Positions 1-64,000 of a DNA stretch of 64,000 bases are shown piece by piece. A model generated the notes under the pieces. It saw only the letters and a list, made by a program, of their open reading frames with translations, searched no databases and was not told the origin of the DNA. Position numbers and translations under genes: made by a program. Source of the stretch: Armatimonadota bacterium (GTDB lineage: Bacteria > Armatimonadota > Fimbriimonadia > Fimbriimonadales > Fimbriimonadaceae); the NCBI GenBank assembly GCA_016223145.1, contig JACRPN010000012.1, forward strand, positions 248,001-312,000, in the 5' to 3' direction. How positions within the stretch are numbered: position 1 is the first letter of the stretch; each line of letters starts with the position of its first letter.

Positions 1-359
1 GGAAGGCTTGTGACCTCGCCGCTGCGGATCATAAGGCCCAAAGGGTCGCCGGTAAAGGGGAAAAAGTCGCCGTTCAGGCCGCCGATAGCCCCGCTGGAGC
101 GCACCGCCTCCGAGATTGTCGCGCGGCTTTTGGCGATCTCCTGCGCGTACACCTTGCCCTTGCCGAGTTCGGAGCGTGCCTGGACCCAGGCGGTCGTCGG
201 CGAATAGCGGATGGCGTGAATGAGGCGGGGAGTGGAAAGGTCCACCTCCATGCGGTAGGTGAATCCGGGGAAGACCAGCTTTTCCCAGATTTGGGCCGAC
301 CCTAGGGCTGCCAAACACGCCCAAGTCGCCACCAACACAACGAGCCTGTCTACCCGCAT
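1..359 (-). CDS. Phosphodiester glycosidase (NAGPA-like) domain protein, C-terminus cut by window edge
   Basis: This is the N-terminal part of an exported protein whose gene runs off the left edge. The minus-strand ATG at 359 gives a hydrophobic start (MRVDRLVVLVATWACLAALG) that looks like a signal peptide. Around residues 92-110 it has GGLNGDFFPFTGDPLG, typical of the phosphodiester glycosidase (NAGPA/DUF2233) family, where a G-x-N-G-x-F-F type segment precedes the active site. The start overlaps the last 10 bases of the upstream LD-carboxypeptidase gene, so the two are probably co-transcribed and may both act on envelope sugars or peptides. The substrate is unknown. A second family member lies at 9237-10040. 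Confidence 0.75.
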   Translation of the reverse strand, partial: MRVDRLVVLVATWACLAALGSAQIWEKLVFPGFTYRMEVDLSTPRLIHAIRYSPTTAWVQARSELGKGKVYAQEIAKSRATISEAVRSSGAIGGLNGDFFPFTGDPLGLMIRSGEVTSL

Positions 360-1264
360 AGGTTCTCAGTGTAGCGCAGCGCCCCCGCCCCTGCGTCTAA
401 TTCGGCCCGAATCCCAAGAGGCAGGCTCAGCATATTCCTGCAGTGCCCGAACGGGAAACCCAGCACCGTCGGAATGGAAAGTCCCGCCAGTCGGTCCACC
501 ACAATATTCCGCCATCCCAGCCCCCCGATGGATTCATCCGCCTTTTCGTCGGTGCGAGTCATTTCGCCGATCACAAGACCCTCGGCGCGCTGGAGCAGAC
601 CCGCATTGAGGAGATGAGTCAACAGGGCGTCCACCCGGTGCGGCGGCTCGTCGACGTCCTCGATCAGCACGATCTTGCCTTCAACGTCGGGGGGATCGGG
701 GGTGCCGATGGCGTCGCAAATCAGGCACAGACAGCCTCCGGTAACCACTCCTGTTGCCCGGCCCGGCTTGAGGCATTCGCCCTTCGGGGCCCCTTCAGGA
801 ATCGAGCAATCGCCCCGCATCACCCGACGAAGCGACTCGAAGACCCAGGGTTCGCGCTCGACGCTGAGCGACAGCGCCATCGGTCCGTGGACGGTGGGGA
901 GCCCGCGCCGGTTTAGGGCGAGGTGGAGCGTCGTGATGTCGCTGAAGCCGACGAACAGCTTGCCTGAAGCCGCCATGCGGTCGAGGTCGAGATGCGGCAT
1001 CAGTCTGGCACAGCCGTAGCCGCCGCGGGTGCAGAAGACACATGCGACCTCGGGGTCGTCGAACGCCTCCTGTAGGTCCGCGGCTCGGTCCTGGTCCGAT
1101 CCTGCCAAGTAGGGCAGGCGGTCGAAGGCGTGGGGGCCGTAAGTGACCCGATAGCCCTCGGCAACCAGGAACGCCTCCATATTGGCGACCTTCTCGCGGT
1201 CGATCGGCGACGCAGGTGAAACGAACCGGATCTGGTCGCCGGGTTTCAGGGCTCGAGGTCGCAT
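350..1264 (-). CDS. LD-carboxypeptidase, peptidase family S66
   Basis: Serine peptidase of the S66 (LdcA/MccF) family, which trims the terminal D-alanine from murein tetrapeptides during cell-wall recycling, or acts on related amide or peptide substrates. The 304 residues are normal for the family. The N-terminal half has TRGGYGCAR (about residues 79-87) and VGFSDIT with the likely nucleophile Ser108. The C-terminal half has LIEDVDEPPHRVD (Glu202) and FPFGHCRN (His274), completing the expected Ser-Glu-His triad. No signal peptide is seen, so it is probably cytoplasmic. It overlaps the following glycosidase gene by 10 bases. S66 also includes microcin-immunity MccF enzymes; the exact substrate cannot be decided here. 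Confidence 0.88.
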   Translation of the reverse strand: MRPRALKPGDQIRFVSPASPIDREKVANMEAFLVAEGYRVTYGPHAFDRLPYLAGSDQDRAADLQEAFDDPEVACVFCTRGGYGCARLMPHLDLDRMAASGKLFVGFSDITTLHLALNRRGLPTVHGPMALSLSVEREPWVFESLRRVMRGDCSIPEGAPKGECLKPGRATGVVTGGCLCLICDAIGTPDPPDVEGKIVLIEDVDEPPHRVDALLTHLLNAGLLQRAEGLVIGEMTRTDEKADESIGGLGWRNIVVDRLAGLSIPTVLGFPFGHCRNMLSLPLGIRAELDAGAGALRYTENLCG

Positions 1265-1362
1265 AGCCCCCGAATTCTATCCGACATAGAAGCTCAAACG
1301 AGCATGGCCGTGGCTCGAATCCTAGACTGCTGAAAGGGAGCGGCTTGCTCTACGAAAATGCA

Positions 1363-1391
1363 TGGATTCGATATGCTTTTGTGGGTATAAA
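1363..1391 (+). promoter_or_regulatory. Weak promoter candidate in the 1265-1584 gap
   Basis: The 320-base gap between the divergent LD-carboxypeptidase and PEP-CTERM genes holds one sigma70-like candidate: TGGATT at 1363-1368, a 17-base spacer and TATAAA at 1386-1391. It would leave a leader of almost 190 bases before the ATG at 1585. Nothing else is recognisable in the gap. Confidence 0.3.
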
Positions 1392-1584
1392 ATGCTTATT
1401 ACCTGACGTGTGGGCGCAAGAATCCCCTCGCCCAAGTCCCCAGGAAGAGTCTGCGGCGTTCGTCGGCGTGGCTCGTGTCGGATTTATCCGCTCAAGGCAA
1501 GCCGGCTGCCTGGCGAACAACCTGGCAGCTCAACATGCGCCGCCCTCCACGGAGCCTTCGCCAGGATTAATGGGAGGCACTGAG

Positions 1585-2604
1585 ATGAAACGGAGCCTGG
1601 CCCTCGCGGCCATCGTCGCTCTTGCTGCCATGACCTTTGCGCAGCAAACCAACTACATCAGGGGCATGGCGCCCAACTGGGACCAGCCCTACGACTATCC
1701 CGACGGCTACGACGCTTCCGGCCCGGGGCCGGACCCAAATCCCAACGCACCTACCCCGTGGGATGCGTGGTGCACTCCAACTGCGGCCTCGATGATGCTC
1801 GGATACCTGGAGGACTACCGGGGCTACAACGGGCTCGCGGACATGTCTGCCGATGCAAACCAGGCCATCGCCAATGGCTATGGCGGGCCGCTCTGGGCAA
1901 ACATCCAGAACTGGCGTATCTGGCACGACTTCAATGCCGACGGCTCCGCGCTGAGGGGCGCGAGGAACGTCAACGACCTCGGCTGGTACATGGACACCAA
2001 CAACCTCGGCATGAACTGGGGCAACGGGGTTCATGCCGGGACCTTCTACAAGGACGTCGCGCCCGGACTCAACGCCTATTTCGTGGCGATGGGCGGCGTG
2101 GCGGCGACGATGAACGCAACGACCTTCGGTGTCAACCCGATTTTCGGCGGATTCGGCCTCAATCAGCTGCTTGCAATGATCCAGAACCGGATTGACCATG
2201 ATCGGACTGTCATTGCCCACTTCAGCATGTGGAACATCGTGGGACCGGCGGGACCCGGACAGGGTGCCGTCACGAACAATAAAGAGTCGGACTTCGGCTA
2301 TAGCGACTACCTTTGGGGACAGACTGCTAACGGCGGACTGCACGGCGAAGACTGGAACGGGCAATCTGGCGAAGAGGGTTTGGGCCATTCGGTGACGGTC
2401 GTTGGCTACACCGTTCTGAACGGGGCGGTCACGCACCTTGTTGTCCACGACAACACCCCTCTGACCGTCCGCAATGTTCGCGTTCCTGTCGGCGGCAACT
2501 TCCAACAGTTGGTAGGGTTCACGGACGCGGTGCCTGAGCCAAGTGGATTGGCTGCACTTGCAGCTGGTCTTGCCGTGCTCTGTAGGAAGAGGAGAAGAGC
2601 TTAA
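1585..2604 (+). CDS. Exported PEP-CTERM protein with C39-like cysteine peptidase fold
   Basis: A 339-residue secreted protein. The start at 1585 is chosen because GGGAGG at 1572-1577 sits 7 bases upstream and the product then begins with a signal peptide (MKRSLALAAIVALAAMTFA). The body has WCTPTAASMMLGY (Cys63), GHSVTVVGY (His268) and VHDNTP (Asp289/Asn290), the order expected for a papain-fold peptidase of the C39-like group. The tail is VPEPSGLAALAAGLAV then CRKRRRA, a PEP-CTERM sorting signal read by an exosortase/archaeosortase-type enzyme. The product is probably surface-anchored or released. Peptidase activity is inferred from the residue pattern only; a non-catalytic relative is possible. 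Confidence 0.75.
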   Translation: MKRSLALAAIVALAAMTFAQQTNYIRGMAPNWDQPYDYPDGYDASGPGPDPNPNAPTPWDAWCTPTAASMMLGYLEDYRGYNGLADMSADANQAIANGYGGPLWANIQNWRIWHDFNADGSALRGARNVNDLGWYMDTNNLGMNWGNGVHAGTFYKDVAPGLNAYFVAMGGVAATMNATTFGVNPIFGGFGLNQLLAMIQNRIDHDRTVIAHFSMWNIVGPAGPGQGAVTNNKESDFGYSDYLWGQTANGGLHGEDWNGQSGEEGLGHSVTVVGYTVLNGAVTHLVVHDNTPLTVRNVRVPVGGNFQQLVGFTDAVPEPSGLAALAAGLAVLCRKRRRA

Positions 2605-2620
2605 GTCGGCTCAGAAACGT

Positions 2621-2651
2621 GCGGGGCCCGCCGCGTTGCGGCGGGCCCCGC
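2621..2651 (+). terminator. Perfect 14-bp hairpin terminator between convergent genes
   Basis: A perfect inverted repeat with arms 2621-2634 and 2638-2651 and a 3-base loop (GTT), almost entirely G and C, followed by TTCGCTCTT. It lies 17 bases after the PEP-CTERM gene and 20 bases past the end of the convergent aldolase gene, so it could stop transcription in both directions. The T tract is weak. Confidence 0.65.
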
Positions 2652-2671
2652 TTCGCTCTTGAAGCCAGAGG

Positions 2672-3778
<1,107 letters not shown>

Positions 3779-4124
3779 TGTGGCGCAAAGGGGCCCACTT
3801 CGTCAGGTTGCATACAACTCTGCGGCACGGGGATCACCGCTGCCATATCGTGTTGAGAGATGCAGGACTAAATGCCTCCGCCGCTTCCGGGGTGGAGGCG
3901 GTCGCAGCGCAAACCAAAGATCAAAGACTCCGCCCCTTCGGGGCCAGTTGCGAATTGACACCGCAGGGGTCCCATAAAGTAGCCCGGAGTCGCGCCCCGC
4001 GCACCCCCGGGTTCGCCGTCAGCCAAATTCACACACCCCAATGGGGCGCCACAATCCGGGCGGGGCCTTTCTCAACAATGCCCGGCGGGATGGAGGTAAT
4101 CCGTTCTGAATTCTGGGACCGAAA

Positions 4125-4153
4125 GCCTCCATCCCGATCATAGGGACGGAGGC
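4125..4153 (-). terminator. Hairpin terminator after the helicase gene
   Basis: In the 400-base gap 3779-4179, arms 4125-4135 and 4143-4153 (GCCTCCATCCC against GGGACGGAGGC, one mismatch) form a stem just beyond the minus-strand helicase stop. A third segment, CGGGATGGAGG at 4086-4096, can pair with the same arm, so two alternative folds exist. The rest of the gap shows nothing recognisable. Confidence 0.5.
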
Positions 4154-4179
4154 ATCGTACTCCCGATTAGGGCGCGCCC

Positions 4180-5433
4180 CTATCGACCGAACAGTCTGCC
4201 GGGCCGGGAACCTGAGCTCGACGGCCTTGGCCTCGAACTGGTTCCTCCGGAGAGGCTGCCTTTGCGCCCGCGCATCCCCGCGGGACGGAAACTTTGAGCA
4301 GGCGCAGGTTTTGAAGACAGTAGCTGCCCTGTCGATCGCTCCGAAAGAGGGAATTCCGATTTGAGCAGTCGCTCAATGTCGCGCACGTCCTGGTGCTGGT
4401 CCGGCGTGGCGAGGGTGATCGCCAGTCCGGAAGCGCCCGCCCGGCCAGTTCGCCCAATTCGGTGGACGTAGTCCTCTGCCTTCTGAGGCACATCGTAATT
4501 GATCACCACCGCAATGTCCTTCACGTCGATACCGCGCGCGGCGATGTCGGTCGCCACAAGCACCCGATACTTGCCCGCTTTGAAGCCGTCGAGGGCGGCG
4601 CGGCGCTGCACCAGGGTCTTGTCGGAATGGAGCTCCGCCGAAGAGTGGCCCATGCGGTGGACGTTACGGGCGACCTTGCGAGCGCCGTGACGTGTACGTG
4701 CAAACACCAAAACGCTGCCCTTGTGGTCGTCCAGAAGGTCGCCGAGCACCTGGGCTTTGTCTTCGTGGTGTACGACCACAAGCTGCTGCTCGACGTCTTC
4801 GGCGGTTGTTCCGGGGCGGTTCACCTGGACGGTGACGGGTTGGCAAAGATATTGGGAGGCCAGATCAACGATCTCGCGCGGCATGGTGGCCGAGAAGAGC
4901 ATGGTCTGGCGCTCCGAGGACACCTGGCTCAATATGCGGCGGACCGCCTGAGAGAAGCCCATATCTAGCATACGGTCGGCCTCGTCGAGCACGACGATGG
5001 CCGCGGCCCGCAGGTCCATCGTACGCTGCTCCAGGTGGTCGATCAGGCGGCCTGGGGTCGCGATGATCACTTGGGGCCGGCTGCGAAGCTGGCTGATCTG
5101 CTTTCCCATGGGAGCGCCGCCGATGAGCAGGGCGGTCCTGAGATTGAGCTGGTTGAGGACTTCTTGGATCTGGAGGGCGAGCTCGCGGGTTGGGGCGAGG
5201 ACGAGGGCGATTTCGCCTTGGCGAAGGGTCGCGGCGATCGGCAGCCCGAAGGCGAGAGTCTTTCCAGTGCCCGTTTGGGCGATGCCGATCAAATCGTGGC
5301 CATCGAGCGCCACCGGTATGGCGTCGCGCTGGATGGGGGTGGGGGTATGAAAGCCGAGCCGGTCGATTTTGGAAAGGAGGCTCGGAGGAAGTGCCAAGGC
5401 GTTAAAGCCCTGGGCTTTTTGAGTCTGAATCAT
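4180..5433 (-). CDS. rhlE: DEAD-box ATP-dependent RNA helicase, RhlE-like
   Basis: RNA helicase that remodels structured RNA in ribosome assembly or RNA decay. In its 417 residues the DEAD-box motifs appear in order: the Q motif region (FHTPTPIQRDAIP), AQTGTGKT (motif I, about 54-61), PTRELALQI (Ia), DEADRMLDMGF (II), SATMP (III), VLVFARTR (IV), ATDIAARGID (V) and HRIGRTGRAG (VI). A short, basic, Ser/Gly/Arg-rich tail (residues about 380-417) resembles RhlE-type RNA-binding extensions. It stands alone, with its own terminator. Assignment to RhlE rather than another DEAD paralogue is by overall resemblance. Confidence 0.93.
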   Translation of the reverse strand: MIQTQKAQGFNALALPPSLLSKIDRLGFHTPTPIQRDAIPVALDGHDLIGIAQTGTGKTLAFGLPIAATLRQGEIALVLAPTRELALQIQEVLNQLNLRTALLIGGAPMGKQISQLRSRPQVIIATPGRLIDHLEQRTMDLRAAAIVVLDEADRMLDMGFSQAVRRILSQVSSERQTMLFSATMPREIVDLASQYLCQPVTVQVNRPGTTAEDVEQQLVVVHHEDKAQVLGDLLDDHKGSVLVFARTRHGARKVARNVHRMGHSSAELHSDKTLVQRRAALDGFKAGKYRVLVATDIAARGIDVKDIAVVINYDVPQKAEDYVHRIGRTGRAGASGLAITLATPDQHQDVRDIERLLKSEFPLSERSTGQLLSSKPAPAQSFRPAGMRGRKGSLSGGTSSRPRPSSSGSRPGRLFGR

Positions 5434-5832
5434 GTGGTTGTTTGTGTGGGATTGTGAGAATGGTGAGAGTTGTGAGAAGGTGTCACGCGCAGACGCGGTC
5501 GGGAATCATCCGAACGTGTCGAACATGTCCGACACGTCAGACCTATCCAACTGGTCCGAACAAACCCTGAATCTCTTCGATTCTCACGATCCGGGAAGGC
5601 TTGGTTTTTGGAAGCGTAGGGGGTCGATTGAAGCTAAATTTGAAATCCCTACCGGCCTGGCGGCCCTTCCAAAATAACTGCCCGTCGGAGCATTCCCGCA
5701 CGAGCTACTCCTATTATGACGCTTTTGGAAGGATTCTGTTGCATTTGGGCCTAGTGGGGGTGAAAGGCGATAGGCGATAGGCGATTGAGGGACTCTCTCG
5801 CGAGGGGCGGCGGGAGTCAAAGGGGGACGTCA
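5434..5832. other. Non-coding gap with short tandem GATAGGC repeat
   Basis: About 400 bases upstream of the helicase gene hold no gene. The only structure is a short tandem run of GATAGGC units around 5769-5787, the kind of short tandem repeat also seen at 6898-6921, 52196-52392 and 57953-58046. Promoter elements for the helicase gene must lie here, but none stands out. Confidence 0.4.
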
Positions 5833-5871
5833 AGCACAAGGAGGATGCCGACACGGCATCCTCCTTGTGCT
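5833..5871 (-). terminator. Perfect 18-bp hairpin after jag
   Basis: Arms 5833-5850 and 5854-5871 are perfectly complementary (AGCACAAGGAGGATGCCG and its reverse complement) around a 3-base loop. It lies 21 bases beyond the jag stop codon on the minus strand and should end the rpmH-jag operon. There is no good U tract, so it may act as an RNA 3'-end stabiliser or need Rho. Confidence 0.65.
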
Positions 5872-5892
5872 GAGACACTGGCTGATCCGGGC

Positions 5893-6759
5893 TCAGTCCA
5901 CAGGGGCGATGACCACGCGGCGGTTGGGCTCTTCGCCCTCACTGTAGGTCTGCACGCCTTTGATGCCCGAGAGAGCCTTGTGGATGATCCGTCGTTCGAA
6001 GGCTGGCAGGGGATCCAGAACTGCCTCCTCGCGGCGCTTGTTGACCTCGAACGCGATCTCCTCGGCGTACTTGCTGAGCGCCTGCTCCCGTCGAAGGCGA
6101 TAGTCGTTTGCGTCGAGAGTAAGGCGCACGCCGTTGCGGGCTTTCTGGCTGCAAATGATGTTCAACAGGTACTGAAGGGCGTTCAGGACCTCGCCGTTCT
6201 TGCCGACCAGGTAGCCAAGCTCCTTGCCCTGGCCGTCGAGCACCACGTTCACGTATCGGCCTTGGAACCCCGCGACGTGGGCGTTGACCTGAAAACCACC
6301 TGAACCGATGACTTCGAGAACGGTCTCAAGGATGCGGTCGGCATCTTCCTGGGTGGCGACAATCTCGGGCTCTTCTCCAGAGGCTTCCGCTGCAGGAGCC
6401 TCGACTGCAGGCTCAGGCGCGGTCTCAGCCTTCTTCTTGCCGCGGCCTTTGGGTTCAGGCTTGGCCGGGGCTTCTTCAACTTTGGCTTCGGGCTCGGCTT
6501 TCGCCGCCTTCTTGCCGCCCTTCTTCTCCTTGGCGGGGGCTTCGGCGGCGGGCGCCTCTTCGGATGGGGCTGTTTTGGCGGGCTTCTTGGCCTTGGATTC
6601 AGGTGCTTCGACGCTAATTTTGACGCTGCCCTTTCCAAACAGGCCCTTGGTCTGCTCGATAACGGTGACTTTCAGTTTCTTGGCATCGACGCCGAGAGCC
6701 TCTGCGGCGGCCTTGGTGGCCTCGTCGACGTTTTTTCCGGTGAATTCATGTGTTGCCAA
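5893..6759 (-). CDS. jag: Jag/SpoIIIJ-associated RNA-binding protein (Jag_N, KH, R3H)
   Basis: RNA-binding partner gene of the YidC insertase. The product, about 288 residues, has an N-terminal Jag domain (ATHEFTGKNVDEATKAA...KGLFGKGSVKISV), a long Ala/Lys/Glu/Pro-rich linker (about residues 60-150), a KH domain (ELGYLVGKNGEVLNALQYL) and a C-terminal R3H domain (LPAFERRIIHKALSG). The TTG at 6759 is chosen because GAGGAG (6767-6772) is 7 bases upstream; a TTG at 6774 would overlap that site. It is the last gene of the rpmH-rnpA-yidD-yidC-jag cluster. The linker is longer than in most homologues. Confidence 0.9.
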   Translation of the reverse strand: MATHEFTGKNVDEATKAAAEALGVDAKKLKVTVIEQTKGLFGKGSVKISVEAPESKAKKPAKTAPSEEAPAAEAPAKEKKGGKKAAKAEPEAKVEEAPAKPEPKGRGKKKAETAPEPAVEAPAAEASGEEPEIVATQEDADRILETVLEVIGSGGFQVNAHVAGFQGRYVNVVLDGQGKELGYLVGKNGEVLNALQYLLNIICSQKARNGVRLTLDANDYRLRREQALSKYAEEIAFEVNKRREEAVLDPLPAFERRIIHKALSGIKGVQTYSEGEEPNRRVVIAPVD

Positions 6760-6897
6760 TGGTGTGCTCCTCAACTCAGGGGTTGTGGGTCCTCAAGGGT
6801 CCCTCTTTGCCGGCGGAGAAAGGTCAATCAGGGGTCGCCGCCCGGCGCTGGAGAGAGATACCCGATGCGGGCTGGCGATTGCCAGGCGCCTCACCGA

Positions 6898-6921
6898 GAT
6901 GAAGAGATGAAGAGATGAAGA
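6898..6921. repeat. Three tandem 8-bp units in the jag-yidC gap
   Basis: Three exact copies of GATGAAGA occur back to back, followed by looser related sequence (GATTAGGCGATGAGG). They lie in the 240-base gap between yidC and jag, which is unusual for this normally compact cluster. No function can be assigned. Confidence 0.6.
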
Positions 6922-6999
6922 GATTAGGCGATGAGGAGCTGTGGGGACCAAGGGCGTGAAGGCTATGTTTGCCCTTCATCCCATCATCACTTCATCCCC

Positions 7000-8352
7000 T
7001 CACTTCTTCTTCTTCGGCTTGTGCTTGACCGGCTTGCCGGTCGAAGACGCTGCGTTTGGCCCGGAGAAGGTGACCGGAGTGTCGGTCGGGAAGACCCCGC
7101 CTCCGGGTGCGTTCTTCTTGACCAGCGGCGCCGCGGGCAACCGGTAGATGTGTAGCATCTGCCAGGTCGCGAAGATGTTCAGCGCGACCCAATAGAGGAT
7201 GAACGCCGAAGGCAGCGGATAGAAGAACATCATGATCGAGAAGATCGCCGACATCGAGACGCTCATGATGCGCTGCTGCTTGGCGTTGTTCGGGTCGCTC
7301 ACCGGAGTCAGGAACGCCGTGACCACCATCGAGATCGCATAGATCACGATCAGGATGTTGTCCTTCTCACCCAGGTTGGGCGCGATAAACCCGTTCGTCG
7401 CCCGAGACAGGCCCTCGTTGATCCAAAGGAACGTGCCCTTTTGGAATTCGAACCGATAATTCTGCATGCACTGGTAGATGACCAGGAAGAACGGGATCTG
7501 GATCAGCATTGGCAGGCAGCCCGCCATCGGGTTAACGCCGTACTCCTTATAGAGCTCCATCGTGCGGCGGTTCAGCTCCGCCATATCGGTCACTTGGCCG
7601 GTCTTCTTGTCCGTGTAACGCTCCTTCACCTCCTTGATGAGGGGAGAGAGTTGGGACATTTGCCGCCCGAACATGTATTGCTTCTGCGTGAGAGGCCAGA
7701 CAATTGCGCGTACCAGGAGCGCGAGCAGAACCGCCGCGAACGCATAACTGAAAGCGGGCACGCGTCCCGTTAGGGCCACAAGGCTGTCGATGATGCGGAA
7801 GCCCGGCAGCACGCCATTGATGAGGTGGGCTTCAAACTGGACCCGCAACTCGGCCACGAGGTTGTCATAGACGCCCTTGGCCGTCGTTGTGGTGGCCGCA
7901 TACTTCTCGCCAGGGGTGACCGTCACCGGTGTTTCGGCCCATAGCCTCTCGCCTAGCGTCTTGTCCATGCCGTGGAGCATGTAATACGCCTGCGTCAGGG
8001 GCCCGGTGTCGTTCTTTGCGACGCCCGCCTTTAGGAGCGTGTCCCCGAGGATCACCATGCCCTCGATCTTTCGCGTCTTTGCCGTTTCGGCGTCGATCTG
8101 CTTCTCTTGGAGCTCTTCGGCGATCTTCGCTTCCAGCTTGCTGTGCTCTTGGGTAACCGCCGCCAGCGCGCTTTCGCGGCTCTTGGCTTCCACGACGTCC
8201 TTGTTGTACTGCTGCAGCTTGGCAAGGATTTCTTTCGAGGGGCGTTTCTCCGGAGCTTGTTTATTGCCGAAGAAGAGCTGGAATCCCATGAACAAGACGA
8301 GCACGATCAGCATCGTCTGCATGAAGTTGCCTTTGGGTGAGGGTTGGCTCAT
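7000..8352 (-). CDS. yidC: Membrane protein insertase YidC/Oxa1 family
   Basis: Inserts and folds inner-membrane proteins, alone or with SecYEG. The 450-residue product has an N-terminal membrane segment (about residues 12-28), a charged, partly coiled periplasmic region of about 170 residues, and the conserved five-helix core. The core begins at SYAFAAVLLALLVRAIVWPLT, which carries the hydrophilic-groove arginine. It is followed by a cytoplasmic helical hairpin (MSQLSPLIKEVKERY), NPMAGCLPMLIQIPFFLVIYQ and ILYWVALNIFATWQ, and a lysine-rich tail (KHKPKKKK) that may contact the ribosome. The periplasmic domain is shorter than in proteobacterial YidC. It sits between yidD and jag. Confidence 0.95.
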   Translation of the reverse strand: MSQPSPKGNFMQTMLIVLVLFMGFQLFFGNKQAPEKRPSKEILAKLQQYNKDVVEAKSRESALAAVTQEHSKLEAKIAEELQEKQIDAETAKTRKIEGMVILGDTLLKAGVAKNDTGPLTQAYYMLHGMDKTLGERLWAETPVTVTPGEKYAATTTTAKGVYDNLVAELRVQFEAHLINGVLPGFRIIDSLVALTGRVPAFSYAFAAVLLALLVRAIVWPLTQKQYMFGRQMSQLSPLIKEVKERYTDKKTGQVTDMAELNRRTMELYKEYGVNPMAGCLPMLIQIPFFLVIYQCMQNYRFEFQKGTFLWINEGLSRATNGFIAPNLGEKDNILIVIYAISMVVTAFLTPVSDPNNAKQQRIMSVSMSAIFSIMMFFYPLPSAFILYWVALNIFATWQMLHIYRLPAAPLVKKNAPGGGVFPTDTPVTFSGPNAASSTGKPVKHKPKKKK

Positions 8353-8403
8353 TGACTTTGACTCTTACGTGATTCACCGCCAAGCGGTTCGATTTTCTGG
8401 GGA

Positions 8404-8613
8404 TTAGGGCACGGGATCGTGCCCGCCGGGGTGGAACGGGTGACAGCGCGCGATGCGCTTCATCCCGAGCCAACTGCCTTTCAGCAGACCATACTTCTCG
8501 ATGGCCTGCAGAGTGTACTCCGAACAGCTTGGGGTGTAGCGGCAGGTTGGGCGTCGCCAGCGCTTGGTCTGCTGGTAGAGCCGGATCAGCCGGATGGCGA
8601 GTCGTTTTCCCAT
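8404..8613 (-). CDS. yidD: Membrane protein insertion efficiency factor YidD
   Basis: Small (69-residue) membrane-associated protein that helps YidC-dependent insertion. It has the family signature almost complete: [33 protein letters not shown], and a His-rich end ([14 protein letters not shown]). It overlaps the end of rnpA by 28 bases, an arrangement common in this cluster and consistent with translational coupling. Confidence 0.95.
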
Positions 8614-8918
8614 CGCTTGTGCAGTTTGCGGAAGGCTTCGGCAAGGTCGTCCTGGAGTTCCTTGAATGGAGCGTCCAGCGCCGCGGCCACGCCAATGATG
8701 ACGATGTCGAGCCCCTCGCGCGTGGCGCCGCTGAGCCGAACGGCCTCTTTGAGTCTGCGCTTCAGCCGATTTCTTCTTGGGGAGCTTCCCAGCTTTTTGG
8801 GGGTCGCGATGCCGAGAAGCCCCGTGCCCTTAAGCCCAGACAAACGGCAAAAGGTCCCCTGAACGCGGAGACCTTCTTGAAAAACCTGTTCGAAACGAGC
8901 CTTGGAGAGTCCGGCCAT
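8586..8918 (-). CDS. rnpA: Ribonuclease P protein component
   Basis: Basic protein subunit of RNase P, which binds the catalytic RNA and the 5' leader of precursor tRNAs. The 110-residue product has the RNR-motif helix [13 protein letters not shown] (about residues 48-60), the hydrophobic strand [13 protein letters not shown] and a C-terminal helix ([12 protein letters not shown]). The ATG at 8918 is 25 bases downstream of rpmH, and the gene overlaps yidD at its 3' end. The divergence of the N-terminal strand is ordinary for this fast-evolving protein. Confidence 0.92.
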
Positions 8919-8943
8919 GGACTTGGCGCGGCGGCGCGAACGC

Positions 8944-9078
8944 CTAGTAGGAGATTCGGGCTCGGCCGCGGGCCCGGCGTCGCTTCAGCACGTTGCGACC
9001 GTCCGTGGTCTTCATTCGAATGCGAAAACCGTGGGTCTTCTGCTGGTGCCGGTTATTGGGTTGGAACGTGCGCTTCAT
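8944..9078 (-). CDS. rpmH: 50S ribosomal protein L34
   Basis: A 44-residue ribosomal protein of the large subunit. It begins [20 protein letters not shown] and has the family's [19 protein letters not shown], all as expected for L34. AGGGA lies 7 bases upstream of the ATG at 9078. It is the first gene of the rpmH-rnpA-yidD-yidC-jag operon. In many bacteria dnaA and oriC lie just upstream on the other strand, but here that position holds an unrelated exported glycosidase gene. Confidence 0.97.
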
Positions 9079-9236
9079 TTCAAGGTCCCTGCAAGTTAGA
9101 GGCGGGAGTATACCAGATGGGTGCGAAGGGCGATGAGGAGAGAGGTGAAGGGCCCCTCCTCGTTTTGGTTCGCAAGTGAGGAGGGGGTTGGGGGTGGAGA
9201 AAGGCCGTCCCACACCGAAGAACGCACCTGACGAGC

Positions 9237-10040
9237 TCACTTCTTCCGAACGGCAATCGAAATCGGCGCGGCCGACATTGGCTGAAGCGAATTGACACTT
9301 GTCGGTTCGGTCTGGGCGATTCCCATCGAGTCCCCCGCCTTGCGCAGCACCACGAGGTTCGAAAGCCGCCTGCTCGTCGAGAGCACAAACGACCCCTGGT
9401 AGTAGAGGCAAGTCGAGCTTCCACCGTCCAGATTGATGCCTTCCATCACCCCTTTGGCGCGCATAGCCCGCCCGAATTCGCTCAGCGTGACCTTGCCTTT
9501 TGTCGCGATCAGCACTACCCTGCCGTCCGCCGTGAGGCCCAAACCGGTCCGGGCTGCCCGACCCCTCAGGTGCGGATCGTAGAAGCGCTGTGCCTTGGGG
9601 TTCGGCTTCACAACACCCCCAGAGACCACCCGGATCGCGCCGCGCAGCCCAAAACGATAGGCCCCCCAATCGAGCACGGACCCAAAACGCGTGTCAAAGA
9701 TGCGCGGCACGCCGTACCAATCCACACCGAAAGCGCTGCCTATGGCGCCGTGGGCGACCAGCGAGCCGTCCACAACCACGTCGGCGATGGGCCTCTGAGC
9801 GCGCGGGCAGAAGAAGGTCCCTGTAATGGCGGCCACCGGCTGCGGCTTAGCGATAAGGTTCTGGATCGAGGTCAGACGGTGCGATTCGACGGTCTCAACA
9901 GCATAGGAGTCCGGCGATACGCGGGCCGTCACGGCGTGGTACCAGGCTTTGCCGGACTTATATTTGGCGTACTGGATGGCTGGCGCCGGAGGCGTCGCAA
10001 CGAGGCTCGACCCGATTCCAAGGACTGCCAATAGGCTCAT
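9237..10040 (-). CDS. Exported phosphodiester glycosidase (NAGPA-like) domain protein
   Basis: A 267-residue protein with a weak N-terminal signal ([15 protein letters not shown]) followed by a phosphodiester glycosidase fold related to human NAGPA, which removes N-acetylglucosamine from phosphodiester-linked sugars. Family marks are [32 protein letters not shown] and [16 protein letters not shown] near the C-terminus, the last being the most conserved active-site segment. It lies between rpmH (same strand, 158 bases downstream) and a divergent amine oxidase. It is a paralogue of the truncated gene at 1-359. The substrate may be an envelope teichoic-acid-like or exopolysaccharide phosphodiester, which is inference. 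Confidence 0.82.
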
Positions 10041-10254
10041 GTGCGCACCGCATCACAATTACGTTGCTTGTAATCAAGAAAGGGTCCAATACGGCCCGAA
10101 TAGTGACCAGTAAGGGTGCTGGACGTGGAAAAACCCGGCGAAAGTTCTATGAGGACTCGAAGTGGGCCGCCAGCCCGTCTGCACACCTGGGGAACCAGAG
10201 GATAGAATCGGGTCTGCCAACTGAAAGGTCATCGATGAAACGGGGGAACAGGGA

Positions 10255-11238
10255 ATGAGGGTCGGCATCATCGGCGCCGGGGTCGCAGGACTCGCGGCCG
10301 GCCGCACGCTCAAGGCCCTCGGGCACGAAGCGGTCCTCTTCGAGGCTATGAGCCATGCCGGAGGCCGGCTGGCAAGCCGGGCAGTGGACGGCTACATCTT
10401 CGACACGGGGCCATCCTCGATCGCTCCGCGCGGAACGGCACTGGAACAGGCCATTCGTCACGAGCTGAGCACGTCCGGACTTCATCGGATTCAGCGCCCA
10501 ATCTTTGTACACACGGGATTGCGCGTGGTTTCAGGAGACCCTGTCAAGAACGCGGTCGAGCGATTTGCGTACGTCGAAGGGAACCAAGTTTTGGCTGACA
10601 GGCTCGCGGAGGGGCTCGATCTTCGCCTTTCCGTGGAGGTCCCGGAGCTGGCCAAGAATCACGTAGGCTATGAATGCGCCGGCGAGGACTTCGACGCGCT
10701 GATTCTCACGCCACCGGCTCCCATCGCCAAGCCCCTGCTGCTCACGGTTGGGGAGGGCAGGCATCTCGCCAACACGTCCTATCGGCCATGCCTGAGCGTG
10801 CTTCTGGGCTTTGAGGAGGATCTGCCCCCGCTGAGCTACCATGCGATCCTGGACCCCGAGCAACGGCACCCGCTCACGTGGCTTTGCATCGAGTCGGAAA
10901 AGTGTCCCGGCAGGGCGCCAGAGGGATGTACGGCGATGGTGGCGCAGCTCAGCCCCGAGTTCAGCAAGAGACACTTCGAAACGGAAGATGAAACCGTCGT
11001 TTCGGCGACGCTGGATTTCGTCTCGCGGCTATTTGGTCCGGGGTTCGGCTCCTGCGCCGTGTCAGGAGTCGTTCGATGGCGCTACAGCCAGCCGGAGACC
11101 ACCAGCGTTTTTGAGTCGGCGAATGTCCCGGGAAACAGGGTCGTGGTTGCCGGAGACGGGGTGATGGGCTCACGATTGGAGTTGGCTTACGAATCTGGCG
11201 TCAAGGCCGCCCATTGGCTCGTCGGAGGTAGTGAGTGA
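10255..11238 (+). CDS. FAD-dependent amine oxidase / renalase-like protein
   Basis: A 327-residue flavoprotein with an N-terminal Rossmann dinucleotide-binding motif (GIIGAGVAGLAAGRTL, residues 4-19), the ribose-binding acidic residue in LFEAMSHAGGRLASR, FDTGPSSI, and a C-terminal FAD-binding segment (VVVAGDGVMGSRLELAYESG). The architecture matches small NAD(P)-binding amine oxidase/renalase-like proteins. The substrate is not predictable. It overlaps the next gene by 4 bases (GTGA at 11235-11238), so the pair is translationally coupled. Confidence 0.8.
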   Translation: MRVGIIGAGVAGLAAGRTLKALGHEAVLFEAMSHAGGRLASRAVDGYIFDTGPSSIAPRGTALEQAIRHELSTSGLHRIQRPIFVHTGLRVVSGDPVKNAVERFAYVEGNQVLADRLAEGLDLRLSVEVPELAKNHVGYECAGEDFDALILTPPAPIAKPLLLTVGEGRHLANTSYRPCLSVLLGFEEDLPPLSYHAILDPEQRHPLTWLCIESEKCPGRAPEGCTAMVAQLSPEFSKRHFETEDETVVSATLDFVSRLFGPGFGSCAVSGVVRWRYSQPETTSVFESANVPGNRVVVAGDGVMGSRLELAYESGVKAAHWLVGGSE

Positions 11239-11891
11239 AGCGCTTTCTGTTGGTCTTGGGGCTGTCTTTGGCCTTGTTCGCAGCATCGCCTCTCGCCTTG
11301 GCGCAGGCCAAATACACGATCAAGGTAAACGGGAAGGCGGTCGGGACGGCATCGCTGACCCAGACCCTGCTTCCCGGCGGGGAGAAGGTGGTGCAGTCGC
11401 GCGTGGAGATGGCGTCAGGCGCCAACGCCAAGGTCTTCGTCACGGGCAATTCGCGCTATGACAGCCGGGGCAACCCCCTGCGTCAGTTCATCGAGACGAT
11501 CACCGTCGGGCCAGCTTCTCGGCGACAGGTCACGGCTACCTTCGACGCCACTGGAGCCCACGCTATCGTAGACGAATCGGGGGTTCGCAAGGTGGTGGAC
11601 GTGCCTTTGGTGGATACGGCCCCTCGAGCGGACCCGACCCAGTTTTGGGCTCTGCGCACCCCTCCGAAAGCGGGGACACGAGTCCAGTTCTATCGTTTCG
11701 ATGCGGTCTTGCTTAAGTGGAACCTTACCACCGCGATCTATGTGGGCCAAAAAGAAGTGGCCTATGGAAAGGCGAAGATCAAGGTTCATGTCATCAACGA
11801 TGACCGCGCGGTCACCTGGGTCGATGAAAGGGGCCTACCCGTGCGGATCGAACTGGACGGCTCTTTGCTGGAACGGATAGAGCCCAATTAG
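11235..11891 (+). CDS. Exported protein of unknown function
   Basis: A 218-residue protein with a clear signal peptide (MKRFLLVLGLSLALFAASPLALA, cleavage after Ala-Gln likely). The mature part is rich in beta-strand-like sequence (KYTIKVNGKAVGTASLTQTL, RRQVTATFDATGAHAIVDESG, KIKVHVINDDRAVTWVDERG), reminiscent of DUF3108-like periplasmic beta proteins, but I do not recognise a specific family. The GTG start is supported by GGAGG at 11224-11228 and by the 4-base overlap with the amine oxidase gene. The co-expressed BTAD-ATPase gene follows after a short gap. Confidence 0.7.
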   Translation: MKRFLLVLGLSLALFAASPLALAQAKYTIKVNGKAVGTASLTQTLLPGGEKVVQSRVEMASGANAKVFVTGNSRYDSRGNPLRQFIETITVGPASRRQVTATFDATGAHAIVDESGVRKVVDVPLVDTAPRADPTQFWALRTPPKAGTRVQFYRFDAVLLKWNLTTAIYVGQKEVAYGKAKIKVHVINDDRAVTWVDERGLPVRIELDGSLLERIEPN

Positions 11892-11948
11892 GTCGACGCA
11901 AAGAATCCGATCCTGGTGAGCGCGAGCCATACTGGCAAAGTCACTTCG

Positions 11949-13766
11949 ATGAACAACTGGAGCGCCCCCCTGCGAATGCGGATGCTTGGCCGTCTCGAAG
12001 TCGTCTCGAGCGCTGGGCAGGCGGCGCGTTTTCGGTCGCGAAAAGCGCTCGCCTTGTTGGCATTCCTGGCGCTCAACCCTGACGAGGAGTTTCATCGCGA
12101 ACAGCTCTGCGACCTGTTCTGGCCCGACAGCGATGGCGACCGCCAGGCTCAGAGCCTCAGGCGCGCGGTGGCAGACATCCGTGAAGAACTCGAAGTTCGG
12201 ATGGGCATGGGTGAGATCGTCCAGACGCGCCGCAACTACGTGGCCCTGGTGCCCGGCAGCGTTGAAACGGACGTGGCGCACTTCAATGCCCTAACCTCGG
12301 GAGCGCCGGACCAGGATGAATTGAGGGCCTTGCTGGAAGCAGTTGGCCTCTATGCGGGCGAGCTGCTGCCTTCATTGGCCGAAAGCTGGGTTCTTGCTCT
12401 GAGGGCGGATCTAGAAGAGCGCTTTGGCCACGCCGTCGTCCGGCTTTGCCAAGCCCGCATTGATAGTGGCGAGGCTCAAGAAGCGTTGAGGATCGCACGT
12501 GCAGCAGTCCTTGCGGCCCCCTTTCGAGAGGATGTGCACATTGCCCTGATCTCCGGATACAAAGCTGCAGGAATGGACATCGAAGCCCTGAGGCAGTTCG
12601 AAGAATGGGAACGCCTACTCGATGAGAACTGGGGCGAAGCACCGTCAGAACAGGCGGTGCGCGCACTTGAATCCCAGTCCGCTCCGGCCACCGAGCCAGC
12701 AGCCATTGACGGCTTGAACAGAGCAGGCGCCGGCCTTCACCGGAGCCAGACCCATCCCGATATGGAGACGGCGGGCGGCGCGGTTCCGTTGGGCTCGCGC
12801 TTCTACGTTGCCAGGGCATCCGACCAAGAGGCGTTCGATGCCTTCGACCAGGGCGAAGGCGTGATTCTTGTCCACGGTCCGCGCCAGGTGGGGAAGAGTT
12901 CGCTTCTGGCGCGTCTGCTGGGCCATGCTCGCGATTCCGGCGCCGCCGCGGCATTCTCCGATCTTCAGTCCTTCGGTGCGACGCAGCTCTCCTCCGCCGA
13001 AACCCTCTATAAGACTCTGGCACACGGTCTCGCCAGGGACCTGCGCCAAGAGGTCGACTTCTCAGCAAGCTGGCAAGACTGGCTGGGCCCTAACATGAAC
13101 CTGGAAACCATGGTCGAAGAACTCCTTTCCAGGACTCCGGGGCCGGTCTCCTGGATTCTCGATGAGGTAGACCTCCTATTCGACAGGGCCTATACGAATG
13201 ACTTATTCGGGCTGCTCCGAAGCTGGCACAACCGGCGAGCGTTTGAACCGGATGGGCCCTGGCGAAAGCTCACCTTGGTTCTGGCATACGCGACCGAGGC
13301 ACACCTTTTCATCACCGATCTCAGCCAGTCTCCTTTCAATATTGGCGTTCGTGTGGGGATGCAGGATTTTCACGAAGAGGAGGTCAAAGAGCTGCAGGGG
13401 CGATACATGGGAGCCTTGGCGCAAGACGTACACCGAGACGTGTTCGGGCTCACGAAAGGGCACCCGTTTCTCACGCGCCGAGCCTTTGCATTCCTCGCCA
13501 AGGACGGCTCGATAGAGTCTTTGAAGCAACTGGCGAGCGAGGTGGACGGGCCGTTCGGCGAGCACCTGCGTCGTACTTGGATCGCCATCTCTCAGGACCC
13601 TGAGCTGACGAACGAAGTCCGAAGGCTTCTATCCGGCCGCCCCTTCGAGGACCCCACAACGCGCTACCGCCTCTGGTCGTCAGGCATCATCCGGGTCTCC
13701 CGTGACGGCGCGGTCGAGTTCAGGGTTCCTATCTATGGACCTTACTTGCGCGCGGCCTTGGGCTGA
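11949..13766 (+). CDS. SARP/BTAD-type regulator fused to AAA-like (AAA_35) ATPase domain
   Basis: A regulator of about 605 residues (an in-frame GTG at 11916 would add 11). The N-terminus is an OmpR/SARP winged helix (LRMRMLGRLEVVSSAGQAAR, HREQLCDLFWPDSDGDRQAQ). A bacterial transcriptional activator domain follows (about residues 95-240), built from helical repeats. The C-terminal half is an AAA-like ATPase with Walker A GPRQVGKSSLLARL, Walker B SWILDEVDLLF and the family segment SPFNIGVRVGMQDF. No output other than DNA binding is seen. It ends tail to tail with the minus-strand gene at 13742-17401, overlapping 25 bases; that protein carries a homologous ATPase domain. It may be an ATP-dependent activator of an unknown regulon. 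Confidence 0.8.
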   Translation: MNNWSAPLRMRMLGRLEVVSSAGQAARFRSRKALALLAFLALNPDEEFHREQLCDLFWPDSDGDRQAQSLRRAVADIREELEVRMGMGEIVQTRRNYVALVPGSVETDVAHFNALTSGAPDQDELRALLEAVGLYAGELLPSLAESWVLALRADLEERFGHAVVRLCQARIDSGEAQEALRIARAAVLAAPFREDVHIALISGYKAAGMDIEALRQFEEWERLLDENWGEAPSEQAVRALESQSAPATEPAAIDGLNRAGAGLHRSQTHPDMETAGGAVPLGSRFYVARASDQEAFDAFDQGEGVILVHGPRQVGKSSLLARLLGHARDSGAAAAFSDLQSFGATQLSSAETLYKTLAHGLARDLRQEVDFSASWQDWLGPNMNLETMVEELLSRTPGPVSWILDEVDLLFDRAYTNDLFGLLRSWHNRRAFEPDGPWRKLTLVLAYATEAHLFITDLSQSPFNIGVRVGMQDFHEEEVKELQGRYMGALAQDVHRDVFGLTKGHPFLTRRAFAFLAKDGSIESLKQLASEVDGPFGEHLRRTWIAISQDPELTNEVRRLLSGRPFEDPTTRYRLWSSGIIRVSRDGAVEFRVPIYGPYLRAALG

Positions 13767-16700
13767 GTCTTCCAGGGGACGCTGTTCAACGACCGCAAGA
13801 CCCCGTCCTTGCCGAACAGGAAGATCTTGGAGCCATCTTTGGAGAACCCCGCGATGGTTGTCGCCTCGGTTTGACCATCTTTGGCATTGCCTGCGGAGTC
13901 ATCTCTCTGCGAGAAGAATTCGACTCCAGACTTCGGATCGTAGACGATTAGGGTGCCGTCCTTGAGGCAGACGAGGACGCGGCTACAGTCTGGTGAGATG
14001 TCATAGAAGTTAATCGCCTGCCCTGGAGCGAGCACCGTGCATCGCGGTCCCTTCGACAGATCCCACACGCCGATGGTGTCATCAGCCAGCGTGCCAACAA
14101 GGAGACTCCCCTTGACCCAAAAACTCCTGACGGCCACGCCCGTGGGGATTTCAAGGTTCTTCACGCGCTTCCCCGATGAAGTATCGAAAACTTCGATCCG
14201 GCTTGAGGAGTCGTTAAGACCCGTGTAGAACGACAAGATCAACCACTTGCCGTCTGCCGATAGAGCTGAGGCGGTGATATCTTGCTTCGGAAATTCCATC
14301 CTTCGAAGGATCTTCCCACTCTCTGCAGAGACCAACAAGATGATTGCGGTCGTTGGCATCAAGGGCCCTGTCCACCACTTGCTGGCCCTGACCGCAAAGA
14401 TGGGCCCGTCGGAGGTCATCAGGCCCCCATAGTTCACGCCGGGAAGCGGCCAGTTTGGCCTGAACCTGTGCAAAACGGCCATGGACTCTGTGTCGAGGAT
14501 CGCATACTCGGCCTGCGTATGCGGAGCGTAATCCATTCCAGGGGCCGGCTTGCCCGTGTTGGAACGTACAAGAAGTCGCTTGCCTCCCATCAGCCTACCT
14601 ATCCCGAAGACCATCGAGTCGAAGACCTTGACCGACTTCTCTTTCTTCAGACCGTCGATGGAGTAGCGGTCGACAGTACCAGAATCGGTCCCCACATAGA
14701 CTCTCTTCCCGGAGACGACCGAAAACGGCTCCTGCGAGTGTACGCCTGCAGGACTCTCGATGCGAGCCACTTCGCCAGTCTTAAGGTTCCTGGATTCCAA
14801 TGCCCCCTCGACCGTCGGGTAGAGCAGGAATCGTGGGTCATCGCCCAGCCAGAAGTCGACTGGGGGATCTGCAATAGCGCCTAGGGACTTAACGGCAGGC
14901 AAGGGCTCAAGTGGCCAGATGCGCACGGCGCCCATCCGGTCGATGCTGGCGAAATGGGTCCCGCCAGGCAAATAGACGACCCTGAAGACTTGGTACTGAT
15001 GGCCATAGTAGTTTTGCTGCACCTTTCCGCTGCCAACGTCGTAACGGGTAATCACTCCGCCAGAAGTCAGGAGGATGCTGCGTTTGTCTGGCGCGAACAA
15101 CGCTCCGGCGCCCAGATCGGTTGGCGCTTCGAGGGTGGAGGTCACGCTTAGGTCAGAAGCTCTGCGGATCTGGAACGGGCGAGGCGCACCCTGATCGATC
15201 AACATGAAAAGCGTTCCATCCTTGCTCCGAACAAAGTACTGGTTGCCCGCAAGCGGCGGCGGGAGGATTTTGGTCTCGGCAGCTCGACTGCCCTTCGAGT
15301 CCGTCCGAATCAGGAGCCCGTCGCGAAATAGGGAGATTTCATCGCCATTCGGGAGTTTCATCGTCGCTTTGCGCGCCGGGTCGGGGCGAGGATAATGCTC
15401 CAGAACTTTGCCATCGAATGAGCGCTTCTCGGTGTCTCCGCCGCCCCATTGAACGATCATCGTCCGAGTGTCCGGATCGAACGACATGATACGGAGCGCA
15501 GACTCTGCGACAATCTGGTCGGTGTCCGCGTCGCGAATCACCAGCTTGCCTGTTTCTGGATCGACCCCGGACCTCAAGTTGCCCCTGCGGATAAGGGGGA
15601 AGATCGTTTTTCCCTTGAACTTCCTGCGTAATTGAAGTCCAGTGGGAGTCACCTTGAAGATCGAGTCGCGGGTGATCAGGCTGACCGTACCGTCCGGATC
15701 TTCTTCAAACTCGTTACGCAACGGCTGGACCTGGGCTTCTGCGACTTGGCCGTTGAGCATCGCTGCCAGATGGCCCCATTCCCAGCCTCGAAGGGGGTCG
15801 TCCCTAGACCGGTCCATCAGCTCTGCGACCTTCATCCACCGATTCTCTTGCATGGCGAGCCGGAGCGATACCATGATTCCCATATAGCTTGTCCGACGCA
15901 GCTCGTCGGCGCTCTTCTCAAGATCGTGAACCGCCCGATTCCGCTCTTCCAGGGTTCTCTTGAGGTCGAAGCTTCTGCCTTGCAGGTCGACCAGCGCTTG
16001 CTGTCGCTGGTTTGAGACCCTTGCCAGTTCTGTAGTGCGCAATTGCAGGCTATTCAGGGCGGCCTTGCGCTCTCCGGAAATGCGGGTCAGCTCTCCGTTT
16101 CTGTTTTCAAGCGTGCTGAGGGCTTCTTTGCGTTCGTTCGAGGTCTTGGCCAACTTGTTGAGTGCTTCCTGCCGCTCTCCTGAAATCCGCCACATGCCGA
16201 TGGCGCCCGACGTCACCGCAAGGACAAGAACACCCGCGACGCTCGCCGTGCGCAGCACGGCGATTCTTGCGGCGCCGCGCTGTCGTCGAAGCTCGCCCTC
16301 GGGCAGGCTCTGGCGTCGCCATCGCTCGTCGAAGACGCGGCGATAGGCCTCGTTGCGGACCTTCAATACTCCATGATCTTCGTATCCAAGACCCGCAAGG
16401 CGCAGCGACGCCGCCACCGGGTTCTCCTCGGTGGTGGGAACGCCGCGCCCTCTGAGCAGCCTTCCATAAAGGTCCAGCACTTGCGATCGCTTCTCGTCTG
16501 GCGCCACTCCGGGGACGTCGGGATCCAGCATTCGGCGCTCCACGTCGGCGAAATTGGCAACCTTTTGACGGGCTTCTCTGGTAAAGAACAGCTCCTTCAC
16601 CAGGCGGTCGACGCCATGCTTCGACGTGATGCCTGTATCGCCAGCGACGTGGCTGCAGAGGAGCTGCGTGAGGTAAGGATGCCCGCTTACCCAGTGGTGG

Positions 16701-17401
16701 ACCCGCTGGACCAGGACTCCGCCATTGCGTCCGCCTTCCGCCAGCACTGAGGCATAGCCCGAGGTTTCTTCCAGCGAGAAGTCGGTGAGATCGATCCGCC
16801 TGCCAATGTTGAACGGAGTGATCTCGGGGTTCCGGATGAGCTGCCCCGGCGTTGCGACACCCACCAGACAGAATGTGAGGCGCTCGAAGCCGCCGGCCTC
16901 GGACCGACGGTTGTAGCAGTCCCGGATTCCGGCAAAGAACTCGTCAGCCGGAAATGGAAGAGCGCGCACGTAGTCGACTTCGTCGATAAAGATCACGATG
17001 GGGGTCTTCGCGGTATTCAGCACTACCGTCTCCAAGGCGCCCAGCCATCGCGAGAGCGGGCCGATCTCCAAATGGCTCCGCCAATATTCCAGGAGCGCAG
17101 GCTGCATGCCGAGTTCTTGGCCCATGGCGGCGAGAAGGCCGCCATACCACTGTTCCGCGGTCAGGTTGGCGCCGAGGCGCTGAAGATCCAGTTTGACCGT
17201 GGCTACCCCCTTTTCTTTCAGCTTGACGATCGTCCTTGCGACCAACGAGGATTTCCCCTTTTGGCGTGAGTCGAGCACGAAGACATAGTCGCCTTCGAGC
17301 AGCGCATCTAGAAGATCGGAATCGGCACGACGCTCGATATAGCTGGGAGCGTTGGGGTCCATGGTCCCACCAGGCCGGAAAAAAGGTGCCGTACGGCTCA
17401 T
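13742..17401 (-). CDS. Membrane-anchored AAA-like ATPase with coiled coil and WD40-type beta-propeller
   Basis: A 1219-residue protein. Residues about 1-330 are an AAA_35-like ATPase with P-loop variant LDSRQKGKSSLV (the usual first Gly replaced by Asp), Walker B IVIFIDEVD and TPFNIGRRIDLTDFSLEE. A single membrane segment lies near 380-403 (VAGVLVLAVTSGAIGMW). A heptad-rich coiled coil of repeated ERxxALxxL units follows (405-500). The segment DDPLRGWEWGHL then opens a long WD40/quinoprotein-like beta-propeller (about 560-1210), as in planctomycete-type WD40 proteins. It probably senses or scaffolds outside the ATPase compartment. The ATPase half is homologous to that of the convergent BTAD protein. 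Confidence 0.78.
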   Translation of the reverse strand: MSRTAPFFRPGGTMDPNAPSYIERRADSDLLDALLEGDYVFVLDSRQKGKSSLVARTIVKLKEKGVATVKLDLQRLGANLTAEQWYGGLLAAMGQELGMQPALLEYWRSHLEIGPLSRWLGALETVVLNTAKTPIVIFIDEVDYVRALPFPADEFFAGIRDCYNRRSEAGGFERLTFCLVGVATPGQLIRNPEITPFNIGRRIDLTDFSLEETSGYASVLAEGGRNGGVLVQRVHHWVSGHPYLTQLLCSHVAGDTGITSKHGVDRLVKELFFTREARQKVANFADVERRMLDPDVPGVAPDEKRSQVLDLYGRLLRGRGVPTTEENPVAASLRLAGLGYEDHGVLKVRNEAYRRVFDERWRRQSLPEGELRRQRGAARIAVLRTASVAGVLVLAVTSGAIGMWRISGERQEALNKLAKTSNERKEALSTLENRNGELTRISGERKAALNSLQLRTTELARVSNQRQQALVDLQGRSFDLKRTLEERNRAVHDLEKSADELRRTSYMGIMVSLRLAMQENRWMKVAELMDRSRDDPLRGWEWGHLAAMLNGQVAEAQVQPLRNEFEEDPDGTVSLITRDSIFKVTPTGLQLRRKFKGKTIFPLIRRGNLRSGVDPETGKLVIRDADTDQIVAESALRIMSFDPDTRTMIVQWGGGDTEKRSFDGKVLEHYPRPDPARKATMKLPNGDEISLFRDGLLIRTDSKGSRAAETKILPPPLAGNQYFVRSKDGTLFMLIDQGAPRPFQIRRASDLSVTSTLEAPTDLGAGALFAPDKRSILLTSGGVITRYDVGSGKVQQNYYGHQYQVFRVVYLPGGTHFASIDRMGAVRIWPLEPLPAVKSLGAIADPPVDFWLGDDPRFLLYPTVEGALESRNLKTGEVARIESPAGVHSQEPFSVVSGKRVYVGTDSGTVDRYSIDGLKKEKSVKVFDSMVFGIGRLMGGKRLLVRSNTGKPAPGMDYAPHTQAEYAILDTESMAVLHRFRPNWPLPGVNYGGLMTSDGPIFAVRASKWWTGPLMPTTAIILLVSAESGKILRRMEFPKQDITASALSADGKWLILSFYTGLNDSSSRIEVFDTSSGKRVKNLEIPTGVAVRSFWVKGSLLVGTLADDTIGVWDLSKGPRCTVLAPGQAINFYDISPDCSRVLVCLKDGTLIVYDPKSGVEFFSQRDDSAGNAKDGQTEATTIAGFSKDGSKIFLFGKDGVLRSLNSVPWKTQPKAARK

Positions 17402-17420
17402 AGGGGCATTGTACGAAACG

Positions 17421-17456
17421 ATGTGTGAACAACGCGGTCACGGATCGTTCACACAT
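17421..17456. promoter_or_regulatory. Operator-like 10-bp inverted repeat between divergent genes
   Basis: ATGTGTGAAC at 17421-17430 and its exact reverse complement GTTCACACAT at 17447-17456 are separated by 16 bases. They lie in the 138-base gap between the divergent AAA-WD40 gene and the beta-propeller gene, 20 bases upstream of the former. The centre-to-centre distance of 26 bases is about two and a half helical turns. This looks like a regulator binding site; a cruciform or RNA hairpin is the alternative. Confidence 0.55.
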
Positions 17457-17539
17457 GGTTCAGCAGAATGCGATCCAAGTCTCACCGGAGACGCTACTGG
17501 CGGCCTGAAGGGGTACGGCCAGCCAAACGGGGAATGCAA

Positions 17540-18853
17540 ATGAACTTAACAAGAGTCGTCTCAACACTCCTTCCGGCCACCATGCTGGGAGCCCTCATCA
17601 TGGCCGCTCCCGCTCAAACCACAATGCGGGCATCGGTCGGCCACAGCGGCGCCGAGGCACAAGGAGCAAGCCCTCAAGCCGTGATCAGTACCGGAACTGG
17701 ACAGTATGTGGTCTTTACTTCCGCGGCACCCAACCTGGTGCCTGGCGGAACCTCCCATATCCAGGTCTTTCGGCGCGACCTGAACTCGAACACCACGCTT
17801 CTCGTCTCGGTGGATGCGGGTGGAGCCGAGGCCAATGGCGATTGCTTCAACCCTCGCGTCTCACCTGACGGCAGATTCGTCTCGTTCTCCTCCGACGCAA
17901 CCAACCTGTCTCCGGAAGGCGATGGCAACCTTTCCCGAGATGTGTTTCGCCGCGATATCCTGCTCGGAACGACAATTCGGGTCTCGGTCGCCAATAACGA
18001 GGCAGAAGGCAATAGCACAAGCGACTCTTCGGCAATCAGTGCGGACGGCAACCTTGTCGCCTTTCGATCAAACGCCACGAATCTGGTTTCGCTTGCGCCA
18101 AGCGCTTACTCTCAAGTGTTCTTGCGAAACATCTCTGCAGGAACCACCGTTCTCGTTTCACGGTCGACCAGCGGCGGCTATGGCGACGACGAAAGCGGGT
18201 ACTTCCAACCCCAGATCACGCCCAACGGCCGGTACGTCGCCTTCACGTCGAAGGCCGGGAACATGGTTTCCGGTGACACCAACGGCAACTGGGATGTCTA
18301 TCGTCGGGACATGAACAACGGCGGCAAGATGGTGCGGGTCTCGCTTCCCACCAATGGGGCGCAGTATTTCGGCATCAGCCACACGTCGGCCATGAGCGAC
18401 GACGGACGCTATGTCGCCTTTGTCTCGTTGAACGCCTTCAACATCGTGGACACCAACGGCGTCGTCGACGTTTTCCTGCGAGACACCAGCAAGAACACTC
18501 TGACCCGGATATCGAACAGCGCCGCAGGGGGATTCGCCAACGGCCCAAGCGGAGATTCGGGGGGCTGGGGCGTTCGCATCAGCGGAGATGGAACGAAGGT
18601 CGTGTTCGAGTCCGCCGCTTCCGACTTGGTGAGCGGCGACGGAAACGGCGTTGTTGACGTGTTCCTTCGGAATCGCAGCAATAACACAACGTCGTTGGTC
18701 TCTGTGAGCGCTTTGGGGGGCTCGGCAGACGGGGCCAGTATCAGCCCTTCGATCAGCGCGAACGGATTCGTCTCCTTTGTCTCGGATGCCAGCAACCTGG
18801 TGATGGACGATACGCTCGGATTCACCGACGTCTTTCGGAGAGGAACCTACTGA
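17540..18853 (+). CDS. Exported TolB-like (PD40) beta-propeller protein
   Basis: A protein of about 437 residues with a signal peptide (MNLTRVVSTLLPATMLGALIMAAPA). Six or seven repeats of about 60-65 residues each contain a (I)SxDGRxVxFxSxAxNLV core, then D-x-N/G-x-x-DVFxRD and a xTxxVS strand. Examples are VSPDGRFVSFSSDATNLSP, ITPNGRYVAFTSKAGNMVS and ISGDGTKVVFESAASDLVS. This is the WD40-like/PD40 propeller found in TolB and many surface proteins. The start at 17540 follows GGGGAA; an ATG at 17534 is the alternative. No sorting tail is present. The ligand is unknown. Confidence 0.8.
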   Translation: MNLTRVVSTLLPATMLGALIMAAPAQTTMRASVGHSGAEAQGASPQAVISTGTGQYVVFTSAAPNLVPGGTSHIQVFRRDLNSNTTLLVSVDAGGAEANGDCFNPRVSPDGRFVSFSSDATNLSPEGDGNLSRDVFRRDILLGTTIRVSVANNEAEGNSTSDSSAISADGNLVAFRSNATNLVSLAPSAYSQVFLRNISAGTTVLVSRSTSGGYGDDESGYFQPQITPNGRYVAFTSKAGNMVSGDTNGNWDVYRRDMNNGGKMVRVSLPTNGAQYFGISHTSAMSDDGRYVAFVSLNAFNIVDTNGVVDVFLRDTSKNTLTRISNSAAGGFANGPSGDSGGWGVRISGDGTKVVFESAASDLVSGDGNGVVDVFLRNRSNNTTSLVSVSALGGSADGASISPSISANGFVSFVSDASNLVMDDTLGFTDVFRRGTY

Positions 18854-18952
18854 TTGAAGGGCATTCGCTTGAGGCTCGGGCGACCTCTCCCGGGCCCGGC
18901 CCAATTTGGGGCCGGAGGATGTACGATTTCCTTCAAAAGGTAATTGGGGCAG

Positions 18953-18972
18953 CGGCCGCCTTCCGGCGGCCG
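18953..18972 (+). terminator. GC-rich hairpin after the beta-propeller gene
   Basis: Arms CGGCCGCC (18953-18960) and GGCGGCCG (18965-18972) with a TTCC loop are followed by TACCTTTCTC. A second small stem (18896-18902 with 18909-18915) precedes it. They lie about 100 bases after the stop codon at 18853 and are reasonable terminators for that gene. Confidence 0.5.
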
Positions 18973-19152
18973 TACCTTTCTCTGAGTCTGCCTTGTTTCG
19001 GCATGAGCGAGGACTCCCTTGTTCAATCATGGCCCTTGCGGCCGACGCACGCGGGGGGCAAATGCGCACACGCCTAGGTACCAACTGCCGCCAGAGGCTG
19101 GGCTGCAGATTCCCATCCGGAGCTGATCGGTCGTGGGCAGCAGGTAATGCAG

Positions 19153-19199
19153 GCTCGCCCAATACGCCAATTCAGTCGTGATTGGCGTATCGGGCGAGC
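19153..19199. terminator. Long 19-bp inverted repeat in the convergent gap 18854-19265
   Basis: Arms 19153-19171 and 19181-19199 pair over 19 positions with one mismatch around a 9-base loop (left arm GCTCGCCCAATACGCCAAT). It sits between convergent genes, 67 bases past the end of the minus-strand PEP-CTERM gene. There is no T run on either strand, so it may be a bidirectional Rho-dependent or RNA-stabilising element. The rest of the 412-base gap is otherwise empty. Confidence 0.5.
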
Positions 19200-19265
19200 G
19201 CTAGGTTTCAACGCGCCTTTCCTTTATGGCGTGTCATTGCAGCCCAAGGAGAGGAGCCCGCACGA

Positions 19266-20153
19266 CTATTGCGCAGCTCGCGACCTTCTGCGAAGCACGG
19301 CAAGTCCACCTAGGAACACAAGCATCGTTGCAGGTTCGGGCACTACCACTAGGTCCAGATATCTGCCTCCGCCCGTGTAGATCTGGCTGGAACCGCCGGT
19401 CGCCGTATTGAAAACGTGCGCTCCAGAGCCGTTCGTCCAAAGGATGTTCCCGTTACCTAACTGGAACACGCCACGCGCGCCAGTAGCGGCAAACGAACTG
19501 ATCTCGGCGCCCGTGCTGGCGTTGAGCTTAACCACGACGTTGGACGAGAAAACCGCTGCGAGGATGTTGCCGTCGGCGGCATAGTCCATCTGCTCAAAAA
19601 AGCTCCTCGCGCCATTGTAAAACGTTCCCAGCGACGTTCCCGTCAAGCTGTACTTGTGGATGTCATCGTTGGCCGAGGACGAGGAAACCAACATCGCGCC
19701 CTGATACTCCAGGATCCCGAAGGGACCGGGTGCGTTGGGGGTCGTGAAGTGGCCGAGGCTCGTGCCGCTTGTCGTGAACATTCGGAGGGCCGCGCCAGGA
19801 GCGCTGTTACCCGTTCCGGCATTGGTCACGTACACCGTCCCGTTGATCAGGCCCATCCCGCGGATGTTGTCCATCTGGCCGGTGACGGCCCCCAGCGAGG
19901 CGCCAGTGACGCTCCATCGCGAGACTCTATCGCCAGTCTGCTCAGAAACCCAGACTTCGTTCCCCACTTGCATCGCATGGATGGGTGTGCCACCTGCCAA
20001 CCCAAAGAGGTTTGAGTTCACCACACTCCCATCAAAGGGGTTGAAGGCAACCATACGGTTGTTCGTGCTGTCAGGCATGTAGATCAGGCCCTGGCCAAAA
20101 GTGAACGACGAAAGACAGGCCAGGCCCGCCAAACCAAGCAATTTAATCATCAT
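19266..20153 (-). CDS. Exported PEP-CTERM beta-propeller protein
   Basis: A 295-residue secreted protein starting at the ATG at 20153 (MMIKLLGLAGLACLSSFTFG signal). The body is a series of short beta-strand repeats (LIYMPDSTNNRMVAFNP, EVWVSEQTGDRVSRWSVTG, GTVYVTNAGTGN, ILWTNGSGAHVFNTATGG) of NHL/SMP-30-like propeller type. The tail VPEPATMLVFLGGLAVL followed by RRRSRAAQ is a PEP-CTERM sorting signal. An open frame upstream to 20804 lacks coding character and overlaps the divergent lipoprotein gene, so it is excluded. It is a second substrate for the putative exosortase besides the protein at 1585-2604. Confidence 0.8.
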   Translation of the reverse strand: MMIKLLGLAGLACLSSFTFGQGLIYMPDSTNNRMVAFNPFDGSVVNSNLFGLAGGTPIHAMQVGNEVWVSEQTGDRVSRWSVTGASLGAVTGQMDNIRGMGLINGTVYVTNAGTGNSAPGAALRMFTTSGTSLGHFTTPNAPGPFGILEYQGAMLVSSSSANDDIHKYSLTGTSLGTFYNGARSFFEQMDYAADGNILAAVFSSNVVVKLNASTGAEISSFAATGARGVFQLGNGNILWTNGSGAHVFNTATGGSSQIYTGGGRYLDLVVVPEPATMLVFLGGLAVLRRRSRAAQ

Positions 20154-20268
20154 AAGAACACCGACCCTATTGTAATGGCGCACGCGCCTTCTGTGACTGG
20201 CAGAATTGCCTGTTTCGACCGAGTCCTTTGCTGGGGAGTCCGCGCCTGCTTGTGTCAGACTTGCGACT

Positions 20269-20694
20269 ATGAAAGCCCGGTCCACATTGCTCTTTGTCGT
20301 CGTGTCCTTGATGCTCCTTGGCTGCGCCAAGGGCGACAGGCTGGTCGGCACATGGGTTGGGGTGCTGCCGGTCGCGGGCCAGAATGCCCAGGTCACGCAG
20401 ACCTTCAACGCCGACAAGACCATGAACGGAACCTTCAACATGGAGATCCCGCAGCTCGGCAAGATCGTGATCGAGGTCGCCGGAACCTGGGAATCGAAGT
20501 CGGGCGAGGAAGTGACCTCGAAAGTGACGTCCGTAAAAGTGGTGGAGGCGCCTGCCGCCGTGAGGCAGCAGATCCAAACCCAAATGGAAAAGCAGATGCA
20601 GAAGACGGAGAGCTCCAAGCTCACCTGGAACGGCGACGACGAAGTGGTCGTGGAAGGCGACGGCAACCCGGTGACGTTCAGGCGGAAGAAGTAG
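20269..20694 (+). CDS. Small lipoprotein of unknown function
   Basis: A 141-residue protein with a lipoprotein signal (MKARSTLLFVVVSLMLLGC, lipobox LLGC, Cys19). The mature part is short and beta-rich (GTWVGVLPVAGQNAQVTQTF, NGTFNMEIPQLGKIVIEVAG), then a helical stretch (AAVRQQIQTQMEKQMQK), ending VTFRRKK. The layout resembles lipocalin-like or DUF-type domains with a GTW opening. I do not recognise the family. It is divergent from the PEP-CTERM gene, with no clear ribosome site. An upstream open frame from 20206 is less likely because it lacks a signal. Confidence 0.65.
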   Translation: MKARSTLLFVVVSLMLLGCAKGDRLVGTWVGVLPVAGQNAQVTQTFNADKTMNGTFNMEIPQLGKIVIEVAGTWESKSGEEVTSKVTSVKVVEAPAAVRQQIQTQMEKQMQKTESSKLTWNGDDEVVVEGDGNPVTFRRKK

Positions 20695-20967
20695 TCCAGG
20701 GACCGCAACATCGTTGGTTGGCGCCTGTCGTTCTTCTGGACCCATGCCCAAGGCGCCCATATCGAGTGAAGGCCGGTCCAAGACGGGCCTTCCCAGACTG
20801 GCAAACTTTCTTCACCAAATTGTAGATATTCATCCTATACTGAAGTGAGCCGCACGGGAGCCGAGAGTGCGCGGGGAATTTGGGGGCATCGCCAAGGGGC
20901 TGACACGTGGGGATGTGGGCGTCTTTTCAACGAGGTTTCCCATTTTTCAGGTTCGCCTGTGCCCCGC

Positions 20968-20986
20968 CGTGACGAAACGCGTCACG
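20968..20986. promoter_or_regulatory. Small palindrome in the gap before the M43 protease gene
   Basis: CGTGACG and CGTCACG are separated by 5 bases in the 378-base gap between the lipoprotein and metalloprotease genes, about 90 bases before the ATG at 21073. It could be an operator. No gene and no convincing promoter is otherwise seen in the gap. Confidence 0.3.
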
Positions 20987-21072
20987 AAATGGTCACAGTC
21001 CGGGGCGGATACTGCCAATAGCACAAGGGCTCGATCCGTGCGGACCCATTGCCGGGAGCGGAGACCAAGAAG

Positions 21073-21993
21073 ATGAAAACAAAGAACACACTAATCGTAG
21101 GATTACCATGCGCCGTGCTGGGCACGGTGTTGGCCATCGGATGCGGGGGCGCGGGCGTCTCGGACCAGACCAGGGGCATCGCCGACGGGCAGGGCCTATC
21201 GCAGGTCGGGGTCTGTGGCACGGGCGCGCCGTCGCTCGAAGAACAGGTGCGCGTCGAGGCCGAAGTCGCCCTGCACGAAAAGGGGCGCGCGGGCGGCATC
21301 GTCACGATCCCCGTCTATATGCACATCATCACGGCCGATGACGGTGTGACCGGCAACTTCTCGGACGTGGTCGTGGCGAACATCGTGGCCAAGCTCAACT
21401 CCGCGTTCGCCGGCACGGAGGGCGCAGGCGGATACAACACGAATTTCCGATTCCAGCTCGTCAGCACCGATCGGACGGCGAACACCATCTGGTGGCAGGC
21501 CACCCGGGACAGTCCCGCAGAAGTCGAGTGCAAGACCGCGCTGCGCCAGGGCTCTGCCGACGACCTGAACCTCTACATTCGGGACCTTCCGCCTGGACTT
21601 GGAGGCTACGGCGGCTTTCCATGGTGGTATGCGGGCGCGCCTCACATGGACGGCCCCGTGATGGACTATGCGATCATCCTGACGGCGGGCAGCACCACCG
21701 AAGTCACGGACATCGCTCCCCACGAGGTCGGCCACTGGATGGGCCTGTATCACACCTTCCAGGACGGCTGCAAGAAGCAGAACGACTATGTGGCCGACAC
21801 GCCGGCCCAAAGGAACTACACGAGCGGCTGCCCTACGCCTAATCCGGACACCTGCACGGGTGGTGCGTTCAAAGGTGTGGACCCGATCCACAACTTCATG
21901 GACTACTCCAACGAGGTGTGCATGTACCAGTACACCCTGAACCAAAGCCAGCGGTTCGACAACATGTGGGCGACGTACCGTCAAGGAAAGTGA
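21073..21993 (+). CDS. Secreted M43-family zinc metalloprotease (pappalysin/MEP1-like), probable lipoprotein
   Basis: A 306-residue exported protease. The N-terminus (MKTKNTLIVGLPCAVLGTVLAIGCGG) has a lipobox-like AIGC. The catalytic motif HEVGHWMGLYHTF supplies the HExxHxxGxxH zinc ligands. Downstream, IHNFMDYSNEVCMYQYT is the Met-turn of the M43 family, and the cysteines between the two parts (CKKQND, CPTPNPDTC) are as in MEP1-like enzymes. The likely role is extracellular protein degradation. The start is the ATG at 21073; a TTG at 21049 would precede the signal awkwardly. Confidence 0.88.
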   Translation: MKTKNTLIVGLPCAVLGTVLAIGCGGAGVSDQTRGIADGQGLSQVGVCGTGAPSLEEQVRVEAEVALHEKGRAGGIVTIPVYMHIITADDGVTGNFSDVVVANIVAKLNSAFAGTEGAGGYNTNFRFQLVSTDRTANTIWWQATRDSPAEVECKTALRQGSADDLNLYIRDLPPGLGGYGGFPWWYAGAPHMDGPVMDYAIILTAGSTTEVTDIAPHEVGHWMGLYHTFQDGCKKQNDYVADTPAQRNYTSGCPTPNPDTCTGGAFKGVDPIHNFMDYSNEVCMYQYTLNQSQRFDNMWATYRQGK

Positions 21994-22050
21994 TCGGGCA
22001 CGCTTGAAGGACTGGCGTTTCTTTCACAGTTCTTTCACAACGGAAATCGT

Positions 22051-22082
22051 ATCGTGGCTCGCTGAGACCCAGCAGCCACGAT
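22051..22082 (+). terminator. Hairpin between the M43 protease and PKD protein genes
   Basis: ATCGTGGCT (22051-22059) pairs with AGCCACGAT (22074-22082), and a GCTG/CAGC pair extends the stem inside. It lies in the 110-base gap, 58 bases after the protease stop and 22 bases before the next ATG. No T tract follows, so it may be either a weak terminator or a leader hairpin. Confidence 0.4.
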
Positions 22083-22103
22083 GCACTTCCAAAGGAATTC
22101 ACC

Positions 22104-24329
22104 ATGAAATCCGCACTTACCACTCGCTTTGTTCTGTCTGCGGCTGCCTTCTTGGCGGCTGCGGCCTCCCACGCCGACGCCCAGTGGGCGACGCAGAGCC
22201 TGCATCCTGTTGGGGCAGTGCAGTCAGCGGTCTGGGGGGTCGGAGATGGCCAAATGACGGGCATTGTGAGCTACGTGGGGACCTGGTCATATTTGAAGGC
22301 GACCCTGTGGGACATGGCCGGCACGCTGACGGATCTGCACCCGGACCACCTTGGTGGGACGGTCTCGATGGGCTTTGCTTGTGCGGGCGGGGTGCAAGTT
22401 GGCGAGACCTACTATTCCGATCCCAACATCGGTGGCCCACAATTTGCCAGCGCCTGGGCGGGCACAAAGGAGAGCTGTGTCGTCTTGAGCCCCGAGGGCT
22501 TCGACGCATACGCTACGGACGGCCGCTATCATGCTGGCGCAGCCTTTGTTGCGGACGAGATCCATGCGGTCGTATGGGACGGCACCACGGGCACGTGGGA
22601 GGATCTTGACCCGGCAGGTTCCATAGGTTCCTATGCTTGGGGCGCCGGTGGCGGCCAGCAGTGTGGGCACGCCGTCGTTTCGGGATTGACGCAGGCGGCG
22701 CTTTGGACCGGCACCGCGGGTTCCTGGATCAACCTAAATCCCTTTGAGGGCGGCTCTTCCCAGGCGTATGGCACGGATGGCGTGCAGCAGGTGGGATGGA
22801 CCCTGGTCGGACAGGAGGGCCATGCCTGTCTCTGGAATGGCGACGCTGCAAGCTGGGTTGACCTGCAGCCCGACGGCACCACTGCCTCCTACGCTTACGA
22901 CGTCGAAGGCGGCTATCAGGCTGGCGGCGTGTATGCCAACGGTTCGATGCACGCGGCCCTGTGGCAGGGCACAAAGGAGTCCTGGCTGGATCTTCACCAG
23001 TACCTTCCGGCTGAATACCAGGCAGGCGATTCTGAGGCCTGGGCGATCTGGGTGGATGGGCCGAACATCTACGTTGGCGGCGACGCGCTGAACGCGGTGA
23101 CCGGCCAGATGGAGGCGATCCTCTGGAAGTTCGAAGTCAATCGTCCTCCGGTGGCGGTTGCGGGAGATGATCAGACGGTTTATGTAGATCCGGACACCAA
23201 CATGGCGGTCTTCGGCCTCGATGGATCGGGCTCTTCTGACCCCGACGGCGATACTCTCACCTACGAGTGGACCGATCCTATCGGCCAGACCATCGACACC
23301 GCTTGGATGGGCGCCACGCAGACGCCTGGCACCTATGTGTACACCCTCAAGGTCACCGATCCCGACGGCCTTAGCGACACGGACACGGTGACGGTGACGG
23401 TGCTGCCGGCGAACCACCCTCCTGTGGCGAATGCAGGCCCCGATCAGACAGTGACGGTGCCTCATGATGGGGATCCTGTGACGAGGTCAGTCCTTGTTAC
23501 GCTAGACGGCTCGTTGTCTGCTGACCCTGACGGCGATGCCCTTTCCTATTCCTGGTCCGAAAACGGGGTCGTCGTCGGAACCACCAAAGTGCTTTCACTC
23601 GAGGTTGTCCATGACTACTGGCAGGGCTGGGTCAATCATCGTAGCTTCGTGCTGGAGGTCACGGATTCCGCCGGAGCCAGGTCCCAGGACGTTGTGGTTG
23701 TCAATGTCAAGACTGAGCAGAATAGTCCGCCGGAGCCGAGAATTGCGGGCCTGACGATAAAGAAGTACAACCGAACCTATCTCGAAATCTATCCTCCTCA
23801 CGACGGCAAGGTCGGAGGCATTGTTACGGTCACGTTCGACGCTTCCGGATCATTCGACCCGGATGGCGATCCCTTGTCGTTCTTGTGGCAGGGATTCAAT
23901 ATTGGCCTGCAGACGACGAGCACCTATTCGGAAACCGTCGGCATTCCCGCACCCGGAAGCGCACCAAACACCAAAACACTTGACCTAAAGCTCTCGGACC
24001 CTTACGAAAGCTCGTGGGTCTATACTGGTTACAAGGTCTATCCAGAGCCGGATGTCGCTCCCGTGGCGGTTCGAGATGACGTCGAGACCACCGGTTCACA
24101 GCCCGTGAACTTCTTCCCCTTGAACAACGACTATGACCCCGAAGGAGACTTCTTCACGTTTACCAATCTCACGCTGATTGCCTCCGTTGGGACTGTGCAC
24201 ATGCTCGGCTACAACGCCTACAGCTATCAGGCTCCGCTTGGGTGGAAAGGCACAGCAACGGTGAGCTACACGATCGCTGACGTCTACGGCCTTAAGTCCA
24301 CAGGCGAGGTGCGAATCAAAGTGAAGTAG
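22104..24329 (+). CDS. Secreted multidomain protein: HAF-like repeats plus PKD domains
   Basis: A 741-residue exported protein. After a signal peptide (MKSALTTRFVLSAAAFLAAAASHADA) come about six repeats of some 45 residues with an A(A/V)LW-x-G-T-x-x-S-W-x-D/N-L core (WDGTTGTWEDLDP, LWTGTAGSWINLNP, LWNGDAASWVDLQP), resembling HAF-type repeats. From about residue 345 there are three PKD/Ig-like domains, each opened by NRPPVAVAG, NHPPVANAG and a PPEPRI segment with DPDGD loops. A cadherin/BIG-like C-terminal domain follows (NNDYDPEGDFFTF). There is no enzyme domain and no sorting tail. AAAGGAATTCACC precedes the ATG. Likely an adhesion or surface-matrix protein. Confidence 0.8.
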   Translation: MKSALTTRFVLSAAAFLAAAASHADAQWATQSLHPVGAVQSAVWGVGDGQMTGIVSYVGTWSYLKATLWDMAGTLTDLHPDHLGGTVSMGFACAGGVQVGETYYSDPNIGGPQFASAWAGTKESCVVLSPEGFDAYATDGRYHAGAAFVADEIHAVVWDGTTGTWEDLDPAGSIGSYAWGAGGGQQCGHAVVSGLTQAALWTGTAGSWINLNPFEGGSSQAYGTDGVQQVGWTLVGQEGHACLWNGDAASWVDLQPDGTTASYAYDVEGGYQAGGVYANGSMHAALWQGTKESWLDLHQYLPAEYQAGDSEAWAIWVDGPNIYVGGDALNAVTGQMEAILWKFEVNRPPVAVAGDDQTVYVDPDTNMAVFGLDGSGSSDPDGDTLTYEWTDPIGQTIDTAWMGATQTPGTYVYTLKVTDPDGLSDTDTVTVTVLPANHPPVANAGPDQTVTVPHDGDPVTRSVLVTLDGSLSADPDGDALSYSWSENGVVVGTTKVLSLEVVHDYWQGWVNHRSFVLEVTDSAGARSQDVVVVNVKTEQNSPPEPRIAGLTIKKYNRTYLEIYPPHDGKVGGIVTVTFDASGSFDPDGDPLSFLWQGFNIGLQTTSTYSETVGIPAPGSAPNTKTLDLKLSDPYESSWVYTGYKVYPEPDVAPVAVRDDVETTGSQPVNFFPLNNDYDPEGDFFTFTNLTLIASVGTVHMLGYNAYSYQAPLGWKGTATVSYTIADVYGLKSTGEVRIKVK

Positions 24330-24436
24330 AGGAGGGTCAGCCGTCTTGCCCTTCGCCGAACGGCAGACGGCGTCAGTTCACCCAGGTCGAACCGGTCCAG
24401 GCTTCAACGAGGGCTCTTTGGAGCTTCGCAGTCGAA

Positions 24437-24562
24437 TCATCGCACTCGAAAACCTCGGCTCAGGGCTTGGTTGTGATGCTCAAATCGGTCACGCAAGTTG
24501 GCTGTATGGCCGACATAGAATCGGTTCTTGGGTTCGCTCCAGAGGATGTAGACCGTGATCAC
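24437..24562 (-). pseudogene. Remnant of a GIY-YIG endonuclease-domain gene
   Basis: On the minus strand from a GTG at 24562 the frame reads VYILWSEPKNRFYVGHTANL, then RDRFEHHNQ. This is the start of a small UvrC-like GIY-YIG domain (Y-I-L, then F-Y-V-G, then R-x-x-x-H). It stops after 41 codons, before the rest of the domain. Related residues downstream lie in other frames, so the gene is broken. Intact small GIY-YIG proteins are 80-100 residues long. Confidence 0.6.
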
Positions 24563-25023
24563 GGCGAACAGGAGTTTTGGAGGAGACGATGACATTCGAA
24601 CCCGTGACCTTCGATTCCATCGGGACGCTCTCCTTCAGGCCCCTCACTCGATCAGGGCAGAATGGCCGCCGCTCAGATCGCGATCAAGTACAAGAAGTAG
24701 CTGTTGCCATACGTTCAGACCATGAGCGCATGTGGTCTCGGGTTGTCTCAAGGGCAATACACTCCAACTGCCTATCGCGAATCAGGGACTGGGGACGGCC
24801 GACATTGGCATTTGGGCCAAGAAGGATCGGGTGGAGATCTTGGAGTTCAAGGGAGCGTGACTTCTGTAGGGCGACGGCGAGGTCAACTGGCAATTCAGAT
24901 GAAGGAAGCAGGTGTTTGAACCCGATCGATCACGGCAATCCTGTTTTCAGGGGTCGTTTATGGGAGCCCATCTGGGTTCCACCTTTTCCGAGCAGAATGA
25001 TAGGGGATGGGGCGGAAGGATTT
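24563..25023. other. Gap without a recognisable gene
   Basis: About 460 bases between the GIY-YIG remnant and the 3' end of the SbtA-like gene. Open frames exist on both strands, but none has a ribosome site, a sensible composition or a recognisable domain. It is probably decayed DNA associated with the remnant. Confidence 0.4.
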
Positions 25024-25989
25024 CTAACCACCTGAACCGAGACGCTTGGCTATTTCAAGGTAGACAGGTATGCCGACAACGAGGTTGAACGGGAAGGTCA
25101 CCGCAATCGCGCCGGTGAGATAGAGACTCGCATTGGCCCGAGGCAACATGATCCGAACGGCGGCCGGCGCAGCGATGTACGAGGCGCTTGCCGCCATTGC
25201 GCCGAGTACCCCTGCCCCCCCTATTGAGAGCCCGACGAGGACTCCGGCCGCGACTCCCAAAGCACCGTTCGCCAGCGGCACCAGGGTCCCAAAGAGCAGA
25301 AGGAAGGCCGCGTTCTGCTGAAGTTGGGGAACCTTCGAACCTGCGACAAGGCCCATTTCGAGCAGGAAGATCGTCAAAGCTCCCTTGAACAGGTCTCCAA
25401 AGAGGGGTTCCACTTGCTGCATCCCCGAGGGGGAGGCCAAGAGGCCAATCAGCAGACCTCCGACCAGGAGTACGATCGCGCGCCCCGTCAGGAGTTCATG
25501 CAACAGTGGCCCAAGCGTTTTGCCCTGTTCTTTCCTTAGCACCAACCACAGCGCAAACAGAATCGCAGGAACTTCTAGAATTGCCACTAGAGCGGGAAGA
25601 AATCCCTCGGGGCTCAGCCCCTGGATCTGAGCAAAAGAGGTTGCGGCGATAAAGGTAACTGCCGAAACCGATCCGTAGTGTGCTGCCATCGCGGCTGAGT
25701 CCGTTCGATCGAGCCTCCCAAATCGGCGGCACACATTGTACGCAAGGGCCGGCGTGACGACGCTTATGCCTAACGTGGCAAGAACCGGGCCCCACAGATC
25801 CGAGATTCTTGCCTGAGAGAGCGCAACGCCTCCCTTTAGCCCAATCGCAAACAGCAAGTAGATGGACAGGGAGGCGTAGAGGCCGTCAGGCAGCTTTAGG
25901 TCGCTCTTGATGACGATTGCGATGAAACCAAGCGCGAACGCCAGCACCATGGGTGACAGCAGGTTCGAAACAAGGAGATCGGTGCTCAA
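25024..25989 (-). CDS. SbtA-type sodium-dependent bicarbonate transporter family protein (DUF897)
   Basis: A 321-residue integral membrane protein with about ten hydrophobic segments. Signature stretches are LFAIGLKGGVALSQA, AAHYGSVSAVTFIAATSFAQ and ASASYIAAPAAVRIMLPRANASLY, which match the DUF897/SbtA family, whose cyanobacterial members import bicarbonate with sodium. The start is a TTG at 25989, two bases beyond the stop of the TerB-like gene, so translation is probably coupled. It is the last gene of the operon headed by a manganese-type riboswitch. Because of that context, the substrate could differ from bicarbonate. Confidence 0.82.
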   Translation of the reverse strand: MSTDLLVSNLLSPMVLAFALGFIAIVIKSDLKLPDGLYASLSIYLLFAIGLKGGVALSQARISDLWGPVLATLGISVVTPALAYNVCRRFGRLDRTDSAAMAAHYGSVSAVTFIAATSFAQIQGLSPEGFLPALVAILEVPAILFALWLVLRKEQGKTLGPLLHELLTGRAIVLLVGGLLIGLLASPSGMQQVEPLFGDLFKGALTIFLLEMGLVAGSKVPQLQQNAAFLLLFGTLVPLANGALGVAAGVLVGLSIGGAGVLGAMAASASYIAAPAAVRIMLPRANASLYLTGAIAVTFPFNLVVGIPVYLEIAKRLGSGG

Positions 25990-25990
25990 C

Positions 25991-26470
25991 TTATGCTTGC
26001 GTGTGGCCCGGGACGGCGATAACGTTTCTCAGATGTGAAAAGTGCTTCTTGTAGGCCTCCAACTCCGACGGAGTTATTTTGGCGTCCGCCATGATGATGA
26101 GGCGCCCTAGATTCTCCAGATGGTTGAGAAGAAGCTCGGCAAATCCAGTGCCGTACACCGAGTCGTGGAGCGCCGCCGCGGCCAAGCAACCGGGAACCGG
26201 ATTCGGCGCCTCACCCCTGGCGATCGCCCTTTCAAGATGCGCCCCGTGCTCCTGATCTTCATCTAGTACAGCTTCAAGCAGCCAGCATTCTCCCTGATGG
26301 AGCCTTCGGTCTGCCCAAGCCAGCGAATCGAAAAGACTGTGCACGGTCTCGGCGACATCGGCGGCGATTTCGCGCTGCGTTGTCCAGTAACCCCTGCTTT
26401 CCAGGAATTTGGAAAGGGTGCTAACAGCTGCAAAGTTGTGACGGGCGAGTAATGCAATTGATAGGTTCAT
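25991..26470 (-). CDS. Small helical TerB-like protein
   Basis: A 159-residue all-helical soluble protein starting at the ATG at 26470 (MNLSIALLARHNF). Sequence rich in Glu/Asp/Ala includes LLEAVLDEDQEHGAHLERAI and LIIMADAKITPSELEAYKKHF. The last resembles the acidic metal-binding helix (ADGxITxxE) of TerB-type proteins, which accompany TerC in tellurite-resistance and metal-stress clusters. The resemblance is short, so the family call is tentative. It lies 5 bases after terC and 1 base before the SbtA-like gene in one operon. Confidence 0.6.
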   Translation of the reverse strand: MNLSIALLARHNFAAVSTLSKFLESRGYWTTQREIAADVAETVHSLFDSLAWADRRLHQGECWLLEAVLDEDQEHGAHLERAIARGEAPNPVPGCLAAAALHDSVYGTGFAELLLNHLENLGRLIIMADAKITPSELEAYKKHFSHLRNVIAVPGHTQA

Positions 26471-26475
26471 AGTGA

Positions 26476-27465
26476 TTACGCGACCCCTTTCGCCTGGGGT
26501 CTTCTTATGGAGGCAAGGATCGCGGTTCCGAGAATCGCGACGATAATCCCGAGCGACAGCGCTACCGGGAACTTGGGCCACTCGGGAACAATGACCTTCT
26601 CTGCGTAGTTGTAGAGCATCTTGCCGCCCACGAATACGAGAATCGCGGCAAGCCCGTAGCTGAGGTAGTGGAACATCTGCATGAGGCCGGCGAGTGCGAA
26701 GAAGAGCGCTCGAAGTCCAAGAATGGCAAAGACGTTCGAAGTGAACACGAGGAATGGGTCGGAGGTAATCGCGAAGATCGCAGGAATCGAGTCCACGGCG
26801 AAGATCACGTCTGTAAACTCGACCATCAGCAAGACGACGAAGAGGGGAGTCGCCCAGAGCCTGCCGTCGATTCGGGTGAAGAACTTCTGCCCGCGATAGT
26901 CGGGCGTCACGGGCATCAGCCTGCGAAACAGCCTCACGAGCGGATTCTTCTCAGGGTCGATCTTCTTGTCCCTGACGATCGCCATCTTGATACCCGTAAA
27001 GATCAAGAACAAGCCAAAGATGATCATCGTCCAGAAGAACTTCTCGAGCAGCGCAGCGCCTGCCGCGATGAAGATTGCTCTGAAGATCAAGGCTCCGATG
27101 ATTCCCCAGAAGAGCACGCGGTGCTGATACTTCTCCGGCACGGAGAAGTAGCCGAAGATCAGCAGGAACACAAAGATGTTGTCGACGCTCAGCGCCTTCT
27201 CTATCAGATACCCGGCTAGAAAGGCGAAGCCAGCTTCCTCATTGGTGTATCGGCTCCCCGGCTGGATCTGATCCCAGAAGAAGAAGAGACCGAGGTTAAA
27301 GAGTAGCGCGAGGCCGATCCAGACGCCGCTCCATGCGAGGGCCTCCTTGATCTCGACTTTGTGCGCCTGGCGGTGAAAGACGCCAAGATCTAGGGCGAGC
27401 ATCACTAGCACGAACGCCATGAACGCGCCCCAGATCCAAAGGGGGATGTTTGCTATTTCTACCAT
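26476..27465 (-). CDS. TerC/Alx-family membrane protein, probable manganese exporter
   Basis: A 329-residue integral membrane protein with eight or nine hydrophobic segments. The TerC signatures are LIEKALSVDNIFVFLLIF and VEFTDVIFAVDSIPAIFAIT, each carrying the intramembrane acidic residues proposed to bind metal, plus NVFAILGLRALFF. Alx/MeeF-type TerC proteins export Mn2+, and their genes are often under yybP-ykoY control, as appears to be the case here. Its ATG overlaps the stop of the zinc-ribbon gene by one base (TGATG at 27463-27467), indicating translational coupling. C-terminal residues are basic (RRPQAKGVA). Confidence 0.9.
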   Translation of the reverse strand: MVEIANIPLWIWGAFMAFVLVMLALDLGVFHRQAHKVEIKEALAWSGVWIGLALLFNLGLFFFWDQIQPGSRYTNEEAGFAFLAGYLIEKALSVDNIFVFLLIFGYFSVPEKYQHRVLFWGIIGALIFRAIFIAAGAALLEKFFWTMIIFGLFLIFTGIKMAIVRDKKIDPEKNPLVRLFRRLMPVTPDYRGQKFFTRIDGRLWATPLFVVLLMVEFTDVIFAVDSIPAIFAITSDPFLVFTSNVFAILGLRALFFALAGLMQMFHYLSYGLAAILVFVGGKMLYNYAEKVIVPEWPKFPVALSLGIIVAILGTAILASIRRPQAKGVA

Positions 27466-27755
27466 CAGAAGTCAAAAAGTTCTCCGAGAAACCCTCCGCG
27501 TTTGTTGCGACGGCCACGATGGTCGTCGCGATCGTCATCGTCATGGCGTCGGTGCTCCCCGCCGGACCTGTGGGAGGGTAGCGAGCGCTCCGCGATACGC
27601 TCGGAGGTGTCGGAGGTCGTGGCCGATCGATCGATGATTTTGTCGAGCTCTCCGCGATCGAGCCAGACGCCACGGCACACGGTGCAGTAGTCGATCTCAA
27701 CTCCAGTTCGGTCAGCCATCGTAAGTTCGATGACCTCACAATTGGGGCATTTCAT
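27465..27755 (-). CDS. Zinc-ribbon protein, zf-TFIIB family
   Basis: A 96-residue protein starting at the ATG at 27755, just after AAGGAAGG in the leader. It begins MKCPNCEVIELTMADRTG and contains CTVCRGVWLDRGELDKII, so the two CxxC pairs form the TFIIB-type zinc ribbon. The second half is very hydrophilic with His, Asp and Arg clusters (HRRHDDDDRDDHRGRRNKRGG), which could bind metal or nucleic acid. It is the first gene of the operon and directly downstream of the riboswitch terminator. Its role in manganese handling is inferred from context only. Confidence 0.82.
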   Translation of the reverse strand: MKCPNCEVIELTMADRTGVEIDYCTVCRGVWLDRGELDKIIDRSATTSDTSERIAERSLPSHRSGGEHRRHDDDDRDDHRGRRNKRGGFLGELFDF

Positions 27756-27798
27756 CTTGTTACCTTCCTTACACCCACGCGCGCGGCTTGAAGGCAAC

Positions 27799-27830
27799 AA
27801 AAAAACCTTCACACGCTACGCGGTGAAGGT
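27799..27830 (-). terminator. Intrinsic terminator, expression platform of the riboswitch
   Basis: On the minus strand ACCTTCAC (27830-27823) pairs with GTGAAGGT (27812-27805) across a 10-base loop, and six Ts follow (27804-27799). The 5' arm is shared with riboswitch helix P1. It lies 44 bases upstream of the zf-TFIIB ATG. Confidence 0.88.
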
Positions 27831-27910
27831 CTTGCGCTCTCTTCCGGGCCGGCTCTTTCAAGCGTAGTGTCGACCTCGGCTCTGCAGTCTGCAGGCGCTA
27901 CTCCCCTTCG
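27823..27910 (-). promoter_or_regulatory. yybP-ykoY (Mn2+) riboswitch aptamer
   Basis: Read on the minus strand the leader has the hallmarks of the yybP-ykoY class: AAGGGGAGTAGC (27908-27897), an internal arm with GAGCCGAGGTCGACACTACG, and the closing GCAAGACCTTCAC (27835-27823). GAAGG (27909-27905) can pair with CCTTC (27829-27825) as helix P1. The same CCTTC strand is also the 5' arm of the downstream terminator, so metal binding that holds P1 would release transcription. This class senses Mn2+ and typically controls TerC/Alx-type exporters, as here. The call rests on motif and arrangement, without a covariance search. Confidence 0.85.
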
Positions 27911-27925
27911 AGGGTTACGGAGCAA

Positions 27926-28044
27926 TATACGCCTCACGTGCGGAAAGAGTTCCATGGTGGGCAATCAGTCCCCCGCGCGGTCTGACGCAACCTCCCAGCG
28001 CTTGGGAAGCGTCAGTCGAAACCAAGCTGTGCTCAGGTGAATTT
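27926..28044. other. Operon upstream region and left flank of the island
   Basis: Holds no gene. TATATT on the minus strand (27929-27924) is a plausible -10 for the riboswitch operon, with no clear -35. A stem with arms 27982-27988 (CTGACGC) and 28009-28015, enclosing CCCA/TGGG, lies next to the island's left att repeat. Confidence 0.35.
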
Positions 28045-28065
28045 GGTGGAGATGATGGGATTCGG
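28045..28065. repeat. Left attachment repeat, 21 bp of the tRNA-Ala 3' end
   Basis: TGGTGGAGATGATGGGATTC plus a G is identical to the 3' end (CCA plus acceptor and T-arm) of the tRNA-Ala(CGC) at 50093-50168 and to the copy at 45758. It is followed by diverged sequence. It marks the far left end of the island. On the minus strand it is a tRNA 3' fragment, as expected when an element inserts at a tRNA 3' end. Confidence 0.8.
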
Positions 28066-28140
28066 GATCCGTGATCCAAGACGGGGATCTTGAACCTGAA
28101 ATGTCGGTCCTCTGGCTCAGAAACAGCGGCAAAAACCGCC

Positions 28141-28162
28141 TCTGACACTCGGTTTGACACTC
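28141..28162. repeat. Left pair of integrase arm-type repeats
   Basis: TCTGACACTC and TTTGACACTC (28141-28150, 28153-28162) lie about 75 bases inside the left att repeat. The same doublet TTTGACACTC-G-TTTGACACTC lies at 45714-45734, just inside the right att. Tyrosine integrases bind such arm sites; this function is inferred. Confidence 0.55.
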
Positions 28163-28398
28163 AGCGAAAGCCCCTCTATTTGACCGGAGAAGCAGATCTT
28201 CTCAGGGGCGTGACGACTATTCGCTACCACCCCAGAAATCGATAGTCTTCTCCAATTTCTCGACGAAATCCGCACCGATCTCACAACAGTGATTTTGGAG
28301 CGTGAATATTCTCAGGCTCAGTGGGAAAACGAGCTCGCGCTGGCGCGCCAAGACAGGATCGTTTACATCGAATTCCGAGTCTGTCTCGGCTGCGCCAC

Positions 28399-28429
28399 GG
28401 GCTGGTCCCTTTCCCACGGGGATCAGCCC
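28399..28429 (+). promoter_or_regulatory. Leader hairpin before the primase-helicase gene
   Basis: GGGCTG (28399-28404) pairs with CAGCCC (28424-28429), with CCC/GGG pairing inside, ending 24 bases before the ATG at 28454 and just ahead of its ribosome site (GGAGAA). It may be a translational control element. The remaining 28163-28398 shows no gene. Confidence 0.35.
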
Positions 28430-28453
28430 AATTCCATTTTTGGAGAAATTGAT

Positions 28454-30619
28454 ATGTACACGCAGTTAAAGAACAGAAACTTGGAAGCCGCCCTCGGCTA
28501 TGCACGCCGTGGTTGGGCGGTCTTTCCCTGTCGTATTGACAAGAAGCCCTTGACACAGAAGGGGTTCAAGGATGCGACGACCGACGAATTCACCGTGAAG
28601 GCGTGGTGGACGGAACGTCCTGATGCAAGCATCGGCGTGCCGACCGGAAGCAAGAACCGGATCGTCGTCCTCGACGTGGACGTCGACAAGGACAAGGACG
28701 GCAACGTCGCCTTGCAGGCATTGACCCGTGGTGTCGTCCCCAAGACGCTAGCCGCGACCACGGGGCGCGGTGGCACACATTACTTTTTTGAGCACCCTGG
28801 GATTCACATTGGGAGTTCCGCGGGCAAGCTCGGAGAAGGGCTCGATATTCGGGGCGACGGCGGCTACGTGATCGTCAGCCCGAGCAATCACCCCAGCGGC
28901 AGGAGCTACGAATGGCAGAATGACCTGCCCATCGCCCCCATGCCCGACTGGCTCCTAAGGGCCATCGAGGCGCCCGAAGCACCCGCCCTGAAACGTCAGG
29001 TCCAGGATGCTGACCCCTTCGAGTTCGGAACCGACATCCCCGAAGGGCGACGGAATCACAAGGTCTTTCGATATGCCGCTGGACTCAGGGCAGGCGGAAT
29101 GGAGCATGAGGACATTCTCGCCACGATCCGCAGCCTGAACAAGCTCAGCTGCAAGCCTCCGCTCGACGAAGACGAACTCCGGGGAATCGCGGACAGCGCT
29201 TCCCAATACCAGCCTGAACCCCGAGGCGAGCCGAGAAGCCAAAAGGCGAAAGCACTAAGCACTGACACCAAGGAACTCAACGATGCGGGCAACGCCGCTC
29301 GCTTCGTCGAGGCTCATGGCTCGTGCGTGCGCTACGTCAAGTCGATTGAGAAGTGGCTGATCTACGACGGCGCGCGCTGGAAGGAGGACAAACTGGGCAA
29401 GGTTCAGGAGCTTGCCAAGGAAACGGCGCGGAAGATCCACCACGAGGCGGCTGAAACTGCTGACAAGAACGACCGGATGCATCTTTCGTCTTGGGCCGAA
29501 AACTCCGGCAACAAGACCAAGCTCAAGGCCATGGTCGATCTGGCCACGTCAGATCCCCACGTCGCCAGACTAGCCGATGACTTCGATAAGGAGCCGTTTG
29601 ACCTTTGCGTTCGCAACGGAGTACTCGATCTGACGAACGGAGAACTCAGGCCGCACAGCCCAGACGACATGATCACCAAAATGGCGCCGGTCGAGTTTGA
29701 TTCTGGAGCCGCTTGTCCTCAGTTCAGGCAGTTCCTCGACCAAGTGACCGCAAACGACCAAGATCTTCAGCGCTACATGCAGAAGGTCGCGGGCTACTGC
29801 CTGACCGCCGACATGAGGGAACAGGTCTTCTTCATCGTCTACGGACTCGGAAGCAACGGCAAGTCGGTGTTCATCGACGTCATAGCGCAAATGATGGGCG
29901 AGTACGCCATGACCACCGATTTCAAGACGTTTCTTGAGCAGAAGTCCCAGGGCCCTCGCAACGACATCGCAGCGCTTTGGGGCTGTAGGTTTGCCATCGG
30001 CTCAGAGATCGGACCCGGTGGGCACCTTGATGAAACCGTCGTCAAACAGGTGACCGGCCAGGACTCCATTAGCGCGCGGTACCTCTACAAGGAGTTCGAC
30101 GTTGACAAGATGGTGTGCAAGATCTTCCTTGCCACGAATCACCTTCCAACGATTCGCGGTACAGAGCACGGCATCTGGAGACGAGTCAGGGTGATCCCCT
30201 TTGACGTGACCATCAAAGACGATCAAGTCGACCGGCAACTTGCTGAGAAACTGAAAACCGAGCTGCCTGGCATCTTGAACTGGGCCGTTGAGGGCTGTCT
30301 GCTCTGGCAGAAGGAAGGGCTCACCCCACCTAAGCGCGTAGTCGAAGCCGGTCATAAGTACCGTCTCGAAGCCGACACAGTGGAGCAGTTCATCCAGGAA
30401 TGCTGCGTCAAAGATCCGAAGGCCGAGGTCAAGTCTTCGGAGTTCTATCACCGGTACGAAGAGTATTGCGACAACAACGGCTTGACCGCGATCCACATGA
30501 CGACGTTCTTCAAGAAGCTGACCGAGAAGGAGATCGGAACCCGAAGGAGCGAGACGTCCTATCGGACCGGAATTCGGATGCTTACCCTCGAAGAGAGGCG
30601 GTTAAAGCGAACTACGTAG
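28454..30619 (+). CDS. Primase-polymerase / SF3 helicase (phage P4 alpha-like, D5_N)
   Basis: A 721-residue replication protein. The ATG at 28454 is chosen because GGAGAA lies 8 bases upstream and the prim-pol domain begins at once (LGYARRGWAVFPCRIDKKPLT). This N-terminal domain has catalytic acidic residues in VVLDVDVD and a GRGGTHYFF strand (residues to about 190). A linker with a primase C-terminal-type helical domain follows (EGRRNHKVFRYAAGLRAGG). Then comes a D5_N segment and an SF3 helicase with Walker A GLGSNGKSVFID, KMVCKIFLATNHLPTIRGT and the arginine-finger region GIWRRVRVIPF. It initiates and unwinds replication of the excised element. Confidence 0.9.
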   Translation: MYTQLKNRNLEAALGYARRGWAVFPCRIDKKPLTQKGFKDATTDEFTVKAWWTERPDASIGVPTGSKNRIVVLDVDVDKDKDGNVALQALTRGVVPKTLAATTGRGGTHYFFEHPGIHIGSSAGKLGEGLDIRGDGGYVIVSPSNHPSGRSYEWQNDLPIAPMPDWLLRAIEAPEAPALKRQVQDADPFEFGTDIPEGRRNHKVFRYAAGLRAGGMEHEDILATIRSLNKLSCKPPLDEDELRGIADSASQYQPEPRGEPRSQKAKALSTDTKELNDAGNAARFVEAHGSCVRYVKSIEKWLIYDGARWKEDKLGKVQELAKETARKIHHEAAETADKNDRMHLSSWAENSGNKTKLKAMVDLATSDPHVARLADDFDKEPFDLCVRNGVLDLTNGELRPHSPDDMITKMAPVEFDSGAACPQFRQFLDQVTANDQDLQRYMQKVAGYCLTADMREQVFFIVYGLGSNGKSVFIDVIAQMMGEYAMTTDFKTFLEQKSQGPRNDIAALWGCRFAIGSEIGPGGHLDETVVKQVTGQDSISARYLYKEFDVDKMVCKIFLATNHLPTIRGTEHGIWRRVRVIPFDVTIKDDQVDRQLAEKLKTELPGILNWAVEGCLLWQKEGLTPPKRVVEAGHKYRLEADTVEQFIQECCVKDPKAEVKSSEFYHRYEEYCDNNGLTAIHMTTFFKKLTEKEIGTRRSETSYRTGIRMLTLEERRLKRTT

Positions 30620-30644
30620 GGACCGGAGGGGGCGTAGGGAGTTT

Positions 30645-30716
30645 CTGAAACTTTATTTACTATATATGTACTTTTACTATTCTGGAAATGCCTACGTTCC
30701 TTACGTTCCTTACGAA
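30645..30716. other. Candidate origin: AT-rich stretch plus iteron-like repeats
   Basis: Directly after the primase-helicase gene an AT-rich stretch (about 30649-30684) is followed by iteron-like copies CTACGTTCC, TTACGTTCC and TTACGAAG (30692-30716). A CGTAGGGA motif appears twice just before (around 30613 and 30636). An AT-rich unwinding region beside short direct repeats, adjacent to the replication gene, is the usual layout of element origins. This is inference from layout only. Confidence 0.4.
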
Positions 30717-30767
30717 GATTCCCTTTCCCAGAGAGAGCGCAAGCACGCTGTGATCTCCAACATGGTT

Positions 30768-30803
30768 CAGAGAGGACCGAGCCGTCTTGCGCGGTCCTCT
30801 CTG
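30768..30803 (+). terminator. Perfect 12-bp hairpin downstream of the primase gene
   Basis: CAGAGAGGACCG (30768-30779) and its exact reverse complement (30792-30803) enclose a 12-base loop. A second 9-bp hairpin (GGGAGCCGC at 30896-30904 with 30915-30923, then TTT) follows within 100 bases. Both could terminate the primase transcript or be part of a structured non-coding RNA. Confidence 0.5.
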
Positions 30804-31681
30804 CCCTCTCGACACCCCCTATCGTATGCCAGGCTCACCACCCGCGCCCTGAACGCCCATGCACCGTGCGGTCGCACATGTGGCTCGGCTTTCCTGGGAG
30901 CCGCCATAGATTACGCGGCTCCCTTTCCTGACCAGACGGTCCGACGGCGGAAATGCCGAATCCGGGATGATAGTAGACCCAACCACACGTCTGAATCATG
31001 TCGGGAACAGCCGCTTCGGGCTAAGGGCAGAGAGCAGTCTTACGTGGGCCTCCAGGCCCTCCACGACGGACCTGAATAGCAGCGCGAGTACAAAGGACGC
31101 TATGGCAGTCACTGGACAATCCAAGCTGCAGACCCAACGTGGACGTCAAGCAACAGGCAATCCAACCGTCGGGTTTCAAATCGCTGCTGCATGGAGGCGA
31201 GCGCACCCAAAGCGACCGACAGGGACTTTTGTGATTTCAGCTCGTATCGAACGACCGTGCCCGTATGTAACCGCTCCAAAACATGGGGCGCCGGTTCAAT
31301 CCTGACCCCCGGGGGCGTTTTTCAGGACAGAAGAACGACTTCCCTCCGGCTACTCCCTCAGCTTTTCTGTTCTTACGCCTCGCGGGGCGGGAGCCCCGCT
31401 CGGGCTCCAATCTTCCGAATCCACGACCTGCGGTCGTGCCAGGGATCGCAACCTCAAGCAAGTGAAGGGAGCCATAAGGGCGATTATCAGCCAGCCTTCG
31501 GAAAGGCACGAGCCATCCTTTCTGATAATCGGGCCTTATAGCTCCTGACCAGTTTTGTCCCTGTTCCAGTCTGGGATTACGAGGTCCGGAATCCCTGACT
31601 CCAAGTCCATCTCGTTGCTTCAAGCCTGAGGCTCGACTCGGAAACGAGGCTGAGTTCAGCACTCGGCTAAGGAGAACGACA
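30804..31681. other. Hairpin-rich non-coding region between primase and ArdC genes
   Basis: About 880 bases without a supportable gene. It holds a palindrome CCCCCGGGGG at 31306-31315 followed by CG and five Ts (terminator-like), a GC stem 31382-31388/31393-31399, and the long stem listed separately at 31468. Open frames here run through the hairpins and have no ribosome site or known domain. Confidence 0.5.
31468..31545. ncRNA. Long imperfect stem-loop of about 23 bp, possible structured RNA or DNA element
   Basis: The left arm at 31468-31490 (GGAGCCATAAGG then GATTATCAG) is complementary over nearly its whole length to 31522-31545. The apical loop contains a further stem, GCCTT/AAGGC. The whole hairpin lies about 135 bases upstream of ardC. 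It could be a structured RNA, an origin or transfer site, or a recombination target. I do not recognise the family. Confidence 0.35.
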
Positions 31682-32476
31682 ATGGACGACAAGGTCCAAA
31701 GACTCGCCAAGTCGGCGCTACAGCGCCTTACGACCGATCTCGCTGGGGGCCAATCCCAAGCCCTAAGCGACTACCTCAAGACGATGAGCCGGTTCCACAA
31801 GTATTCGTGGTTCAACTGCCTCTTGATTTGGGGCGCCAAACCCGAAGCCAAGTTTATTGCCGGCTATCGCAAATGGGAAGAGTTCGGGCGACATGTTCGG
31901 CGCGGGGAGAAAGGAATCTGCATCGTTGCGCCGATCGCCCGAAAGGGTGCCAAGGCCGACTCTCACGCCGAGGACGGTTCAATACTCCAGACAAAGGGGT
32001 TCATTGGCGTCCACGTGTGGGACATCAGCCAAACCGATGGGCAAGACCTGCCCACCATCGGCAAGCGCACCGGCAATCCGGGCATCTACTTGGAACGCCT
32101 CAAGCAATTCGCTGCAGATTCCGGGATCAAACTCGAGTACCTCCCATCCTTAGGCGGACCTGAGGGCAAGAGCTCGGGTGGCCGCATCCAGATCAAGCAG
32201 GGCATGTCTGCTCCCGACGAGCTGGGTGTTCTGGCCCACGAGCTCGCGCACGAGCTGATCCATCAGCACGGCAAGCGAGGCGACAAGACGAAGAAGGTCC
32301 TTGAGCTTGAGGCCGAAGCGGTCGCCTACGCGATCTGCGAAGGGGTCGGAATCAGTAGCGGCACGGCAAGCGCCGACTACATCCAACTCTATCGAGGCGA
32401 CGCCGCGCTACTGATGGAGAGCCTGGCGACGATCCAAAGGGCCGCTGCCTCCATCCTCAAGGCTGTGCTCGATTAG
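31682..32476 (+). CDS. ArdC-like antirestriction protein with zinc-metallopeptidase domain
   Basis: A 264-residue protein that probably protects the incoming element from host restriction. The N-terminal ArdC domain contains FHKYSWFNCLLIWG and AGYRKWEEFGRHVRRGEKGI, diagnostic of the family, which binds single-stranded DNA. The C-terminal half has LAHELAHELIHQHG, the HExxH zinc site of M78/ImmA-like metallopeptidases, followed by LELEAEAVAYAICEGVG, which supplies the third ligand. AGGAG lies 7 bases upstream of the ATG. ArdC proteins are typical cargo of plasmids and integrative elements. Confidence 0.9.
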   Translation: MDDKVQRLAKSALQRLTTDLAGGQSQALSDYLKTMSRFHKYSWFNCLLIWGAKPEAKFIAGYRKWEEFGRHVRRGEKGICIVAPIARKGAKADSHAEDGSILQTKGFIGVHVWDISQTDGQDLPTIGKRTGNPGIYLERLKQFAADSGIKLEYLPSLGGPEGKSSGGRIQIKQGMSAPDELGVLAHELAHELIHQHGKRGDKTKKVLELEAEAVAYAICEGVGISSGTASADYIQLYRGDAALLMESLATIQRAAASILKAVLD

Positions 32477-32891
32477 GGGAGACCGTCCGGTGCGGGACGT
32501 GCAGTTCGTTGGATCACCAGGGATCCTCCTAAAGGCACCTCCCTTAGATCCAACAAACAAACGTCCTTCGCACCTCTGCCCAGCCTTGCTTCCACGCTCA
32601 GCGGCGGCACAGACCTCCCGCTTCCGACGGGTTCCACCCATCCCGCATTGACACAGCCATTGACGCCTCACCTGATGGTCCCAGAGGACCATGCGGTGTC
32701 CACCGGAGTGGCCGGCTATGGCTGGCAACGCTTGGGATGGGTCCCTCCGTCTCTCGCTTTCGGTCTGGACCGCCACCCTCGCTGTTGGGTGTAGACCGAA
32801 CGGCTCTTTACGTCCCTTGTCCACATCGCGCGCGGAAACCGGCGCTTGGAACGAGAACAAACTCCCACGCGATCGCACACATAATCCGGTC
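32477..32891. other. Gap after ardC
   Basis: About 415 bases without a supportable gene. GTTGGATC (32508-32515) and GATCCAAC (32547-32554) form an inverted repeat with a 31-base loop, possibly the end of the ardC transcript. An open frame that enters the next gene from 32691 has no ribosome site and looks non-coding. Confidence 0.4.
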
Positions 32892-33389
32892 ATGAGACGT
32901 TTCCCAAATGCCAGTTTCGTTTCGATGGTTCCGCCCTACGTCGAGCGCGAGCCCGAAAGGCGTTCGCTCTCTCCCAATGCTCAAGAGATGGTCAGCTTCA
33001 ATCGCGACATGATCGACAAGATGGCAGAAACTGTCGCCATGAAGATCCTTCCGCTCTCCACGATGCTCGATCACCAAACGACCCTCGCGAAGGAGACGGA
33101 AAGCGTCGGCAACCTCATCGAGGACGTGCTTGAAGCAGCTATCGGCGATCTATCCAGCCTTGGAGCCGCCATCGGCACCGATCCCTATGAGGTCGAAGCG
33201 TCGGTCGGCGAATACGTGGAGCATGACGACGACCTGAAGGACGTAGGGCCCAAGGAGCTCCGCTTGGCTCTGGACGTCCGAATCCCTCTCGACACGTTGT
33301 ATCTTCGGTTTCCCCCCAAGCTTGGACGGAAAGTGAAGCGTGTCTGGGACAAGCAGGTCGAAGAGGAGGAGGCCGCCGAAGCGAACTGA
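32892..33389 (+). CDS. Hypothetical protein with acidic C-terminus
   Basis: A 165-residue protein whose start is set at the ATG at 32892 (MRRFPNASFVSMVPPYVERE). It looks soluble and largely helical in the middle (NRDMIDKMAETVAMKILPL, ETESVGNLIEDVLEAAIGDL), then has strand-like sequence (LRLALDVRIPLDTLYLRFP) and a strongly acidic tail (KQVEEEEAAEAN). No family is recognised. The HNH gene follows after 36 bases on the same strand. Confidence 0.5.
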   Translation: MRRFPNASFVSMVPPYVEREPERRSLSPNAQEMVSFNRDMIDKMAETVAMKILPLSTMLDHQTTLAKETESVGNLIEDVLEAAIGDLSSLGAAIGTDPYEVEASVGEYVEHDDDLKDVGPKELRLALDVRIPLDTLYLRFPPKLGRKVKRVWDKQVEEEEAAEAN

Positions 33390-33425
33390 GTCGCGCAGCG
33401 CCAGAACTTCGGGTATAGCGCTGCC

Positions 33426-33923
33426 ATGGCACTCCCGAAGACGCCGAACCGCATCACCACGAGCTTTGCCTTCAGCTACGTCGAACGCGCGATTCTCGAA
33501 GGGCTGGGAAGAAGGAGCTTCGGCAAGCCAGAACATGCCCAGGTCGCAGCCTTCTTTGCAGACGGGGAATCCGAGCCATCATGCGCCTATTGCGGTATGC
33601 CCGAACCTAAGCGTTGGGATCATGTGCTCCCGGTTCGGGCAGGAGGCGAAACTGTTCTGGGCAACATGGTGCTCGCATGCGCGGCCTGTGACGACTCAAA
33701 GCAGCATCGTCCATTTGAGGATTGGCTGAGAGCCCGAGGGGTGCAGGACGCCGAAGCACGCATCGAGCGGATCATCGCCTATCGGACCCACTTCGGATAC
33801 GAGCCTCGCGTTCTCGAAGATCGCCTTGACGAAGCGCAGGCGCGGCAGCTCGAAGCGCTCAGGGCGGAGGCGGCAGACCTCAGGAGGCGGATCGACGGGT
33901 TCCTTTCGAGCCTGGACTCATAA
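33426..33923 (+). CDS. HNH endonuclease family protein
   Basis: A 165-residue protein with a zinc-bound HNH nuclease core: CAYCGMPEP, RWDHVLPVRAGGETVLGNMVLACAACDDSK. It thus has both CxxC pairs, the catalytic His of DHVLP, and the Asn of GNMVL. The N-terminus resembles sequence seen in phage- and island-borne HNH proteins. A C-terminal coiled coil (residues about 130-165, ARQLEALRAEAADLRRRIDG) suggests dimerisation. It may be a defence nuclease or a DNA-processing nuclease of the element; the context does not decide. Confidence 0.82.
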   Translation: MALPKTPNRITTSFAFSYVERAILEGLGRRSFGKPEHAQVAAFFADGESEPSCAYCGMPEPKRWDHVLPVRAGGETVLGNMVLACAACDDSKQHRPFEDWLRARGVQDAEARIERIIAYRTHFGYEPRVLEDRLDEAQARQLEALRAEAADLRRRIDGFLSSLDS

Positions 33924-34040
33924 AGGGAAACCTGTGGAAAACTCCCCCGGCGCCCCTGACGAGCATGGAGTATCTTCGAAAGCAGGAGTTCAGCGCGAGG
34001 ACGCCCCGTATTTTTGGCAGATTTCGCTGAAAGCCTTGAT

Positions 34041-34070
34041 TTGACCGGCGACGGTCTGTCATTCTATAAT
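34041..34070 (+). promoter_or_regulatory. Strong sigma70 promoter for the DUF2130 operon leader
   Basis: TTGACC (34041-34046), an 18-base spacer and a perfect TATAAT (34065-34070) form the best promoter in the window. It lies in the 359-base gap 33924-34282, and transcripts would carry a leader of about 200 bases. A hairpin GGTCCAGG/CCTGGACC (34076-34083 with 34095-34102) sits at the expected RNA start. Confidence 0.7.
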
Positions 34071-34159
34071 GATTTGGTCCAGGTTCTTGCGAATCCTGGA
34101 CCGAAATCGATGTTCAGTTTTACTCCGTTAGCGCGGAGGACGACCGCAAGGCAAACAAG

Positions 34160-34224
34160 TTGTCTTTACAGTTGTCAATCTTATAGTACGGCGAATTTCG
34201 GGAAATGTCAACGGCCGCACTATA
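34160..34224 (+). promoter_or_regulatory. Second promoter overlapped by an inverted repeat (operator-like)
   Basis: TTGTCT (34160-34165) and TATAGT (34182-34187), 16 bases apart, form a second promoter. TATAGTACGGC (34182-34192), which includes this -10, is matched by the inverted copy GCCGCACTATA (34214-34224) with one mismatch. A repressor bound here would block the promoter, about 60-100 bases upstream of the DUF2130 ATG. Confidence 0.5.
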
Positions 34225-34282
34225 GAAAATGATGTGAAGACGGCGCGTTTGCCTTGAAAGCAGCAATCTTTCGAGGATACGT

Positions 34283-35551
34283 ATGCCAACCGAAAACACC
34301 ATCAAATGTCCTGAGTGCGGATTCGAGATCCCGCTCACCGAAACCCTTGCCGGACCGCTTTTGGAGCGGGCCAAAGCCGAATCCCAGAAGCTGGTAGACG
34401 CCGAACGGCGCAAAGCTGAGGCTGCAGAGGCCGCCTTGGCGAAGGGCCAAGCCGAGATCGCAACAGAACGCGCCAACCTGGAGAAGGACGTTGCCGAGAA
34501 GCTGGCAGCTAAGCGCCCCGAGTACGAAGCCACGATCAGGCAAGCCGTCAAGGCAGAGATGGCCGCGGACGTAAAGTCCAAGGAACAAGAGAACGAGCAG
34601 CTTCGCGCCAGCCTGAAAGAGTCGCAAAACGCCCAGCTTGAAGCGATCAAGGCCAAGAACGAAGCGGAGCAGAAGGCCGCTACCGTGGACTTGGAGGTCG
34701 CCAAGCGGGTTGCCGCCGAGACGGCGACAATCCAAGCGGACGCCACCAAGACCGCACACGAGGCGGAGAAGCTCAATCAGGCCGCGCTTCAGAAGAAGCT
34801 GGACGAAGCCCTTTCGCAGGTGGAAACCATGAAGCGCAAGATCGAGCAAGGCTCGCAGCAAGCGCAAGGCGAGCTCGCTGAAGCCACGTTGCAAGAACAG
34901 CTGTCGGCGGCGTTCCCATGGGACGCCATCGAAGAGGTCCCAACCGGTACCCGAGGGGCGGACATCCTTCAGAGAGTGATGGTCGGTCCCGAAGCGGCCG
35001 CAGGCTCAATTCTCTGGGAGAGCAAGAACACCCAGAACTGGGGTGGCGATTGGCTCACGACTGCAAAGCGCAACCAACGAAGCGTCAAAGCAGACCTGGT
35101 TGTGATCGTGTCCCGCGCCCTGCCCAAGGGGGTCCAACAGATCGACTGCTGCGAGGACGTATGGGTTGTGAGTCCCTCTCATGCCATCTCCATCGCCAAA
35201 GCCCTTCGAACGGGAATCGTGGAGACGGCAAACGCTCGAAGGACCGCCGAGGGGCGAAAGACGAACGCGGAGAACGCCTACGACTACCTCATGGGCCCTG
35301 AGTTCACAGCCCGGATCAAGGGGATCGGGGAACCGTTCAGGCAGATGGAGGTCTCGCTCGCACGCGAGCGGGACTACATGACCTCGAAATGGAGTGAGCG
35401 GCAGAAGCTCATCGAACTCGTCCGCGAAGCAGCGTTTGGGATGCACGGAGACATCGAGGCCCTGCTTGGCAAGCCGATTCTCGGCTTCGAGGCCATAGAA
35501 GCTCTCGCGCTTGTCGCAGGGCCCATCGCCACCGAGGAGGTGTCCCAGTGA
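34283..35551 (+). CDS. DUF2130 protein: zinc finger, coiled coil and PD-(D/E)xK-like nuclease domain
   Basis: A 422-residue protein. The N-terminus has a short zinc motif (IKCPECGFEIPL), then a very long charged coiled coil (residues about 30-205, Ala/Glu/Lys-rich). The C-terminal DUF2130 domain includes GTRGADILQRV, SILWESKNTQNWGGDWL and KADLVVIVSRALPKG. The Asp followed by a strand and E-S-K is compatible with a restriction-endonuclease-like active site. It is first in an operon, overlapping the next gene by 4 bases. In this island a defence or nucleic-acid-cleavage role is likely but unproven. Confidence 0.8.
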   Translation: MPTENTIKCPECGFEIPLTETLAGPLLERAKAESQKLVDAERRKAEAAEAALAKGQAEIATERANLEKDVAEKLAAKRPEYEATIRQAVKAEMAADVKSKEQENEQLRASLKESQNAQLEAIKAKNEAEQKAATVDLEVAKRVAAETATIQADATKTAHEAEKLNQAALQKKLDEALSQVETMKRKIEQGSQQAQGELAEATLQEQLSAAFPWDAIEEVPTGTRGADILQRVMVGPEAAAGSILWESKNTQNWGGDWLTTAKRNQRSVKADLVVIVSRALPKGVQQIDCCEDVWVVSPSHAISIAKALRTGIVETANARRTAEGRKTNAENAYDYLMGPEFTARIKGIGEPFRQMEVSLARERDYMTSKWSERQKLIELVREAAFGMHGDIEALLGKPILGFEAIEALALVAGPIATEEVSQ

Positions 35552-36447
35552 GCCAGATGGACCTGATCGTCTTCAACGTCGAACATGGGCTTTGCGTCTT
35601 TGTCCGCACCCCAAGCGGACACGGGATCATGGTGGATATCGGTTGTTCCGATACCTTCAAACCCGCCAAGTGGCTGAGCGAGCCGAGCAACATCGACCTG
35701 ACACTTCACAACGGGAAGCGACTTGCGTGGCTCGTCGTAACGCACCCACATGATGATCACGTTGAAGGCGTCGATTCCATGATCGACACACTTCAGCCTG
35801 CCATTCTCGTGCGGCACACGGACCTTGATTGGCATGCCGTCCTTAACCCGCCAGACGGAGACCCGAGCTCCAATGCCAAGCGCTACTACCACTGGCAGGG
35901 AACCTACAATCAACCCGTCGCCTCATGTCCCGAATTGGGATGCAGTTTTGACCGGTTCGCATTGTCTCCCGAAAGAGCTCAAAGCCTCGGCGGCCAACTC
36001 AACAACGTGCTGAACAACAGCTCCTATGTTTCAGTGATCACTTGGCCGTATGCTCCTGTCGGGCGCTGGAAGGTAGTCGTTTGCGGCGATAACGAGGAGA
36101 AGGGCCTTGAGGCGCTGTTGGAGGTCCCGGGATTCGCAGAGGCGATCGCTGGTGCCGACATACTCGTGACGCCTCACCACGGCCATTCCTCTGGATACAG
36201 CGGCAAGTTCCTTTCGGCCATCGGCAATCCGCTGCTTTGCATCAGCTCGGTACCGGCGAAAGATCCGCACGTGGATTCCCGATATTCATCGGCCGCCCAG
36301 GGCGTGACTTTCAACGGAGGTACTCGCTCACACCTAACGACGAGAGGCGAGGGCCACATTTGGGCAACCCTCACTCCCGGTTACTATCGGTTCAACGCTT
36401 GGCCCTCTGACCTTGCCGAGATCCTGCGACGAATCAGACTGGGGTAG
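35548..36447 (+). CDS. Metallo-beta-lactamase-fold hydrolase, ComEC/Rec2-like
   Basis: A 299-residue protein with the MBL metal-binding pattern: HPHDDHVEG (about residues 72-80), a later GDNEEKG aspartate, and TPHHGHSSGYS. The opening strands (LIVFNVEHGLCVFVRTPSG) resemble the C-terminal nuclease domain of ComEC/Rec2, a relation that suggests a nucleic-acid or nucleotide phosphodiester substrate. It has no signal peptide. The GTG start lies inside the end of the DUF2130 gene (GTGA overlap); an ATG at 35557 is the alternative. The gene for a membrane protein follows after 6 bases. Confidence 0.8.
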   Translation: MSQMDLIVFNVEHGLCVFVRTPSGHGIMVDIGCSDTFKPAKWLSEPSNIDLTLHNGKRLAWLVVTHPHDDHVEGVDSMIDTLQPAILVRHTDLDWHAVLNPPDGDPSSNAKRYYHWQGTYNQPVASCPELGCSFDRFALSPERAQSLGGQLNNVLNNSSYVSVITWPYAPVGRWKVVVCGDNEEKGLEALLEVPGFAEAIAGADILVTPHHGHSSGYSGKFLSAIGNPLLCISSVPAKDPHVDSRYSSAAQGVTFNGGTRSHLTTRGEGHIWATLTPGYYRFNAWPSDLAEILRRIRLG

Positions 36448-36453
36448 TTCCGG

Positions 36454-37158
36454 ATGGACCAGAAACTGACGCTCTACGACGTGCTTGGCAGACTTGTCCC
36501 AGGGGGATTCTCTCTCTGGGGCTTGGTGCTGCTGGCAAGACAAGCAAAGGTGAATCTGCCGTTTGCAGCAGAGGCAAGTCCTCCGACGGAAGCAATCGTG
36601 TTTGTACTCATTGCTTATGTTGCCGGGCTCGTTGCGCACATTCTTGGGGATTGGCTCGTGGAGAGTTGGCTCTTCAAGCTTGCGGGGAAGCCGAGCGAGC
36701 GATTCCTGTCTTCGGATGCTGATGCAGTCGCGATCGGATGGATCAGGAGTGCAATGCAGGCCGCAGCGCCTTCCGACAAGTTTGACTTTGGCGGAGAAAC
36801 GGTCGATGGGCGCAATGCGTCTCACAGAGCATTCCGAATGGCGCTATCTTTGGTCGAGGACACGTCACCAAAGGTCCAGGCCGTCCAGGCGCAGTACGGC
36901 TTGCACCGCTCTCTCGCCGCCGCATGCATCGTGCTGACCGTCTTCGCCGCGGCTGGTCTAGTTCACGGGGCGGTCAATTGGGGATCAGTTGTCAGTTTTG
37001 GCGCGATCGCGACACTTTTTTGCGGCGCCACCCTGAAGTGGGGGCATAACCTGGTCAGATGCGTTTTCGAGGTTGCTGCCGTTCGTTTGCAGGGCAAAGA
37101 GAAGGAGCTGTCGAAACCTGAATCGCCAACAAGTCACTCAGGTTCCGACGCCACGTAG
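36454..37158 (+). CDS. Four-helix membrane protein of unknown family
   Basis: A 234-residue protein with hydrophobic stretches near residues 18-30, 48-65 (IVFVLIAYVAGLVAHIL), 150-170 (AAACIVLTVFAAAGLVHGAV) and 177-192 (VSFGAIATLFCGATL). Between the second and third is an 80-residue soluble loop (FLSSDADAVAIGWIRSAMQ). The C-terminal tail is hydrophilic. No family is recognised. It is third in the nuclease-hydrolase-membrane operon, 6 bases after the hydrolase gene. In defence systems such membrane partners often serve as effectors; that is only an analogy here. Confidence 0.65.
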   Translation: MDQKLTLYDVLGRLVPGGFSLWGLVLLARQAKVNLPFAAEASPPTEAIVFVLIAYVAGLVAHILGDWLVESWLFKLAGKPSERFLSSDADAVAIGWIRSAMQAAAPSDKFDFGGETVDGRNASHRAFRMALSLVEDTSPKVQAVQAQYGLHRSLAAACIVLTVFAAAGLVHGAVNWGSVVSFGAIATLFCGATLKWGHNLVRCVFEVAAVRLQGKEKELSKPESPTSHSGSDAT

Positions 37159-37232
37159 TTCCCTTGACAAGGCGGCCAACCTCAGATTGACAGTCCACTG
37201 ACGAAGAAACAACCTGTGATCCTAAGACGCTC

Positions 37233-37361
37233 ATGGAATTCCTACTGATCATTGCCGGCGTGATTGCCCTAAAGGCCCTGTCGACCTTTCTCTTTCGTAC
37301 TTTGCCCGAGTCAGAGGAGAAGGTCAAAAGGGCTCAGCGACAAGTGCGGTACAGACGATGA
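37233..37361 (+). CDS. 42-residue single-span membrane protein coupled to the type III methylase gene
   Basis: A very short gene: ATG at 37233, stop at 37359-37361. The product has one hydrophobic helix (MEFLLIIAGVIALKALSTFL) followed by a charged tail (RTLPESEEKVKRAQRQVRYR). Its stop overlaps the ATG of the methyltransferase gene (ATGA at 37358-37361), a classic coupling arrangement, so translation through it probably sets Mod synthesis. No known family is recognised. The alternative is a non-functional leader peptide. Confidence 0.55.
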   Translation: MEFLLIIAGVIALKALSTFLFRTLPESEEKVKRAQRQVRYRR

Positions 37362-39433
37362 GCGATCGGCAGACATCCTGGGGACCGGACAACCCGCACC
37401 CGTTGAGCCGGATGAAGACGGAGCTGGTGTGGGAGGGGAAATACGACGAGTACGGGAATCGGCGCGCTGTCAAGCTGCCCGAGACGCCACTCCCTCTTCA
37501 GCGAATCGAGACAATCGACGAGCCCCGTGACCGGGCCAGGGTGCTTGCTGCCAGGCAAGGGGACCTTTTTGACCAAGATGAGTTTCACAAGTCCAAACAC
37601 CGCGACGACTTCCGCAACATGCTCATCTGGGGCGACAACAAGCTGGCGCTCGCGGCGCTGCTCAAGGACTTTCGCGGACAGGTCGACCTGATCTACATCG
37701 ATCCACCTTTTGACGTGAAGGCGGACTTCACCATGGAGGTTGACTTGGGGGAAGGGTCTGAGCGACAGCCAAAGGAGCAGTCGATCCTGGAGGCGGTCGC
37801 ATATCGAGACATGTGGGGGGAGATTGGCGACGCCTATCCGCAGTTTATGTACGAACGCCTTGCTCTGGCTCGCGATCTTCTTTCTTCAAGGGGAGCTATC
37901 TACTTGCACTGCGACTGGCGCATGAGCGGCGTACTGCGCTCAATCCTCGAAGACTCCGGAGCTTTCGGTACCGAAGGATTCCTCAACAACGTTGTCTGGG
38001 TCTATGGCGCAAGCGCGCGCGGTGCAAAGGCCATCGCGCAGCAATTTGCCCGTAACCACGACGATCTCTTCTACTTTAGAAAGTCAACTGATCACAAGTT
38101 CTTTGGTGACGCTCTGGAACGCGCCTACACCTTCGAGGAGGCAAAGAAGGCTGGATTTCGCCGAGATGACGACAACCGTTGGTTCAAGACTGCACCACGA
38201 GGCGACTACACAGATGAAAGCGTTGAAGGGCTTCGGCGAGAGGGGAGAATCCACGAGACCAGGACCGGGAACATCCGGATCAAATACTTCCTGGAGGAGC
38301 GAAACGGCATCGTAATAGAACGGGTTCCAGCAGGGGACAGCTGGATGGACATACCAGACGCCATGCACCTTCCAGAAGCCGAACTGACCGGCTACGACAC
38401 ACAAAAGCCAGAAGCACTTCTCGGGCGAGTGGTGAGGTCGTCTTGTCCGGATGGGGGCCTGATCCTGGACTTCTTTTGTGGCTCTGGAACCACGTGTGCG
38501 GTAGCGGAGAAGCTTGGCCGGCGATGGATTGGGGTCGACCTGGGACGGTACGCTGTCCATACGACTCGGAAGCGACTCGTTCAAGTTCAGCGCGAACTTC
38601 ACCAGAAGGGAGAACCGTACCGATCATTCGACGTTTACAACCTGGGGCGCTACGAGCGGCAATGGTGGCAGATGGACCGGCTCAAAGGCTCTGATGACGA
38701 GCACCGGGCCCTTGTGCTCAAGTTCTATCGAGCCACACCGCTCGCCAATCCCCCCCATCCTGCCCTTCATGCCACCAAGGCCGGCGCCTACGTTCATGTC
38801 GATGAGATTGACGGCCTTCTCAGCTTCGACGAGCTTCGGGATGTCGCTAAGGCCGTCGCCAACGTAGCCGGAATTGAGGACCTTCAGACGTCGGGGCTAA
38901 CGCCGACCGGCAAACGTGTTAAGCTCACCTGCCTCGCCTGGGAGTTCGAGATGGACCTGCGGCTTCGCGCCCAAGCCCTCGAAGCCCAGTACGGTCTTGA
39001 GATCCAGCTCACCTATATCCCTCGTGAGATCATGGAGGCCAACCGCAACGAGATCCAGTTCTTCGACGCTGGAGCTGTTGACGCGGAACCTGTCAAGACT
39101 CAGCTTGAGGGCAAGACGGTGGTCGACGTGAAGCTGACCGGTTTCTTCCCAGCCCTCACCGAGGTGCCCGACAAAGAGATGGAAGAGCTTAGGGACCGCG
39201 CCGTTCGCTCGCCCTTCGACTTCATCGACTTCTGGGCTGTGGACTTCGAGCACGCGGACGGCAAGCCCTTCGAACACCACTGGCAGGACTTCCGAACGCG
39301 CAAGGACCGAAGCCTCAAGACCACCAGCACTTGCCAATGGCAGTACGACACGCGCGGCAAGAAACGCATCTGCGTGAAGGTCATCGACGTGTTCGGCGTG
39401 GACACGACCAAGGTGATCGAGGTGGACGTGTGA
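37358..39433 (+). CDS. mod: Type III restriction-modification system methyltransferase (Mod)
   Basis: A 691-residue N6-adenine methyltransferase and specificity subunit of a type III system. The catalytic motif DLIYIDPPFD lies near residue 112, and the S-adenosylmethionine-binding motif DFFCGSGTTCAVAEKL near residue 371. This is the beta-class order used by type III Mod proteins. The segment between them and the long C-terminal region hold target recognition. It overlaps the small membrane-protein gene upstream (ATGA) and the Res gene downstream (GTGA at 39430-39433), so all three are coupled. The extended C-terminal domain (residues about 450-691) is as expected for Res contact. Confidence 0.92.
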   Translation: MSDRQTSWGPDNPHPLSRMKTELVWEGKYDEYGNRRAVKLPETPLPLQRIETIDEPRDRARVLAARQGDLFDQDEFHKSKHRDDFRNMLIWGDNKLALAALLKDFRGQVDLIYIDPPFDVKADFTMEVDLGEGSERQPKEQSILEAVAYRDMWGEIGDAYPQFMYERLALARDLLSSRGAIYLHCDWRMSGVLRSILEDSGAFGTEGFLNNVVWVYGASARGAKAIAQQFARNHDDLFYFRKSTDHKFFGDALERAYTFEEAKKAGFRRDDDNRWFKTAPRGDYTDESVEGLRREGRIHETRTGNIRIKYFLEERNGIVIERVPAGDSWMDIPDAMHLPEAELTGYDTQKPEALLGRVVRSSCPDGGLILDFFCGSGTTCAVAEKLGRRWIGVDLGRYAVHTTRKRLVQVQRELHQKGEPYRSFDVYNLGRYERQWWQMDRLKGSDDEHRALVLKFYRATPLANPPHPALHATKAGAYVHVDEIDGLLSFDELRDVAKAVANVAGIEDLQTSGLTPTGKRVKLTCLAWEFEMDLRLRAQALEAQYGLEIQLTYIPREIMEANRNEIQFFDAGAVDAEPVKTQLEGKTVVDVKLTGFFPALTEVPDKEMEELRDRAVRSPFDFIDFWAVDFEHADGKPFEHHWQDFRTRKDRSLKTTSTCQWQYDTRGKKRICVKVIDVFGVDTTKVIEVDV

Positions 39434-42400
39434 GCGAGGACCCAATCCGCAACCCCCTGGAGCCCCTCTTCGCGCCTTGGGAAGAGCCAGATAAGCACCG
39501 CATAAAGCCCGCCGCCGAGGGGGACAGCCCGATCAAGTTTGGCCGGCGTCCGAGCAAGTGCTTACTCGTTCCTTACCTTCGCGGACTGGTTCGCGATTGG
39601 CGGCACGGCGGATATGCCGGGGCAACGGAAACGTCTAAGACGCTCTTGCGCCACTGGTTCGACACCGACCATGCGAACGGCTTTCGGTACCACTTTTGCC
39701 AGCGCGAAGCCACCGAGACCGCCATCTACCTCTACGAAGTGGTCCGCTACCGGCGGCCAACGGAGATGTTCTCCTCGATCTTGCCGGAGGACCATCGGGA
39801 CTACAACGCCCTGACCGCTCTGCCAGACGCCGAGGACCTTTGGGCGCGCTATTGCGCCAAGATGGCGACCGGCAGCGGCAAGACCAAGGTAATGAGCCTG
39901 CTGATCGCTTGGAGCTTCTTCAACGCCAAGTACGAAGCCGGAAGCGAGATGCCCAAGCACTTTGTGCTGATCGCGCCGAACCTCATCGTCTTCGATAGGC
40001 TCTGCTCGGACTTCGCCGGCGATTGGGTCTTCAGCAAGGACCCCATCCTTCCGCCCGAGTTCGCGAGCGATTTCAACGTGCAGGTGGTCAAGCAAGACGA
40101 CCCCGGAGGGTCGAGTTACGAAGGCACGATCTACCTGACCAACATTCATCGCCTCTTCGAGAAGGAAGAGGATTCGAAGGCAACGGCCAAGGGGTCGCTG
40201 CTTGGACCCGACGTTCAGAAAGCGAAGGTCTACAAGGTTGGCGAAGCTTTACGCGCGCGCATCGCGGAGCATCCGGGGGTGATGGTGCTGAACGACGAGG
40301 CGCACCATCTACACGACCCCGAGTCCGCATGGAACGACGCCATCCAGGCCATCCACCGCCAGAACCTCAGCAAGGGCCATCGTGGCGTGCAGCTTCAGAT
40401 GGACTTCACCGCCACCCCGAAGCACAACGACGGGATGCTCTTTCGACACGTCATCTGCGACTTTCCGCTCGGCGAAGCGGTTGACGCGGGGATCGTCAAG
40501 GTTCCTGTCATCGGGCGGTCCAAAGACATCAAGAAGGACGAGTCGGGCGGCGACGCCTTCGAGGAGTACCGATCCCACTTGCTGCTCGGCTACCAGCAAT
40601 ATGAGGGCGCATACGAGGAGTGGAGCGGATCGCACAAACCAATCCTGTTCGTGATGTGCGAGAACGCGACCAAGGCCACCGAAATCGCCAAGCGCCTCAA
40701 CGAGGATAAGGAGAAGTTCCCGCTTCTACATGGGCGCGTCCTGAACCTCCACACGCGCTTGAAGGGCAAGCTGGTGACCCGCAAGGTCGGAAAGCAGGAG
40801 TTCCAGGAGTTCGTCTACAGCGAGACACAGATCAAGGACGACGACCTGAGATGGCTGCGCGAGCAGTCGGCTGAGCTGGACGAGCCCGACAGTCGATACC
40901 GGTGCGTTGTCTCGGTCCTGATGCTCCGTGAGGGTTGGGACGTTCGCAACGTCACCACAATCGTTCCTTTGCGGCCGTATTCGGCCAAGTCGAATATTCT
41001 GGCGGAGCAGACCCTCGGACGGGGACTGCGTCGCATGACGCCGCCTGGACTAGAGTGCCGCGCAGAACGGGTTACGGTGGTAGAACACCCGAACTTCACC
41101 GCGTTCTACCAAGAGGAGCTCGCCCTTGAGGGCCTCGACGTGATCATCGAGGACCTGGGCAAGACCAAAGCCCAGACGGCAAGCGTATTCGTTGATTTCA
41201 AGAACAAGCCCGTCCAAGACCTGGAGCTTGAGATCCCCTTGGTTTCCGACGCCATCGAGACGACTGCCAGGCTTGACGAGTTGATCTTCGATGCCGTCGA
41301 GAAGCGCTTTCGTGAGAACCTGAAGCCCCTTCCGATTAAGTCCCGAAGCGCCGGGACGATCCAGCTTGTGGAGCGGACCATGATCACCGATGAGGTCGTT
41401 AAGGTCTATGAGATCGACCGCGGGCTTCTGTCTCTGGGAGCCACCGCGCCGAGCGTCTACGTGAGAGCACTCGAAAAGGGGTGCCGCGTCCATGGCACCA
41501 ATGCGATCCTACAGCCCCTGATCACCCGCTTCATCGAAGAGCTGCTGTTCGAGAAAAAGGTCTCCCTCTTCAGCGGGGAGGTCGATCACAGGATGTCCGA
41601 TCCCGATGTCCGGGAGTGGATCAACTTCGTTTTTGCGCCGCTGATCCGGGAAAAGACCCACACGGAGACCAAGCGCATCCGCCGAAGCGCGGGAACTAGG
41701 CTTTCAACCTGGAAGCCGTACCAGGCAAGCTACACGCCGAGCCGTCCGTGTGAGAAGGCGGACCGAACCATGTTCAACTTGGTGCCCTGCGCCAATGGGT
41801 TCGAGTCTGAGTTCACTTCGTTCCTGGACGACTGCGACGACGTTGTCGCGTTCGCCAAAAATGCCGGTCCACAGAAGCTCACGATCGACTACATGAAGGC
41901 TGCGGGCCGAAGGGCGCTCTATTGGCCGGACTTCATTGCACGCCTTGAGAACGGGAACTACGCCCTGATCGAAACGAAGGGTCAGATTGACGTTGACGCG
42001 GCTCGCAAAGCCCAGGCGGCTGTGGAATGGTGCAAGTCAGCATCGGCTTCAGGAACGACCTGGTCCTACGTGTTCGTGGTCCAGTCGGTCTTTAACGAGA
42101 ACGTCGACCTCAAGCTCAGCGCGCTAGCCCGAGCCTCGATGCCAAGGCTCAAGGCACTTCTGGAAACGCTCAAGAAGGGCCAGGCAGAACTGCCGCTGGA
42201 GGCAACGCCGGAAGAGCTGAGGGACGACAAAGCGACCGCGTTCCTAAAGGAGTTCGGGATCACTGGCATCCCCGCGCGATGGCGATCCGACATCACGATG
42301 GCGATAAACCAGTTCGAATACGATTGCCGCATGAATCATCCGCACTTCAGCGCGGCATTCGGGACGCTCTGGATTCCGTTCGAGGAGCTCTCAGGGGAGA

Positions 42401-42834
42401 TTCAGGTTCAACTCATCAAGCCGAGGTTGCCGCAAGGCGTTGCCGCAGAGGGCCAGTACTTCAACCCTTACCTAGACGACCTTCACAACGCGGACAAATC
42501 GATTTTGCAGCGCCAGCAGCGTAACTTGAAGAAGAACGTCAAGGACTTGGCCTTTAACAATCGCGCGGGCGTTCTCTTGACATGCATCGACTACGCCATC
42601 AATCCCCGATGGTCATCGGTGTCGGCGCCGGGCGTTTGGGAAGATGTCCGCGCCACGTTCTGCACGCCCTCATTCAGGACGATCTACCCGAAGCTTGCGG
42701 CAGTCGGTGAGTTCCGCAACAAGCACGTCGGCCACGGCGAGGAAAGACTAACCGATGCGAACCTTGCTCGGACCAAGCTGGGAGAGTGGATTCAGGTCCT
42801 CTGCGAGCTTGACCGCCTTGGAACCGAAATCTGA
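39430..42834 (+). CDS. res: Type III restriction endonuclease subunit (Res)
   Basis: A 1134-residue ATP-dependent restriction subunit. The SF2 helicase motifs are MATGSGKTKVMSLL (Walker A, about residue 143), VLNDEAHHLHD (DEAH, about 287), DFTATPKH (motif III) and the C-terminal RecA motifs VVSVLMLREGWDVRNV and EQTLGRGLRRM. Far downstream YWPDFIARLENGNYALIETKGQ is the PD-(D/E)xK nuclease site (D, ETK). The GTG start is taken from the 4-base overlap with mod. With Mod it cuts DNA carrying unmethylated, head-to-head sites. No frameshift or missing motif is seen, so the system looks intact. Confidence 0.92.
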   Translation: MSEDPIRNPLEPLFAPWEEPDKHRIKPAAEGDSPIKFGRRPSKCLLVPYLRGLVRDWRHGGYAGATETSKTLLRHWFDTDHANGFRYHFCQREATETAIYLYEVVRYRRPTEMFSSILPEDHRDYNALTALPDAEDLWARYCAKMATGSGKTKVMSLLIAWSFFNAKYEAGSEMPKHFVLIAPNLIVFDRLCSDFAGDWVFSKDPILPPEFASDFNVQVVKQDDPGGSSYEGTIYLTNIHRLFEKEEDSKATAKGSLLGPDVQKAKVYKVGEALRARIAEHPGVMVLNDEAHHLHDPESAWNDAIQAIHRQNLSKGHRGVQLQMDFTATPKHNDGMLFRHVICDFPLGEAVDAGIVKVPVIGRSKDIKKDESGGDAFEEYRSHLLLGYQQYEGAYEEWSGSHKPILFVMCENATKATEIAKRLNEDKEKFPLLHGRVLNLHTRLKGKLVTRKVGKQEFQEFVYSETQIKDDDLRWLREQSAELDEPDSRYRCVVSVLMLREGWDVRNVTTIVPLRPYSAKSNILAEQTLGRGLRRMTPPGLECRAERVTVVEHPNFTAFYQEELALEGLDVIIEDLGKTKAQTASVFVDFKNKPVQDLELEIPLVSDAIETTARLDELIFDAVEKRFRENLKPLPIKSRSAGTIQLVERTMITDEVVKVYEIDRGLLSLGATAPSVYVRALEKGCRVHGTNAILQPLITRFIEELLFEKKVSLFSGEVDHRMSDPDVREWINFVFAPLIREKTHTETKRIRRSAGTRLSTWKPYQASYTPSRPCEKADRTMFNLVPCANGFESEFTSFLDDCDDVVAFAKNAGPQKLTIDYMKAAGRRALYWPDFIARLENGNYALIETKGQIDVDAARKAQAAVEWCKSASASGTTWSYVFVVQSVFNENVDLKLSALARASMPRLKALLETLKKGQAELPLEATPEELRDDKATAFLKEFGITGIPARWRSDITMAINQFEYDCRMNHPHFSAAFGTLWIPFEELSGEIQVQLIKPRLPQGVAAEGQYFNPYLDDLHNADKSILQRQQRNLKKNVKDLAFNNRAGVLLTCIDYAINPRWSSVSAPGVWEDVRATFCTPSFRTIYPKLAAVGEFRNKHVGHGEERLTDANLARTKLGEWIQVLCELDRLGTEI

Positions 42835-42916
42835 GGGACGCGGATACGTGCTGAACAGCATCGCGCCAGTGACGTGACACAATCGGATTGAGGCTCGCAC
42901 GAGCGAGGAAGCACCG

Positions 42917-43552
42917 ATGAGTAGAACGAAACGACGCGCAGAGACCCAGGAAGCGTCAATCGAGCTTCACAACCAGCGAATCGAGGTCATCTTGTGCCAC
43001 GAAAGCGACATGCGCGCGCGTGGAGACCGGCTATTCTTTTCTCTTGGGTTGGGCAAGCCCAGACCTGCCAGCTTTGAGGAGGCCAAAAACCTCTATCCGC
43101 CTGAAGCCATTGAAGCCGCCGTTGACCTTCCAGAGAAAGCAAGGTACACGGTCCTGTTCTTTGACGGGGACCGCCCCTGCCTGACATACGGCTGGCATGT
43201 CTGCCCTGTGCTGGTTCAAGGCGAGCCGCATTTCTCCCTGATCGCCATTCCGGGCAACTTCGAACTTCCGGTCCTCACGAACTATCCGGAGATATTCTCG
43301 GGCGTCGAAGATGTGCGACTTCTTGAAGCCAACGATCACCGCTTCTGGTCTGATGGAAAGCCAGTTCCGAAGCTCCACCTTGGCACGATGGACGATCCAA
43401 GCGGGTTCACGCCTGTTAGAAACAACACAGACCTGAAGAGGGTGCTCCTAAGCGGTCCTGTCAGCAGCGGTTTCTTCGATGTTGTTCAGAGGGGACTTGA
43501 CACCGCAAAAACCATGCTGGTACAACATCCTCACCTCTGCCGAGAGCGGTAG
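42917..43552 (+). CDS. Hypothetical protein downstream of the type III system
   Basis: A 211-residue soluble protein (MSRTKRRAETQEASIELHNQ) with GAGGAAG 6 bases before the ATG. It has strand-like stretches (ARYTVLFFDGDRPCLTYGWH, PHFSLIAIPGNFELPVLTN) and no recognised motif. It is the last gene before a strong terminator hairpin. With an 82-base gap after Res it could belong to the type III operon or be independent. Confidence 0.5.
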   Translation: MSRTKRRAETQEASIELHNQRIEVILCHESDMRARGDRLFFSLGLGKPRPASFEEAKNLYPPEAIEAAVDLPEKARYTVLFFDGDRPCLTYGWHVCPVLVQGEPHFSLIAIPGNFELPVLTNYPEIFSGVEDVRLLEANDHRFWSDGKPVPKLHLGTMDDPSGFTPVRNNTDLKRVLLSGPVSSGFFDVVQRGLDTAKTMLVQHPHLCRER

Positions 43553-43557
43553 AGGGA

Positions 43558-43634
43558 AAGGCTGAAAGCGCCATTTGCCCGAAAGGGCGGTTCGACCCGG
43601 AGACGGGGGACCTTATGCGCTTTCAGCCTTTTTT
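43558..43634 (+). ncRNA. Structured RNA: three-way junction closed by a terminator stem
   Basis: AAGGCTGAAAGCGC (43558-43571) is perfectly complementary to 43617-43630, and six Ts follow (43629-43634). The enclosed 45 bases fold into two further hairpins with GNRA loops: GCCC-GAAA-GGGC (43577-43588) and CCCG-GAGA-CGGG (43596-43607), the latter extended by GGTT/GACC. This is more structure than a simple terminator needs. It may be a small RNA 3' end or a ligand-sensing fold. It starts 5 bases after the stop of the 211-residue protein gene. Confidence 0.55.
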
Positions 43635-43709
43635 CGTTTGTCCTCCATCTGTGTCGCCGCCCAAGCGAATGGGTGCGCATCCACTGCGCATACCAAAAAG
43701 AGGATCAAA

Positions 43710-44399
43710 ATGAAAAACAACAGCTACGGCGTTGCGAGTGTTCCGGGGTCTCTACGACAACAGAACGCGAAGCGCCAATCGTCAACAGCGAACGGACCGC
43801 TTGTCCTGCAAAAACTGCGGGCCGTCCTCGAAGAACTCAAAGCCTCAACAGGCAAGATGGTCTTCACGAGCGTGTGCTTCCGCAACTTGTTTGACTTGAG
43901 CAACGAGGCGTTCGTTGTGGCTCACGATGTCCGGTTTGCCTGCAAGGACAAAATCGACACCGAGAACCCCTTCACCGAAGTGGAAATCACGCCGTGGCGG
44001 TACGGCGAACATGGTGGCCGCGACCTGGTCTTCTGCACCTGGGAAGATGTGACAGGGGACTGGTCCGGCGACATCTACTACACCGAAGATGAGTTCCTTG
44101 GGTTCCTCGAAGTTGGCATTGTCTGCTGCGGGTACATGGTCGTTAGCGACGGTGATCCTGCACACAATGTGTACGTCCCGGTAGAGATGCTCGATGCGAT
44201 TGGTGCGGACAAAGGAGACGAACTCGACTTCGGGCCCATGGTCAAGTTCGCTGACCAAGTGATGGTCTCCGGGTCTTCCGGACCGTGTCTCATCCTCCTG
44301 GATCAGGACGACCAGCGGTTCAAGTACCTCCAGGAGCTCAGCAAGAAGACCGCGAAGGACTTCCCCCCGGAGCACTTCGGAATCAGCCGCGACGAGTAG
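43710..44399 (+). CDS. Hypothetical protein
   Basis: A 229-residue protein starting at the ATG at 43710 (MKNNSYGVASVPGSLRQQN), with AGAGGATC just upstream. The sequence is acidic and probably alpha/beta (VVLQ-like strands, RDLVFCTWEDVTGDWSGDIYY, GFLEVGIVCCGYMVVSD, PCLILLDQDDQRFKYL), with no motif I recognise. It lies between the structured RNA and the excisionase-like gene. An open frame upstream to 43575 would run through the RNA structure and is rejected. Confidence 0.5.
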   Translation: MKNNSYGVASVPGSLRQQNAKRQSSTANGPLVLQKLRAVLEELKASTGKMVFTSVCFRNLFDLSNEAFVVAHDVRFACKDKIDTENPFTEVEITPWRYGEHGGRDLVFCTWEDVTGDWSGDIYYTEDEFLGFLEVGIVCCGYMVVSDGDPAHNVYVPVEMLDAIGADKGDELDFGPMVKFADQVMVSGSSGPCLILLDQDDQRFKYLQELSKKTAKDFPPEHFGISRDE

Positions 44400-44449
44400 C
44401 TCTTCGGCTGCACCTCGCGTAGCATGCTGACCACCAGGAAGACATCTCT

Positions 44450-44839
44450 ATGGCACCCAGGAGTTCGGTCCGAACCGGCAATGCTACCCTCCGCCCTCAG
44501 GACGCCCGCGAATACGTAGGCGCTACCGAGAAAGGTTGGCGGCGCTTGGTTCGGGCCGGACTCATCGCCCCTTTGCCAGTGATCGGCTCGTTCCGGGTCC
44601 AAGACCTGGACGAGCTGGTCGACAAGCTGGCCCGACTACACAACACCGGAGACGGTAAGGAGACAGACGAAGAACATGGCAACACGGAGAAGCGACGGTC
44701 GCTGGATGGCGCGCCGGAATGTCAACGGCAAGCCAGTGTACGGCTACGGAGCGAGCGAAGAAGAAGCGGACGCGGACCTGGAGTCCAAGCTCATCCCCTT
44801 GATCGGCCCGCTCGGCGCAAGCCCGACGACCCTACATGA
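44450..44839 (+). CDS. Excisionase-like small DNA-binding protein, long overlap with integrase
   Basis: The N-terminal 75 residues look like a winged-helix/MerR-type excisionase domain (TLRPQDAREYVGATEKGWRRLV, then LIAPLPVIGSFRVQDLDELVD), and AGGAAG lies upstream. From about residue 76 the frame runs 164 bases into the integrase gene in another frame. There its sequence (Arg/Asp/Pro-rich) looks like an out-of-frame shadow. Either the protein carries a meaningless tail, the stop was lost by a frameshift, or a frameshift links it to the integrase. The position just before the integrase fits an excisionase or recombination directionality factor. Confidence 0.6.
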   Translation: MAPRSSVRTGNATLRPQDAREYVGATEKGWRRLVRAGLIAPLPVIGSFRVQDLDELVDKLARLHNTGDGKETDEEHGNTEKRRSLDGAPECQRQASVRLRSERRRSGRGPGVQAHPLDRPARRKPDDPT

Positions 44840-45845
44840 GCTGGCGAAAGAGGTGTGGTATCCGCACATCGAGCAGCTAGCTCCCCTGACTCAGAAGCGC
44901 TACGAAGGCGTCTACACGAATCACATTCGCGGCCGCCTCGGCAATCTGCCGCTTGAGGCGATTACGCCCATGGCCATCCGCCGATGGCTTAACGGGATGG
45001 TCGCCGATAGCGACTCGACGAAACGTTACGTGCTTGAGATCCTCAAGGGAATCCTGATGCATGCGGTCCGGATGGAACTGATCGGGCGGAACCCATGTTC
45101 TGCCATCAGCCTGCCAAAGAACTACCGCAAACGCGAACGGATTCTGGATCTGGACGCGGCATTGAGGCTCTTGGACGGTGTCCGACAGTCAAAGTTGTCG
45201 GCACCGGTATTCCTCGCAGCCACCATGTCGTTGAGGCGAAGCGAGATTGCCGGCCTGAAGTGGAATGATCTTGACCGGCGCAAAGGCGAGCTTCACATCG
45301 TGCGGCAGCGACAGGCGGTCAGGCCCTACGGCGTCATCGAACGTGAACTCAAAACGTCAGAAAGTGCCCGCACCTTGTACCTGTCCGCGCGCATGATCGA
45401 GGAGATCGACGCACGAGGCGACCTCGACAGCGCCTATATTACGACCTTTGGCGGAAGGCCCTGGGTGCCGGACACGATCACGGAGTTCTGGCGCGCAGAG
45501 CGGAATGGCTTCGGCCTGCCCGATTGGCACTTCCACGACCTGCGACACCTCGCTGCAGGCTTGCTTGCGGCCGCAGGTTGTGACCTACTCGTCATCGCAG
45601 CGGTGCTTGGCCACAGGAAGCCCGACATGACGCTGCTCTACACGTCCGTATCACAGTCCCGAAGGCGCGAAGGCGCCGACAAGATGGCCCAACTCTTCGC
45701 GCGCAAGCGGACCTTTGACACTCGTTTGACACTCAGCCAGTCGAAAAAGGAACCTAATGGTGGAGATGATGGGATTCGAACCCACGACCTCTGCAGTTCG
45801 ATGCTCGAATTGAACGACAAATGTCGGTTATGCACTAGGATGTGA
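44676..45845 (+). CDS. int: Tyrosine recombinase/integrase of the island
   Basis: A 389-residue integrase. It has an N-terminal arm-binding domain (TRRSDGRWMARRNVNGKPVYG), a SAM-like core-binding domain (HELAKEVWYPHIEQLAPLTQ) and a catalytic domain. The catalytic domain has the first Arg in MSLRRSEIAGLKW, HFHDLRHLAAG (His-x-x-Arg) and LGHRKPDMTLLYTSVS (second His and the Tyr nucleophile). The last 20 or so codons (DDGIRTHDLCSS) read through the tRNA-derived attachment site at 45758, a common artefact of integration at a tRNA gene. The true free-element form may end differently. Confidence 0.93.
   Translation: MATRRSDGRWMARRNVNGKPVYGYGASEEEADADLESKLIPLIGPLGASPTTLHELAKEVWYPHIEQLAPLTQKRYEGVYTNHIRGRLGNLPLEAITPMAIRRWLNGMVADSDSTKRYVLEILKGILMHAVRMELIGRNPCSAISLPKNYRKRERILDLDAALRLLDGVRQSKLSAPVFLAATMSLRRSEIAGLKWNDLDRRKGELHIVRQRQAVRPYGVIERELKTSESARTLYLSARMIEEIDARGDLDSAYITTFGGRPWVPDTITEFWRAERNGFGLPDWHFHDLRHLAAGLLAAAGCDLLVIAAVLGHRKPDMTLLYTSVSQSRRREGADKMAQLFARKRTFDTRLTLSQSKKEPNGGDDGIRTHDLCSSMLELNDKCRLCTRM
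45714..45734. repeat. Right pair of integrase arm-type repeats
   Basis: Two copies of TTTGACACTC separated by one G lie within the 3' end of the integrase gene, 24 bases before the att repeat. They match the doublet at 28141-28162 near the left end. Paired direct repeats inside both ends are the usual layout of arm-type integrase sites. Confidence 0.55.
45758..45797. repeat. Middle attachment repeat, 40 bp of the tRNA-Ala 3' end
   Basis: These 40 bases are identical to 50093-50132 of the tRNA-Ala(CGC) gene, covering CCA, acceptor strand, T arm, variable loop and part of the anticodon stem. With one further mismatch the match extends to about 45802. It is not an intact tRNA, because the D arm and 5' half are missing. 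It separates the integrase element from the 4.3-kb methyltransferase segment. Confidence 0.88.
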
Positions 45846-45930
45846 AGCTAAATGACCTCTGTAGTTGCAGTTTGCAGTGAACGTTAAGAAATGGCCGTTG
45901 CAGGCAAGCATTTTCGATCGAGCTCATTTC

Positions 45931-47067
45931 CTACCGAGGGGTACATACGAGAATGAGTTCGTCAACTCTCAAGCGGGCGGCTCTTTGCGTTCCATTGCCT
46001 CCCAGCGTTGAGAAGGTGCTTGAGTTTGCGATCCGTTGCACTTGGAATAGACCGGTCAGGGTATCGATAACCATGTCCCCTGAAAGTCCATTTGAGCACT
46101 CCCCACTTGGATAGGTCACGATGCAGGTCGAGCCCTGGATTGCCACGACACGTGCCAACGACTCAAAGGCGCTTTGCGACTTTGATTTCAGACTAAAATG
46201 GGAATGCGGGCGCTCCTGAAAGCTCGGGTATCGACCAGTTCCTTCGGGCGTGACTTCAGAGCCTCGGGCAAGCGTCTCAAGCACATGATAGAATCGGCTG
46301 TATTGGACCCCGGAGTAGGGCGGATCAATGAACACGACGTCCCGTTCTTCAAGCTTCTTTGCGACTATGAGAGCATCAGAAACCGCTGCGCTTCCCTTAC
46401 TCCTGGCGTGTCTTGTCGACAGATCGAGGAAAGCTCTCCGAGCGTGTCCCCAAATGTCCCGCCGCCATGCCTCAAATAGGAATGGAGCTGCTGTCGAAGT
46501 TGGCTGAAATGGCTGAGCGGTATGGCCCGGAGCGGCGACACACTCCGAAGCTGCAATAACGAGGGCGGCCAAGTATATCTCAGGGCAGCTCGCTTCGCCC
46601 GGGATCGTCGCGCGCAAGCCGTCCAAGATGATCGCTTGAGCGGGGCTGAAGTAGTGCCCACCGTATGCTCTTGTGATTGGCCCTCCGAGAGTGCGGCAAT
46701 GCTTCCGGACGTCCGCAACGAAACCCTTCGTTCGGGAATCCCAATCCATTGCTTGGTATGCGAAGCTCAACCAAGCCCCCTCGCTCTTGGCAATCCACTC
46801 GGAGGCATCGCGCACCCACCGATCCCACATTCGTCCTGGGTTCGACGGAGCCTCAGTTCTGCTAACGACGGCGCCGGCCAAAACCCTCGAATATTCCTGG
46901 GTATCCACCGCAAAGACGGGTACTCGGTGGCGCTCAGCGACGTGCCAACTCACTGCAGCTGAGCCAGCAAAAAGATCCACGAATCTATTGGCACTAGGCG
47001 CGTGGTCCGAGAGGACCTGACCCAGGCCCGATTCGAGCATCGACCGTTTAGACCCCATATACTTCAT
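45931..47067 (-). CDS. D12-class DNA adenine methyltransferase
   Basis: A 378-residue N6-adenine methyltransferase. The N-terminal S-adenosylmethionine motif is YMGSKRSMLESGL with FVDLFAGSAAVSWHVA (about residues 29-44). The catalytic motif is VVFIDPPYSGVQYSRF (DPPY near residue 247), the alpha-type order of Dam/D12 enzymes. It is longer than Dam, with a large insert between the two motifs that probably holds target recognition. Its ATG overlaps the stop of the preceding gene (ATGA at 47064-47067). No restriction endonuclease is recognisable next to it, so either the partner proteins restrict by an unusual mechanism or it protects or marks DNA. Confidence 0.88.
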   Translation of the reverse strand: MKYMGSKRSMLESGLGQVLSDHAPSANRFVDLFAGSAAVSWHVAERHRVPVFAVDTQEYSRVLAGAVVSRTEAPSNPGRMWDRWVRDASEWIAKSEGAWLSFAYQAMDWDSRTKGFVADVRKHCRTLGGPITRAYGGHYFSPAQAIILDGLRATIPGEASCPEIYLAALVIAASECVAAPGHTAQPFQPTSTAAPFLFEAWRRDIWGHARRAFLDLSTRHARSKGSAAVSDALIVAKKLEERDVVFIDPPYSGVQYSRFYHVLETLARGSEVTPEGTGRYPSFQERPHSHFSLKSKSQSAFESLARVVAIQGSTCIVTYPSGECSNGLSGDMVIDTLTGLFQVQRIANSSTFSTLGGNGTQRAARLRVDELILVCTPR

Positions 47068-48386
47068 GCGAAGAGTCCCGCGACGGCAATTCTCTCGCAG
47101 CGACACGCGTTTGCCATAACAGACGCGCATTGCTCCCACAACGACTTTCGGTCCGGCATAGCCAGGATTTTGAGGAAGTCGCCATGTGCATCGAGGGAGT
47201 CCTGGGCTACGTCCTGGCTTGACGAGGCCGTACCTGCCGCCAGTGCCCCTCTCGCTTCAAGCGCAGGGAGCCACCAGAAGCTGAGGTTTTGCTCGGTGAT
47301 CCCCGAATCATTGAGCATGCGCCGTGCATATAGGACGGAGTGGAAACAGAGCAACGCTGCACGCGACAGGACGCCCTCAATTTCTCCGTTCACCTTCTCA
47401 AGCGCATCACCCAGCACTGGAATGGTTGGTAGCGGATCCGTCATGCAGTAGCGCCTGAGTACGGCTTCGGTCGGCGAATTCGGGCCCATAGCCGCAATCA
47501 TCGTTTGAACTTCGGCCTCAAAAGCCACGAAGGCATCTTGTGGCGCAGAACCCCGATTGAGTTCAAAAGCGCGTCGCAGGATTGCACAGAGGATGAGACT
47601 TCCAAGGCTACCGTCGCGTGGGCCGTTCGAGCCAATCATGTGCTCACCGATCGTTCCCAGCAGAGTCAGGTCATCTCCGACTGGCCTGCTCGGAACGCCC
47701 TCGATGCCGCGAGGCCGATAACTCGCCTTTCCGCGCGTCGCCTGGTCGTTCCGCGAAAGGAGCTGGATGTCGAGCCCGATACCGGACAAATAGCTTGAAC
47801 ATGTTGTAAGCAGTGCGGCACCTGACGGAAAAGATGTGAGCCAGACACTCACGGGCTGCCCGTCGACAATCACTTGGTCGAGAAGAGCTTTCGCATTCGG
47901 AGACGTTGTCCACCAGTCGTATGCGTTCCAGCAAAACGAATGGGTCTTGCCTTCGTCTGCCACGTTGATCGAGTTTCCCGCCGCGTCGACGACACAGTGA
48001 TTATCGTGAAAGACGCCTATGCCGTCGCAGGCTAGCAAACCCATGGCCGATCGAAGTTCGGAATAATACGCGAGATGAAGCGCCACCGAAGCATCACCTT
48101 GCAGCGTGGTGTCCCATGCAGAAGCCAGATAGCTGTGTGCGTCGTAGCAATGCATGAAGCTCGAGGCGGCTACGTATTCGCCTATCATATCGGGGTAAGG
48201 CCTTGCCGGAACTCCGGTCAAGCTCCCTGCCAAGAGGTCACGAAGGAAATCCTTGGCACCACTCGCCATTTGATTGTCTGCTGCTATGCAAAGTCCGCCT
48301 AAGAATGACGCTCTTAGCCTAGCGAGCTGAGAAATGACCCCTGCTCGCTGCGCGATAGCAAGCTTTCCCGGAAGGGCACTACTCAC
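47064..48386 (-). CDS. Unrecognised 440-residue protein, middle gene of the methyltransferase operon
   Basis: I do not recognise the family. The GTG at 48386 is chosen because it overlaps the preceding stop by 8 bases and has AGGGGAA 6 bases upstream; a start at 48443 would overlap by 65 bases. The protein is soluble, mixed alpha/beta, and relatively rich in Cys and Trp. Distinct stretches are ALHLAYYSELRSAMGLLACDGIGVFHDNHC (residues about 105-135), HSFCWNAYDWW, and FELNRGSAPQDAF. The HDNHC segment could be metal-binding, but no known nuclease motif is seen. As the middle gene it is probably part of one complex or system with its neighbours. Confidence 0.6.
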   Translation of the reverse strand: MSSALPGKLAIAQRAGVISQLARLRASFLGGLCIAADNQMASGAKDFLRDLLAGSLTGVPARPYPDMIGEYVAASSFMHCYDAHSYLASAWDTTLQGDASVALHLAYYSELRSAMGLLACDGIGVFHDNHCVVDAAGNSINVADEGKTHSFCWNAYDWWTTSPNAKALLDQVIVDGQPVSVWLTSFPSGAALLTTCSSYLSGIGLDIQLLSRNDQATRGKASYRPRGIEGVPSRPVGDDLTLLGTIGEHMIGSNGPRDGSLGSLILCAILRRAFELNRGSAPQDAFVAFEAEVQTMIAAMGPNSPTEAVLRRYCMTDPLPTIPVLGDALEKVNGEIEGVLSRAALLCFHSVLYARRMLNDSGITEQNLSFWWLPALEARGALAAGTASSSQDVAQDSLDAHGDFLKILAMPDRKSLWEQCASVMANACRCERIAVAGLFA

Positions 48387-49911
48387 TGTATTCCCCTGAA
48401 AGCCGACGGGTGGCTTCCTCGGCATCATCGCCAATGATTCCATCCTGTTGGCTCAGCCAATCGAGCAGGTCTTGGCGTAGGGATTTGTATCCACCACTCC
48501 CACGATAGGTCTGCTTTTTGGTCTTAACATGATCATCTTCCAGACCTGGTGCGTCGGACGTCCTCCAGTCAAATCCAGCGAGTGACGTAGCAAGCAAAAC
48601 TAGATACTCCTCTACGGTTGACTTCTTCCCGAGACTCTCGATGGCATGAGCAATTGCCTCGGGGGTCATCCGATCGTTAGGGAGTCCTGTCTGCCACTCA
48701 GACAACCCGATTCTCTCTTTGCTCACCATCAGCACGTCATTCATGATGTGGAGCAAACCTCTCACTCCCTGGTCCGTATTGAGAAGCGTCTTGCGGCCGG
48801 TGAAGGCAGGATCCGTGTCAGAGAAGGCGGCTTCTGTGGTTTCTTCTCGAAGGGCAGACGCCCAAGGCGCGTCGGATGCCTTCACTTGCGCTTGAATCGA
48901 GCTCCAGAAGGAAATGAGAATGGCCGCTTGGTCCGTGCGATTCCACTGAGACTCAGCCGTGTCGGGAGTTCCAAATAGGCCGCCAATCCGAACGTTTGGG
49001 CCGGATCGCCTTCGGACCAGCGTAGCCGTAAGATTCCGCACCCATGAAGCCTGACGGACCTGTGCGGCTCCTGCCTCACCAAGCATGTTGATCCGTTGAT
49101 ACCACGGGCTTCCAGGAAACGACCACAGGGCCTCGGTCAGTTCTTGGGCGCGGGCTTCCCGATAGATTATGTGGATTTCACCGCGTTCGAGCCAGTCTTG
49201 TTCTCGCAGCAAGGGATAGAGATCGTACGCAAGGCTTGTATTGATCTTCTTTGGCTTAATGTTGATGACGTAGAACAGGTATGCCTGCCAAGCTAGATCG
49301 AGGCCGAGGAAAGCTACTACGGGCAGTGAAAATTCGTCGTCGAGGACTAAGTCGTCAAACGCCCAAAGTCTGTGTTGACCGTCAATGACCTCGATCGGAT
49401 GTGAGTCCGCTGGGTCCCAGGGCAGAGATTCCATCGAACCAGGGAGATGCATCTCGGCGAACACGCCATCAAGCTCGCGAAACGAGACGAGATCCTGAGC
49501 CTGGACTTTGCCGCTAGGCCGAGCGTCCTCGGGCAGCTTGACGTTGATCACGATCGCCGTTGGCAGCCATCCAGGCATCTTCAGATCCTGATACTCCGGC
49601 GCATTTCTCTTCTGTGCCGACAAAGTAGACCACGGATAGCCGCTTTCGACAAAGCTGGCTATCTCCTTGGAACGATCCTCGTCTAAGGTTCTCTGGATTC
49701 CCTTATCACGTCCTCCCTTCAAACGCTCCTCGACCGACCGTCGCTCGACTCCGGACAGCGCCCTGAGTAGTTGAGCTGGGACGGACATCACGTAGAACTG
49801 ATGGGGAGGTGGTCTCCGGTCGGCTGTCGCGTCGGTCTCGACGGCATCCCAGGAGTTACGCCACTGAAGCACCTTTAGTGCGGGAATCGTCTTTGGCAAA
49901 GGACTGGCCAT
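48379..49911 (-). CDS. DGQHR-domain protein (DndB/ParB-like superfamily)
   Basis: A 510-residue protein with the diagnostic HPIEVIDGQHRLWAF (about residues 173-187), followed by LPVVAFLGLDLAWQAYLFYVINIKPKKINTSL, the usual continuation of DGQHR proteins. This family includes DndB, the transcriptional regulator/ATPase of DNA phosphorothioation systems, and many proteins of defence islands. The ATG at 49911 is supported by GGGAG 7 bases upstream; reading farther upstream would enter the tRNA gene. It is first in a three-gene operon (overlaps of 8 and 4 bases). No other dnd genes are present, so it is not a canonical Dnd locus. Confidence 0.8.
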   Translation of the reverse strand: MASPLPKTIPALKVLQWRNSWDAVETDATADRRPPPHQFYVMSVPAQLLRALSGVERRSVEERLKGGRDKGIQRTLDEDRSKEIASFVESGYPWSTLSAQKRNAPEYQDLKMPGWLPTAIVINVKLPEDARPSGKVQAQDLVSFRELDGVFAEMHLPGSMESLPWDPADSHPIEVIDGQHRLWAFDDLVLDDEFSLPVVAFLGLDLAWQAYLFYVINIKPKKINTSLAYDLYPLLREQDWLERGEIHIIYREARAQELTEALWSFPGSPWYQRINMLGEAGAAQVRQASWVRNLTATLVRRRSGPNVRIGGLFGTPDTAESQWNRTDQAAILISFWSSIQAQVKASDAPWASALREETTEAAFSDTDPAFTGRKTLLNTDQGVRGLLHIMNDVLMVSKERIGLSEWQTGLPNDRMTPEAIAHAIESLGKKSTVEEYLVLLATSLAGFDWRTSDAPGLEDDHVKTKKQTYRGSGGYKSLRQDLLDWLSQQDGIIGDDAEEATRRLSGEYSE

Positions 49912-50092
49912 GGTGTGCTCCCAATGGTCCCCGGATATGCTCGCGGGGCCTGTGGGTTCTATTATTCCATTCGTCCTGTTGGCGATGTCGCTCCGCACAG
50001 CTGGCGGAAGTGGAGTGTCGGCGAACGGCCAGTCCACCGGACGTGGGAGTATAGGAACCATTTGTAGGAACCACCTTAGGTTCCTTTGAATC

Positions 50093-50168
50093 TGGTGGAG
50101 ATGATGGGATTCGAACCCACGACCTCTGCAGTGCGATTGCAGCGCTCTCCCAGCTGAGCTACATCCCC
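50093..50168 (-). tRNA. tRNA-Ala, anticodon CGC
   Basis: A complete 76-base cloverleaf on the minus strand starting GGGGATGTAGCTCAGCTGGG at 50168. The anticodon stem is CTGCA/TGCAG around loop ATCGCAC (anticodon CGC), the T arm contains GGGTTCGAATCCC, and the acceptor ends CATCTCC-ACCA with CCA encoded. It is the integration target: its 3' 40 bases recur at 45758 and its last 21 bases at 28045. A -10-like TATAAT on the minus strand (50361-50356) lies about 190 bases upstream. Confidence 0.95.
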
Positions 50169-50181
50169 ATATTCGACTGTT
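50143..50181. repeat. 39-bp exact direct repeat, first copy (second copy 50229-50267)
   Basis: The 5' half of the tRNA-Ala gene plus 13 bases of its upstream flank recur exactly at 50229-50267, with a period of 86 bases. The duplication therefore covers the tRNA 5' half and its leader, not just a random word. Confidence 0.85.
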
Positions 50182-50183
50182 CC

Positions 50184-50254
50184 TCAGAAGGAATGAGACT
50201 CGACCCACGACCTTCCCGATGATCGGGACGCTCTCCCAGCTGAGCTACATCCCC
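50184..50254 (-). pseudogene. Decayed second tRNA-Ala copy
   Basis: The minus-strand sequence from 50254 begins with the same acceptor, D arm and start of the anticodon stem as the intact tRNA. The anticodon arm is then replaced by a palindrome (TCCCGATCATCGGGA) with a 3-5-base loop. The T arm reads GTGGGTCGAGTCTCAT instead of a paired GGGTTCGAATCCC, and the acceptor 3' strand no longer matches well. It is probably the degraded original gene or a product of an imprecise integration. Confidence 0.6.
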
Positions 50255-50378
50255 ATATTCGACTGTTGAATCGGCTATCAGAGTCCTAATTGATGCCTCA
50301 AATAGTGGATTGGAGGGGCCTTCCCAAAGGAGATTCCTGAGTCCACCAGGCGCGAATTATACCTTGAGGCTCGGGCAC

Positions 50379-51188
50379 TCAAGCCAGAGTACCGGCCGTC
50401 GCGGGACCCTGGGACCTGGGGATTCTGGCCGCCGAGACGATGCCATGGCGAAGGCAAAGCTCACCGAAGAGCTTGAGACCCTCGAGGTCTTTTGACTCCA
50501 GGCGGTAGTTCATCGTTTCGGAGAGATAGCGGCGGCACATGCCCGCTTCCCAACCGAAGCGCCGGATCGTCCGGCCGATGACCTCATCCAGTTCTCTTAG
50601 GCTGTTCAAGCAGGCATGCTGCAGGTGTCCGGCGAGCGCTGGAGTCAGATTCTCCGACCCTGTCCAGAGCGCCCAGACGAACGGAAGGCCCGTCAAGCGG
50701 GTCCAGGCCGATCCCAGGTCGAGCACGTGCAGACCCGCTCCGTCGGCGCGCATCCCGAGGTCACCGATGAGGAGCGCCGCGTCGTGGTCCTTGAGCATCG
50801 CATGCAGGTCGGGAGGGCGTTTGTCCAGGCGAGGCTTCAGGCCATAGAGCTCGGTCAGAGCGATCTGGGCCAGCGCGTTGCTGGTCATCGAGCTTTGGTC
50901 GAGCACCACAGACTCGATCTGCTCAAAGGGTTTTTTGCTAAAGAGCCGAACGCTTTCGGCGGGCCCGCGCGAGCCGATGCAGACCCCTTCGACATAGCGG
51001 CGGCCGGGAACGGTGAGCGCGTCGATGCTCGAGACGAGAATGGCGTCGGCCTCGCCGTTCTCCAGCATCTCGGGCAGGGCCGAGGGAACCGCATACAGCA
51101 CCTGCACCGGCGAGTCCTCGCCGAGCTGATCAAAGTGATCGACGAGCGGGCGGGCGTTGACGTAGGGAACCGAGCCGACGGTAGCCAT
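50379..51188 (-). CDS. mqnA: Chorismate dehydratase (futalosine menaquinone pathway)
   Basis: A 269-residue enzyme of the MqnA family, which converts chorismate to 3-enolpyruvylbenzoate in the futalosine route to menaquinone. Typical features are the start VGSVPYVNARPLVDHF, VPSALPEMLENGEADAILVSSID, SSMTSNALAQIAL, DAALLIGDLGMR and GLPFVWALWTG, all in family order. The start is taken at the ATG at 51188 (AAGAGG directly before it); an open frame upstream to 51326 overlaps the next gene. No other mqn gene is in the window. It lies just outside the island, marking chromosomal backbone. Confidence 0.9.
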   Translation of the reverse strand: MATVGSVPYVNARPLVDHFDQLGEDSPVQVLYAVPSALPEMLENGEADAILVSSIDALTVPGRRYVEGVCIGSRGPAESVRLFSKKPFEQIESVVLDQSSMTSNALAQIALTELYGLKPRLDKRPPDLHAMLKDHDAALLIGDLGMRADGAGLHVLDLGSAWTRLTGLPFVWALWTGSENLTPALAGHLQHACLNSLRELDEVIGRTIRRFGWEAGMCRRYLSETMNYRLESKDLEGLKLFGELCLRHGIVSAARIPRSQGPATAGTLA

Positions 51189-51202
51189 CCTCTTAGAGAA
51201 GT

Positions 51203-51562
51203 CTACTCGCTGATGGGCTTGACGAAGAGAGGGAAGGCCCACATGAAGACCAGCAGGAGGTTCAGCATCAGAGAAAACGCGAACAGAATCGCCATCCCCG
51301 TGTCCCGCCGCTTGTTGCAGACCCACATGCCGACGGCCGCGATCACGGTGAACAGCATGCTCGCGATGAGGAACGGCTCGGTCATCCCCTCGAAGAACTT
51401 GGCAAGCTCGGGAGCCGGGCGCGAGGCATAGGTTGCCACCCGAAACATGAGCCAGCCCGCAGGCGAAACCATGGAAAGAAAGAAGGAACGAACCAGGTGC
51501 GGGCTGCGGCTCTTGGCCCTGACGCCGATCGTTTGGGCTCCCTGATGCGGTACCGGTTCCAT
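51203..51562 (-). CDS. Small membrane protein of unknown function
   Basis: A 119-residue protein with two or three hydrophobic segments (about 27-45, 63-82 PFLIASMLFTVIAAVGMWVC, and 90-113 AILFAFSLMLNLLLVFMWAFPL). It lies 14 bases upstream of mqnA on the same strand, so the two are probably co-transcribed. No family is recognised. Confidence 0.6.
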   Translation of the reverse strand: MEPVPHQGAQTIGVRAKSRSPHLVRSFFLSMVSPAGWLMFRVATYASRPAPELAKFFEGMTEPFLIASMLFTVIAAVGMWVCNKRRDTGMAILFAFSLMLNLLLVFMWAFPLFVKPISE

Positions 51563-51582
51563 CGTTCGCTCAGCTTACCGGC

Positions 51583-52479
51583 TTACGAGGGCTTGCGCCC
51601 GACGGCGATGAGGCTGGAGCCCCAGGGAAGGGTGACGCGCCGCAGCAGTTTGGCCTCGAGGTTCTGCAGCTTGACCAAAGCGCGGTTCAGCCATTCGGGC
51701 ACGGCGGGCAGCGAGGCTTCTGCGTTCGGTTTCCTTCGCTCGAAGAAGCGGATCAGCACGACGAGCGGGAAAAGGAAGAAAACCGAATAGCTGAGCAGCT
51801 CGATTTGGAACCCCGCGCTCCTTAGCTTGGCGCGCAGCTCTGGCGAGCGATACCGGCGAAAGTGCATGAGCGCCACATCGTGCGGTCCCCAGAGGGCTTT
51901 GAACGCAGGAACGCTCAGCACCAGGATGCCGCCTGGCTTGAGCACTCGAAGAGCTTCGTTCATCGCGGCTTGGTCGTTCTCGATGTGCTCGAATACATCG
52001 AGCGCGACGATGGCGTCGAAGGATCCGGTGGAGAAGGGCAGCGCCTCGCCTTTTCCGATGGCAAGGCGAGTGAGGCCCCGTTGTCGGCAGTATTCAAGGG
52101 CCTGCCCGCTCATGTCGAGGCCCACATAGCTTCCGAAGTGCGCCAGCTCTTCCAGCACAGCGCCGGTGCCGCAGCCGAGGTCGAGAACCCTGATCGATTT
52201 CGGATTACGGATTGCGGATTGCGGATTGCCTATCGGGGATTGCGGATTCTGATCATTGTCAGAGGTTGAGGTATCGATAAGGCTCAGATCCGATTGCGCT
52301 GGATCCGGCCAATTCGGTGACTCTCGGCTCCGGGTTGTTACGATTTCATCCGAATATCCGCAATCCGAAATCCGCAATCCGAAATCCGTGAGCAGCCCCA
52401 TCGCGAGCCGCCTACGCGCGACGAACCACCAGTAGCGGTTCTCCAACGCATACATGCGGTCGTATTCGGCTGGGTTCAC
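51583..52479 (-). CDS. SAM-dependent methyltransferase with in-frame repeat insertion
   Basis: A 298-residue class I methyltransferase. The N-terminus (MNPAEYDRMYALENRYWWFVARR) and the core VLDLGCGTGAVLEELAHFG, DAIVALDVFEHIEN and EALRVLKPGGILVLSVP are typical of glycan- or lipid-linked Methyltransf_11 proteins. Between them, residues about 29-94 are foreign low-complexity sequence (FGLRISDCGY ... NPQSAIRNPKS) encoded by short GGATTGC/ATTTCGG repeats. The frame is kept, so the gene may still work. It overlaps the glycosyltransferase gene by 4 bases (ATGA), so both likely serve one surface-glycan step. Confidence 0.85.
   Translation of the reverse strand: MNPAEYDRMYALENRYWWFVARRRLAMGLLTDFGLRISDCGYSDEIVTTRSRESPNWPDPAQSDLSLIDTSTSDNDQNPQSPIGNPQSAIRNPKSIRVLDLGCGTGAVLEELAHFGSYVGLDMSGQALEYCRQRGLTRLAIGKGEALPFSTGSFDAIVALDVFEHIENDQAAMNEALRVLKPGGILVLSVPAFKALWGPHDVALMHFRRYRSPELRAKLRSAGFQIELLSYSVFFLFPLVVLIRFFERRKPNAEASLPAVPEWLNRALVKLQNLEAKLLRRVTLPWGSSLIAVGRKPS
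52196..52392. repeat. Short GGATTGC-type repeats inside the methyltransferase gene
   Basis: Runs such as GGATTGCGGATTGCGGATTGC (52211 onward) and, on the other strand, CCGCAATCCGAAATCCGCAA (52367 onward) flank unrelated sequence, so the insertion is repeat-bounded. Related word families lie at 57953-58046 upstream of dnaX. They translate as NPQSAIRNPKS and FGLRISDCG, words familiar from repeat-invaded bacterial genes. Confidence 0.7.
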
Positions 52480-53321
52480 GCCTCGGACCTCGGACCTCGG
52501 ACCTCGGACTCTCCAGGCCCTTCTCTTCCCCCCGTCCCTTCGTCCCTCTGTCCCTCTCTCCCTTCGCCCTTCGCCCTTTGCCCTTCGCCCGAGATTTCCA
52601 TCCGGGCCTTCTTCCCCTTGAGCCGCAGCTTGATCAGGTCGCGAATCATTCTCGGTCCGTCGCGCATCAGCACGACTTTGGAGCCCTCTTGGTGGCGCCA
52701 GCGGATCGGCACTTCGGCGATCTTGTAGCCAAGGTCCCTGGCGATGAGCAGCGCCTCGAAATCAAAGCTGAACCCTTCGAGTTTGCAGCGGGAGAAGACG
52801 TCCCTGGCCACGTCCCGTTTGAACAGCTTGAAGCCGCATTGAGTGTCCTTGATCCCCCGGATCGCGAGGAGCTGAACGGCCATGTTGAACGCCCTCCCGA
52901 GAAGTTCACGATAGAGGGGCTGCCGAATTTCCAGATTGCTTTCTTTCAGGGGGCGGCTGCCGATGGCCACGTCGGCCCCCTGCTCGATTGACGGGAACAG
53001 CTTTTCGATCTCCTCTATGGGGGCGGCCAGGTCGGCATCGGAAAAGAGAAGAAGCTCGGCCTCGACCTCCAGCATGCCCCGCCGCACCACATAGCCTTTG
53101 CCCCGGTTGGGGTTGCTCGCAATCAAAGAGAAGCCGGGGTTCTCCTCACAGAAGGCGGCGACAAGATTGGGCGTTTCATCCTTGCTGCCGTCGCTGACCA
53201 CGGTGACGGACCACGTGTAGCTCTGCGCGGACAAGTATTCGCGCAGGCGCTTTAGGGTGGGCACGATGCGGGCTTGCTCGTTGTAGGCGGGTACGAGGAC
53301 CGCCAGTCGAGGAACGTTCAA
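52476..53321 (-). CDS. Family 2 glycosyltransferase (dolichyl-phosphate mannose synthase-like) with repeat-encoded tail
   Basis: A protein of about 281 residues from the TTG at 53321 (NVPRLAVLVPAYNEQARI); longer starts would overlap the divergent antitoxin gene. It has the GT2 motifs VVSDGSKDET, LLFSDADLAAPIEEIEK, DTQCGFKLFKRDVA and FDFEALLIARDLGY with EVPIRWRHQEGSK, the usual order in DPM1/GtrB-like enzymes that load a lipid carrier with a sugar. The last 35 residues or so (GEGQRAKGEGREGQRDEGTG ...) come from GGCGAAGG and GAGGTCC tandem repeats and are not part of the fold. The start codon is uncertain. Confidence 0.85.
   Translation of the reverse strand: MNVPRLAVLVPAYNEQARIVPTLKRLREYLSAQSYTWSVTVVSDGSKDETPNLVAAFCEENPGFSLIASNPNRGKGYVVRRGMLEVEAELLLFSDADLAAPIEEIEKLFPSIEQGADVAIGSRPLKESNLEIRQPLYRELLGRAFNMAVQLLAIRGIKDTQCGFKLFKRDVARDVFSRCKLEGFSFDFEALLIARDLGYKIAEVPIRWRHQEGSKVVLMRDGPRMIRDLIKLRLKGKKARMEISGEGQRAKGEGREGQRDEGTGGREGPGESEVRGPRSEA
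52482..52590. repeat. Tandem GAGGTCC and GGCGAAG repeats at the 3' end of the glycosyltransferase gene
   Basis: CGGACCT recurs four times at 52485-52509, then CCCTCTGTCCCTC and TTCGCCC units follow to about 52590. They encode the low-complexity C-terminal tail of the glycosyltransferase and end at the overlap with the methyltransferase start. Confidence 0.7.
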
Positions 53322-53372
53322 TTCGAGCCGATGATACCGCGCGTATAATGAACTTGAGAGACACCTGAGCAC

Positions 53373-53600
53373 ATGAAGATCGAGGAAGCTGTATGGCAGG
53401 ACTGTGGGCGCATGAGCGGGGCACTGTGTTTTAGGAACACGAGAATTCCGGTCAAGACGCTCTTTGACCACCTCGAAACCGACGGATTGGCGGCATTCTA
53501 TCGCGGTTTCCCTGACGTTTCGCCCGAGATGGTAGCAGCGGTGTTACGCACTTCTCGTTCGCTTCTCGAAACGCAGTTCAACGAGAAGGCCGCCGCTTGA
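53373..53600 (+). CDS. DUF433 antitoxin
   Basis: A 75-residue protein of the DUF433 family, whose members are antitoxins with a small winged-helix-like domain. Family marks are CFRNTRIPVKTLFDHLETDG (the R-I-x-V/I core), AAFYRGFPDVSPEMVAAVL and the C-terminal helix that would bind the toxin. TATAAT at 53344-53349 is a likely -10 box. It overlaps the toxin gene by 4 bases (TTGA at 53597-53600) and is divergent from the glycosyltransferase gene. Confidence 0.88.
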   Translation: MKIEEAVWQDCGRMSGALCFRNTRIPVKTLFDHLETDGLAAFYRGFPDVSPEMVAAVLRTSRSLLETQFNEKAAA

Positions 53601-53923
53601 AGCGCGTGCTACTGGATCACTGCGTAACCATGGAGTTCCTTGATGAGTTGCCGGATCATGAGGTAACGCATACCCGGCAGCGTGGTTGGCAAGCCATGGC
53701 AAATGGCGAGCTCGTTCGGGCCGCGAACGCCGAGTTCGACGTGCTCCTTACGACCGACAAGAATATGGAATATCAGACGTCGCTCAAAGGGCTGGACCTT
53801 TGTGTAGTGGTCGCGGACGTCCAGAGAAACGACATACACGAGCTCCGAGCCATTCGCGAGGAACTGCGCCAAGCCATTGACAACGCCGGACCTGGCAAGT
53901 TCGTTCGCGTCACTAAGCCCTGA
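53597..53923 (+). CDS. DUF5615 PIN-like toxin
   Basis: A 108-residue PIN-fold-like protein (KRVLLDHCVTMEFLDELPDH ... FDVLLTTDKNMEYQTSL). The acidic residues of LLDHCV and TTDKN are the expected metal-binding positions of the DUF5615 family, which pairs with DUF433 in type II toxin-antitoxin modules and is likely an RNase. The start is a TTG coupled to the antitoxin stop. The gene ends directly against the convergent MFS gene, with no bases between the stops. Confidence 0.85.
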   Translation: MKRVLLDHCVTMEFLDELPDHEVTHTRQRGWQAMANGELVRAANAEFDVLLTTDKNMEYQTSLKGLDLCVVVADVQRNDIHELRAIREELRQAIDNAGPGKFVRVTKP

Positions 53924-55324
53924 CTAGTCCTCCGGCAAAGGGCGGCCCTTGGTTTCTGGCGCGAAGGGAACCACGATCAAACCCACGACATAAACAGCTG
54001 AGGCGAGCATCAGGCCGCGAGCAACGTTGCCTTCCGAGGTCCCGATGAGCGCAGCTGTGATCCAAGGGAACGGCGCTTGGCCGATGCGCGCCGTGTTGTA
54101 GGCCAAGCTGCATCCAGTTGCCCTAAACCGCGTGGGGAACATCTCTGGCAGCCACAGACCGTAGCCTGCCGAGAGCCCAATTGTGAAAAAAGAAAGAAGC
54201 GGCGCGAACCAAAGGAGGGATTCGAACGTGATGGCCGAACCCAGCGCCAGCCAAAGCACGAGCGGGCACGCCGCAAAAAAGCCCCAATAGGCCCCTCGCC
54301 TTCCTATCCGCTCGCAGAGCCAGGGGAAGAACAACACACCGAGCAGGGTCCCGGTGTGCTGCGTGTAGGTGACCTGGCTCTTGTGGACCGCGATCACGGC
54401 GGCATCCAGCCCCTGGGAGGCCTGCTGTACCAGGTTGGGGAGCCAGAAAGCGAAGTTGTTTGCCCCCGCGATGCCTACGAGGCCGATAACCATCGCCAGG
54501 AGGGCGTTCTTTCGCCATTTTGGTGCGGCAAACAGGTCTTTCAGGGGCTCAAACAAGCCCTTGCCCTTGCCTTCTTGGGTGCGCACCCATCGTTCAGGCT
54601 CCTTGACCCCTGCTCGAATGACGACGGTGATAGCAGCCGGAGCGATCCCCGCGAGAAAAAGCCAACGCCAGCTTTCGCCGGCCAGCGCCTGGTTGGCAAG
54701 CGCCGCCAGCACTGGCCCGAAAGCAGCCGCCGTCTGAAGGAGCGCCGCCGCTGCAGCGCGGGCCCGGTCCGGGAACACCTCGGAGACGAGTGCGGCCCCC
54801 GCGGCCCACTCGCCTCCGATTCCCATGGCGGTGAGGAACCGGACTGCCGCGACGTGCTCAGGGGTCTGGCAGAGCGCCGTTAGTCCCGTGAACCCGCAGT
54901 ACAGCAGGATCGTCAGGGTCATCGTTTTGGCGCGGCCCCAGCGGTCGGCCATCACCCCAAACACCAGGCCCCCGATCGCCCACCCGAGGAAGAACAGCGT
55001 CTGGATCTGGCCCTCGATGCGCGTCCCGGTGTCGTTCAGGTCGTAGGCGGCCTTGCCGCCCAGCATCTCGGTGATCATTGGGGTCTTGGCGAAGTTGAAA
55101 AGGGCCGTATCGGCGATGTCGAAGACCCACCCGAGCCAGGCGACGGCGAGGACAAGGACCTGGTAGCGGCTCAGTCCCTTCCACCATTTCACCGGGGCGT
55201 CCACGGGCATGAAGTACTCATTCGAGGCTGTCGGTGGGGTTCCTTCCCTTGGAGTCGCCCAAGGCTTCTTCTCTGGGGGATCGCCGTTGAGGGTCCCAGG
55301 CCCGTGGAACTCAGGTGCGCTCAA
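53924..55324 (-). CDS. MFS transporter, sugar/acid:H+ symporter-like
   Basis: A 466-residue permease with twelve hydrophobic segments. The loop 2-3 signature GVMADRWGRAKTMT, the G-rich helix MGIGGEWAAGAALVSEVFPDRARA and the loop 8-9 motif CERIGRRGAYWG are those of the major facilitator superfamily (metabolite:H+ symporter/sugar porter branch). The first 45 residues are hydrophilic and may be partly untranslated; an ATG at 55210 (MPVDAPVKWW) is a possible start instead of the TTG at 55324. The substrate is unknown, with no catabolic operon beside it. Confidence 0.85.
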   Translation of the reverse strand: MSAPEFHGPGTLNGDPPEKKPWATPREGTPPTASNEYFMPVDAPVKWWKGLSRYQVLVLAVAWLGWVFDIADTALFNFAKTPMITEMLGGKAAYDLNDTGTRIEGQIQTLFFLGWAIGGLVFGVMADRWGRAKTMTLTILLYCGFTGLTALCQTPEHVAAVRFLTAMGIGGEWAAGAALVSEVFPDRARAAAAALLQTAAAFGPVLAALANQALAGESWRWLFLAGIAPAAITVVIRAGVKEPERWVRTQEGKGKGLFEPLKDLFAAPKWRKNALLAMVIGLVGIAGANNFAFWLPNLVQQASQGLDAAVIAVHKSQVTYTQHTGTLLGVLFFPWLCERIGRRGAYWGFFAACPLVLWLALGSAITFESLLWFAPLLSFFTIGLSAGYGLWLPEMFPTRFRATGCSLAYNTARIGQAPFPWITAALIGTSEGNVARGLMLASAVYVVGLIVVPFAPETKGRPLPED

Positions 55325-55359
55325 ACTAGATTCAAGCGTATAGTTTCAGTAAGATCGAA

Positions 55360-56055
55360 ATGAACGTACTACCCGCCACCGTCCTTTCCATAGCTGCGGC
55401 CCTCGGCTTCGTGGCCGCGTTCAGCGTCGTGCAACCCCCCACCCCCATGTCCACCGAACCTCAAGAAAAGCGCATCGACCCGCCCGGCTCAAAGTCCCTT
55501 TATGTGGCCGGCGGCTGCTTCTGGTGCATCGAGACCCTCTTCGACCAGCTCAAAGGGGTCTATTTCTCGGAGAGCGGTTACGCTGGCGGTGCCAAGGCCG
55601 GGGTGACCTACGAGGAAGTCTGCTTGGGAAGAACGGGCCATGCTGAGACGGTTCGCGTCGTCTACGACCCAAAGAAGGTCGACGCGGCCGACCTTCTGCG
55701 CATCTTCTTCACGGTTCACGACCCCACGACGCTCAATGCGCAGGGGCCCGATCATGGCACCCAATACCGCTCCGCCATCTTCACGACGAGCGACGCCGAT
55801 CGAGACCTTGCGATCCAGGTGCGCGATGAGGTGGCCAAGGCCAAGATTTGGCGCAACAAGATCGTGACCGAGATCAGTCCGCTGAAGAACTGGACGGTCG
55901 CCGAGGAATACCATCAGAACTACTTCGAGAACTTCGAGAAGGCGCCGCTCAGCGTGCAGATGCGCATGAACGCGGGCTACTGCAAGGCGATCATCGAGCC
56001 CAAGGTGCTCAAGTTTAGGGAGAAGTTTCGCGACAAGCTGAAGCGGGGGGAGTGA
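55360..56055 (+). CDS. msrA: Exported peptide-methionine (S)-S-oxide reductase MsrA
   Basis: A 231-residue MsrA that repairs oxidised methionine in proteins. It has the catalytic GGCFWCIETLF motif (about residue 51-61) and family stretches YAGGAKAGVTYEEVCLGRTGHAETV, HDPTTLNAQGPDHGTQYRSAIF and AEEYHQNYFEN. The N-terminus (VLSIAAALGFVAAFSVV) is hydrophobic, so the enzyme is exported or membrane-anchored and likely repairs envelope proteins. It is divergent from the MFS gene with a 35-base gap. Confidence 0.93.
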   Translation: MNVLPATVLSIAAALGFVAAFSVVQPPTPMSTEPQEKRIDPPGSKSLYVAGGCFWCIETLFDQLKGVYFSESGYAGGAKAGVTYEEVCLGRTGHAETVRVVYDPKKVDAADLLRIFFTVHDPTTLNAQGPDHGTQYRSAIFTTSDADRDLAIQVRDEVAKAKIWRNKIVTEISPLKNWTVAEEYHQNYFENFEKAPLSVQMRMNAGYCKAIIEPKVLKFREKFRDKLKRGE

Positions 56056-56124
56056 GTCTCGCTTGGTCCGCTCTTGGGACCACCTTTCGGGTGGCACTGG
56101 CAACACATAGCCCGTGCCACCCAA

Positions 56125-57615
56125 TCAGAACCTTGTCGCCAACCACCCTGCAATCTTCTCGATATCTGGCCCAAGGGGCCGGTCCTCTTCTAGTTTGGAG
56201 ACTAGACGACGGAGTTCTTCAAAGGCGTCCTGCACGCCGACCCCTGGCTTGAGCGGCTTTCGGTATTCCAGTCCCTGCGCGGCGCAAAGGAACTCGATCG
56301 CCAGCACCCGGGTTGCGCAGTCAACAACTTTCCTGAACTTGAGCGCCGCGGTCATTCCCATCGAAACGTGGTCCTCTTTCCCGCCGGAGGTCGGCACATT
56401 GTCGATGCTGCTGGGGTGAGAGAGCACCCGGCACTCGGCCAAAAGGGCCGCCGCAGTCACTTGGGCCATCATGAAGCCCGACTGGACTCCGGCGTCGTCG
56501 GTCAGGAAGGATGGGAGCCCTTCACTGAGGTCAGGATTCACTAAACGCTCGATCCTGCGCTCGGAGATGCTTGCCAAGTCGGTGATGGCAATAGCGGCAT
56601 AGTCCATCACGTAGGCGATTGGCGCTCCATGGAAGTTACCGCCGGAGACAACTTCTCCCGTTTCGGCGAAGACCAAGGGGTTGTCGGTTCCGGAGCCCGA
56701 TTCAATTTCGAGAACCGAGCGTACGTGGGCCATCGCGTCTCGCACCGCGCCGTGAACCTGCGGCATGCAGCGAAGCGAATAGGCGTCCTGCACCCGAGTG
56801 TCGCCCTCCCGGTGCGACTCGCGAATCTCACTGTCCTCAAGCAACTCTCGAAGATGTTTGGCGGCGGCGGCTTGCCCAGCATGGGGCCGGGCCCCCTGGA
56901 TGCGCGGATCGAAGGCGGCGGGAGTGTCGCGAAGGGCTTCGAGGGTCATTGCGCCGGCCAGGTCGGCGCTTTCTGCGAGCTTGATCGCTTCAAGAGTCGC
57001 CAACGCCCCTACCGCCATCATTGCCTGGGTACCGTTCAGCAGCGCCAAGCCCTCTTTGGCCTCCAGCCCGATCGGAAGCAACCCGGCGCTGAACAGGGCC
57101 TCGCGGCCAGGCACACGCCGTCCGTTGACGAACGCCTCGCCTTCACCCACCAGCACCAACGCCAAATGTGCCAGCGGAGCCAGGTCACCGCTGGCGCCGA
57201 CCGACCCCCGTGAGGGAACGACGGGATAGACGCCCTCGTTGAGGGAGTCCACAAGGATTTGGGCGATGTCGGGACGGGCCCCTGAATAGCCCTTGGCGAG
57301 CACGTTGGCGCGCAGCAACATCAGGGCCCTCGTTTCGGGCTCGCTGAGAGGCTCCATCACTCCGCAGGCGTGGCTGCGAACCAAGTTGAGTTGAAGGCGG
57401 CCGAGGTCTTCGTCGGGGATGCGTACGTTGGCGAGCCTGCCGAACCCGGTGTTCACGCCGTACACCGGTTCACCGGTGTGAACAATTCCCTCGACCACGG
57501 CACGGGATTCCTTCATGGCCTTGATGGCGGAGGCTGAAAGCGCAACCTCCTCGCGGCCACGGGCCACGCGCGCGATGGCTTCAAGAGACAGAGGCTCGCC
57601 GCTGAGTTCGATCAT
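56125..57615 (-). CDS. hutH: Histidine ammonia-lyase
   Basis: A 496-residue enzyme that converts histidine to urocanate in histidine catabolism. The MIO cofactor forms from Ala-Ser-Gly in RGSVGASGDLAPLAHLALV (about residues 137-155). Other family segments are YGVNTGFGRLANVRI, NGTQAMMAVGAL, QDAYSLRCMPQVHGAVRD, SGTDNPLVFAE and NFHGAPIAYVMDY. The ATG at 57615 gives a normal N-terminus (MIELSGEPLSLEAIA). No other hut gene is adjacent. Aromatic amino-acid ammonia-lyases are related, but the overall match is to HutH. Confidence 0.93.
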   Translation of the reverse strand: MIELSGEPLSLEAIARVARGREEVALSASAIKAMKESRAVVEGIVHTGEPVYGVNTGFGRLANVRIPDEDLGRLQLNLVRSHACGVMEPLSEPETRALMLLRANVLAKGYSGARPDIAQILVDSLNEGVYPVVPSRGSVGASGDLAPLAHLALVLVGEGEAFVNGRRVPGREALFSAGLLPIGLEAKEGLALLNGTQAMMAVGALATLEAIKLAESADLAGAMTLEALRDTPAAFDPRIQGARPHAGQAAAAKHLRELLEDSEIRESHREGDTRVQDAYSLRCMPQVHGAVRDAMAHVRSVLEIESGSGTDNPLVFAETGEVVSGGNFHGAPIAYVMDYAAIAITDLASISERRIERLVNPDLSEGLPSFLTDDAGVQSGFMMAQVTAAALLAECRVLSHPSSIDNVPTSGGKEDHVSMGMTAALKFRKVVDCATRVLAIEFLCAAQGLEYRKPLKPGVGVQDAFEELRRLVSKLEEDRPLGPDIEKIAGWLATRF

Positions 57616-57714
57616 CGGAAGCCATTATGGGGCATAATCTTCACGCTCCAGTTGCCCCCAGCGGGATGTCGAGTTTCTAGAGTTTGGGACGCTGTTCCCA
57701 GGTTCGGAGGCAAG

Positions 57715-57822
57715 CTATCTCGCCGGGAACTGCGCGGCATACGAACGGCAAATCCCGCCAGGGCCGGAAGGCAGCAACGGTACGCTGCACCGGTGCGCGA
57801 CGCAATCTTCCCGGCAACTGGA
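57715..57822 (+). ncRNA. ffs: Signal recognition particle RNA (small bacterial type)
   Basis: The universally conserved apical part is present: AGGGCCGGAAGGCAGCAACGG (57760-57780) with the GGAA tetraloop and the Ffh-binding symmetric loop. Outer stem GCCGGGAA (57722-57729) pairs with TTCCCGGC (57808-57815), giving a core of about 94 bases. Exact ends are uncertain. It lies just upstream of dnaX, an arrangement (scr/ffs-dnaX-ybaB-recR) seen in other bacteria. Confidence 0.92.
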
Positions 57823-57952
57823 GCCCAGGGCCTTGACGATTTACCATTGACGATGTACGATCTAGGTGTCAGAGTCTGCTGGACATCGGCAATATTCTGC
57901 GGAGAGTCTTCCATGGCCCACGAAGGGGTCCCGGTTCATCTGTCGTTCGTCT

Positions 57953-58046
57953 TCGATATTCGCGGATTTCAGATTTCAAATCTGAGATTTCAGAGCCTAA
58001 ATCATAAATCGTAAATCGTCAATCGCAAATCGTCAATCGTCAATCC
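57953..58046. repeat. Short AAATCGTCAATCG-type repeats before dnaX
   Basis: A run of related 6-8-base words (TTTCAGA, AAATCATAAATCGTAAATCG, GTCAATCG) fills the space between the SRP RNA and dnaX right up to the GTG at 58055, so dnaX has no visible Shine-Dalgarno site. ATTTCAGATTTCAAATCTGAGATTTC within it is partly palindromic. The rest of the gap shows nothing else. Confidence 0.7.
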
Positions 58047-58054
58047 TCACTCCC

Positions 58055-59722
58055 GTGGCACACGTTTCTCTCTACCGCAAATACCGAAGCCAGAGCTTCG
58101 GCGATCTGGTGGGGCAAAACCACGTGGTCCGCTCGCTGCAGAGCGCGCTCAAGTCGGGAAAGATCTCGCACGCTTACCTGTTTACCGGCCCGCGCGGGAC
58201 CGGCAAGACCAGCACGGCCCGACTGCTCGCCAAGGCCCTCTGCTGCGAAAAAGGACCTGCCGCCGAACCCTGTAACGAGTGCTCCATCTGCGTCGGGATC
58301 ACCGACGGTTCGTGCATGGATGTGCAGGAAATGGACGCGGCGAGCGAATCGGGCGTCGAGCAGGTTCGAGACTCCATCGTCCAGGTTGCCGAGTACGTGC
58401 CGACCCAAGCGCGCTACAAGGTGTTCATCATCGACGAGGTCCATGACCTGAGCGCCAAGGCGTTCGACGCCCTGCTCAAGACAGTCGAGGAGCCGCCGGA
58501 CCACCTGATCTTCGTTTTGGCCACCACGGAATATCACAGAGTGCCGCCGACCATTCGCTCACGATGCCAGAAGTTTGAATTCCATCGCGGCAGCATCCAG
58601 GACATCGTTTCGCGCCTAGACCACGTGGCCAAGGCAGAAGGAATCGAAATCGAGCCTGCCGCGCTCAGCGCGATCGGCCGCATGGCGGATGGCGGGTATC
58701 GCGACGCTCTGAACTTGCTGGAGCAGGCCTCGCTGACGGCTGAGGGCGCGGTCACTTTGGCCCACGTCTACGACCAGTTGGGCCTCATCGACGAGGAAGC
58801 TGTAGATAAGCTCCTACTGGCCATCCGTGCGGCCGACTATCCCGCGATCGTGGAACTCGTCGCTGAGTTCGGCAGGCTTGGCAGGGATCCGCGTGCGGTT
58901 CTGGAGTCATCGCTCTATCGCCTCGCCGACCTCACCCGTGCCTCTCTGGACATCTCCGGTTCAAACGCCGGCGACGGGGCGCGCGAAGCGGCCATGTTCG
59001 AGACTGCAGCCCACCTGGGCAAGGAAGCGATTCTGCAACTCAGAGGGGATTTGAGCCAGGCGCATATCGACATTCGCGATGTGACCCTGCCGCGAATCTG
59101 GCTGGAATCCGAACTCCTCAGGCTGGCGACGAAGCTGAACGCGCCGCTGCACGCGACTCGTTCAGCGGTTGCCGAGCACAAACCGGCGCCCCAGGCACCT
59201 CAAAAGCACGAGCCAGAGCCAAAGCCCGTGGCCGCAGCCAAGCCTCCTAAACCGGAGCCTGCAAAAAACGGCTCGCCTGTCGCGGCCGTAGAGGTCGAAG
59301 TACAGGAACCAGCTCCGGCAGAGGTCTCACCAGACATCGAGGAGGCTCCTTCCGGCGATCCTGCGCTCGATGCGGCGCGTGTCGCCTGGAAGCAAGTGGT
59401 GTCCGCTATCTCCGCCAATCCAAAGGCAAGGGCCATGGCGCACAAGCTCCGGAGCACACGCGTTGTTCGAATCGACGGGGAAAGAGTGATCGTCGAATTT
59501 GAGCGGCAAGTGGACATGCAGAGCATCGTCGACGGACCGAACGGTCCACCCCGGGTGGCCAAGATCAAGGAGCTGCTCGGCAAGGAGCTGGGTGAAAACC
59601 GAGAGATTCAGTTCGTCGCCGGGCAGAAGGGCCCCAAGTCCATCGAGGAACCTACGGTAGAATTGCCCGCTGAAGGACAGAAGCTCGTAGACATCGCTCG
59701 CGAGGTCTTTCCTAGCGGCTAA
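58055..59722 (+). CDS. dnaX: DNA polymerase III subunit gamma/tau
   Basis: Clamp-loader ATPase of the replicative polymerase, 555 residues. It begins VAHVSLYRKYRSQSFGDLVG. Walker A is GPRGTGKTSTARLL, the zinc ribbon is CCEKGPAAEPCNECSIC, Walker B is KVFIIDEVHDLS, sensor 1 is FVLATTEYHRVPPTIRSRCQ, and an SRC arginine finger is present. A Pro/Lys/Glu-rich linker (about 370-430) precedes a C-terminal polymerase-binding domain. The start is a GTG without a clear ribosome site, because short repeats run up to it. It heads the dnaX-ybaB-recR operon. Confidence 0.95.
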   Translation: MAHVSLYRKYRSQSFGDLVGQNHVVRSLQSALKSGKISHAYLFTGPRGTGKTSTARLLAKALCCEKGPAAEPCNECSICVGITDGSCMDVQEMDAASESGVEQVRDSIVQVAEYVPTQARYKVFIIDEVHDLSAKAFDALLKTVEEPPDHLIFVLATTEYHRVPPTIRSRCQKFEFHRGSIQDIVSRLDHVAKAEGIEIEPAALSAIGRMADGGYRDALNLLEQASLTAEGAVTLAHVYDQLGLIDEEAVDKLLLAIRAADYPAIVELVAEFGRLGRDPRAVLESSLYRLADLTRASLDISGSNAGDGAREAAMFETAAHLGKEAILQLRGDLSQAHIDIRDVTLPRIWLESELLRLATKLNAPLHATRSAVAEHKPAPQAPQKHEPEPKPVAAAKPPKPEPAKNGSPVAAVEVEVQEPAPAEVSPDIEEAPSGDPALDAARVAWKQVVSAISANPKARAMAHKLRSTRVVRIDGERVIVEFERQVDMQSIVDGPNGPPRVAKIKELLGKELGENREIQFVAGQKGPKSIEEPTVELPAEGQKLVDIAREVFPSG

Positions 59723-59761
59723 CGGCTATACAGCCCTCAAATCCCAGAGGATCACACACCT

Positions 59762-60091
59762 ATGAAACTTCCAAAGCAGTTCGGCGGAGTCGGCATGGGC
59801 GGCCTGATGCAGCGCGCTCAAGAGGCGATGGCGAAGGCCCAAAGGCTGGAAGAGGACCTGGCCAACGAACGGATCGAAATCGACAAGGGTCCAGTTAAGG
59901 CCACTTTCTCTGGCACTGGGGAGCTCGTGAAAATCAGTTTGGACAAGAGCGTGGTCGATCCTGAAGATATCGAGGTTCTTGAGGACTTGATCGTCAGCAC
60001 CGTTCGGGACGGGTTCACCCAGGCGACCACCATGCGAAACGAGCGCGTTCAGGAGATCATGCCGAACGTGCCGCATATCCCCGGAATGTAG
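59762..60091 (+). CDS. ybaB: Nucleoid-associated protein, YbaB/EbfC family
   Basis: A 109-residue DNA-binding protein of the YbaB family, a small dimeric chromatin and regulatory protein. It has the helical QRAQEAMAKAQRLEEDLANE, strand region VKATFSGTGELVKISLDKSV and the C-terminal helix VSTVRDGFTQATTMRNERVQ, all in the expected order. It starts 39 bases after dnaX and its stop codon directly abuts the ATG of recR. Confidence 0.93.
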   Translation: MKLPKQFGGVGMGGLMQRAQEAMAKAQRLEEDLANERIEIDKGPVKATFSGTGELVKISLDKSVVDPEDIEVLEDLIVSTVRDGFTQATTMRNERVQEIMPNVPHIPGM

Positions 60092-60685
60092 ATGCTCTAC
60101 GCTCGGCCCCTTGCGGACCTCATTGCCGAGCTCGAACGGCTGCCGGGAATCGGACCCAAGTCGGCCCAACGGCTCGCCTATCATCTCCTAAGGCAGACTC
60201 AGGCCGATGTGGAACGCCTGAGCCAAGCCTTGGTTGCTGCCAAGCATTCTCTGCGTCTTTGCGAGCGCTGCCAGAACTTCAGCGTCGAGCCGGTTTGCGA
60301 TCTCTGCCGCGACTCACGCCGCCAAGCCCAGCAGATCTGCGTGGTCTCCGACCCCAAAGACATCACGGCGATCGAGCGCATGAACGAGTATCACGGCCAG
60401 TACCACGTGCTGCATGGGGCGCTCTCTCCCATCGACGGGATCGGCCCAGAGCAACTGCGCGTGCGCGAGCTGATCGCTAGGGTGGAGACAGGGGTTGAGG
60501 AGGTGATTCTGGCGACCAACCCGACCATCGAAGGCGATGCCACCGCCCTGTATCTGGCCAAGCTCTTGAAGCCGTGCGGAGTTCGAGTGACCCGTCTGGC
60601 CCACGGCATGCCCATTGGCGGGGAACTGGACTACGCCGATTCGGCAACCCTGCACAGCGCATTCGAGTTTCGTCGCGAGATGTAG
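60092..60685 (+). CDS. recR: Recombination mediator RecR
   Basis: A 197-residue protein that works with RecF/RecO to load RecA on gapped DNA. The helix-hairpin-helix (LPGIGPKSAQRLAYHLL), the zinc site CERCQNFSVEPVCDLCRD, the Toprim domain (QICVVSDPKDITAIERMNEY with GVEEVILATNPTIEGDATALYL) and the C-terminal Walker-like LAHGMPIGGELDYAD are all present. It is the last gene of the cluster and ends two bases from the convergent PadR-linked membrane gene. Confidence 0.96.
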   Translation: MLYARPLADLIAELERLPGIGPKSAQRLAYHLLRQTQADVERLSQALVAAKHSLRLCERCQNFSVEPVCDLCRDSRRQAQQICVVSDPKDITAIERMNEYHGQYHVLHGALSPIDGIGPEQLRVRELIARVETGVEEVILATNPTIEGDATALYLAKLLKPCGVRVTRLAHGMPIGGELDYADSATLHSAFEFRREM

Positions 60686-60687
60686 GC

Positions 60688-61599
60688 TCAGGCCACCCAA
60701 ACTCCAGGACGCGCCGAACTCCATGTTCCCAGACGGCAGACCCACGAGCAAGTCGCTCTGACCATCCCGGCCATCATGAGCCAGATCGCCCCAAGTTGGC
60801 AGGAGAGGGGAAGCAGGGTGATCAGATCGGTGAACGCCCGGAACGACTTGCCTCCGACCTTGCCCCAGGGGGTGGTTTCTTCTCCCGGCAGCCTGTCGCG
60901 GCGCGCCGCACTTTCAAGGGCCAGCCTCCGGGCGTCGGAGGTGGCTCCTTGGGCGGCCCTGGGGTCGCGCTGGATGACGTCCATCAAGTTGCGAATGCCC
61001 TCGACATCGGTGCTGGCCACCAGAATTCCGGTCCGCGGCCCGTGTCGTAAGGACCGGATCGACGAAACGCTTTGCACAGGCTCCGCCTCGGGCAAGGGCA
61101 CCATGGCCGCGAGCGCCATGAGGATGCCCGCGCATGCGATGCTGTGCCGGAGAATCGGAAGAGCCCGTGACTTCAGGCAAGCGTAGCTATAAAACAGGAG
61201 GGTGGACGAAAAGAACACGGGGAACCAAATCGCCACATCGAGCGAGCGCACGAGGTCCACCCTGGTGGCCAAACCAAGCACGAACACGACGAGTCCGGCA
61301 AACCCAACCCCCACGTTACGCCAAGCCACATCGCCTTGGCCCGCCCTCTCCGCCATCGAAACGGCGATTTCCTCTGCCTGGCGTGTGCCGAAGCGCTCCA
61401 AGGCCAAGCGCTCAGCCTCCTCGCGAGTGTGTCCAGCCTCGACCAGGTCTTCTACGGCATCCAGCAGATGCGCGTGAAACTCAGCGAGGATCGCGTCGGC
61501 GCCCTCGGGGTCGTTCAGCGGCTGCAGCCGCGAGCCCACGCCATCGAGATAGCGCTCGATCGCTCCTCCTTCAATCGGTTCGGGTGGCTCGTGCAGCAT
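60688..61599 (-). CDS. Membrane protein with HAAS-type (permease prefix) domain, PadR partner
   Basis: A protein of about 303 residues starting at the ATG at 61599. The N-terminal 90 residues are a helical HAAS-like domain (RYLDGVGSRLQPLNDPE, ILAEFHAHLLDAVEDLVEAG, REEAERLALERFG). This domain is found on membrane proteins encoded next to PadR regulators and is thought to be their sensor or partner. It is followed by four hydrophobic segments. The PadR gene ends 5 bases upstream, so both are in one operon and the protein is probably controlled by PadR. Confidence 0.78.
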   Translation of the reverse strand: MLHEPPEPIEGGAIERYLDGVGSRLQPLNDPEGADAILAEFHAHLLDAVEDLVEAGHTREEAERLALERFGTRQAEEIAVSMAERAGQGDVAWRNVGVGFAGLVVFVLGLATRVDLVRSLDVAIWFPVFFSSTLLFYSYACLKSRALPILRHSIACAGILMALAAMVPLPEAEPVQSVSSIRSLRHGPRTGILVASTDVEGIRNLMDVIQRDPRAAQGATSDARRLALESAARRDRLPGEETTPWGKVGGKSFRAFTDLITLLPLSCQLGAIWLMMAGMVRATCSWVCRLGTWSSARPGVWVA

Positions 61600-61604
61600 G
61601 ACGA

Positions 61605-61928
61605 TTAACCATCGTGGTTGAGCTTGAACAGGGAATTCATGCTCTTGGCGAACTGGAGCCAATTGCGGCGCTGGGCCTTGAGCTCACTGCGCCCCGTCGA
61701 GGTCAGTGAATAGGTCTTTCTCGAGGCCCTGCCCTCCTCGTGGTTCCATTCGGCCGTGATCAGGCCCGCTTCCTCCAGCCGGTGCAAGCCCGGATAGAGC
61801 TGCCCCTCGCCCAGCTTGAGGAAGCCCTCGCTGTGTTTTTGAACTCGCTTAACGATCCCGTAGCCGTGCAAGGGCCCATCGGCCAGCGTGGCCAGGATGA
61901 CTGCGTCTAGATCGGATCGGAATGCCAT
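61605..61928 (-). CDS. PadR-family transcriptional regulator
   Basis: A 107-residue winged-helix repressor: LDAVILATLADGPLHGYGIVKRV, then GEGQLYPGLHRLEEAGLITAEW with the recognition helix, then the beta wing (GRASRKTYSLTSTGRSELKAQ). PadR proteins respond to phenolic or antimicrobial compounds and usually repress a neighbouring membrane or efflux gene. Here the HAAS-type membrane protein follows directly. The 111-base gap to the divergent glycoside hydrolase gene may hold its operator, but none is evident. Confidence 0.93.
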   Translation of the reverse strand: MAFRSDLDAVILATLADGPLHGYGIVKRVQKHSEGFLKLGEGQLYPGLHRLEEAGLITAEWNHEEGRASRKTYSLTSTGRSELKAQRRNWLQFAKSMNSLFKLNHDG

Positions 61929-62039
61929 GTTGCGGTGTGCCTCTGGAAGTCAATATACACGAGACCCAACGCTCCTACCAACTGTTTTGTGAGCCGGCGG
62001 GCGCGAAGTCGAAGTATGCTCGGGTCTGAGGCTCCACTC

Positions 62040-64000
62040 ATGATCGCTTTTGCACTTTCTGTGCTCGCGGCACCCCAGGCCGCCGTCTGGTACGGCCCAG
62101 CCACCGTTTCCTTCACATTTCCGCTTGAAGGAAGCCCATATGATCCGGCCCTGAACGACCTGCGCGTTCGTTTCGAGCGCCCCAAACAAATCGCCGAAGA
62201 GCGCCTGGCCTATTTCGACGCAGGCACGATCAAATGCGTCTTGGTTTCGCCCGTCAAGGGCTCCTATCGCGCGACCCTGCTCGTGAATCGAAAGCCTGCG
62301 CCCGTCGCACCCCAGTCCGGGAATCTGTCGAGGCAACTCCCGGATGGGTACCTTCGCGTGGACTCCAAGTCTCGCCGATTTCGGTTCGACCGAGGCGCAG
62401 CCTACTGGCCCATCGGACACAACCTCGGCTGGCAAACCCCCAGCCTCCCCGACATAACCGAGCAGATCGCCCAGATGGCCAAGGAGGGTATCAACTGGAC
62501 CCGCATCTGGGCCTGCCATTGGGACGGAAAGAACCCGTTTTGGCCCCAAGACGGCCACAAACTGCCGATGGGAACCCTCGACCCGAAGGTGCTATCGCGT
62601 TGGGACCAGATTGTCGAGGCCTGCGCCAGGAACGGTGTGCGGTTCCAGTTTGTGCTGTTCCACCATGGCCAGTTCGCTTCGACCGTGAACCCCAATTGGC
62701 CCGATCACCCCTGGAATGCCAAGAACGGCGGCTTCCTCTCGAACGCGGCCGACTTCTTCACTAACCCCACCGCCAAACGCCTCGCCAAGCTCTGGCTCAG
62801 GTACGCGGTGGCACGATGGGGGCACTCCCCCTCGATCATGGCTTGGGAGCTCTTCAACGAGGTGGAGTGGGTGGACGCTCGCTACCAAAATCGTTGGGCC
62901 GATATCGAGGCTTGGCACGCCGAGATGGCGGAGTACCTGCGCTCGATCGATCCATACCGCCACCTCGTCACTTCCAGTTCGGCGATGGACCAACCTGCGC
63001 TTTGGGTCAAGCTGGACTATTATCAGCCCCACACCTATCCGCCCGACATCTCAAGCGCCGTGGCGGGCGCCACGTTGCCCAAGGACAAACCGCTCTTCTA
63101 TGGCGAATTCGGTCCTGGCGACTTCCAGGGCGACGCCGAAAGGCGCGCGATTCGGGATGGCATCTGGGCCGCGGCGCTCTCGTGCCACGCGGGTGCGGCG
63201 CAGTATTGGTATTGGGACCGCATGCAGGCGCCGGGCATGGTTGCCGAATTTCGCCGGGCTAGCCACCTACTCACATCCTTCAACTATGCCGAGAGGAAGG
63301 ACTTGCGGCCCCTTGCTTTCAAAGTGGACGCTCCGATGGGCGGCGACCTGGTGTTCGGACCCGGCGTGGGTTGGGGGGCCACCACCAAGTTCGAATTTCA
63401 GCTACCAGAAGAGGCCACCGCAGCGAACCTCGGCAAGCTTTCGGGGTTCATGAACTCCCACACAGGAGGCAACAAGGCGCTCTTCCCCGAGCCGCTGACC
63501 TTCCGCTTCCGGGCGCCGGCAGCGGGGGCTCTGAAGATCCGTTTGGGAACGCTCGCCAAGGCCGGAGCCTCGCTTCGCGTGTCCGCCAACGGGGCGGTGG
63601 TGACGGAGCGGAAATGGGACGGCGGAAACGCTGACCGCCTCCTGAACGAGACGCTGGAAGCCAAGTTCCCAGCCGGCGACGTCGTGCTCAAGATCGAGAG
63701 CCTGGGGCCGGATTGGGTCGTGGTTCAGAGCTTTTCGATCGCCGGCATCGCGCCTCTGGCCTCAGGGATGGCCTGTGGCGACAAGAACGGCGCGCTGATC
63801 AGGCTGCGATTGGCCGGCGGAGCAGCCCTTCCGTTGGAGGTGGGGCTCGGCGGGCTCGGGCTCCCCGACGGCATCTATCGGTCAAATGAGTTGGACTTGG
63901 CTCAAGGATCGGGTCAGATCGGGACCGTTCAGATCAAAGGTGGCTGGGTCGTCGGCAGAGTCAAGCTCACGTCGCCCGATTCCGTGTTATCCCTTACGCG
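62040..64000 (+). CDS. Clan GH-A glycoside hydrolase (cellulase/endo-mannanase-like), cut by the right edge
   Basis: The reading frame from the ATG at 62040 stays open for 653 codons to the window end. A short signal (MIAFALSVLAAPQAA) leads into an N-terminal beta domain with SFTFPLEGSPYDPALNDLR, as in DUF5060/DUF4038-type proteins. A TIM-barrel part follows, with YWPIGHNLGWQ, INWTRIWACHWDG, AWELFNEVEWVD (acid/base Glu274) and LFYGEFGPGDF (nucleophile Glu356). The last 250 residues are a beta-rich C-terminal domain. It probably degrades plant or fungal polysaccharide outside the cell; exact activity is not determinable. Confidence 0.82.
   Translation, partial: MIAFALSVLAAPQAAVWYGPATVSFTFPLEGSPYDPALNDLRVRFERPKQIAEERLAYFDAGTIKCVLVSPVKGSYRATLLVNRKPAPVAPQSGNLSRQLPDGYLRVDSKSRRFRFDRGAAYWPIGHNLGWQTPSLPDITEQIAQMAKEGINWTRIWACHWDGKNPFWPQDGHKLPMGTLDPKVLSRWDQIVEACARNGVRFQFVLFHHGQFASTVNPNWPDHPWNAKNGGFLSNAADFFTNPTAKRLAKLWLRYAVARWGHSPSIMAWELFNEVEWVDARYQNRWADIEAWHAEMAEYLRSIDPYRHLVTSSSAMDQPALWVKLDYYQPHTYPPDISSAVAGATLPKDKPLFYGEFGPGDFQGDAERRAIRDGIWAAALSCHAGAAQYWYWDRMQAPGMVAEFRRASHLLTSFNYAERKDLRPLAFKVDAPMGGDLVFGPGVGWGATTKFEFQLPEEATAANLGKLSGFMNSHTGGNKALFPEPLTFRFRAPAAGALKIRLGTLAKAGASLRVSANGAVVTERKWDGGNADRLLNETLEAKFPAGDVVLKIESLGPDWVVVQSFSIAGIAPLASGMACGDKNGALIRLRLAGGAALPLEVGLGGLGLPDGIYRSNELDLAQGSGQIGTVQIKGGWVVGRVKLTSPDSVLSLT

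Follow-up and report, generated by a model that had tools for sequence, protein, structure and literature searches.

What does a tightly packed set of three genes, encoding a DGQHR protein, a middle protein of unnamed family (MID) and a D12-class adenine methyltransferase, do for the bacterium that carries it beside a tRNA-Ala gene? The set lies in a 64,000-nucleotide stretch of Armatimonadota DNA (the window), and a preliminary description had suggested that it is an undescribed modification-dependent defence or DNA-marking system.

The cassette and its three proteins

All three ORFs and their coordinates were verified (Table 1). As first described, the genes share the minus strand, those for the DGQHR protein and MID overlapping by 8 nt (48379-48386) and those for MID and the methyltransferase by 4 nt (47064-47067); a sigma-70 promoter scan across the cassette gave no match. 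The tRNA-Ala 3'-end repeats said to bound the cassette were likewise found, as 45-nt copies on either side that are 98% alike and share an identical 37-nt core, with a chance expectation of 0.00. The left copy also falls within the neighbouring integrase gene, at its 3' end, and arrays of the repeat occur in two genomes of the genus. The repeats show that the cassette moves into tRNA-Ala as an att-bounded, integrase-less unit, for which the integrase of the neighbouring island is a candidate mover in trans. The reported lack of a nuclease partner holds for the cassette itself, in which Pfam, PADLOC and NCBIfam recognise no nuclease, but not for its surroundings, since a complete Type III R-M system is present in the att-bounded island next to it.

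Table 1. Features of the cassette and its surroundings (positions in the window).
Feature	Position	Strand	Remarks
Type III R-M system	37358-42834		adjoining att-bounded island
Tyrosine integrase	44676-45845	+	neighbouring island; PF00589, 3.2e-15
att-like direct repeat, copy of tRNA-Ala 3' end	45758-45802	+	left end of cassette
D12 adenine methyltransferase gene	45931-47067	-	378 aa, ATG start
MID gene	47064-48386	-	440 aa, GTG start
DGQHR protein gene	48379-49911	-	510 aa, ATG start
att-like direct repeat within intact tRNA-Ala gene	50093-50137	+	right end of cassette
tRNA-Ala (CGC)	50093-50168	-	one intact copy; integration site

The DGQHR protein matches PF14072 (Pfam, 2.6e-7) and TIGR03187 (NCBIfam, 4.3e-25; 89 bits against a cut-off of 58.85). 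Its model (AF2; pLDDT 90, pTM 0.79) has an N-terminal ParB/sulfiredoxin-type NTP-switch domain, approximately residues 36-222, and a helical C-terminal part; across 84 sequences the DGQHR motif (D177-G-Q-H-R181), Q73 and R74 are invariant, as are R58 and R80. The ten best VIA matches of residues 36-222 are all ParB, PadC, Noc, KorB or Srx (Z 4.5-7.5, rmsd 2.5-5.2), with Z values of 7.5 for PadC, 6.6-6.8 for ParB, 6.2 for Noc, 5.4 for KorB and 4.8 for Srx; Foldseek alone returned matches below significance for the same residues. The domain is thus modelled in the ParB/Srx fold and predicted to be an NTP switch. NTP binding or hydrolysis has been shown for a DndB-like protein (PMC12704722). The suggested tie of the DGQHR protein to DndB survives at the level of this domain only, scores against the Dnd and Dpd equivalog models falling far under their cut-offs, and no PADLOC-DB 2.0 family matched the protein up to E 1. 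The third protein is a D12-class N6-adenine DNA methyltransferase (PF02086, 1.4e-15, 58 bits in Pfam; MTase_II, 4.9e-21 in PADLOC), whose DLFAGS (31-36) and DPPY (248-251) motifs are intact in the family alignment.

MID belongs to a predominantly helical family without a name, and this copy has all of the family's invariant residues (Y107, Y108, H149, D206, R218, Y223 and R342). With a mean identity of 28% against 44% it is the fastest-evolving protein of the set, yet the invariant polar residues are kept. Searches with the family (87 members) against Pfam, NCBIfam, PADLOC and PDB chains gave isolated weak matches to single members only, and MID of the window matched no PADLOC-DB 2.0 family up to E 1, which leaves it outside the families of all three libraries. 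Its model (AF2; pLDDT 91.1, pTM 0.92), for which the alignment was made without two plasmid sequences, had no match by Foldseek at E <= 0.001 among PDB and viral models, and the best VIA match (Z 5.0, 123 residues), which is to the Roquin ROQ region, does not rise above the background of helical proteins; the absence of a fold match does not prove a new fold. The HDNHC segment singled out earlier (residues 127-131) falls where the family consensus reads GIGxFNxxHxxxD, and because only its second H is common in the family it is not a conserved metal motif. Two other identifications were not supported. The segment HLAYYAELRAAxSxLASxGIGxF looks by eye like that of a HEPN RNase, but the conserved R-x(4-6)-H is absent across 85 sequences. 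Homology with the 281-aa middle protein of a variant locus (L128) was not shown either (hhalign probability 0.6%); searches of plasmids, of viral contigs and of 150 genomes found no close relatives of that protein.

A fixed pair with an exchangeable marking enzyme

A search for the same three genes in other genomes found their homologues together, in the same order and direction, at nearly 100 loci in at least 17 phyla. MID comes next after the DGQHR protein in 88 of the 88 relatives with remaining downstream sequence, which themselves span at least 17 phyla, archaea among them, and the two genes are neighbours in the same direction wherever the contig permits, the one exception being a copy split by an insertion (L091). 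Viral contigs contain eight strong D12 relatives, and each of them is part of a full trio; in annotated phage records neither MID nor the DGQHR protein was found. The trio is a real recurrent module, whose genes travel together across many bacterial and archaeal phyla. Moreover, the distance correlation between the DGQHR protein and MID is 0.72, as against 0.38 and 0.46 with the methyltransferase, and this linkage and co-evolution show MID to be the obligatory partner of the DGQHR protein.

The modification gene beside the pair varies: it may encode an MT-A70, N6/N4, Dam or large D12 methyltransferase, or give way to the Dnd genes for phosphorothioation, and the DGQHR tree shows at least 13 such changes. 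These replacements show the pair to be the fixed core, around which the marking enzyme can be exchanged. Four Dnd loci have the pair among or beside the Dnd genes, like dndB, and three of them also carry a separate HKD/helicase (PbeA-like) restriction gene; two further loci (L028 and L042) have the pair with no modification gene in view. In Bacteroidota, the pair occupies the place held elsewhere by an ABC ATPase and a PD-(D/E)XK nuclease, in a comparison where the methyltransferases are 43% identical and a 215-aa accessory domain is 37-40% identical (E about 1e-42). That domain runs on into an OLD-like ABC ATPase at one locus (L148), and at a related one (L129) a DUF2357-PDDEXK_7 nuclease gene directly follows the gene for the domain protein. 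A two-gene relative (L131) combines a Dam methyltransferase with a DGQHR protein that has a D-x(n)-ECK nuclease-like N-terminus, and a distant D12 relative adjoins a BglII/BstYI REase gene.

The setting was rightly called rich in defence genes: 138 PADLOC families surround the relatives, against 29 in a same-genome control. Many genomes have the cassette at ordinary chromosomal, defence-rich sites, and relatives are also found in prophage contigs beside integrases and on plasmids.

Defence, control of modification or service to mobile elements

On balance, and with moderate confidence, we suggest that the trio is an undescribed modification-gated, restriction-like defence module, in which the DGQHR protein and MID act as sensor and effector. 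Judged from sequence, it most likely lets cells distinguish DNA that carries their own mark from the DNA of invaders. The methyltransferase, from its family and intact motifs, would put N6-methyladenine on a short motif of host DNA; the DGQHR protein, a ParB/sulfiredoxin-fold NTP switch in its model, may load on DNA as the sensor; and together with MID it would form the effector side, which would act on unmarked DNA or cause cell shutdown when such DNA is present. Support for defence comes from the linkage and co-evolution of the pair, the replacement of modification genes, the slot exchange in Bacteroidota, the nuclease-like N-terminus of L131, the REase gene beside the distant D12 relative and the defence-rich neighbourhoods, as well as from the rapid evolution of MID around its invariant polar residues. 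Against it count the absence of a nuclease motif from MID and from the DGQHR protein of the trio, the dndB-like placement in Dnd loci that mostly have a separate restriction gene, the link of the known DGQHR proteins to modification, and L028 and L042, since a strict restriction effector with no modification gene would put its host at risk. It is possible, though rather doubtful, that the pair forms a new restriction core for which the chemistry of the self-mark does not matter. It would consist of an NTP-switch clamp and a new helical effector enzyme, could be coupled either to backbone phosphorothioation or to adenine methylation, whichever of several unrelated enzymes performs the latter, and would be a so far unnamed core distributed over bacteria and archaea.

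The main alternative is that the pair controls the modification enzyme, as an NTP-gated clamp directing or restricting the sites and the timing of the mark, so that the cassette would be a DNA-marking system only. We consider this unlikely, although the DGQHR domain is common to DndB and DpdB, and in Pseudanabaena and Methanoregula the pair adjoins dnd genes that already have their own restriction gene. DndB and DpdB are linked to modification and not to cleavage (PMC4507180, PMC12839542), DndB limiting phosphorothioation and DpdB driving 7-deazaguanine insertion (PMC4507180, PMC10853773, PMC12839542). However, models for DndB-associated and DpdB proteins score far under cut-off, and a pair found beside several kinds of modification enzyme, and in the slot of an ATPase and a nuclease in Bacteroidota, is hard to reconcile with such a regulator. 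To our knowledge, most of these modification enzymes require no helper.

Improbable, in our opinion, is a selfish, addiction-like or anti-restriction role in which the cassette marks the DNA of a mobile element and stabilises islands, prophages or plasmids. The att-bounded cassette and its relatives in integrase-bearing prophage contigs and on plasmids would fit, but the ordinary chromosomal sites in many genomes would not, and carriage by mobile elements does not separate this role from defence because defence systems generally ride on such elements. Chance proximity of three unrelated genes, for which nothing speaks beyond the single locus, has virtually no probability and is excluded because nearly 100 other loci show the same order.

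What the preliminary description had proposed is partly supported: Pfam, NCBIfam and PADLOC have no family for MID, and the trio recurs elsewhere, so that neither outcome named there as refuting the idea was observed; a modification-regulating role is the alternative to defence. We found no description of the trio in the open-access literature searched. If the defence reading is true, three small genes make up a minimal modification-gated module spread over at least 17 phyla, including a protein family unnamed in the curated libraries searched, and DGQHR/DndB-type proteins gain a testable role beyond Dnd regulation. The exchange of marking enzymes would let one ask how a defence effector re-couples to new DNA marks, and the pair offers a comparison of a sensor that is coupled to base methylation in some genomes and to phosphorothioation in others.

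Comparison with known systems

The Dnd systems (DndABCDE, PbeABCD) also encode a DGQHR (PF14072/TIGR03187) protein with a DNA-modification enzyme, but the cassette consists of three genes only and dndC, dndD and dndE are absent from the window. For TIGR04172, where the cut-off is 450, the DGQHR protein reaches 63.6 bits; NCBIfam does not report TIGR03233 (DndB) for it, and none of the named Dnd proteins tested is a counterpart of MID. The 7-deazaguanine (Dpd) system similarly links a DGQHR/ParB-like NTPase to a DNA-modifying enzyme; however, the DpdB model NF041060 gives 32.6 bits against a cut-off of 300, and the cassette has neither DpdA nor DpdC.

GmrSD/BrxU and SspE, which join a ParB-fold NTPase to an HNH nuclease, share the ParB/Srx-type NTPase domain, and modification sensing by this domain is a feature of theirs, although the structural matches are weak (Z 3.9 for SspE, 2.9 for BrxU). 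They differ in that Pfam finds no HNH/DUF1524 domain in the three cassette proteins and in that the cassette family nearly always has a modification gene nearby. With Type II R-M systems the cassette shares a stand-alone D12 adenine methyltransferase and a co-directional partner; it differs in having no recognised restriction endonuclease and two conserved partners, which stay while the modification gene is exchanged at least 13 times. Unlike DISARM, BREX and related modification-gated systems, the cassette has only three small genes, which include no helicase, PglZ or AAA+ ATPase. The methyltransferase is exchangeable around a constant core in the DISARM classes, and it is this arrangement, a constant core with an exchangeable methyltransferase, that the cassette has in common with them.

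The cassette at the tRNA-Ala gene

The compact operon of the preliminary description, three overlapping minus-strand genes between tRNA-Ala 3' repeats, is present as it was drawn. The trio, consisting of the DGQHR gene, the gene for the 440-amino-acid middle protein (MID) and the D12 adenine methyltransferase gene, has overlaps of 8 and 4 nucleotides and fills the space from a 45-nucleotide repeat to an intact tRNA-Ala gene. A neighbouring island of 17.7 kb is outlined by a partial third repeat and a tyrosine integrase gene. In two genomes of the same genus (L167 and L168), this tRNA-Ala is present at full length with the same array of repeats, which there bounds integrase-less cassettes that, judged by eye, contain metal-resistance or metal-efflux genes. 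The tRNA-Ala gene is an insertion hot spot at which the repeat bounds stacked cassettes (28044-50168 in the window). Because the repeat array bounds the trio, as it does the integrase-less cassettes of the two congeneric genomes, the trio is a single integrase-less cassette at this hot spot. We suggest that it was moved by the neighbouring integrase.

Features of the trio cassette and its surroundings in the window
Feature	Position	Strand	Remarks
DGQHR gene	48379-49911	minus	
MID gene	47064-48386	minus	GTG start
D12 methyltransferase gene	45931-47067	minus	
45-nt copy of tRNA-Ala 3' end	45758-45802		One bound of trio cassette
Intact tRNA-Ala gene	50093-50168		Other bound of trio cassette
Third copy of 45-nt repeat	28044 onward		Partial
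Tyrosine integrase gene	44676-45845		3' end carries middle repeat copy
Neighbouring island content	28289-45845		Prim-Pol/D5 primase-helicase, ArdC-like anti-restriction gene, DUF2130, metallo-beta-lactamase fold protein, Type III Mod and Res (complete Type III R-M system), HTH, tyrosine integrase

A short stretch at the outer repeat of L167 is similar to the C-terminal end of the integrase in the window. A 39-nt exact duplicate (50143-50181 and 50229-50267) comprises the tRNA-Ala 5' part and upstream flank and lies within a damaged second tRNA copy. Elsewhere in the window, 13742-17401 encodes a protein of 1219 amino acids that combines an AAA-like (AAA_35) domain with WD40-type repeats.

Recurrence and the exchangeable third gene

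The trio is real outside this genome; a check for the same three-gene order elsewhere, as had been proposed, found that the genes do co-occur. Searches seeded with the DGQHR protein gave 80 loci, kept from 114 relatives in GTDB species genomes, and 9 in viral contigs. A MID profile matches 92 of all 93 loci, DGQHR-seeded and other, and the loci span at least 17 phyla by record titles, Methanoregula and Woesearchaeota included. The sole DGQHR-seeded locus of 89 without a MID match ends 65 bases past the DGQHR gene; in L091, the DGQHR gene is interrupted by an insertion that also parts it from MID. When the search was seeded with the methyltransferase, all 8 viral-contig relatives at 460 bits or more sat in a full trio. 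MID was present in three of 291 genomes from the phylum to which the window belongs, always together with DGQHR and the D12 enzyme. Another genome of the phylum (G184) has a variant trio (L128 160-3567), in which the same D12 enzyme (a strong relative) is accompanied by a DGQHR protein that is more divergent and by another, unrelated-looking middle protein of 281 amino acids with a YYSSHFVMRAFAHSMGIF segment. DGQHR and MID distances are correlated (Spearman 0.72, n=89), and methyltransferase distances correlate less well with either (0.38 and 0.46). MID evolves fastest, with a mean identity of 28% versus 44% for each of its partners.

The third gene of the trio is exchangeable. Of 92 loci, 53 have a large D12 enzyme as their modification gene; in 5 the gene codes for a D12 form of Bacteroidota and lies upstream, 17 have a Dam-type enzyme, 7 an N6/N4 methylase, 1 an MT-A70 enzyme and 4 a set of DNA phosphorothioation genes. 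Placed on a maximum-likelihood tree (90 DGQHR proteins), the kind of modification gene switches at least 13 times and differs even between sisters, for example between L040 (D12) and L030 (MT-A70) and between L010 (D12) and L019 (N6/N4), the assignment of L019 being weaker than the others because its methylase sits three genes upstream. The DGQHR-MID pair lies within or beside Dnd phosphorothioation clusters in four loci (L011, L048, L033 and L068; Pseudanabaena, Methanoregula), three of which have PbeA-like restriction genes. L048 has dndC (684 bits, cut-off 290) and dnd_assoc_4 (156, cut-off 74), L068 and L033 have DndD- and DndA-like genes scoring below cut-off, and L011 has relatives of the Dnd genes of these three. 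Only L028 and L042 lack a visible modification gene although sequence is present to either side of the pair; a further three loci with none in view are at contig ends.

Directly upstream of the pair in L042 (790-3395) are, by eye, a reverse transcriptase (392 amino acids) and a phosphoribosyltransferase-like protein (405 amino acids). On the Zymomonas mobilis plasmid pZZM405 (L003 4310-11601), DGQHR, MID and a Dam-type methyltransferase lie upstream of a DUF4433 (DarT-like)/macro-domain (DarG-like) pair.

Predicted proteins

The DGQHR protein model (pLDDT 90, pTM 0.79) has, by structure comparison, a ParB/sulfiredoxin domain at residues 36-222, which matches PadC (Z 7.5), ParB (6.6-6.8), Noc (6.2), KorB (5.4) and Srx (4.8) and, lower, SspE (3.9) and BrxU (2.9). 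This fold is an NTP switch able to bind CTP, ATP or GTP, and a DndB-like protein binds both ATP and GTP (PMC12704722); domains related to it are used in Type IV restriction (PMC4619093). The very confident MID model (pLDDT 91, pTM 0.92) is mostly helical, and the fold check suggested for this protein returned no significant match among PDB or viral structures. Its invariant (Y107, Y108, H149, D206, R218, Y223, R342) and near-invariant residues (H79, D82, H104, R112, D214, S222) look like a putative binding or catalytic site. The window's MID keeps all seven invariant residues, while at several conserved tryptophan positions it differs from the consensus. The motifs of the methyltransferase are intact.

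Role of the DGQHR-MID pair

A restriction-like role for the pair appears most likely, since it is linked to several unrelated DNA-modifying enzymes, as a modification-gated effector needs, since it fills an ATPase-plus-nuclease slot in Bacteroidota, and since in a relative (L131) a Dam enzyme is paired with a DGQHR protein that has a nuclease-like N-terminus. In Bacteroidota, a 215-amino-acid domain is fused to the DGQHR protein; the slot is recognized because this domain and the methyltransferase are homologous to those of L148 and L129. There, a D12 methyltransferase accompanies a 'SWTKYD' domain protein, the domain continuing as an OLD-like ABC ATPase (L148 5908-9709) or the protein being followed by a DUF2357-PDDEXK_7 nuclease (L129 6663-11594); these gene sets may represent another modification-linked system that has no name. 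The two-gene relative (L131 6852-9919) has only the Dam enzyme and the DGQHR protein, whose N-terminus carries D-x(n)-ECK, and similar proteins adjoin the trio in L054 (12678-15050), L065 (4722-7025) and L073 (6137-8407). All four are of about 750-790 amino acids, that of L073 being divided between two ORFs, and have a C-terminal segment in which an R and an H are four residues apart. The defence-rich setting noted in the preliminary description recurs around the trio: its 127 neighbours matched 138 PADLOC families (E <= 1e-10), and 127 control genes taken far away in 15 of these genomes matched 29. This is a rough measure because several models can match one protein.

Alternatively, the pair could regulate modification, a reading that we consider rather unlikely but that deserves some weight because the known DGQHR proteins DndB and DpdB act with modification (PMC4507180, PMC12839542), because in Dnd loci the pair sits among dnd genes despite the PbeA-like restriction gene there, and because two loci keep it without a modification gene.

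DGQHR and MID have no match in PADLOC-DB 2.0, MID has no family in Pfam or NCBIfam, and the trio was not found described in the open-access literature searched, in keeping with its earlier designation as undescribed. Modification-gated defence is itself of a known kind, and within it the DGQHR-MID-methyltransferase module would be new.
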